Origin: a virus
Length of the DNA stretch: 30,044 bases
Virus record (IMG/VR): IMGVR_UViG_3300002933_000040
Coordinates: 1 to 30,044 of that record
Reading direction: 5' to 3' (one strand)
Positions within the stretch are counted from its first letter, which is position 1. Each line of letters begins with the position of its first letter. Below the pieces are notes generated by a model. That model was not told where the DNA came from. It worked only from the letters and a program-made list of their open reading frames with translations, and did no database searches. Both the position numbers and the translations under genes were made by a program. This document shows positions 1-30,044 of this stretch, in pieces.

Positions 1-773
1 AAGTTACCAGTAAATGTACTTGTTCCAGTTGGCGAGCTAATACTTGTAGCAACAATGGCGCCTGCCGTAATGGTACCGGTTGCATTAAGATTATATACGT
101 TGGCTGAGCCATCACCTGTGCGTACTATTAATGTGCTAGGAGTTGCATTAACATCCTGTGTACTTATTCCCCAACTTGGACTAGCAGTTGTACTAAAATT
201 GATACCAGCTTTAATTGTAGCGAACCCACTTAAACTACTAGCAAATGTGTCTTTAGAGAAAATAGCATAGATAGTACCAGAAATTTTAAATTGTATTACA
301 ATATGTGTCCCGGCACTAGTGTCTGATACTAATGCAGGAATAGCACCGGTGTCGCCAGTTGCTGGAGTAGTTGTAGGTCCCACTACTATCCACGCACTAC
401 CTGAGTATACCTTTAATTGACTATTTGTAGTATCAAACCATAAATCTCCGCCCAGGGCACTTAAATCACCAGGAGGGCTACTTGCTGGGCTACTTGTAGC
501 ACCAGTAGAAATTTTCCAACTTGATCCAGACCAAACTTTTAGAATATTATTAGTGGTATCCCACCATAATTGCCCTTTAAGTGGATTTGCTGGACTAGAT
601 GTATTGGCAAAATTCTCTAAGAGATATACAAAATTTTCGTTTAAAAATTGTCCGTACCCAGCGTAATCTCTCCCAATCAGAGTCAAGCTCGAATGGGTAG
701 TATCAACTGTACCATCTGATAGTCCAGCTGGTATTAACGATGTTCCGTTGGTTAAATTAATGGTATACGACAT
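1..773 (-). CDS. Tail fibre paralogue, N-terminal part (C-terminus beyond left edge)
   Basis: An open frame on the minus strand begins with ATG at 773-771 and reads without a stop to the window edge, giving at least 257 residues. It starts MSYTINLTNGTSLIPAG and continues with GRDYAGYGQFLNENFVYLLE, matching the N-termini of the next two genes upstream: a DGT/NGT turn, a short 'YG-x-LNEN-x-V-LLE-x-FA' helix, then a GQLWWDTTN/Trp-rich beta segment that is repeated once (GDLWFDTTNSQLKVYSGSAW). This shared region is probably the attachment domain to the baseplate or to another fibre. The tip domain lies outside the window. An AAAGGAT Shine-Dalgarno sequence is about 6 nt upstream of the ATG, and a late-type ATAAATA box lies at 805-811. 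The fibre role is inferred from paralogy with the collar-bearing neighbour; receptor specificity cannot be judged. Confidence 0.8.
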   Translation of the reverse strand, partial: MSYTINLTNGTSLIPAGLSDGTVDTTHSSLTLIGRDYAGYGQFLNENFVYLLENFANTSSPANPLKGQLWWDTTNNILKVWSGSSWKISTGATSSPASSPPGDLSALGGDLWFDTTNSQLKVYSGSAWIVVGPTTTPATGDTGAIPALVSDTSAGTHIVIQFKISGTIYAIFSKDTFASSLSGFATIKAGINFSTTASPSWGISTQDVNATPSTLIVRTGDGSANVYNLNATGTITAGAIVATSISSPTGTSTFTGN

Positions 774-804
774 GTCTATCCTTTGATTACTCTGTTTATT
801 GTTA

Positions 805-812
805 TATTTATG
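805..812 (-). promoter_or_regulatory. Late-promoter-like box CATAAATA
   Basis: On the minus strand the 59-bp gap between two fibre genes contains CATAAATA, one mismatch from the T4 late promoter core TATAAATA. By T4 spacing, transcription would start near 799, leaving a leader of about 26 nt that includes the AAAGGAT ribosome site. It would allow the last fibre gene to be transcribed separately. AT-rich intergenic DNA can produce this motif by chance. Confidence 0.45.
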
Positions 813-832
813 AGTTTATTATTCATTTATCG

Positions 833-3256
833 TTAGAACATCTTTTGTATGTAACATAGCGCATAATATGGAGGTAATATGCTAAATGGTGTCCCGGACC
901 CCGTTGCTATAGTATTACCCGACAAACTTGCACTTATACTATGACTATGATCACTAGCAGTAGCTAACCCAGTTGTAACACTAAGTCCAGTAGTTGCAAC
1001 ATTTAATGTAAGTCCAGTTGTCGCAGCCCCTAACGTAATACCAGTTGTTGCTGTTTCCGTAGTGCGTGTAGCACCCTGACGTTGGCCTGGATCTCCTACT
1101 AAATCGTTAGCAGCATTGACTGATCCATTGCCGCCTTGGATACCAATATTGTGCCTGTGCCCGGAGTCGGCTACACTATGATTATGTGCAGATTCTGATG
1201 TACTATGGGTATGCCCCGAGTCGGATACTGTTGATGATGCGGTATGCGTATGTCCTCCAGCTAATCCAGTTGTTCCTGTAGCTGTTACTCCTGATAAACT
1301 ATGTATATGCGATGGTAAATTGCCAATGGCTAGTGTCACTGACACATCGCCAGCAGTTTGATTAGGAGGGTATGTTCCGCCTGCGCCAATAATAAATTGT
1401 CCACGTAGATCAGGCGTACTATTTGTTCCATCACACAAATGCCATCCTAGAGGAATATTCGCAACCGATCCTGCCCACATTAATATAACACCTTGTGGGA
1501 TCACGCTTTGTACAAAAGCTGTAGTTGCCACAGCAGTATTACTTGAAGAGTATGGTAATGTCGGTGCGCTGGCTAATGCGCTTACTGTTCCGTTAAACGA
1601 TCCGGTAATGTTACCGCAACTAAAATTAGTTGCTGTGGCTGTTGTAAAACTAGCATTAGTAACCGCAATATTAGCAGAACTAAAATTAGTTGCTTGTGCT
1701 GTTGTTGCTTGTAGTGTAGTCAACCCGTTTACATTGCCGCTCAAAACTAAAATGTTACTTGTTGATAAATTGGTTACTTGTGCGGTAGTTGCACTCAACG
1801 ATAATAACCCAATTGCTTTACCGCCAGTTACTAAAATATTACCACTTGATAAATTAGTTGCCTGTGCTGTTGTGACACCCAGTGTAGTTAGTCCGTTTAC
1901 ATTTCCGCCAGAAACTAAAATATTAGCAGAACTGAAATTAGTTGATTGGGTACATGCAACACCCAATGTAGTTAATCCGTTTACATTGCCGCCAGTTACT
2001 AAAATATTACCACTTGATAAATTAGTTGCCTGTGCTGTTGTGACACCCAGTGTAGTTAGTCCGTTTACATTTCCGCCAGAAACTAAAATATTACCGCTTG
2101 ACAGATTAGTTGCTTGTGCTGTTGTAAATCCTGCATTAACAATTACAGCATTGGCAGAACTAAAATTAGTTGCCTGTGCTGTTGTTGCTTGTAGTGTAGT
2201 CAATCCATTGGCATTTCCGCCAGAAACTAAAATATTAGCAGAACTGAAATTAGTTGCTTGTGCTGTTGTTGCTTGTAATGTAGTTAATCCGGTTACATTG
2301 CCGCTCAAAACTAAAATATTAGCAGAACTAAAATTAGTTGCTTGTGCTGTTGTTGCTTGTAGTGTAGTTAATCCATTGGCATTACCACCAGAAACTAAAA
2401 TATTACCGCTTGACAGATTAGTTGCTTGTGCTGTTGTTGCTTGTAGTGTAGTCAATCCATTGGCATTACCGCCAGAAACTAAAATATTAGCAGAACTGAA
2501 ATTAGTTGCAACACTTGACGTTGAAGTTATATTTCCAGTAACTGGTCCAGTTACCGAGCCAATTAACGTACCCAATAATGTTGTTGCAGAAACTTGAGCA
2601 CCGGTTAAACTACCAATTACATTCCCAGTTAATGTACCAACTACATTACTATTAAAAGTAGGACTAGTAATAGTACTATTCAATGTAATACCAGGATTGA
2701 TTCTTGTAAAACCAGATATGCTCGGACTAGGTCTAAATGAAGCGTCAGAGCTCAATGTAGCCAATATAAATGGACCAAATTGAATTTGTATGATATTATG
2801 CGTTACACCAGTTGTATCTGCATCATTGAGAGTTACTGAAATAGCACCGCTAACCCCTTGCGATTTAGTGTATGTAGGACCAATTAAATTCCAGGTTGTG
2901 CCATCAAATAAACTATATTGATTTGTTACTGTACTAAACCAAGTATTTCCCGGATTCGCAGTCAGCGGTTGAGAATTAGATACTATAATGCCAGAAACCG
3001 GAGTGTACCCTTGATTGGTAAAAACATTTAATGTTTGATTGCTCTTATTAAACCATAACTGGCCTTGTAAATTGGTCCCAGATGGTGCAATATTACCGGC
3101 AAAACTTTCTAATAAGAAAACTAAATTTTCGTTAAGAAATTTTCCATATCCTACATAATTAGGGCCCGGCAATTCGAGACTAGTTGTGCTATCAATTTGA
3201 CCATCATTGATTGTAGTTAAAGGTGTACCGTCGTAATTATTAATTGTATATGGCAT
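833..3256 (-). CDS. Tail fibre with 28-residue repeats and C-terminal tail-collar tip
   Basis: An 807-residue fibre. Residues 1-80 hold the N-terminal domain shared with both neighbouring fibre genes (YVGYGKFLNENLVFLLESFA, then GQLWFNKSN). Residues about 252-543 are eleven tandem units built on N-x-SS-x-N-ILV and GLTTL motifs: nine of 28 residues and two of 20. From about residue 586 comes a phage tail-collar domain (VILMWAG...GWHLCDG, TPDLRGQFIIGAGG), followed by a histidine-rich stretch with many H-x-H pairs (SHIHS, GHTHT, HNHS, HSHS). It ends in ILPPYYALCYIQKM, the usual end of this family. In T4 short and long fibre tips such H-x-H pairs bind iron, so a metal-stabilised trimeric receptor-binding tip is likely. 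No fibre chaperone gene is visible in the window. Confidence 0.85.
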   Translation of the reverse strand: MPYTINNYDGTPLTTINDGQIDSTTSLELPGPNYVGYGKFLNENLVFLLESFAGNIAPSGTNLQGQLWFNKSNQTLNVFTNQGYTPVSGIIVSNSQPLTANPGNTWFSTVTNQYSLFDGTTWNLIGPTYTKSQGVSGAISVTLNDADTTGVTHNIIQIQFGPFILATLSSDASFRPSPSISGFTRINPGITLNSTITSPTFNSNVVGTLTGNVIGSLTGAQVSATTLLGTLIGSVTGPVTGNITSTSSVATNFSSANILVSGGNANGLTTLQATTAQATNLSSGNILVSGGNANGLTTLQATTAQATNFSSANILVLSGNVTGLTTLQATTAQATNFSSANILVSGGNANGLTTLQATTAQATNFSSANAVIVNAGFTTAQATNLSSGNILVSGGNVNGLTTLGVTTAQATNLSSGNILVTGGNVNGLTTLGVACTQSTNFSSANILVSGGNVNGLTTLGVTTAQATNLSSGNILVTGGKAIGLLSLSATTAQVTNLSTSNILVLSGNVNGLTTLQATTAQATNFSSANIAVTNASFTTATATNFSCGNITGSFNGTVSALASAPTLPYSSSNTAVATTAFVQSVIPQGVILMWAGSVANIPLGWHLCDGTNSTPDLRGQFIIGAGGTYPPNQTAGDVSVTLAIGNLPSHIHSLSGVTATGTTGLAGGHTHTASSTVSDSGHTHSTSESAHNHSVADSGHRHNIGIQGGNGSVNAANDLVGDPGQRQGATRTTETATTGITLGAATTGLTLNVATTGLSVTTGLATASDHSHSISASLSGNTIATGSGTPFSILPPYYALCYIQKMF
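1628..2503 (-). repeat. Tandem 84-bp/60-bp coding repeats in fibre shaft
   Basis: Eleven head-to-tail units in frame within the fibre gene. In translation order there are four of 84 bp, one of 60 bp, five of 84 bp and one of 60 bp; together they fill exactly 876 bp. Units alternate between variants (NFSSAN/NLSSGN; SGGNANG, TGGNVNG, LSGNVNG), and some units are almost identical, for example the stretches around 1980-2090 and 1860-1930. The pattern fits repeat expansion and shuffling by recombination. All units are multiples of three, so changes in copy number would preserve the frame. Confidence 0.9.
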
Positions 3257-3292
3257 TGCATGTTCCGTTTATCTTATACTTATCTAAATTCA

Positions 3293-3874
3293 TTATGATA
3301 TTTTCTGTATGTAACTAATTGAATACCCAGTACCCGTTATTGTACGAGATGTTAAATCAGGAGTTCCATATGTGCCATCACATAAATGAAATCCAGAGGG
3401 TATACTTGATGCTTGTGTATTCCATTGTTGGATAGTCCCAATGGCTGGACCAACTAAGTCCCAGCTGGTTCCATTCCATATATTCAATTGTTGAGCAACA
3501 GAGTTATACCACTGATCTCCAACCGTTAATGTATAAGTTGTTGTTGTAGGCGCAGCCATAGAAACAATAGATCCACTAACTAGATTCCAATTGGTTCCAT
3601 CATATACACGTATTTTTTTATTAACAGTATCATACCACAATGTGCCGGTTAATGTACTTAATGCAGATAAACTTTGGGTCGGCGATACTGCACCGGCAAA
3701 ATTCTCTAATAGTCTTACAAAATTATCATTCTGTATTTGTCCATAGCTTGGAAAATTGCGACCAATAAGAGTAATACCAGTACTAGAGTCAATGGTACCA
3801 TCGATTAACGCACCATTAGGCATGTTTGTAGTTGTTAATACAGTTCCATCAGTTTTAGTAATTATATAACTCAT
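3293..3874 (-). CDS. Short tail fibre paralogue with shrunken collar domain
   Basis: A 193-residue protein with the same N-terminal region as the flanking fibres (GRNFPSYGQIQNDNFVRLLE, then GTLWYDTVNKKIRVYDGTNW and a second Trp-rich copy with NSVAQQLNIWNGTSWDLVGP). It then has a very short tip: GTIQQWN...PSGFHLCDGTYGTPDL, running almost directly into YSISYIQKIS. The first half and the last few residues of the collar domain match the 807-residue neighbour, but the histidine-rich middle (roughly 170 residues there) is missing. It could be a minimal fibre, an adaptor for the larger fibres, or a decaying copy; the intact frame and close packing (3 nt from the upstream gene) argue that it is expressed. 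Confidence 0.75.
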   Translation of the reverse strand: MSYIITKTDGTVLTTTNMPNGALIDGTIDSSTGITLIGRNFPSYGQIQNDNFVRLLENFAGAVSPTQSLSALSTLTGTLWYDTVNKKIRVYDGTNWNLVSGSIVSMAAPTTTTYTLTVGDQWYNSVAQQLNIWNGTSWDLVGPAIGTIQQWNTQASSIPSGFHLCDGTYGTPDLTSRTITGTGYSISYIQKIS

Positions 3875-3877
3875 ATA

Positions 3878-4564
3878 TTATCCGTTCGAGCTCAAGTTGG
3901 TTAGTGTTTGGATTCTAACTGTATAATCGATTTGAATTAATCTGTTTAATGATTTTTGCACCGGCATAAACACGACATGGGTCAACAGTAATCCAGTTGA
4001 TGTTAAGCCTACAGTACCATCTGTACTACGTCCGCGTAGTCCCAATTCATCAAATACATATAATCCATTCAAGTCTTGGCTATTATCAAATAATGCTTGT
4101 CCCTGAGGTTCGCCGTAGTCTAATAAACAACTTACTAGAATATCTGTGTAGACTGTGCCGGGAATATGTGTTACAGTCATTTTATTATTAATAGGATTAA
4201 TATTAGCAGCACTAGTATCATCAACAATCTTACTATATGTAGGATTATATAAATTAGAATTTTGTCCCACTGTATTAGTGGGCAAATAGGTAATAATGCC
4301 AGTTGGGTCAACGCTAGTGCCACCATTACCAAATGTCATTTCGTAGATAAAGTTTTCGCCTTTATTAGCAATGCCCCATGCTAATGCTTGACTAAAGTTT
4401 TCATAGTGGATAGCATTAGGTTTATCAATAAACACTTCCTTCGATTCTGGGTCAAAAATCTTAATATGCCCGCGTACATAAATTCCAGATGATTCGTCTG
4501 GTAGTTGTTTTGTGTTTTCCACTGCTGTTTCCTCTAAATTATTTGTGTTATCAATATTTATCAT
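3878..4564 (-). CDS. Tail/baseplate-associated protein of unknown function
   Basis: A 228-residue protein that I do not recognise. It starts with a polar, probably flexible segment (residues 1-27), followed by GIYVRGHIKIFDPESKEVFIDKPNAIHYENFSQALAWGI split across a beta strand and a helix, then a region rich in Asn, Thr and Gly and a hydrophobic C-terminal part with short alternating strands (LLLTHVVFMPVQKS, IDYTVRIQTL). There is no signal peptide or membrane segment. It lies 5 nt after the giant wedge-like protein and 3 nt before the short fibre, so a role joining fibres to the baseplate edge (the place held in T4 by gp8-gp11) is plausible from position only. An ATAAATA string falls inside its first codons and is not counted as a promoter. 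Confidence 0.6.
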   Translation of the reverse strand: MINIDNTNNLEETAVENTKQLPDESSGIYVRGHIKIFDPESKEVFIDKPNAIHYENFSQALAWGIANKGENFIYEMTFGNGGTSVDPTGIITYLPTNTVGQNSNLYNPTYSKIVDDTSAANINPINNKMTVTHIPGTVYTDILVSCLLDYGEPQGQALFDNSQDLNGLYVFDELGLRGRSTDGTVGLTSTGLLLTHVVFMPVQKSLNRLIQIDYTVRIQTLTNLSSNG

Positions 4565-4569
4565 GATGT

Positions 4570-7500
4570 TTATACCGCTCTACTGGCTTTTAAGAATGTT
4601 GCTTGGACTGTAGTACTATTCACTAGTGGTATACCGTTAGTAATTGAACTAATACCCGGGCTATACCAAATATTAGATTGATTTAGTAAATTTCCTGCAG
4701 AAATAGTAACTTGTCCAATATTGCTTACTGTACCGAGTATATACGATTTGGCAAGATATAGACCAGAATCTGTACCATTGATATGAACTGTTCCGACACT
4801 ATTATCAAAGCCGCCTTCATCGTAACTACCATAGTCGCCATTTGTATTTCCTGAATCGTACTGTACAGGAATGCCCTGAATATTACCAGATGTTAGAATA
4901 ACTGGAAGTACGTTGGCATTGTTAACTGTTTGTAATAAAGACATTGTAGAAATAGTATTGGTATTTCCAGTAAATGCAAATGTAACTTGAGAAACAATAT
5001 TAGCAAAATATGCACCGTAAACATTACCAGTAACAACATAACTATTACCAGAATTATATACCAAGCTACCTACAGAAACATTGGTATTGGCTTTCCAATT
5101 GTCAACTGTTTGTACCTGTGAAATTATATCACCGATATTAGCACTAATATTGTTAGTTAAAATTATACCTAAACTTACTACATCAGTTGATGTATATACT
5201 GTGGTTGTTGATATTAGTACATTACTATTCGCAGAGCCCGGGATCAAGTGTCGATCGCTTGCGTCAACTACTTGACTGCCAGCCTGATGAACTGTTTGCG
5301 GACTTGTGCCATCAGTTGCTCTACGTATTTGTGCAAGTGTGTTGATACTAACTTGTTGAACATTAGAAACAATATTAGCAAAATATGTACCATATACATT
5401 ACCGGTTGTTAGATATGTATTTCCACTATTTGTAATTAAAACATTATTAGCAATAATAGTATTTGCTGCCCAAGTTGTTTTTGACTCTAGTGCGTAATTT
5501 CTCCAATATGTAATTCTTTCACCGTTTATGAATACTACACCAGGTACGTTCATTATTGTACTTGGTAATGACATTATTGCGGCATTTGCAACTGATATAG
5601 ATAAATCAGACAAATTTAAGTTTGATGATAGTACTGTTGTATTTGATTTTGCAATTCTATACGAACTATAATAATGATTCATGCCTTCGTATAATCTAAA
5701 CCCTAAGCGATCCGTATCAATTACTGTTAGATTTAAATTATCATACATACGACCAGGAATTAATTCTTCTGGTGCATAACTTTCAAATATATCTACATAC
5801 TGGCCACCATCAATAAAAATGTCGTTAGGACTAATACCTAAACTATCAGTATATCGACTTTGAATTATAGAATCATATATATTTCCGGTGAATGTATTAC
5901 CATCTACTAGTACCCCAGGATATTCTAATCCTCGTTGAGTTAACCGTAAATCAATGTTACCATTGAACGCAACAATGCGATCGTTAGCATTATTAAAATT
6001 AGATGATATTTGAACAACATTGGCTGTAGGGAAATTAACTGTATTATTCGATGTAAACCCTGTAATAATATATGCGTTTGCTAACTGATAGAAATTGTTA
6101 TTTAACGATAAAATAGTATTAGCTGGTATTACATTGCCAAGATTGGCGTTGGCAGTAATTGTATTCCATGCAACAAAGGTATTTGGATTAGTATAATTGA
6201 TCCGATCAAACGTAATTGTTGTATTAATACTTCTAACAACATTATGTCCTTGATTATTATTATCAAATACATTACGTAGCACAGGATACGCAACTGCTCC
6301 GGTGCCAGTACCATTAATAGTAATGGTTGGTGTTGAAGTATAATTTTTACCAGGATTGGTAATTATAATACTAGCAATGCCGCCGGATCCATTTAGAGTG
6401 GCATATCCTGCAGCCCCTGTTCCGCCACCGCCTTTAAATACAATTTGTGGAGCGATTAAATATCCTGTACCGGCTGCCTCAATGATAGCATTAACTACTT
6501 TATATTTATAATTACTATCCCATTGAGTATATACACCGCTTGATAATAAACTATTATCATATGATCGGTCTCCATTGGGACTACGATAAATTTGTAAATT
6601 TGCATCCCAGTACGGTGGTAAATCAAAGTCGGCTATGTCTCCGCTGAATTGATCGTTACCCTGATAGTTAACAATAAACTCACGTACTGTTGTTCTATAA
6701 GGTTTAACCTCATTGATATAATCTAAATAATAACTTTGGTTATCGGCAATGTAACTTGGGAATTGAGTTAGCGATCTGATATATTGTGTTGCACTTAAGA
6801 AACTAGTCTTAAATACCCACTCAATATTTTTTTGTTCTGATAACGCATATTTAACCATAGTGAAGAATATCTGGTTGAAATCTATTCGCAGGTCATCTAT
6901 AAAAATATCTGTTTGCATAGCTGTTGCAATTTGGCGAAGTTCAATTGGCGGTATTGTGTCAGTAGAGATTTGTAATGTACCATTTTGTAAACCGATCAAA
7001 TTTTGATTCAGATTACTATCAATGAAGTACACTTCAAATTGATTGTTACCGTTGTTTAAAACTTTAATATAAGTGTTTGCTACCAGTGATAGTTTGCCAA
7101 ATTCTAAACGGTTAGCAACTGTTATGTTTGGCGCTACAGTATGATCGTATCCTGTTACATACCAATCAGTTGGTGTCCAATATAAGTTAGTTTTGTATGA
7201 TTGCACACGAGATACTACCCAGGTTGTCCCATTCCAGGTGTAAATAGACCACTTACCCGATTGTGTTATATCCGAGGTAACTAAAATATTATACCCAATA
7301 GATATCAATGCTGTGTCAATATAGCTCAATTCTGTACGAGTAGCAACTACCTTATTATATGTTCCGGTGTCAATTGTTGGTGCCAATTCTTGACTATTCA
7401 ATGTAGTTAAAATCTTACGTTCAATTACCGGGTAAGTTAATAACTTATTATTGACGATTGTTAAGTAGTTTATTAACGCTGTGTCGCGGTAAATGAACAT

Positions 7501-10500
7501 ACTTTGTCTTGGACGAATATTTATACCATATGCTTGGGCAGGAGTTAATGCAGTATCTGGTACAGGATTACCTGCAGAATCTTGACCTACTAGGCTATCA
7601 ATTAACTTACGTTCAATAATCGATGGTAGTTGACTTTGTGCATTGCCTTCTTGTACTAAAGAATATTCACTATGTATTAATCCGGCATTGTTACTACGAT
7701 TACCGAGATGTATAACACTATTTTTTCCAGTTAATGCAGAATTAACATTAAATAATGCCACTGTATCATTGCGTAATACCATTGCATATGGTGTACCTTG
7801 TGATTGTGGATTTGCTATTGCAGATGCAATGCTATACGCACTATTCACTTTACCTGCTGCTGTATTAATAGTAGTTTTATTCGATACCCAGAAATAATAT
7901 TTGGTATTTACTGCGCCAGTAATCCCAACAGAACCACTTGTAGAATATGCGCTGTCATCCATATATAATGGAACGCCGGCGCCGCCATTGGCAATGTATT
8001 CACTTGGTAATACCGGGCTTTCAACCCATTCATATACCGCAATGCGGCTACCAGGGAAAGTTTGCCCCCAATGATTTAATCTATAAATCAATGCATCCTG
8101 TTCGTAATTGATATAACGAACAGCACTTAGATCCCACCATATTTTACCAACTTGCTGAGTGGCCCAATGATAGTCAGCACGAATAGTTAAATTTGGTTGT
8201 ATCGCAAGGTTACCATTGTTGTATAATGCAGGATCCTGTGTTAATTGATAATCGATATCAGATCCCACAGTATTCAATACCTTGCCTTTAGCAGGATCAA
8301 TATAATCCAACGTTGCCAAGATAACATTATTAGATTTGTTATAGATGAAAGTGCGATTAATGCTTGTAATATCAACACTAGGACTTTGCTGTCTTGTACG
8401 TACCCACGCAGATCCATTGTATGTATATACCGCCCACCCAGTTGCACCACTGGCTGTATCATTATTAACCCATTGACGATCGTTAACTATCCATCCACCT
8501 ATAGGAGTGCTTGCGCCAATCTGTGTATTATTTTGAACTACTTGTGTGCTTAGACCATACACCGTTCCAAGTCCAGTTAAACTGCCACCTGCTTGCACTA
8601 ATGGTGCAGTGGTAGCAACATTTATGCTTACACTGGTTGTGTTAAGAACCGATTGCACTTGATATAATCCATCGTAGTTGTTATTAAAATTTTGTAATAT
8701 AAAATAACTACCAGCAATAAAGCTATGTGGTGTATTAAATGATAATTGTGCAGTAGTACCTAATGTATATGTTAATGTTGTTGCTGTTACTCCTGTATTA
8801 TTAACTCTATATACGTTCCACCCTGGGGTAAAATCCTTAGCTACCCAAATTTTTGTATTTGCTGTTAACACCGGAACTACATTAACTGTAGTAATTTTAC
8901 TAATATCAAAAATTTGATAATCAACATCTGCTAAATTTACATATCCACAAGTGGGTAGGTCGGCCGGATAGTTTGTAGTGATTCTATTATTATATAAACT
9001 AGTATTAGTGCTTGCAATATTACTACTGTTATATACGTCAGAATTACTTACTAAATTACCATCAAAATGCGAAGAAGCATTGCCATTTAAATTAACAATA
9101 ATATTTCCAGTAGTATGTATTGTGTTTGAAGTAAATGCTACAGGGTTAGTTGTAAATATACTTTGATCTAGAACAAATTCAGTGTACTGGTTGGTATTAA
9201 GTGCGCCGTATCGACCAGATTCAAATGCCCATTCTTCGTATACACCAACTGTACTGTTAATAGCATCAAAGGTGGCCTTAGTTAATGAAGTGATTGCATT
9301 TTGCGTGCCTTTTTGATGTATGTATCCTTGATAGAACTTTGTCTGAGTAGGGACGCTCATTCCTAAGTTACTTAAAAATGGTCTTTCTCTAAACCCAATT
9401 AATCCAGCACTAAATGTTTGGAAAGTTTCATCTTGCGGAGGAATATCAATGTTATAGATATTTTCAAATATTTGAGCATTATGGCCAAAACTAGGCAATA
9501 AGCCTGTTTGCAAATCCGATAAGGAAATCAATTTCCAATCGCCGGGATTAAATGTTTGTCTGGCAATAATATTGTTAGGTGCAGTATAGTAAGAATTATT
9601 AAAGGTAATAATATCACCTTGTTTATAATCAACACCAGGTTGCCACGTTGAGATTACAGGATCGCTGTAGATATATCCAGTGGCACTTAATGCGCCGTCC
9701 CATAATCCTGTTTTTGCGCCAGTTACTTTTAATCGATACTGACGTGTACCTTGCTCGGGAATGTAAATAATATCTCCAAAAGTATCAACGTTATCAAAGA
9801 TTAATGTACTTTCAAATTGCACTAAATCTAATTTTGCAAATGCTATTGTGCTGAGTCCATTGACTGTGGTAACTTGAAATCGATTTCCACTAGCAGAATC
9901 AACTCTAAGAACATTAAAATTATTATTTGAAATTGGATTAAAGTTTGTATCTACCAGTCTGCTACCGTTTGGTAGGTTTGTAATGGCATCAATTATTGTA
10001 CCTTTTGTTATAACATCTAGAGTATCTTTGATTGGATTTAATACTATCAGTACTCCTGCATTAAATCCTTGTTGTGCCCAGAATAAAAATTCAGTAATGC
10101 TTAATGTCCAATCACGAGTCTTCTGTAAATCTGAATCAAGTTGATTAAATAAAAATCCTTGGCTAATTAGATAACGTTGATAGCTTACTAAAAAGTCAGC
10201 AACTTGTTGAACACTAGTAAACGTAGTACCATATGGTACTACTGTAGTCTCTTGGCTACTAGTTTTATATAAGTTTACTGTTATATTGTTTACTACCAGC
10301 GGTGTTGTATTATTATTAGCAATACTTGGTAGAATAGTAAAATACGGATGAGTAGTGTCATATCCAGCAACTGAGTATCCCGATTCTACTTTTGTTACAA
10401 TAACGGCACTATATGATATAGTCTTAGTCGGAACAGATTTATTCAGGTATACTGAATAATTTCCATCAGGAATAATAACAGACGCATTTGTGCTCCCCGG

Positions 10501-13500
10501 GCTTGTTTGTTCAGCAGTGACAGTAATTAGCTTTTGATCTGTGAATCCAGCTACACGATATGCAAGTTGTACATCAAAGTTCTGAAAGTAACTTTCAATT
10601 TTAGTAACAGGATCAATACCAAGATTTTTAATATAATCTGTGATCCAGTTTAAGTAGCCAGATGTTCGTTGTATAGTTCCGGGGACAGTTGTAGTGTCTC
10701 CATTGACCGTTAATAAGTCAGGGGTAATTCTACGGTTAGCATTATCACAGAACTGACCAGTAACTGCATTAATTCTGAAACGACTTAAATCAAGTTGAGC
10801 ACTAAAGTATTCAGCTGGCCGTGCTATTGCTAATGCTTGCTGTATTGCAAATCCATAATCACTACTTCGGCGCCATGCTGTTTCTACCGGGCCTTGATCG
10901 CCTACACGAAAACTATTACCAATTGTTCTTGAATCTATTTGTTTTACAATTCCAGTTTGTGTAGGATCTAATAGATTGCCACTAGAGTCAACAGGAATAA
11001 AGTTAGAAAGTCCTGGGCGAGCAAATCGTAAATCTGTATATGCAGAACTATTGCTTCCGTTCCATATATATCCAGCTTCTAAATCTTGCCATAACGTGCC
11101 ATTGCCGCTGGTATAAGGTGCTTCTCCGTAACGTGTATCCCACCAAGATGGTTTTTCTGAAATACCTACCATCTTCCACGGACTACGATGTGGTTCATCG
11201 GTATCATACCAATAATTGTAAATTGCTCTCCATGACCCTTGTAAAGGGCTACCATCTACGCTATCGGCGATCTGTCCATAGTTCCATGTCCACGGATTAT
11301 TAGCATCAAACCACTTATTAGTTGTGTAATCAACATTGTTACTACCAACCCATTTTAAGAAATTTGTAGTTAATAGTTGATTCCATTCCGACAAACTATA
11401 TCCAGTTGTTCTAAATCGTCCGGGTACTGTATCAACTAAGTTAAATGTGTCCACTTCATTACCAGTTTTAATATTGTTATAGATACGAAGTTCAAGTTCC
11501 AATAGATAGTCGTCACGGAAGTCATTGAAAGCGGGGGTAATACTACCGTCGTGTCCCCGAACAACGTTAATTGGAGTTAAGTATGAATCATCTAAGAACA
11601 TTTCAGGCGGCTGGTCTTGTTGAAGTCCCAGTTTAACTGGAGTTTCTGGAACATAGTTACCATCTGTATTGAAGTAATCGCGAATCATAATTTTGTCGCC
11701 AAATGCTAGCGGAGCACTAATTATAATTTCTGGACTAACTGGGTTAAAAGAAAAATGCACATTGTCGCCAGTTAACTGTACACCATTTAGGTATACTAAA
11801 ACTGCACGGTTACTTAATTTAGTAACATCAAAAATACTACTAATTTCATAATTTTTCTGGCGAGCATTTAATACTGTATAATTAATAGTATTATAGTTTC
11901 CGCCCTGTGGTACCATATCGCTATAGTACCAAGCAAAACTACTATTCTTTACAGAGTTAATAGTTTGTAAAATTGTATCAACTCCCGAGATAGGATCATT
12001 ATAATCTAATCCCTTTAAGGTACTACATAGACTTAAGAATTTATTTTTAAATCTTATATATTCTTCTCTAGCCAGGGTTATACCATTGATAAAGTTAACC
12101 ATTGGATCTGTTAAGAACGTCATTGCATAGATCAACGGACTACTATGTTGTACTAATGTGCCACCTTGCGATTTTACATAACGATCTTGTGGCGGAATAG
12201 GTGTTGTTAAACTAACTGTGGTATTTTCAAGTAACTTACTGTAGTGAGTCCGCAACTGGCCAAGAGTAATAGTTGAGAAATTTTTGTTCAATGCATTGTA
12301 GTCAAGATTTTTAGGAATTTCGTAATACCCTAACGTACTTGTACTATCACTTAGTATCGATACGTCAATTTTGTCGCCTAGTGCAACAGAGACATTTAAT
12401 GTTATAACGTGGTACACACCATATGGTACAAGTTGGTAATCGGTATTAGGATTTAATAGTGCATTATTTAAATAAACTTTAAGGTGTGGTATAGTAGCAG
12501 TATTGCTGGGTAGAACATCAATTTGAACGAACGGATAGTTAATTCCGCCAATATCTAATACAAATCCTTCGTAGAATTTTGTAATAATCTGATATTGGTC
12601 AGATTTCTCTAGACCGGGAATCCAATTAGGTACTCTACTAAATTCTGTTAGGTTAGTATTACGAACAATGTATCCACTGTTACAATTTATTGTACTTGTG
12701 GCGCCAGTATTAGTATCAGTAACATACGTAAATGTATCAGTATCGTAATAATTAGCAAATACAATATCGCCAATGTTATTAAAGTTTTGATATTGTAATG
12801 GAAATCCCAATACTGTATCATTTGTACCTGTAGTAATCACCGGATATCCAAATAATTTGCTACCAGCAAATGTACTGCCTGGGTAGATAGTAGCGTCAGC
12901 AAAGCTAAAGCTGTCTGCATCTAATAGCTCAAATAGTGGTGCTTGTTGGACTGATATTTTTGCTTGACTAGTGTTCCAATTATTGCCATCAAACCAAAAT
13001 GTAATAGCACCATTGGTGTTACCTTGTATAGCTGTTATACTTTCTCCAACAATTACAGGATCATCGGTTGTTTCAAGTAATCTTACAAATACTTGATTAT
13101 TAATAGTTTCAAGATCAACTAACCATACCTCATTTTCAATTGCCATATCATAGTCATTGGCAAACACTACACGCATACCCTGAGTTAATGTTACTCCGTC
13201 GATTGCTTTAGGCGGCACAGTTTGCGGGCCCTCAATTTGAACAAAAGCATCTGTTGAAGTTGTACCATTTCCGTCACTTATTGTGCCATTTCTAGTGGCA
13301 ACAAAAGTAGTACCCACTGTATTCGCAGTAGCACCGAATGTTGTGAAATTAGTAGTTCCTACCGTTACAATAGTATATGTTCCGCCATTGATTATTTGGG
13401 TAGCAGGAAGATTAAAGCAAATAAGATCAATGTTATTTTTGGCTTTTTTACCAAAATTGAATAATTGTAAATCTGCGTCAAACTCAATAATAGCACGACG

Positions 13501-15090
13501 TCCGTAAATATTAGGACCGTAATCAATTAGTGTTTGATTGTATGCGGCTGTAGCTGTTAATACATCCTTATGGAACCAACGATTACTACGGCTCCAAGGA
13601 TTACGGTCTTGACTAGCACGGTTAATAGTAATATAATCGGGGGTAGTTGCAATGTTGGTACTAAAATCCTCGGGTACTATTAATTCAAGGACAGGAACTA
13701 AAGCAATACTAGTACCAACCCCTTCAACATAATATTCACCGTTAGCATAATTACTAGGACTTACTAAACTGTCAAATATAATTTTTAGTCCGTTAGTGAA
13801 AATAACCCCATTTGGGCTAGTATATCCATTCTGACCAATAATATCTGTATCAACATTAATTGGTGTGCTTGTATTATCTACTAATTTTATTTGACCAAGG
13901 AAACCAGGATTACTACTATCCTGGTAGTATAGATAATCAAGTGTGGCTGTAATTGGCGGAACAACAATATATTGAGTGTTAGTATTCACCCAGAATTCAG
14001 TGGATGCATACGTCTTGCCTGATGTAACAAATACTTTTTCGTGAACGCCAACTGCGGTTGTTTCAAGTAATTCAATGGTATAATCTGACCCAATTGGCAC
14101 TAAATTAATTTTCCAAACGCTAGTACGATTGGATACAGGAACTAAAGTACTAGCGTCATTGTTTACTTCCCATTTACTAGCATCTGTTTCGTTGTTTATA
14201 AAGACAATCGTTTTGTTTTGCAATTGATTAGTAATACCATCGATCCCGTCAGGAAAAGCAGTTAAAAACTCACTAAGTAAAACATTTTGAATATCGCTGT
14301 AATTGAAAGTTACCCCAGCAGTCACTGACTGTGCAATTGGCATATTGATATAAAAATCTTGTGCTATTTTTAACGGAACATTAAATTGTATAACTCCGCT
14401 GTCAACCCCATTATTAGCAACACCAAATACATTTCTAGTAGTTAAGTTAGCAATATTTGGATCAACGCCTGTTACCCCTGGTTCGCTTTGAATCCAGAAC
14501 TTGAAACCTGGTTGGTCAACTATAAAGTTATATGTTCCGCCGCGAGTTAATGTTAGTTGTTGATCGGGGTGACTACCCTGGCCGCTAAATGTGTACCCGC
14601 CAACTGCGGTATTTCTTGTTACTGTATAATCTGCCTGAAGCGGAGTATCGCCCGCTGTAACCATTACTGTTGCAGGGCCGTTTGGTAACCAATAATAATT
14701 ATTATAATTTACAAACTTATCATAATCAAAATGTCCGTCAAAATTGTAATATGTTGAAGAAAACAAACGACTATGATCATTTGAGAATCCACGGTTATTA
14801 TCAATACTTTGCAATAAATCAATGTACTCACTATTAAGAACTATATCGCCATTGGTATTTTTAATTACAACACTAGGTTCAAGTTGATAATTTTTTCTTT
14901 GTGCAGTTGATTCGGAAATATAATTATCACCTAATTTATAAGTTGGAGCAAAGGTGCGACCAATGTATCCATTGATAGGTACATTAATTGCATCAGATGT
15001 TAATTGATCTAATGTAGCACCAAGAAATCGTTGGTTGGTTACTGATCTAAAAACGTCGGGTAAAAAATTGAGAGTATTAACTAAAGCCAT
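4570..15090 (-). CDS. Giant baseplate wedge-like structural protein (gp7 position)
   Basis: A single uninterrupted 3,506-residue frame, one third of the window. It directly follows gp6 (the stop and start share one base, TAATG), as gene 7 follows gene 6 in T4, but T4 gp7 is only about 1,030 residues. Visible modules: an N-terminal wedge-type region with LPDVFRSVTNQRFLGATLDQL; a cupredoxin-like beta domain at about 178-256 (LTRGGTYNF...FGVANNGVDSG); a short insert at about 566-610 (GGTYTIVTVGTTNFTTFGAT); a Trp/Tyr carbohydrate-binding-like motif at about 1812-1855 (WQPGVDYKQGDIITFNNSYY); a glycine-rich beta-helix-like pair at about 2871-2932; and two similar modules near 3205-3240 and 3330-3367, each ending in TGNVYG-x-YFANIVS. 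It has no signal peptide and no obvious enzyme motif. It is most likely a baseplate wedge/periphery component. The gp7 link rests on position, not on confirmed similarity. Confidence 0.75.
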   Translation of the reverse strand: MALVNTLNFLPDVFRSVTNQRFLGATLDQLTSDAINVPINGYIGRTFAPTYKLGDNYISESTAQRKNYQLEPSVVIKNTNGDIVLNSEYIDLLQSIDNNRGFSNDHSRLFSSTYYNFDGHFDYDKFVNYNNYYWLPNGPATVMVTAGDTPLQADYTVTRNTAVGGYTFSGQGSHPDQQLTLTRGGTYNFIVDQPGFKFWIQSEPGVTGVDPNIANLTTRNVFGVANNGVDSGVIQFNVPLKIAQDFYINMPIAQSVTAGVTFNYSDIQNVLLSEFLTAFPDGIDGITNQLQNKTIVFINNETDASKWEVNNDASTLVPVSNRTSVWKINLVPIGSDYTIELLETTAVGVHEKVFVTSGKTYASTEFWVNTNTQYIVVPPITATLDYLYYQDSSNPGFLGQIKLVDNTSTPINVDTDIIGQNGYTSPNGVIFTNGLKIIFDSLVSPSNYANGEYYVEGVGTSIALVPVLELIVPEDFSTNIATTPDYITINRASQDRNPWSRSNRWFHKDVLTATAAYNQTLIDYGPNIYGRRAIIEFDADLQLFNFGKKAKNNIDLICFNLPATQIINGGTYTIVTVGTTNFTTFGATANTVGTTFVATRNGTISDGNGTTSTDAFVQIEGPQTVPPKAIDGVTLTQGMRVVFANDYDMAIENEVWLVDLETINNQVFVRLLETTDDPVIVGESITAIQGNTNGAITFWFDGNNWNTSQAKISVQQAPLFELLDADSFSFADATIYPGSTFAGSKLFGYPVITTGTNDTVLGFPLQYQNFNNIGDIVFANYYDTDTFTYVTDTNTGATSTINCNSGYIVRNTNLTEFSRVPNWIPGLEKSDQYQIITKFYEGFVLDIGGINYPFVQIDVLPSNTATIPHLKVYLNNALLNPNTDYQLVPYGVYHVITLNVSVALGDKIDVSILSDSTSTLGYYEIPKNLDYNALNKNFSTITLGQLRTHYSKLLENTTVSLTTPIPPQDRYVKSQGGTLVQHSSPLIYAMTFLTDPMVNFINGITLAREEYIRFKNKFLSLCSTLKGLDYNDPISGVDTILQTINSVKNSSFAWYYSDMVPQGGNYNTINYTVLNARQKNYEISSIFDVTKLSNRAVLVYLNGVQLTGDNVHFSFNPVSPEIIISAPLAFGDKIMIRDYFNTDGNYVPETPVKLGLQQDQPPEMFLDDSYLTPINVVRGHDGSITPAFNDFRDDYLLELELRIYNNIKTGNEVDTFNLVDTVPGRFRTTGYSLSEWNQLLTTNFLKWVGSNNVDYTTNKWFDANNPWTWNYGQIADSVDGSPLQGSWRAIYNYWYDTDEPHRSPWKMVGISEKPSWWDTRYGEAPYTSGNGTLWQDLEAGYIWNGSNSSAYTDLRFARPGLSNFIPVDSSGNLLDPTQTGIVKQIDSRTIGNSFRVGDQGPVETAWRRSSDYGFAIQQALAIARPAEYFSAQLDLSRFRINAVTGQFCDNANRRITPDLLTVNGDTTTVPGTIQRTSGYLNWITDYIKNLGIDPVTKIESYFQNFDVQLAYRVAGFTDQKLITVTAEQTSPGSTNASVIIPDGNYSVYLNKSVPTKTISYSAVIVTKVESGYSVAGYDTTHPYFTILPSIANNNTTPLVVNNITVNLYKTSSQETTVVPYGTTFTSVQQVADFLVSYQRYLISQGFLFNQLDSDLQKTRDWTLSITEFLFWAQQGFNAGVLIVLNPIKDTLDVITKGTIIDAITNLPNGSRLVDTNFNPISNNNFNVLRVDSASGNRFQVTTVNGLSTIAFAKLDLVQFESTLIFDNVDTFGDIIYIPEQGTRQYRLKVTGAKTGLWDGALSATGYIYSDPVISTWQPGVDYKQGDIITFNNSYYTAPNNIIARQTFNPGDWKLISLSDLQTGLLPSFGHNAQIFENIYNIDIPPQDETFQTFSAGLIGFRERPFLSNLGMSVPTQTKFYQGYIHQKGTQNAITSLTKATFDAINSTVGVYEEWAFESGRYGALNTNQYTEFVLDQSIFTTNPVAFTSNTIHTTGNIIVNLNGNASSHFDGNLVSNSDVYNSSNIASTNTSLYNNRITTNYPADLPTCGYVNLADVDYQIFDISKITTVNVVPVLTANTKIWVAKDFTPGWNVYRVNNTGVTATTLTYTLGTTAQLSFNTPHSFIAGSYFILQNFNNNYDGLYQVQSVLNTTSVSINVATTAPLVQAGGSLTGLGTVYGLSTQVVQNNTQIGASTPIGGWIVNDRQWVNNDTASGATGWAVYTYNGSAWVRTRQQSPSVDITSINRTFIYNKSNNVILATLDYIDPAKGKVLNTVGSDIDYQLTQDPALYNNGNLAIQPNLTIRADYHWATQQVGKIWWDLSAVRYINYEQDALIYRLNHWGQTFPGSRIAVYEWVESPVLPSEYIANGGAGVPLYMDDSAYSTSGSVGITGAVNTKYYFWVSNKTTINTAAGKVNSAYSIASAIANPQSQGTPYAMVLRNDTVALFNVNSALTGKNSVIHLGNRSNNAGLIHSEYSLVQEGNAQSQLPSIIERKLIDSLVGQDSAGNPVPDTALTPAQAYGINIRPRQSMFIYRDTALINYLTIVNNKLLTYPVIERKILTTLNSQELAPTIDTGTYNKVVATRTELSYIDTALISIGYNILVTSDITQSGKWSIYTWNGTTWVVSRVQSYKTNLYWTPTDWYVTGYDHTVAPNITVANRLEFGKLSLVANTYIKVLNNGNNQFEVYFIDSNLNQNLIGLQNGTLQISTDTIPPIELRQIATAMQTDIFIDDLRIDFNQIFFTMVKYALSEQKNIEWVFKTSFLSATQYIRSLTQFPSYIADNQSYYLDYINEVKPYRTTVREFIVNYQGNDQFSGDIADFDLPPYWDANLQIYRSPNGDRSYDNSLLSSGVYTQWDSNYKYKVVNAIIEAAGTGYLIAPQIVFKGGGGTGAAGYATLNGSGGIASIIITNPGKNYTSTPTITINGTGTGAVAYPVLRNVFDNNNQGHNVVRSINTTITFDRINYTNPNTFVAWNTITANANLGNVIPANTILSLNNNFYQLANAYIITGFTSNNTVNFPTANVVQISSNFNNANDRIVAFNGNIDLRLTQRGLEYPGVLVDGNTFTGNIYDSIIQSRYTDSLGISPNDIFIDGGQYVDIFESYAPEELIPGRMYDNLNLTVIDTDRLGFRLYEGMNHYYSSYRIAKSNTTVLSSNLNLSDLSISVANAAIMSLPSTIMNVPGVVFINGERITYWRNYALESKTTWAANTIIANNVLITNSGNTYLTTGNVYGTYFANIVSNVQQVSINTLAQIRRATDGTSPQTVHQAGSQVVDASDRHLIPGSANSNVLISTTTVYTSTDVVSLGIILTNNISANIGDIISQVQTVDNWKANTNVSVGSLVYNSGNSYVVTGNVYGAYFANIVSQVTFAFTGNTNTISTMSLLQTVNNANVLPVILTSGNIQGIPVQYDSGNTNGDYGSYDEGGFDNSVGTVHINGTDSGLYLAKSYILGTVSNIGQVTISAGNLLNQSNIWYSPGISSITNGIPLVNSTTVQATFLKASRAV

Positions 15091-18000
15091 TAAAATGTAC
15101 CTATTAGGTTGTTGCCAAGATTAAGCTGAGCTGCTGTTACTGCGCTGATAATATCAATATCATTTACTGTTGCTGCACTAGTAATGATTTCCCACGGTTC
15201 TGCATTAATTTGAAAATAATTACCAAATACTAATGTATCGTCGGCCGGTACTATTAATACACTAGCAATATTAGGCACTAGTGTGGTATGTAAGTACGCA
15301 GCTAATTCACTAAAATAGAATGTATCGCCAAATGACCAATTATTAATATCGAAGTATGCATTGATTGCGTTAATTACTTGTGTTTTAACTTCGTTAGCAG
15401 TTAAACTGACAGAAGGATTTATAACGACTTGGAATCTTGCTTGTAGGCTAGTAGTCGCTTTGGATCCAAATAGTGGTTTGAATTTTGCCGGATTATAAAT
15501 TAGACTATCACTAACCGCTTTATAATTATCTAACGTACTGTAAGCAATTTCTAAACTACTAGAAGTTGGCGGTGTCGGTTCTTTTATCGTGCCTGTTAAG
15601 TCCCTTAACCAATTGATATACGATGTAGCATAATCAGCAGTTAAAATATACAAATCTACAATGTTGATTGGAGTAGGATCTATACGACTACGACTAGGGC
15701 TGTTATGTTTATATTGGAAATATAAACTACTTCTTGAGGTAGCAGTATTAGCTACAGTAGCATAAAGATCTGGGTTATCCGGAACTCCAGTCATTTGAGT
15801 ATCTGGGAATTTTATTAATACTTGAGAAGAATCAACAAACCCATCAGCAGCAGTTATTACGTTGTAAATATTCCATGCTACATCTGTGCCAATCGGAACT
15901 GACGTACTTAGGTAAGGGTTAATTTTTAATATATTAATAGTATCATTAATCGTGGTACCTAATACAGAATTATATACTTTTACACTAGGGTCAAAATAGA
16001 ATTTAGTTTCTGAAGCACTAGAAAATGCATAAGTTAATTTTCTATATTGAATATTATATAATCCAGCGTTGAATGTAAATTTCAACAACCATGTTGTGCT
16101 AGAACCAATATTAGCTGGTAGGATGTTTGCCCATACTTGATTTACCTGATCAAAATATAATCCAAAATTAACTTTAGCAGATATCTGACTGGCAATAGTA
16201 TTAATTAGTGTTGTGCTAAAATCGTTCTTAAATGCTGGAATAATAGATTTTACAATCGCCCCGGTTGGTACAACTGCACCAAAATATGTTTGTGTGTTGC
16301 CAACGACATTAGTAACTGAAGAATAGAATGAAGTTGCATTAGCATTTGTATTTGTTAAGAACTGCACACTTGCTCCAACATCAACATATTTTAAATTGCC
16401 GCTTGCATACGTACTAACATTTATTGCGTTACCATTATAAGTCAAGTTACCGTAGCTACTTGCAGTAGTATTAGCTGTCTGAATAAAAGTAACATTACTA
16501 TGCGTTGGCATATATCTTGGATATATACCGTAATAATAATTAACCATTTCGGTTGATTGCACAACAGGAAGTATATCATTATAAATTGCACTATAGATAT
16601 CGTTAGTTGTCAAAAAGCTAAATGTACTAGAACCAGTGGTATTGTTTGCAGATATAGTACCATCATCACAGAATATATTTGTACTTGAAAAACTTCCGTT
16701 TGGATCTAGTGCGTCAAGGTACGGGCTTACACCAGAACTTGTACGGTTAACAGCTTTAAGTTTTTGTATGCTCGTAAATGTAGTCAACGGAAAGATGTTG
16801 TAATCTTCGCCGGTAATCATACGATTTTGTGTGTAGTATTGTTGTGGTGCAAATGTTTTAATACTTGCTAAACTTTGTGTGGCAGTAGCATTGGTTACTG
16901 TGTATTTTAAACTTGCGGTAACTGTTAATGTTTCTGCATTTCCCGTAGCACTAATGTATTGGAAAGCAATACTCACCGAGGCCAGATCGTCGGGAGTAAT
17001 ACTATAAGATAGTCCGTTGCTAGTTCTATAGTAATATCTAAAGCCGCCTTGCGGTACATTAGAAAAAGATCCATCACCAAATATTAAATTAACCTGATCG
17101 TTGTTGCGAGTAGAGATTTGATATAAATTTTTATCTGCTACTTGGTTATAAATTACGTTTATACCAGCTAATGCAGGAACTGAGTTCCACGCTGTCTGGA
17201 TGCCGCCATTGACATTTAACCCGTATAACCAAGTATCAGTATTATTAATATTATTTGTATTAATTGGTACTACGTTGTTTGGAATAGCATTTTGAATTGT
17301 AAAATTCGTGGCTTGTAAACTGCCTTGTTTAAAATATACAAAGAATCCAGTATTGTTACTACCGTTACCATTATTATCGTTACGGTAAAGAATATTAAAT
17401 TTATTAACCGCAACTGGGGTATTTTCGTATATATAACTTTGTCCTACTGTAGTTGCACTAACCGCTTCAAACTTGACAGGAGTTGACTGAATGGGTACAG
17501 AAAATGCTGCTACCGGAAGTACATTAGTATTAAGAGTTATACTGTATTCGTCTGTTTGAATATTATTAATTAGTTGACTATTAGCAGGTTTGCCAATTAA
17601 TTGGCCTGCATTTAATGTAGCATTTAAAATTGTAGTAAACTGTTCTAACCAATTAGTGTTAGTTAAATCGTTCCAATTGATGGTAGTATTAGCTAAATTT
17701 ATACCATTACTATCTGTAATGTTTTCTGTGGTACTAACGCTGTCAAACTTTAATAAGCCGCTGGCGCTAGTACTACGTGTAGGGTTATAGCTCAACATAC
17801 GAGCTAATTTTAAAATACTATCCCGACGTTGTGCTGTGTCTAGAAAGTTTTCACGTGCGTTTAAATCTGTGCGAAAACTTAAACTTTGCCCTAAGAAAGC
17901 CACCATATCAATTAATGCCAGATATTCGCTGGATTCTAAGAAATCGTTAAACGATTCTGGGTAATATGTTTTTAAATAATTGATCATTGAGTTACGAAGT

Positions 18001-18104
18001 GTTTCAAAATCGTAACTTGTGAAGTCCGCATTAGTAAAGGATTGGTATACTTTAGTCCAATCCTGGTTTACTAGTAAGTTCGTTTGACGTGTTGTTTGTG
18101 CCAT
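15090..18104 (-). CDS. gp6: Baseplate wedge subunit gp6
   Basis: A 1,004-residue protein with the typical gp6/baseplate-J N-terminus: residues about 20-115 contain DFTSYDFETLRNSMINYLK, then PESFNDFLESSEYLALIDM, then LGQSLSFRTDLNARENFLDTA and RRDSILKLARMLSYNPTR. This helical region is the most conserved part of gp6 in T4-like phages, where gp6 dimers form the ring that holds the baseplate wedges together. The C-terminal part (from about residue 850: NPSVSLTANEVKTQVINAIN, INNWSFGDTFYFSELAAYLH, NIASVLIVP) is also typical of this family. It is about half as long again as T4 gp6 (about 660 residues), the additional length being Asn/Thr-rich beta sequence in the middle. It follows gp25, as expected for a wedge cluster, and overlaps the giant gene by one base. 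Confidence 0.92.
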   Translation of the reverse strand: MAQTTRQTNLLVNQDWTKVYQSFTNADFTSYDFETLRNSMINYLKTYYPESFNDFLESSEYLALIDMVAFLGQSLSFRTDLNARENFLDTAQRRDSILKLARMLSYNPTRSTSASGLLKFDSVSTTENITDSNGINLANTTINWNDLTNTNWLEQFTTILNATLNAGQLIGKPANSQLINNIQTDEYSITLNTNVLPVAAFSVPIQSTPVKFEAVSATTVGQSYIYENTPVAVNKFNILYRNDNNGNGSNNTGFFVYFKQGSLQATNFTIQNAIPNNVVPINTNNINNTDTWLYGLNVNGGIQTAWNSVPALAGINVIYNQVADKNLYQISTRNNDQVNLIFGDGSFSNVPQGGFRYYYRTSNGLSYSITPDDLASVSIAFQYISATGNAETLTVTASLKYTVTNATATQSLASIKTFAPQQYYTQNRMITGEDYNIFPLTTFTSIQKLKAVNRTSSGVSPYLDALDPNGSFSSTNIFCDDGTISANNTTGSSTFSFLTTNDIYSAIYNDILPVVQSTEMVNYYYGIYPRYMPTHSNVTFIQTANTTASSYGNLTYNGNAINVSTYASGNLKYVDVGASVQFLTNTNANATSFYSSVTNVVGNTQTYFGAVVPTGAIVKSIIPAFKNDFSTTLINTIASQISAKVNFGLYFDQVNQVWANILPANIGSSTTWLLKFTFNAGLYNIQYRKLTYAFSSASETKFYFDPSVKVYNSVLGTTINDTINILKINPYLSTSVPIGTDVAWNIYNVITAADGFVDSSQVLIKFPDTQMTGVPDNPDLYATVANTATSRSSLYFQYKHNSPSRSRIDPTPINIVDLYILTADYATSYINWLRDLTGTIKEPTPPTSSSLEIAYSTLDNYKAVSDSLIYNPAKFKPLFGSKATTSLQARFQVVINPSVSLTANEVKTQVINAINAYFDINNWSFGDTFYFSELAAYLHTTLVPNIASVLIVPADDTLVFGNYFQINAEPWEIITSAATVNDIDIISAVTAAQLNLGNNLIGTF

Positions 18105-18107
18105 ATT

Positions 18108-18150
18108 ATATTATTAACCCTGTTACAGTATTTATCTGGGTTAATAATAT
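18108..18150. promoter_or_regulatory. Perfect 13-bp inverted repeat upstream of gp6
   Basis: The 52-bp gap between gp25 and gp6 contains ATATTATTAACCC (18108-18120) and its exact reverse complement GGGTTAATAATAT (18138-18150), separated by 17 nt. As RNA it would form a 13-bp stem with three G-C pairs at the loop end. There is no following U-run, so a classical terminator is unlikely. The 17-nt loop carries the late-type ATAAATA box, so the repeat may be a protein-binding operator around the promoter, or an mRNA processing or stability element. Confidence 0.7.
18129..18136 (-). promoter_or_regulatory. Late-promoter-like box GATAAATA before gp6
   Basis: On the minus strand, GATAAATA lies in the loop of the inverted repeat, 24 nt before the gp6 ATG; the core differs by one base from T4 TATAAATA. 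Transcription starting about 6 nt downstream (near 18123) would give a leader of about 19 nt. It is followed by CTGTAACA, partly echoing the CAGTATA that follows the box near 24563. Confidence 0.5.
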
Positions 18151-18156
18151 GGCCAG

Positions 18157-18531
18157 TTAATTAGTGGTTAGTGTTGCAGAACTGCGGTTAAAGTTTAAAT
18201 TTAATGTTTCTGTTTGGTCGCTAGGAACATAAGTTAGTGTTATTTGCAATTGAATGCCATTGAGTTCCTCAGTCACTGAGATAGTATTAATAAGCAATCG
18301 AGGATCGTACCCAACAATACGTTTAATATCATTGGTAATAATATCGCGTGTTGTTTCGTTTAATGGCTCAAACATCTGATTCCAGATTATAGTACCAAAA
18401 CTTGGTTGCATTAACTTAGAACCTTTACGGATTTGAAAATAATTTATCAAATCCTGTTTAGCCAATGCATAATCCGTAAGGCTATACTTCTTTTTGTTAA
18501 CCAATGTACTAAATCCGCGATATGTAGTCAT
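18157..18531 (-). CDS. gp25: Baseplate wedge subunit gp25 (GPW/gp25/TssE family)
   Basis: A 124-residue protein of the usual gp25 size (T4 gp25 is 132). The N-terminal half has the family pattern: a helix (YALAKQDLINYFQIRKGSKL), then the loop QPSFGTIIWNQMFEPLN, then the helix TTRDIITNDIKRIVGYDPRL. The conserved E-P-R motif of gp25/TssE, part of the wedge core, appears here as D76-P77-R78. The C-terminal strands (INTISVTEEL, IQLQITLTYV) complete the fold. In contractile tails it forms part of the core bundle with gp6 and helps start the sheath. The ATG at 18531 has no clear Shine-Dalgarno sequence, and an ATAAATA box at 18536-18542 ends only 4 nt before it. It lies between the lysozyme-like gene and gp6. 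Confidence 0.92.
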   Translation of the reverse strand: MTTYRGFSTLVNKKKYSLTDYALAKQDLINYFQIRKGSKLMQPSFGTIIWNQMFEPLNETTRDIITNDIKRIVGYDPRLLINTISVTEELNGIQLQITLTYVPSDQTETLNLNFNRSSATLTTN

Positions 18532-18538
18532 ACTGTAT

Positions 18539-19201
18539 TTATTGACTTAAAACTACAACTGAATAACGACCGCTGTTATAGCTGTTTGTTCCCAACCCTA
18601 TATTATTGTAACGCCATGCCCATGCGCCTGTGCCAGTGGGATTTGCTATAGTAGGACCGGTACCAACTCCTAGTGTCCATGCTACATAGATTAGGCCTGC
18701 TATCGAATCGACAGAATCCGTTGATTGTATAACTCCTATATTTGTACAATTTATGTAAAGGTCAACAATTTGTCTATATGCTAAATGATCTTGCGCCACA
18801 GTATTGGTTAAAAATTCATTTAAGTTAGTCACATTATAGAAATAATTTGCATAATCATTTATACCATTGTTAACATAAACTGGACTCCAGCTATGAATAT
18901 AATTTACACAATCTGTGCTATATGCAGCATTTGACCCTGCGGCCAAAAGACCGTATGTTTCTAGTATTTGTGTGGAAAATTGGTATCTACCCAGTTTATT
19001 ACCAACACCTATTAGAGCATAATTCCATGCACTTAAATCGTACGCAATTTGTCCTTGCAGGTTGCGTAATTGAATAGCAGACATTGGCCCAACAGTTGCC
19101 CACACAGGTGGAGATATAGGGGCATTATTACGACCTAGCCAACTCAGTGGCAATGGAGATATGACCGGTATTCCGGTTGCCGAGATTATTCCTGCATCCA
19201 T
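18539..19201 (-). CDS. Lysozyme-like protein next to spike, catalytic Glu not evident
   Basis: A 220-residue protein whose second half resembles the tail lysozyme/muramidase families found in phage hubs and VgrG-linked enzymes. Matching landmarks in order: LGRYQFST at 70-77 (families have A-L-G-K/R-Y-Q-F), QDHLAYRQIV at 137-146 (family Q-D-x-A), AGLIYVAWTLGVG at 168-180 (family AGLLAAAHL-x-GxGG) and a C-terminal Gly/Asn/Tyr segment ending in NSGRYSV (family D-x-N-G...Y). The active-site Glu usually sits about 15 residues before the G-K/R-Y-Q motif; here the region reads YDLSAWNYALIG, with Asp55 the nearest acidic residue. It starts 3 nt after the gp5-like spike, which itself lacks the lysozyme domain present in T4 gp5. 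It could be a hub cap, a lysozyme with altered chemistry, or a binding-only derivative. The family link is inferred by eye. Confidence 0.6.
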   Translation of the reverse strand: MDAGIISATGIPVISPLPLSWLGRNNAPISPPVWATVGPMSAIQLRNLQGQIAYDLSAWNYALIGVGNKLGRYQFSTQILETYGLLAAGSNAAYSTDCVNYIHSWSPVYVNNGINDYANYFYNVTNLNEFLTNTVAQDHLAYRQIVDLYINCTNIGVIQSTDSVDSIAGLIYVAWTLGVGTGPTIANPTGTGAWAWRYNNIGLGTNSYNSGRYSVVVLSQ

Positions 19202-19204
19202 AAT

Positions 19205-20647
19205 TTATGCCTTGGGCCTCGTTTTACCATCAGATTGTACCCACGGTTCATGAGCGGGCGCTACGGTACATATAGTTTCTAACGCACCTGGATTTATTTC
19301 CCAGGTTGTGCCATTGAATGTTGTATCTTGTAAACTATGCGGAATTGTTGGTATTGGCGGAATCGGAATAGCAGGCGGTCCCGAATTTAATAATAGCATC
19401 GAGCCCGATACACTAGTAACTCCAGTTGACCCTATACTCAATTTTCCGCCTGACGTCAATGATGCCATACCCACAGCACTTAAACTTAATGTTCCCAATG
19501 CTGATAATTTTGCGGTTGATAATGCTGTCATTGCCAATGACCCATTGGTGCTAATTTTTATTCCCGACGAAGCATTTATACTAACAGATTTTCCTTGAAT
19601 ATTTACAGATGAATCGCTATGCAAATTCAATGGGCCTTTGGATCTTACATTAAATCCTTTAGCTCCGTAAATGTTAATTGATCCATCATTACTAAATTCC
19701 ATCCACTGATTACCGGTTGAACTAGCAATGTATAATACCTTTTCTGAATCATTCATTAGAATCTGATGACCGGCTGTTGTACGTAATCTAACCAATTGAT
19801 CAACACCATTATTGTCACCATCGTCCATAACAAAAGTGTGACCTCCTTTACGTCCTTTAACAGCTTGGGTGGCATCGTTACCACCGGCTACCGTGCCGCC
19901 AACTTGCGGATTATTTCCAGTAATAGATCTACCCGGAGTACTAATTCCGTATACATTACTTGGCGATTCGCGCAGACTACTTGAACTAATTGCACCCCGA
20001 ATTTTGTCTCTATCCAACCCCGATGAAACCAATACGGTTGCTTGATATTCATGTACATAACGAGGAGTGGAAGTTAGTCCATCTTGAGTAAATGTTCTGG
20101 CATCTCCTGTGTATGCTTCTACTACCGGAATTGAACTTTTAGTTGTTAATGCAGGCGTCAATTGATCAGGTGGACTGGGAGGTAAAGTTTTACTTGAATC
20201 GCTATTAATATTACGGCCTATAGCAGGAACCATATGATGACTCGGAGTATCGTATACACATGCAAACCAGTAACCTCGATTGCGGTCTCCTGCAACAAAA
20301 GTCACTAATACTTTATTACCCACATCTGGAGGTATAAACCACATACCATAACTCATACCAGTGGACCATTGGGCACCGCTGGCATTTACATCAGTCGTTT
20401 GCTCGTCAGTTCCGTATGTTGTTCCAAAAAATGGACTAGCATAACTAACAGATATCTGATTAGCAGGGTCAGTTTTTACGCCTCCCCAATCTGGAATATA
20501 TACCAGTAACTGCCCAGACCGTGTTCCTTCTACATGCTTTACTATAACTGCTTCATACGGGCCGGGGCTAACCGATACACCGGAATTTTTACCGTCGGCA
20601 TTAGCTGCCGAATCAGCACCCGATTTACGTATTTGACTTGTAGCCAT
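19205..20647 (-). CDS. gp5: Baseplate central spike, gp5-like (OB-fold plus beta-helix, no lysozyme domain)
   Basis: A 480-residue protein. Residues about 30-135 form a gp5/VgrG-type OB-fold: GPYEAVIVKHVE, SGQLLVYIPDWGG, SYASPFFGTTYGTD, GMWFIPPDVGNKVLVTFVAG and GYWFACVYD. A connecting region (about 150-265) follows, then HTFVMDDGD and VRLRTTAGHQILMNDSE leading into a beta-helix of short repeating strands (about 310-425: INIYGAKGFNVRSKGPLNLH, VNIQGKSVSINASSGIKIST). The end AHEPWVQSDGKTR resembles the H-E-P-W tail found on several phage spike proteins. In T4, gp5 carries a lysozyme domain between these two parts; here none is visible, and a lysozyme-like protein is encoded by the next gene. The trimer should form the membrane-piercing needle at the baseplate centre. 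An AGGAAA ribosome site precedes the ATG. Confidence 0.85.
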   Translation of the reverse strand: MATSQIRKSGADSAANADGKNSGVSVSPGPYEAVIVKHVEGTRSGQLLVYIPDWGGVKTDPANQISVSYASPFFGTTYGTDEQTTDVNASGAQWSTGMSYGMWFIPPDVGNKVLVTFVAGDRNRGYWFACVYDTPSHHMVPAIGRNINSDSSKTLPPSPPDQLTPALTTKSSIPVVEAYTGDARTFTQDGLTSTPRYVHEYQATVLVSSGLDRDKIRGAISSSSLRESPSNVYGISTPGRSITGNNPQVGGTVAGGNDATQAVKGRKGGHTFVMDDGDNNGVDQLVRLRTTAGHQILMNDSEKVLYIASSTGNQWMEFSNDGSINIYGAKGFNVRSKGPLNLHSDSSVNIQGKSVSINASSGIKISTNGSLAMTALSTAKLSALGTLSLSAVGMASLTSGGKLSIGSTGVTSVSGSMLLLNSGPPAIPIPPIPTIPHSLQDTTFNGTTWEINPGALETICTVAPAHEPWVQSDGKTRPKA

Positions 20648-20668
20648 TAAATGATATTTCCTGTTTGA

Positions 20669-23194
20669 TTATCTAGTATATACAATCTGTTCGCCAGCAG
20701 AAAGTGTACTTGCTGAATCCGTTGGTACTGCAGAAGTGCCTAATTTAGAATTTGCTTGTCCTGCGACTGTTTGATTAGCAGAATTTAAATTTGTTTGCGT
20801 TGTAGTGGTTGTATCTCTGCCATTGGTAGCATCAGCAGGAGCAGAAGAAGTAATGATATCGCTATTTGATAGACGATATAGATTTAACACCTGAGTAAAT
20901 ACTCCTCCAGAAAACGAATTTTTAATAATAGTAACTCCGTATAGTCCACTGAATAGACTTGGGACTGTTCCCGGTGCGGGAAATACCAATCCTTTATTAG
21001 TCCAATCGGTATCTATATCAATTGGGGTATTAACCTTTAATGAAACAACCAATTCACCACCGTCCATTTTAATCTGTCCATATTTTTTAGCAAGATCAAA
21101 TTGACTAAGGAATTGATTAAAAATATTGTTAGTGGATCTAGGGTTAGGAGTGTACAACCAGTCATCTTGTTTAATTAATGTCGGATCACCGAGTATCGAT
21201 AGTTCCACATTTATCATTTTTGCATCACCAGAGTATATCGATCTCATTACGTTAGCTGCGGTTTGTGATGCTGGATTTTTAATTGTATTAAATCCGATAT
21301 TATCTCGTTGATCGTTAACAATATTTTTATATTTGTTAGGGGTCAAGTTGGGAATTTGATTAAGTCCGGGAATTACATTTAGCGCACCCAATAACTGCGG
21401 ACTTAGCAATAAACTTGTACTAGTCCCAAGAATTGTATCAACCGAAGTACTTGCCGTTGTTTCGGTTGATGCAACCTGGTTAGTATATGAATTCACTGCT
21501 GTATAAAATGTAGTATCAAAATTTATTTTTAAATCGGTAATATCATTGTTTTGACCAGTATACAAATAATTGTATTGTTTAATTATATAAGGTCGTGCAT
21601 CCGATAATGTTGGCGCAGCAGGATGTACTGCGTCATATACGTGATATTGCGATATACTATAATTGAGTTGTTTTGCGTAGACATTTCTAATATTATCAAA
21701 TGCCCCGTTCACTGTGGCGCCGCTGGTGTTAGTCCCAATGTAGCTTACTTGAATGGTTGTTTTATATGTATTAAGAATCTGTGTCAATGAAGTTTGCACT
21801 TCTTTAGAAGCAGTATTTTGCTTATCTAATCCAAGTTGTCCAATTATATAAGAAGACTGTTGTAAGATTCTATTAATTACTTCTTGAATTTGTGTCCCAG
21901 CAGGAATACTAAAATTTCCCTTAGATAAATCAATTTGTTTGCTATTAGGATTAGCTTGCGCTATACTCATTTGTTTATCATATACAATGGTACTAGTAGC
22001 AATATTAGGATCAATTTTAAATGTAATAGAATCAGAATATTCTGTTTTCTTCTCTAACGATTCAAGGCGCCAAAATGCATCTAGCGCATTTGTGAATGCA
22101 TCAAAAAAACCCTGTACAGTACTGGCATTAATTGTTAAATCCTTGGGAACAGTTGAGTACTCCGAACTTCCGCTAGATCCGCCTAGATAAGCTATGTGCC
22201 CCATTGGTACAAAATCAAGTTTATATTCAGCACCTTTGCTAGTTACTTCAATTTTCATTCCAATGATACGAATAGGAAATCTTTTTCTATATATGCTAGT
22301 TTCGCTTGATGGTATTGGGTCGCCCGCATCATCATACCCAGTAAAATCTATCTGTAACATGAATGGTTGCTCAGTGTAATTTTGATACGATCCTGCCATG
22401 CCCGATGCACGAACAAGACTATCAAGAAATGTAACACCATATGGTTCTACGATAGTCATACTACCTGTAATCATATTGCTACTTTTACTTTTTGAATTAA
22501 GACCAACTACCGTTTCAATATTGACATCTTGTATATTGTAGTTTAATCCGACTTGCGTAGGTAAGCGTCGTTGCGGGTAGAGGCCACTATCTTCTGCAAC
22601 CACATAACTTAGTGCGCCCAATTGATAATTTGTACCTGTGCCAATGTCTGCTGTTTCTGCATTCGTTAATCCGTTTAAATCATGCACGTCTAACCACCAC
22701 AAACTAAGTGCATACGTGGAACTAGCGTACTGATGTAATGGATTCGGTATAATATCGGTGGGTACCGGAGAAACAAGACTAGACGAAAGTAAATTATTTT
22801 TTGAGCCAGCCCCGATACCAAATCCATTATCCCCGGTACTATTGCCATTGTTGCTGTTACTATTACCGTTACTATTGCTAATATCGCTACTAGTATTATT
22901 AACATTGTTTGTACCGTTGCTGTTACTACTGCCGTTTGCTACGTCCGAAATCGATGCTGATGCAGTGGATGCACCGGTGTTAGATCCAGATCCAATGGTG
23001 TCAGCCGGTGCGGGAGTAAAGGACACTTCCGTGTCCAACGATGTATCTGTAAATGTTGATGTGGAGTTATCAGCAAAAATTACGGTCACAGTCCCATCAG
23101 GATTAGTTACCTGACTAGTCATCGGATTAGTACTAGTTGGGGGTATATATACTGGAGTTGGGTCGTCTACGTAGGATACTGTTACATCTGCCAT
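20669..23194 (-). CDS. Baseplate hub protein, gp27-like
   Basis: An 841-residue protein. Residues about 65-135 are a low-complexity Ser/Asn/Gly/Thr linker. The region about 230-340 has hub-like sequence (MTIVEPYGVTFLDSLVRA, FMLQIDFTGYDDAGDPIP, YRKRFPIRIIGMKIEVTSK, AEYKLDFVPMGHIAY), and about 640-790 holds a second hub-like part (GDAKMINVELSILGDPTLIK, FSGLYGVTIIKNSFSGGVF, TQVLNLYRLSN). In phage hubs of the gp27/late-control-D type, such I-x-GDP-x-x-I and 'Y-x-V-x-x-V/I-x-x-x-F-x-x-G-x-F-x-Q-x-L' segments come from the ring domains that surround the spike. It lies between gp53 and the gp5-like spike, its expected partner. It is more than twice as long as T4 gp27 (about 390 residues). Assignment rests on motif pattern and position. 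Its ATG at 23194 follows the gp53 stop by 4 nt, with GGATT upstream. Confidence 0.7.
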   Translation of the reverse strand: MADVTVSYVDDPTPVYIPPTSTNPMTSQVTNPDGTVTVIFADNSTSTFTDTSLDTEVSFTPAPADTIGSGSNTGASTASASISDVANGSSNSNGTNNVNNTSSDISNSNGNSNSNNGNSTGDNGFGIGAGSKNNLLSSSLVSPVPTDIIPNPLHQYASSTYALSLWWLDVHDLNGLTNAETADIGTGTNYQLGALSYVVAEDSGLYPQRRLPTQVGLNYNIQDVNIETVVGLNSKSKSSNMITGSMTIVEPYGVTFLDSLVRASGMAGSYQNYTEQPFMLQIDFTGYDDAGDPIPSSETSIYRKRFPIRIIGMKIEVTSKGAEYKLDFVPMGHIAYLGGSSGSSEYSTVPKDLTINASTVQGFFDAFTNALDAFWRLESLEKKTEYSDSITFKIDPNIATSTIVYDKQMSIAQANPNSKQIDLSKGNFSIPAGTQIQEVINRILQQSSYIIGQLGLDKQNTASKEVQTSLTQILNTYKTTIQVSYIGTNTSGATVNGAFDNIRNVYAKQLNYSISQYHVYDAVHPAAPTLSDARPYIIKQYNYLYTGQNNDITDLKINFDTTFYTAVNSYTNQVASTETTASTSVDTILGTSTSLLLSPQLLGALNVIPGLNQIPNLTPNKYKNIVNDQRDNIGFNTIKNPASQTAANVMRSIYSGDAKMINVELSILGDPTLIKQDDWLYTPNPRSTNNIFNQFLSQFDLAKKYGQIKMDGGELVVSLKVNTPIDIDTDWTNKGLVFPAPGTVPSLFSGLYGVTIIKNSFSGGVFTQVLNLYRLSNSDIITSSAPADATNGRDTTTTTQTNLNSANQTVAGQANSKLGTSAVPTDSASTLSAGEQIVYTR

Positions 23195-23198
23195 AATT

Positions 23199-23501
23199 TT
23201 ATAATCCCAATGCTGAATGTACTACTGTTTTAGTAGGGACATAAATGATAGTAGGTGCTATAAAACTAAACACTGGATCTAATAGAATATCCGGATTCCG
23301 CACAGCAAATACCCACCACAGGTTACTATCACCATACATATCATACGCTAATAAATCCGGTCTTCTATTATACGGAGGGTCAATTTGATAACGTGCGTCC
23401 GACACATCAGTTGGTATTGTTATACCTTTCCATATATCAAGGAATTGGCCCCAAAGTGGAGTATTGTGATATGGACTAGACTGTTTATAAATTGCAGACA
23501 T
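23199..23501 (-). CDS. gp53: Baseplate wedge subunit gp53
   Basis: A 100-residue protein with the gp53 hallmark at residues 41-70: DPPYNRRPDLLAYDMYGDSN followed by LWWVFAVRNPD (family: Y-x-x-R-P-D-L-L-A... YG... WWVF-x-x-N). The preceding segment (PLWGQFLDIWKG) is also typical. T4 gp53 is about 196 residues; shorter forms are common in environmental T4-like phages and keep this core. gp53 clamps wedge to hub and bridges adjacent wedges in T4. A strong GGAGGA Shine-Dalgarno sequence lies 7 nt before the ATG, and the ATG overlaps by one base the TAA where the upstream tail-cap frame would end if its 50-bp duplication were removed. The gene ends 4 nt before the hub gene. Confidence 0.88.
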   Translation of the reverse strand: MSAIYKQSSPYHNTPLWGQFLDIWKGITIPTDVSDARYQIDPPYNRRPDLLAYDMYGDSNLWWVFAVRNPDILLDPVFSFIAPTIIYVPTKTVVHSALGL

Positions 23502-23670
23502 TAGATAAATCCTCCATTACCGCTCGAGCCACCATTAAGTGCCGGACTTGTTGCGCCAAATGCCGACGACGGGCCACCGCTTCCGGCTGTATTAACAAGT
23601 GCTCCACGGGCAAAATCATTGAGACTAAAGCCCTGGCTTTGTGATAAACGACTGTAGACCGGTTGTAGAT
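23501..23670 (-). other. Orphaned 3' end of the tail-cap gene
   Basis: This stretch holds no independent gene. Read in the frame that would follow if one copy of the 50-bp repeat were removed, it encodes 41 further residues (SLNDFARGALVNTAG, then a Gly/Ser-rich end finishing GNGGFI) and stops at TAA 23503-23501, sharing its last base with the gp53 ATG. The perfect landing on the next start codon shows that this was the original C-terminus. Confidence 0.85.
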
Positions 23671-23726
23671 TTAAAGAAAGCCCTGGCTTTGTGATAAACG
23701 ACTGTAGACCGGTTGTAGATTTAAAG
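23627..23726. repeat. Perfect 50-bp tandem duplication causing a frameshift
   Basis: Positions 23627-23676 and 23677-23726 are identical: 50 bp beginning AAAGCCCTGG and ending GATTTAAAG. Fifty is not a multiple of three, so the duplication shifts the frame and brings in a TAA at 23673-23671. AAAG occurs at both ends of the unit. It may be a recent natural slippage event or an assembly error. Confidence 0.97.
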
Positions 23727-24543
23727 TTAATGTACTGGTAGTAGGCAAGCGTGTACTATTTAACACAGGATTAGTCACAGCAGGATTATATACCAGGCCG
23801 GGTTCGGGTATGTCCATGTAGTCTACACCATCTGGCATAGTATGGCTAAACTGTGTTACTACACAAGGAACATTAGGCAAATAATATTGACCGTACCCAT
23901 TTAAAAATACAATCGGTGGCGGATTTCCGGCTAACTGATCTTGCCCGAAGAACATTTTGGTAATTGCTCTAAAGAAATATATTGTTGCTAACAAGTATTG
24001 CCCTTCATTTACATTTTGTACTGTAAACTCACCACTAATATTAATATTCTGTACTTCACTATTTTCATAGAAATAGTTAGTATAATTGTTATGTGTTAAT
24101 TTTTGTGCCCCATAATTAGCCGCATGAGTAATTTGTACCGACGGGGTATATGGAAATACTACACCAACACGAGTTTGTCCGTTTGGCCCAAATAAACTGT
24201 TTACTGATTGTACTACTGCGCTAGTTATGTTATTTCCCACTTCTGATACCAATGGGCTTAACAATCGATTGCTTGGATCATTGTAGAAATAGTTACTGTT
24301 TGGAGCTAAACTAACCCGTACCCGCCAATCGTAACTAGCCTGAGGATAATTCACAACCAAATTTGGTCCAGCAGTACGAGTAGCATAGGAAAACATGCTA
24401 GCCACGTTTTGTCTGCTCATTAAAGGATTTAACCCAACAGACCCTGATAGGCTATTAGTTACAGCCTGCCCTATTTGAGCGCCAAAACTTACGTTCTGAT
24501 TAGTAGCTGTTGTTTGTAAAGGTTGATTCGGCAGTACTGGCAT
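23671..24543 (-). CDS. Tail-tube cap/baseplate-tube junction protein (gp48/gp54-like), 3'-frameshifted
   Basis: A 290-residue frame. Residues about 70-230 have the pattern of T4-like tube-initiator/cap proteins: YDWRVRVSLAPNSNYFYND, GVVFPYTPSVQITHAANYG, LTHNNYTNYFYENSEVQNIN, ISGEFTVQNVNEGQYLLATI, YFFRAITKMFFGQ, NPPPIVFLNGYGQYYLPNVP and MPDGVDYMDIPEPG. Such proteins sit on the hub and start polymerisation of the tail tube. The frame ends early (SQSQGFL then TAA) because of the 50-bp tandem duplication; with a single copy it would be 330 residues and overlap the gp53 start. T4 gp54 is about 320 and gp48 about 364, so 330 is the better size. Which of the two it represents is uncertain. It is the first gene of the leftward block, preceded by late-type boxes at 24553-24570. 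Confidence 0.75.
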   Translation of the reverse strand: MPVLPNQPLQTTATNQNVSFGAQIGQAVTNSLSGSVGLNPLMSRQNVASMFSYATRTAGPNLVVNYPQASYDWRVRVSLAPNSNYFYNDPSNRLLSPLVSEVGNNITSAVVQSVNSLFGPNGQTRVGVVFPYTPSVQITHAANYGAQKLTHNNYTNYFYENSEVQNINISGEFTVQNVNEGQYLLATIYFFRAITKMFFGQDQLAGNPPPIVFLNGYGQYYLPNVPCVVTQFSHTMPDGVDYMDIPEPGLVYNPAVTNPVLNSTRLPTTSTLTLNLQPVYSRLSQSQGFL

Positions 24544-24552
24544 ATAGTTCCA

Positions 24553-24570
24553 ATTTATACTGTATTTATT
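24553..24570 (-). promoter_or_regulatory. Late-promoter-like boxes starting the leftward block
   Basis: On the minus strand this reads AATAAATACAGTATAAAT: an ATAAATA box at 24563-24569 and a second, partial TATAAAT at 24554-24559. Starts about 6 nt downstream would lie near 24557 or 24548, a leader of roughly 5-14 nt before the ATG at 24543, with GGAA close by. This is the only gene-free region ahead of the structural block and so its likely main promoter. Confidence 0.5.
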
Positions 24571-24618
24571 ATCTTAATAAACGGCTATTATAATGTTTGG
24601 TTGCATTTCAAATTTAGG

Positions 24619-24648
24619 TTGACTAATTGAGTTTAAATATGTTAGTAT
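24619..24648 (+). promoter_or_regulatory. Sigma70-like promoter for gp55
   Basis: TTGACT at 24619-24624 and TAGTAT at 24643-24648 with an 18-nt spacer (or TTAGTA with 17). The expected start is near 24655, giving a leader of about 19 nt that contains AAGGA at 24661-24665. A consensus TATAAT also occurs at 24589-24594 but has no good -35 box at the right distance. Confidence 0.5.
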
Positions 24649-24660
24649 GTACTTACTTTA

Positions 24661-24665
24661 AAGGA
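24661..24665 (+). promoter_or_regulatory. Ribosome binding site of gp55
   Basis: AAGGA lies 8 nt before the ATG at 24674 and fixes this start. It contrasts with gp47 and gp46, which have no such site. Confidence 0.7.
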
Positions 24666-24673
24666 ATCACCGG

Positions 24674-25573
24674 ATGGCACGCCACAATTATCTAAATAAT
24701 AAAGATATTTTAAAAGAAATACATAAAAGCAAGAATACATATTGCTATTATTCAAGTCCCGAAGTTACAGATTATGATATGATTCTGCCGGACGTTAAAA
24801 AAATCAATAAAAAGAACATAATGCAAGCACGAAAAGATCGTGCTGTCCGTTTAGCTAAAATTGCGTATGATGCTCATCATGCTCAAGAAGGCGCAATTAA
24901 GCGTAAAATGGATGAATTTGAAATCAAGCTCAAAGATATTCCCGATACTGCTGTTGTATTCCGTGTAATGACATGGGATCATATTCCAGTTGATGATGTT
25001 AAATCACGTAAAGCTGCTGTTAAAGCAATGGAGCTCGAAGATGAAGGCCCGGCTAGATCTGAGTACGATGATGACGAATTAGACATTGCCGGTAATACTA
25101 AGTACGTTAAAGTAAACTTTCCACCATTTGAACACTTTCAAGTAACCGAAGAGGGAGACCCTGTGTTAGTAGGACGTAGTCACTGGAAAGGTGATTTAAT
25201 CAAAGGATCATTTAGTCGCGAGCATGGTAAAATGACGCCAAAGTTAGCTCATATGTTTATTAAATTATGCGAACGTTATGCTACCCGTTCCAATTGGCGT
25301 GGTTATACATATAATGACGAAATGCGTAGCCAAGCATTATTACAGTTAAGTCAAATTGGGTTGCAATTTGATGAGTTTAAATCGCAGAATCCATTTGCAT
25401 ACTACACAGCCGCTATCACTAACTCATTTACACGGGTGTTGAATATCGAAAAGCGTAATCAAAATTTACGTGATGATATTTTAGAAATGAATAATTTAAC
25501 CCCGTCCTATACACGCCAGGGACAAAAAATTAGTTCTACAACAGGCGGCAGCGATGGTGGATATGACGATTGA
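24674..25573 (+). CDS. gp55: Late-transcription sigma factor gp55
   Basis: A 299-residue protein. The C-terminal half (about 167-283) carries the highly conserved block of gp55 from environmental T4-like phages: GRSHWKGDLIKGSF, GKMTPKLAHMFIKLCERYAT, RSNWRGYTYNDEMRSQALLQ, LSQIGLQFDEFKSQNPFAYY, TAAITNSFTRVLNIEKRNQN and LRDDILEMNNLTPSYTRQ. The N-terminus (NYLNNKDILKEIHKSK) also fits. T4 gp55 is 185 residues; the extra length is a charged region with an acidic patch (LEDEG...YDDDELD, about 121-138). gp55 directs host RNA polymerase to TATAAATA late promoters, working with the sliding clamp in T4. It is transcribed divergently from the late genes that it should activate. The C-terminus is Gly/Ser-rich. 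Translation is coupled to the next gene through an ATTGA overlap. Confidence 0.9.
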   Translation: MARHNYLNNKDILKEIHKSKNTYCYYSSPEVTDYDMILPDVKKINKKNIMQARKDRAVRLAKIAYDAHHAQEGAIKRKMDEFEIKLKDIPDTAVVFRVMTWDHIPVDDVKSRKAAVKAMELEDEGPARSEYDDDELDIAGNTKYVKVNFPPFEHFQVTEEGDPVLVGRSHWKGDLIKGSFSREHGKMTPKLAHMFIKLCERYATRSNWRGYTYNDEMRSQALLQLSQIGLQFDEFKSQNPFAYYTAAITNSFTRVLNIEKRNQNLRDDILEMNNLTPSYTRQGQKISSTTGGSDGGYDD

Positions 25574-26319
25574 TTGTTTATTCAAACTCATGTAGCTTTG
25601 GTGCACCACAGGGACATACAATTTATCCTGAAGTTGTTGCACAGGAGTTAGCAGCTAAATTAGTAAATGATGGTACTCCGGCTTCGTGCAATCGGCGTAT
25701 AATACGTAGTTCTATTAGATCATTGATTGATATTCGAAAAACTCATAGTGGGCCGTTATTGGCGTTAGTGGGTTTATCGTTTATTAGCAGGACTGAATTA
25801 TGGCAACCACATTTACCCCCAGTCGGCAATGATGGTGATTTTCATCCAATTACTAATGCCGGTATACAGAATCTAGATTGGTCTGGCGGATTAATCAACA
25901 CCCACCGCCCTAATGTTCACGAGTATGCGGATTCCGAAATAAAAGACTATTACAAATACTGGCTATTACACTTTTCTAAAGAAGCAGAAGTCACTAACTT
26001 GATAACCGATGTTATTATGCTTAATTCATTTGCTGAATCAATTAATTCGCAAATTTTAATTTTTTGTAATTGTCAAAAACTCCCATCACTTCCGGAAGTT
26101 GATGTAACTGCACCATTTCTTGCCAACTTTAACGAATATGCTAATACAAAAAATTCAATCATCGATTTATGGAATTTTAGTTTTGCAGACTTTGCATTAA
26201 ACAACGGGCATTTACCAAAAGATCAAGTTAAATATGGATTAACTGGGCACCCGGGCAAAGAAGCACATCGTGAATTTGGGAGATATTTATTGGAAAAAAT
26301 CGCAACAAACCAGCATTGA
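25570..26319 (+). CDS. SGNH-hydrolase-like protein, TTG start
   Basis: A 249-residue protein starting with TTG that overlaps the gp55 stop (ATTGA). An in-frame TGA at 25564-25566 excludes an earlier start, no Met codon follows until about residue 150, and GGTGGA lies just upstream. The N-terminal YSNSCSFG (4-11) resembles block I of SGNH/GDSL hydrolases, with Ser7 or Ser9 as candidate nucleophile. SCNRRIIRSSIRSLID (39-54) holds the Asn/Arg-rich helix typical of phage members, GLSFISRTE (68-76) is a further strand-loop, and GHPGKEAH (226-233) resembles block V with its catalytic His. Substrate is unknown: such enzymes remove acyl groups from sugars or lipids. No signal peptide is seen, so it should act in the cytoplasm or in the virion. 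The position between transcription and recombination genes gives no clear functional hint. Confidence 0.6.
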   Translation: MIVYSNSCSFGAPQGHTIYPEVVAQELAAKLVNDGTPASCNRRIIRSSIRSLIDIRKTHSGPLLALVGLSFISRTELWQPHLPPVGNDGDFHPITNAGIQNLDWSGGLINTHRPNVHEYADSEIKDYYKYWLLHFSKEAEVTNLITDVIMLNSFAESINSQILIFCNCQKLPSLPEVDVTAPFLANFNEYANTKNSIIDLWNFSFADFALNNGHLPKDQVKYGLTGHPGKEAHREFGRYLLEKIATNQH

Positions 26320-26344
26320 CTTTGTAGCAATAATGTAGTAAAAT
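26316..26344 (+). promoter_or_regulatory. Sigma70-like promoter abutting gp47 (leaderless architecture)
   Basis: TTGACT (26316-26321), a 17-nt spacer, TAAAAT (26339-26344), then 6 nt to the gp47 ATG at 26351. The start site should fall on or next to the A of the ATG, leaving no leader. The -35 box contains the TGA stop of the preceding gene. No Shine-Dalgarno sequence is present. Confidence 0.65.
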
Positions 26345-26350
26345 TACACA

Positions 26351-27367
26351 ATGACTAATCTATTCAAAAAAGCCGCAGTCTTTACAGACATTCACTTTGG
26401 ATTAAAATCAAACAGTACTCTACATAATGACGACTGTTTAAATTTTGTTAAATGGGCCACGGCCAAAGCCCGAGAAGAAGGGTGCGAGACCTGTATCTTT
26501 ACAGGAGACTGGCATAATAATCGTGCTAGTATCAATATCCTCACACTACAATATAGTCTACAAGCACTAGAGCACTTAAATGCAAACTTCGACAATACTT
26601 ACTTCATTCCCGGCAATCATGATCTTTATTATCGCGACAAGCGTGACGTACAGTCTGTGGAATGGGCCAAGCACCTCAGCAATATACACATTTGCAACGA
26701 TTGGACTACTTTCGGGGATGTCACTATTGCTCCGTGGCTAGTTGGTGATGATCACAAGAAACTCAAAAAATTAAAAGGCAAATACTTATTTGGGCATTTT
26801 GAATTGCCCGGGTACTTAATGAATGCTATGGTTGCTATGCCGGACCACGGTGAGATTACCGGAAATGATATGCAAGGGTTCGAGCATGTATATTCTGGAC
26901 ATTTCCATAAACGACAAACTCAACGTAATGTAACTTACTTAGGTAATTGCTTCCCACACAACTATGCCGACGCAGGCGACGACGATCGCGGATTAATGAT
27001 CTTAGAGTGGGACAAGCCACCGGAGTTTCATAGTTGGCCCGATCAGCCCTTATATCGTGTGTTTAGTTTACGGGACGTATTAAACAATACCGAAACAATG
27101 CTTAAACCTAATATGCATGTGCGTGTAAACTTAGATGTAGACATTAGTTACGAAGAAGCCACGTTTATTAAAGAAACATTCATTGAAACATATAAGTTAC
27201 GAGAGATTACACTTATCCCTGCTAAAATTACAGATTTGACAGATTACGAAATACAAGGTAATATTGAATTTGAAAGTGTAGACCAAATTGTTTTCGGACA
27301 ACTAAACAGCATTGAGAGTACACAGTTTAATAAAAATCTTTTGTTAGACATTTATAGAAATCTATGA
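26351..27367 (+). CDS. gp47: Recombination nuclease subunit gp47 (SbcD/Mre11-like)
   Basis: A 338-residue protein, close to T4 gp47 (339). It carries the metallophosphoesterase motifs in order: I, TDIHFG (12-17; D13, H15); II, GDWHNNR (52-58; D53); III, GNHD (88-91); IV, GHFE (148-151); V, SGHFHKRQ (182-189; H184, H186). These bind the two metal ions of the active site. The C-terminal third is the capping/gp46-contact region. With gp46 it forms an ATP-dependent exo/endonuclease that resects ends for recombination-dependent replication and takes part in host DNA breakdown. It appears to have its own promoter and a leaderless start, and its stop overlaps the start of the radical SAM gene (ATGA). 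All catalytic motifs appear intact. Confidence 0.95.
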   Translation: MTNLFKKAAVFTDIHFGLKSNSTLHNDDCLNFVKWATAKAREEGCETCIFTGDWHNNRASINILTLQYSLQALEHLNANFDNTYFIPGNHDLYYRDKRDVQSVEWAKHLSNIHICNDWTTFGDVTIAPWLVGDDHKKLKKLKGKYLFGHFELPGYLMNAMVAMPDHGEITGNDMQGFEHVYSGHFHKRQTQRNVTYLGNCFPHNYADAGDDDRGLMILEWDKPPEFHSWPDQPLYRVFSLRDVLNNTETMLKPNMHVRVNLDVDISYEEATFIKETFIETYKLREITLIPAKITDLTDYEIQGNIEFESVDQIVFGQLNSIESTQFNKNLLLDIYRNL

Positions 27368-28935
27368 ACTTAGATCACTTTCAATTTGATCGTGTACGTA
27401 CTGTTGTAGAATATTTAGAGAAACCATCTGCAACATTACATCGTGAGCTATACAGCCTCAAGCAGGAATCATTTCCAAATGATTATAGAATAATATTCTC
27501 TTGTTTTGAAAATCTTGAAATAAAACAAATCGAAGATTTTGCGTATAGTCTGCAGAAAAGTTTATCTTTTATTGATATTCCAAACTTTTTTGTTATATTT
27601 TTATCAAATAATCCTGCAATAAAACAAATACTTGCAACTGCAACACAACTATATTCAAACGAAGAAGATCCTATTGCATTCAAATTAGTAGATACTCCTG
27701 TGATTAACTATGATAAGACTAGTAATGTGATTCTTAATCCGCCCGAATCTATCTGTACGCAACCATGGATATCGTTAGATGTTACTACTAACGGGGAATT
27801 TCGTCCATGTTGCTTTTATAATAAAGTAATAACTAAAAACAACGGGACTCCGTTTCATGCTCAAGTTGATACGTTTGATGACGTATATAACAGCGATTAT
27901 ATGCAAAAACTTAGAGAAGACTTTAGACATGGAAGCAAGCCCGAGCCGTGCGCCAGATGCTGGAACGAGGAACGCGACGGCACTGAAAGTAAAAGACAAT
28001 TACTTAAACATCGCATTGTGCCCGAATCATATAATTCAAACTGGGAACAAGATAATATTGCGAACCTAGTATTTGCAAGTGTTGCATTTGGTAATGTATG
28101 TAATTTAAAATGTAGAATATGTAGTCCAGATAATAGTAGCCTATTCGCTACAGAATTAATCAATAATTCAAATGTTAAAGATAAAAAATCACACCCAGTG
28201 TATCAATTGATGTCGGCCGGTAATTGGATTAAAGATGACAATGCCAAAATTTGGAATTCAATACTAGATCTAAAATCAAATATTGTACATTTTGATTTAG
28301 CTGGTGGCGAACCTATGCTGTCAATTAGGCACTTTCAAATTCTAGAACAGCTTGTTGCACTAAATCGGGCTAAAGATATTAGTATACATTATAATACTAA
28401 CGGTACTGTCTTCCCAGAAAAATATATAAGTTTACTACAACAATTTAAAAATGTTGAAATTGCCATTAGCGTCGATAATATAGGAAAACGATTCGAGTAC
28501 GAACGTCCAGGAGTTGCATGGGATATAGTCAACTCAAATATAAAACAATTTTTAGCATTAGACTGTAGTGTTATTAAAATAGCACTACATTTGGCAGTTA
28601 ATATTCAAAACGTGTACTACCTACCAGAAATATGTAATTGGATAATCGCACAGAAATTTGATAGCTTTCATTTTAGTACCCTGTACCTTCCAGAATACTT
28701 AAATATTTCGCATCTTACTAGTAGCGCAAACAGGTTAGTTTTAGAAAAGCTATCCACATATCATTCAATTGATCCTACAGTATCGATGTTTATTAGTAAT
28801 ATTATTAACATTTTAAAATCAGCTAAACCTTATAGTAGCGACGATTTTTGCAATTATATGAAAAATCTTGATTCCATCAGGGATGAGAGTTTTTCTGCAT
28901 TATATCCCGAAATATCCCGGGCAATGGAATATTGA
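27364..28935 (+). CDS. Radical SAM protein with twitch/SPASM-like cluster domain
   Basis: A 523-residue protein. Residues 1-125 form an N-terminal region that I do not recognise. Next comes a twitch/SPASM-like auxiliary cluster domain: CTQPWISLDVTTNGEFRPCC (C131, C149, C150) and EPCARCW (C196, C199). The radical SAM core follows, with CNLKCRIC (C246, C250, C253, the CX3CX2C that binds the 4Fe-4S cluster) and the SAM-binding AGGEP (313-317). The order, cluster domain before core, matches a group of radical SAM proteins common in environmental phages; family members often modify peptides or proteins, but the substrate here is unknown. It overlaps gp47 by 4 nt (ATGA) and is therefore co-transcribed and translationally coupled, separating gp47 from its partner gp46. 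Cysteine sets look complete. Its codon and base use looks like that of its neighbours. Confidence 0.85.
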   Translation: MNLDHFQFDRVRTVVEYLEKPSATLHRELYSLKQESFPNDYRIIFSCFENLEIKQIEDFAYSLQKSLSFIDIPNFFVIFLSNNPAIKQILATATQLYSNEEDPIAFKLVDTPVINYDKTSNVILNPPESICTQPWISLDVTTNGEFRPCCFYNKVITKNNGTPFHAQVDTFDDVYNSDYMQKLREDFRHGSKPEPCARCWNEERDGTESKRQLLKHRIVPESYNSNWEQDNIANLVFASVAFGNVCNLKCRICSPDNSSLFATELINNSNVKDKKSHPVYQLMSAGNWIKDDNAKIWNSILDLKSNIVHFDLAGGEPMLSIRHFQILEQLVALNRAKDISIHYNTNGTVFPEKYISLLQQFKNVEIAISVDNIGKRFEYERPGVAWDIVNSNIKQFLALDCSVIKIALHLAVNIQNVYYLPEICNWIIAQKFDSFHFSTLYLPEYLNISHLTSSANRLVLEKLSTYHSIDPTVSMFISNIINILKSAKPYSSDDFCNYMKNLDSIRDESFSALYPEISRAMEY

Positions 28936-28960
28936 CTTTTACAACTAAATCTAGTATATT
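28932..28960 (+). promoter_or_regulatory. Sigma70-like promoter abutting gp46 (leaderless architecture)
   Basis: TTGACT (28932-28937), 17-nt spacer, TATATT (28955-28960), then 6 nt to the gp46 ATG at 28967. The geometry is identical to the gp47 promoter, including the -35 box overlapping the TGA of the upstream gene and the lack of a Shine-Dalgarno sequence. Confidence 0.65.
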
Positions 28961-28966
28961 AATTTA

Positions 28967-30044
28967 ATGTTTAAAATAAAAACTCTAACCGTTAAAAACT
29001 TTATGAGCGTGGGTAATACTACCCAGGCTGTTAACTTTGATCGACAAGATTTAACGCTAGTATTAGGTGAAAACTTAGACTTAGGCGGTGACGATTCTGG
29101 TGCGAGAAACGGTACGGGAAAGACTACTATTATTAATGCTCTGAGCTATGCCTTATACGGTAACGCACTTACTAACATTAAGAAAGATAACTTAATTAAT
29201 AAAACTAATCAAAAGAATATGATGGTTACTATTGATTTTGAAAAAGACGGTGAGCATTATCGCATTGAGCGTGGACGTAAGCCCACAGGCATGCGCTTTT
29301 GGGTAGGAGATCAAGAAAAAGAAATTACCGACGATGCCCAGGGCGATAGCAGAGAAACCCAAGCAGAAATAGAACGTATGCTAGGTATGTCGCATGACAT
29401 GTTTAAGCATATTGTAGCGTTAAACACGTATACTGAACCATTCTTAGCCTTACGTGCAAACGATCAACGTGCTATCATTGAACAGTTACTTGGTATTACA
29501 TTACTATCAGAAAAAGCAGACAAATTAAAAGAACAAGGTAAAGCAACTAAAGACGCTATTACCGCAGAAGAGTTTCGTATTAAAGCTGTTACTGATGCTA
29601 ACGTCCGCATTCAAGAGCAAATTGAAGCATTGAAGCGTAGACAAACAATGTGGAACAACAAGCACGATGATGAGATTAACAAGACACACGATGCGATCGA
29701 AGAGCTTCAGAAGATCGACATCAAGGCCGAGATTCAGGCACACCAAGCGTTCAAGACATGGGATCAACTTAGAAAGGATCTCAATGAACTATCGTCGGCG
29801 ATTAGTCGCACCAAATTGGACCTTTCGCGGGAAGAAAAAAGTGTTAGCAAGATATCAGCAGATATTGATTCGCTGGAAAATCATACGTGCTCCACTTGCG
29901 GCCAAGAGTTCCACGACGAAAAGCACCAACAGGTTATGGGACAGAAGCAGGGAGAACTATCAGTGGCTCGCGACTCCGCGGAATCTTATGCTGCCACTTT
30001 GGCTGAATTACAGTCGGCTGAGCTTGGGCTGGGCAAACTCGGTC
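28967..30044 (+). CDS. gp46: Recombination nuclease ATPase subunit gp46 (SbcC/Rad50-like), 3' end beyond window
   Basis: An open frame from ATG 28967 to the window end, at least 359 residues; T4 gp46 is about 560. It begins MFKIKTLTVKNFMSVG, the usual start of SbcC-type ATPases, then a Walker A motif, GARNGTGKTT (45-54). A Q-loop-like stretch follows near 148-165 (IVALNTYTEPFLALRAND), then charged coiled-coil sequence from about 180 to 300 (for example KADKLKEQGKATKDAITAEE). The zinc-hook CSTCG (C308, C311) follows, and the start of the returning coiled coil. Walker B and the signature motif should lie beyond the right edge. Paired with gp47 it powers end resection. It has its own promoter and a leaderless start in spite of following the radical SAM gene by only 31 nt. 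Confidence 0.93.
   Translation, partial: MFKIKTLTVKNFMSVGNTTQAVNFDRQDLTLVLGENLDLGGDDSGARNGTGKTTIINALSYALYGNALTNIKKDNLINKTNQKNMMVTIDFEKDGEHYRIERGRKPTGMRFWVGDQEKEITDDAQGDSRETQAEIERMLGMSHDMFKHIVALNTYTEPFLALRANDQRAIIEQLLGITLLSEKADKLKEQGKATKDAITAEEFRIKAVTDANVRIQEQIEALKRRQTMWNNKHDDEINKTHDAIEELQKIDIKAEIQAHQAFKTWDQLRKDLNELSSAISRTKLDLSREEKSVSKISADIDSLENHTCSTCGQEFHDEKHQQVMGQKQGELSVARDSAESYAATLAELQSAELGLGKLG

Follow-up and report, generated by a model that had tools for sequence, protein, structure and literature searches.

The gene next to the spike gene in the 30,044-base virus record analysed here (the whole of which we call the window) encodes a 220-aa protein (18539..19201, minus strand) with a predicted lytic-transglycosylase (LT) fold, in which the catalytic Glu of these enzymes is missing. 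We regard this protein, with a probability of about 0.58, as a pseudo-transglycosylase: a component of the baseplate hub that is derived from a tail LT, keeps the glycan groove, and either grips glycan or fills a structural place. In phage T4, gp5 unites an OB fold, a GH24 lysozyme and a beta-helix in a single chain. Spikes without a lysozyme and separate tail enzymes are already known, but a limited search of open-licence papers brought up no hub protein of LT fold that is conserved in a clade and lacks the Glu throughout it.

The window contains a T4-like baseplate block on the minus strand, which comprises the genes of a gp53-like baseplate wedge protein (23199..23501; PHROG 7145), an 841-aa virion protein that is hub-like by position (20669..23194; PHROG 11190), a 480-aa spike (19205..20647), the 220-aa protein, a gp25-like wedge protein (18157..18531; PF04965, PHROG 261/43), a gp6-like wedge protein (15090..18104; PHROG 10646, E 4e-274) and a 3506-aa virion structural protein (4570-15090; PHROG 10938), the last being very large for a gene of the baseplate region. 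The earlier note had claimed that the spike and a lysozyme-like protein are encoded separately, 3 nt apart, and both ORFs (19205-20647 and 18539-19201) are indeed present on the minus strand, with the junction TAA-ATT-ATG between them. The 220-aa gene sits between the spike and gp25 genes in all independent viral contigs that cover the interval except two (L160 and L161), in which the domain is fused to the spike, and this recurrence of the order argues that the arrangement is not due to chance. The stop codon of the spike and the start of the 220-aa gene share a frame in the window (19200-19210). Stop-codon readthrough joining the two products was considered and rejected as a conserved or general mechanism, because the frame is shared in just 7 of 60 distinct relatives. 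Elsewhere in the window, a radical SAM/SPASM protein (27364-28935, plus strand) is encoded near a late sigma factor (24674-25573) and an SbcD-like nuclease (26351-27367), and a 249-aa ORF with a TTG start and without a PHROG match (25570-26319, plus strand) lies between the last two genes.

The spike is of the gp5/VgrG type. The claim that it consists of the OB fold and the beta-helix only is borne out by the profile searches: PF04717 (Phage_base_V) matched the OB fold at aa 84-132 (E 5e-7, above the cut-off), PHROG 13211 covered residues 33-415, PHROG 9992 was also matched, and neither Pfam nor PHROG profiles detected a lysozyme or other enzyme domain in the 480 residues. Among related phages, the spike gene is much longer in L147 (5001-9569) and L150 (430-5004), where the product reaches about 1520 aa and has a long C-terminal part rich in Thr and Ser. 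The spikes of Atu_ph07 (L095:5905-8502) and Phosso (L098:5914-9048) end in a lysozyme-like domain that contains GRYQ/GRYN and in a trypsin-like domain; PF13365 matched the trypsin-like domain in the former, and the latter has a very long Gly-rich linker.

The assignment of the 220-aa protein to the SLT/goose-lysozyme (GH23) fold rests on an AlphaFold2 model (pLDDT 92.3, pTM 0.90) built from an alignment of 34 family members. Compared by VIA-align, the model matched the Cj0843 LT (6cf8) with a Z of 11.4 (rmsd 2.9, 135 aligned residues) and MltE with a Z of 10.2 (152 aligned), and the best 47 rows, with Z of 8-11, were nearly all LTs, goose-type lysozymes and other SLT-like domains. The Glu-bearing domain of L161, modelled separately from an alignment that shares some rows with that of the window protein, gave the same structural matches (Z 11.6). 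The Foldseek matches were weak when taken by themselves (E 0.08 for the best, MltE), with lytic transglycosylases at the top ranks. A Z of about 11 is not in itself proof for a helical protein, and the match of motifs described below is independent support. At the sequence level, the protein matched PHROG 27932 (baseplate hub and tail lysozyme) at E 1.2e-4 and no Pfam family, PF01464 and PF00959 included; among 34 relatives, 4 matched PF01464 when E values as high as 1 were allowed (0.0011 for the best) and none matched Phage_lysozyme (PF00959), and searches of PDB sequences with single and profile queries returned chance matches only.

The earlier note had seen a lysozyme-like gene beside the spike and had proposed to compare its predicted fold with lysozymes. 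The superfamily stands, the model being related to LTs and goose-type lysozymes, whereas the structural matches are of the GH23 type and give no support to the branch of T4 gp5 (GH24). No GH24 chain stood among the Foldseek and VIA-align rows listed, which leaves room for a distant similarity to a GH24/T4-type fold. A GH104 (lambda-type) fold, considered on account of the similar GRYQ-containing domain of the Atu_ph07 and Phosso spikes, was rejected because the motif spacing fits SLT.

All the landmarks reported earlier for the 220-aa protein are found: YDLSAW (54-59), LGRYQF (70-75), QDHLA (137-141) and AGLIYVAWTLGVG (168-180). Loss of the catalytic Glu is likewise upheld, at a place one residue further on than had been thought: gapless alignments and a fixed 15-residue spacing to the Gly of motif II put the catalytic column at codon 56 (19034..19036, minus strand), where Leu stands in place of the Glu, and Asp55 (19037..19039, minus strand) precedes it. 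Alignment by MAFFT with OLIVR5 placed the Glu of RESGGDY over residue 56 without a gap, and the segment IARQESAWNP of E. coli Slt is matched, again without a gap, by IAYDLSAWNY of the window protein. A comparison by hhalign with five E. coli LTs gave a low score (probability 8%, E 0.004) but the same register, gapless over residues 47-80. The distance from the Glu to the Gly of motif II is 15 in Slt, MltE, MltC, MltF, MltD, OLIVR5, ph04, L018, L043 and L078, and it is also 15 from residue 56 to Gly71 in the window protein, whose G71-R-Y-Q74 fits the G-x-x-Q of motif II; in L161, the Glu falls in the same alignment column, with two extra residues ahead of motif II.

The remaining motifs of the site can be placed as well. 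GRYQF (71-75; 18977..18991, minus strand) is by alignment the counterpart of GLMQ in LT motif II, and AGLIYVAW (168-175; 18677..18700, minus strand) would be that of motif III, judging from its position in the fold and the alignment with the fused L161. The GRY at 211-213 (18563..18571, minus strand) contains Tyr213, which does not vary within the clade, is also present in L161, and is proposed to correspond to the tyrosine by which LTs hold the catalytic Glu in position. The conserved N-terminal extension (residues 1-40; 19082..19201, minus strand) resembles the linker between spike and LT domain in L161 and is possibly a docking segment. Asp55 had been taken as the sole acidic candidate, and this did not hold: Glu81 (18959..18961, minus strand) is invariant in the 220-aa clade, and Asp/Glu138, Asp147 and Asp162 are also invariant or nearly so.

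We surveyed 69 distinct domains covering both positions 55 and 56. Glu is absent from column 56 in 62 of them; an acid is present at position 55 in 53 (Asp in 52, Glu in 1), Glu56 in 7, neither in 9 and both in none. Three of the seven Glu56 bearers lie outside the clade (L160, L163 and L164) and four within it. The mutual exclusion of Asp55 and Glu56 is significant when relatedness is left uncorrected (Fisher test, p 1e-5), and the treekit independent-pair test had few pairs. No Glu-bearing relative and none of the E. coli LTs has an acidic residue just ahead of the Glu, so that Asp55 is seemingly tolerated only once the Glu has gone. Position 55 is Asp, Asn, Ser or Thr in 65 of the 69 domains, and this residue, near the end of helix 42-57, would suit a helix-capping role more than that of a catalytic acid.

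Absence of both acids has arisen repeatedly. On a tree of 65 clade sequences, the state without an acid at 55/56 takes 6 changes, of which at least 5 are forced by supported branches, and 6 changes are also found in bootstrap trees; the Glu56 state takes 3 changes on the same tree. Each of the nine acid-free proteins covers 34-38 of the positions that are near-invariant in the Asp55 group, and nevertheless 32-37 of these are kept, among them Ser57, Trp59, Gly71, Tyr73, Gln74, Trp196 and Tyr213. The dN/dS ratio is 0.05 between the acid-free L141 and its Asp55 relatives and 0.19 within the acid-free pair L147/L150; over the measurable pairs it is mostly about 0.05-0.2, with several dS values near saturation and near-identical pairs uninformative. 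The 220-aa family is thus under purifying selection, acid-free lineages included. The acid-free N55/A56 protein is present in L147 and L150, the same phages that have the spike of about 1520 aa; L028 has S55/Q56.

A residue essential for catalysis should not vanish five or six times from a site that is otherwise maintained, which is why we favour a pseudoenzyme. The earlier note had offered a fold kept for structure or sugar binding as one of its readings, and this fits best, because the acid-free lineages remain constrained. Binding without cutting is physically reasonable, as there are crystal structures of Glu-less LT mutants in complex with ligands (chitopentaose on MltE-E64Q, 4hjy; bulgecin on Slt E503Q, 6fcq). 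For the 220-aa protein, we infer both glycan binding and the stoichiometry in the hub. The ancestor would have been a tail LT of SLT/goose-lysozyme fold, whose descendant is encoded separately, by a gene adjoining that of the spike, and is not part of the spike chain. With the catalytic Glu lost (Leu56), peptidoglycan cleavage is most likely gone, while the cleft would have been kept and the conserved N-terminal segment may dock the protein onto the baseplate. Once the spike enters the periplasm, the protein probably grips glycan strands, or else it occupies a structural place in the hub.

Some of the data speak against a pseudoenzyme. Most relatives retain Asp55, and none combines it with Glu56, which could mean that the acid was exchanged; the invariant Glu81 is left without an explanation; and the large contigs other than L041, which are partial and were searched with limited models, showed no alternative tail enzyme. 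The distribution of acids (53/69 at position 55, 7/69 as Glu56, never both), together with the retention of the other active-site motifs and the moved catalytic residues known in other 'pseudoenzymes' (PMC10211241), would suit a migrated acid, with Asp55 reaching the scissile bond in a working, perhaps slow or pH-shifted, transglycosylase. We consider this rather unlikely: a shift by one residue in helix 42-57 would rotate the side chain by about 100 degrees, Asn, Ser or Thr can stand in for Asp at 55, and 9 of the 69 relatives lack an acid at that position, a state reached by no fewer than 5 supported changes, and are still constrained. That the acid was exchanged between Glu56 and Asp55 across one clade, with some lineages becoming fully non-catalytic while keeping the glycan cleft, seems unlikely to us.

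Purely structural hub subunits, with motifs maintained for folding and subunit contacts and no carbohydrate binding, would account for a gene that is always beside those of the spike and gp25, for the conserved N-terminal extension and for the strong constraint; that the places lining the LT groove (motif II Gln, motif III aromatic, motif IV Tyr) are among the best kept makes this quite improbable. An active enzyme whose catalytic acid is a different conserved residue, chiefly Glu81 or Asp147, is very improbable. Glu81 is found in all 65 clade sequences covering that position, with Val or Ile in its place in L160/L161, L163 and L164, and both acids, which hardly or never vary within the clade, are missing from the Glu-bearing relatives that lie outside it. 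However, the four clade members that have Glu56 retain Glu81 too, so that Glu81 did not arise simply as a replacement for that residue, and by alignment it falls in the helix after motif II, which is not known to be a catalytic place in LTs.

The peptidoglycan enzymes of phage tails are commonly regarded as necessary for DNA entry. As to which virion protein cuts, a search of the partial contigs of 14 relatives for other peptidoglycan enzymes, limited to the SLT, Phage_lysozyme and M23 models (the genome of the window phage being incomplete), found only a domain in the hub-like gene of L041. This gene (L041:815-4459, plus strand), which adjoins the spike, encodes a 1215-aa homologue of the 841-aa protein of the window with an N-terminal SLT-like domain that bears a Glu (VWGVESGYKTH; the match, at E 1e-4, falls short of the Pfam cut-off), and L041 thus carries a pseudo-LT with D55 next to a Glu-bearing LT-like domain. 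Related spikes elsewhere carry M23 and GH24, or GH104-like and trypsin-like, domains. In P1, the spike is without a lysozyme and an SLT domain is present in the tape measure protein (PMC9024508).

The window resembles T4 in its operon context (gp53, hub, gp5, gp25, gp6), in the type of spike and in a lysozyme-superfamily domain tied to it, and differs from T4 gp5 in the separate gene, the SLT/goose-type fold match and the lack of a catalytic Glu. The hubs of L160/L161, OLIVR5 and Atu_ph04 have a homologous LT domain at the same place (28.6% identity for OLIVR5, 33% for L161), but in a single chain and with the Glu intact (FSESRFNY, RESGGDY, RESSGNY); L161 has an M15/VanY-like tail in addition. 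These Glu-bearing fused relatives (L161, OLIVR5, ph04) link the 220-aa protein to tail lysozymes. MltE, Slt70, Cj0843 and phiKZ gp144 share with it the fold and the ES-x-W/F-N/D, G-x-x-Q and, as proposed, terminal Tyr motifs at equal spacing, and, unlike it, retain the catalytic Glu. The jumbo phages Atu_ph07, Phosso, RaK2, Vibrio phage 2.275.O and PA5oct have a homologous OB/beta-helix spike, which differs in ending in GH104-like and trypsin-like or in M23 and GH24 domains, with none in PA5oct. P1 gp5 is similarly an enzyme-free spike with the LT supplied by another virion protein, but there the enzyme is part of the tape measure protein and no pseudoenzyme is reported (PMC9024508). Strong selection on fold and cleft in this clade of large myoviruses, with the catalytic residue repeatedly dropped, suggests a role for the module beyond cutting, and close relatives that have Glu56, Asp55 or neither of the two provide a natural set for separating gripping from cutting without engineered proteins.

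About a hundred viral contigs, with lengths reaching 374 kb, proved to encode the 220-aa protein when scanned, and a separate scan with patterns of 84,980 bacterial and archaeal species, one genome each, found no relatives; the large tailed phages that carry this family are known from environmental DNA alone. Good matches to named phages were confined to the hubs of Agrobacterium/Rhizobium phages (OLIVR5, E 3e-6), in which the domain lies inside the hub chain. Both split and fused arrangements occur: spike, LT domain and VanY-like tail form one 934-aa chain in L160/L161, L163/L164 encode the LT domain in a gene of its own (429 aa), and a 742-aa OB-fold protein in BFVD contains the LT domain. 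The L161 chain (4911-7715, plus strand) runs from OB fold and beta-helix through an LT domain with intact Glu to the VanY/M15-like tail (GQHGRGLAIDLQ). In L044 (5995-7182) and L066 (1348-2649), the 220-aa protein is lengthened to 395 and 433 aa, respectively, by C-terminal tails without a clear Pfam match.
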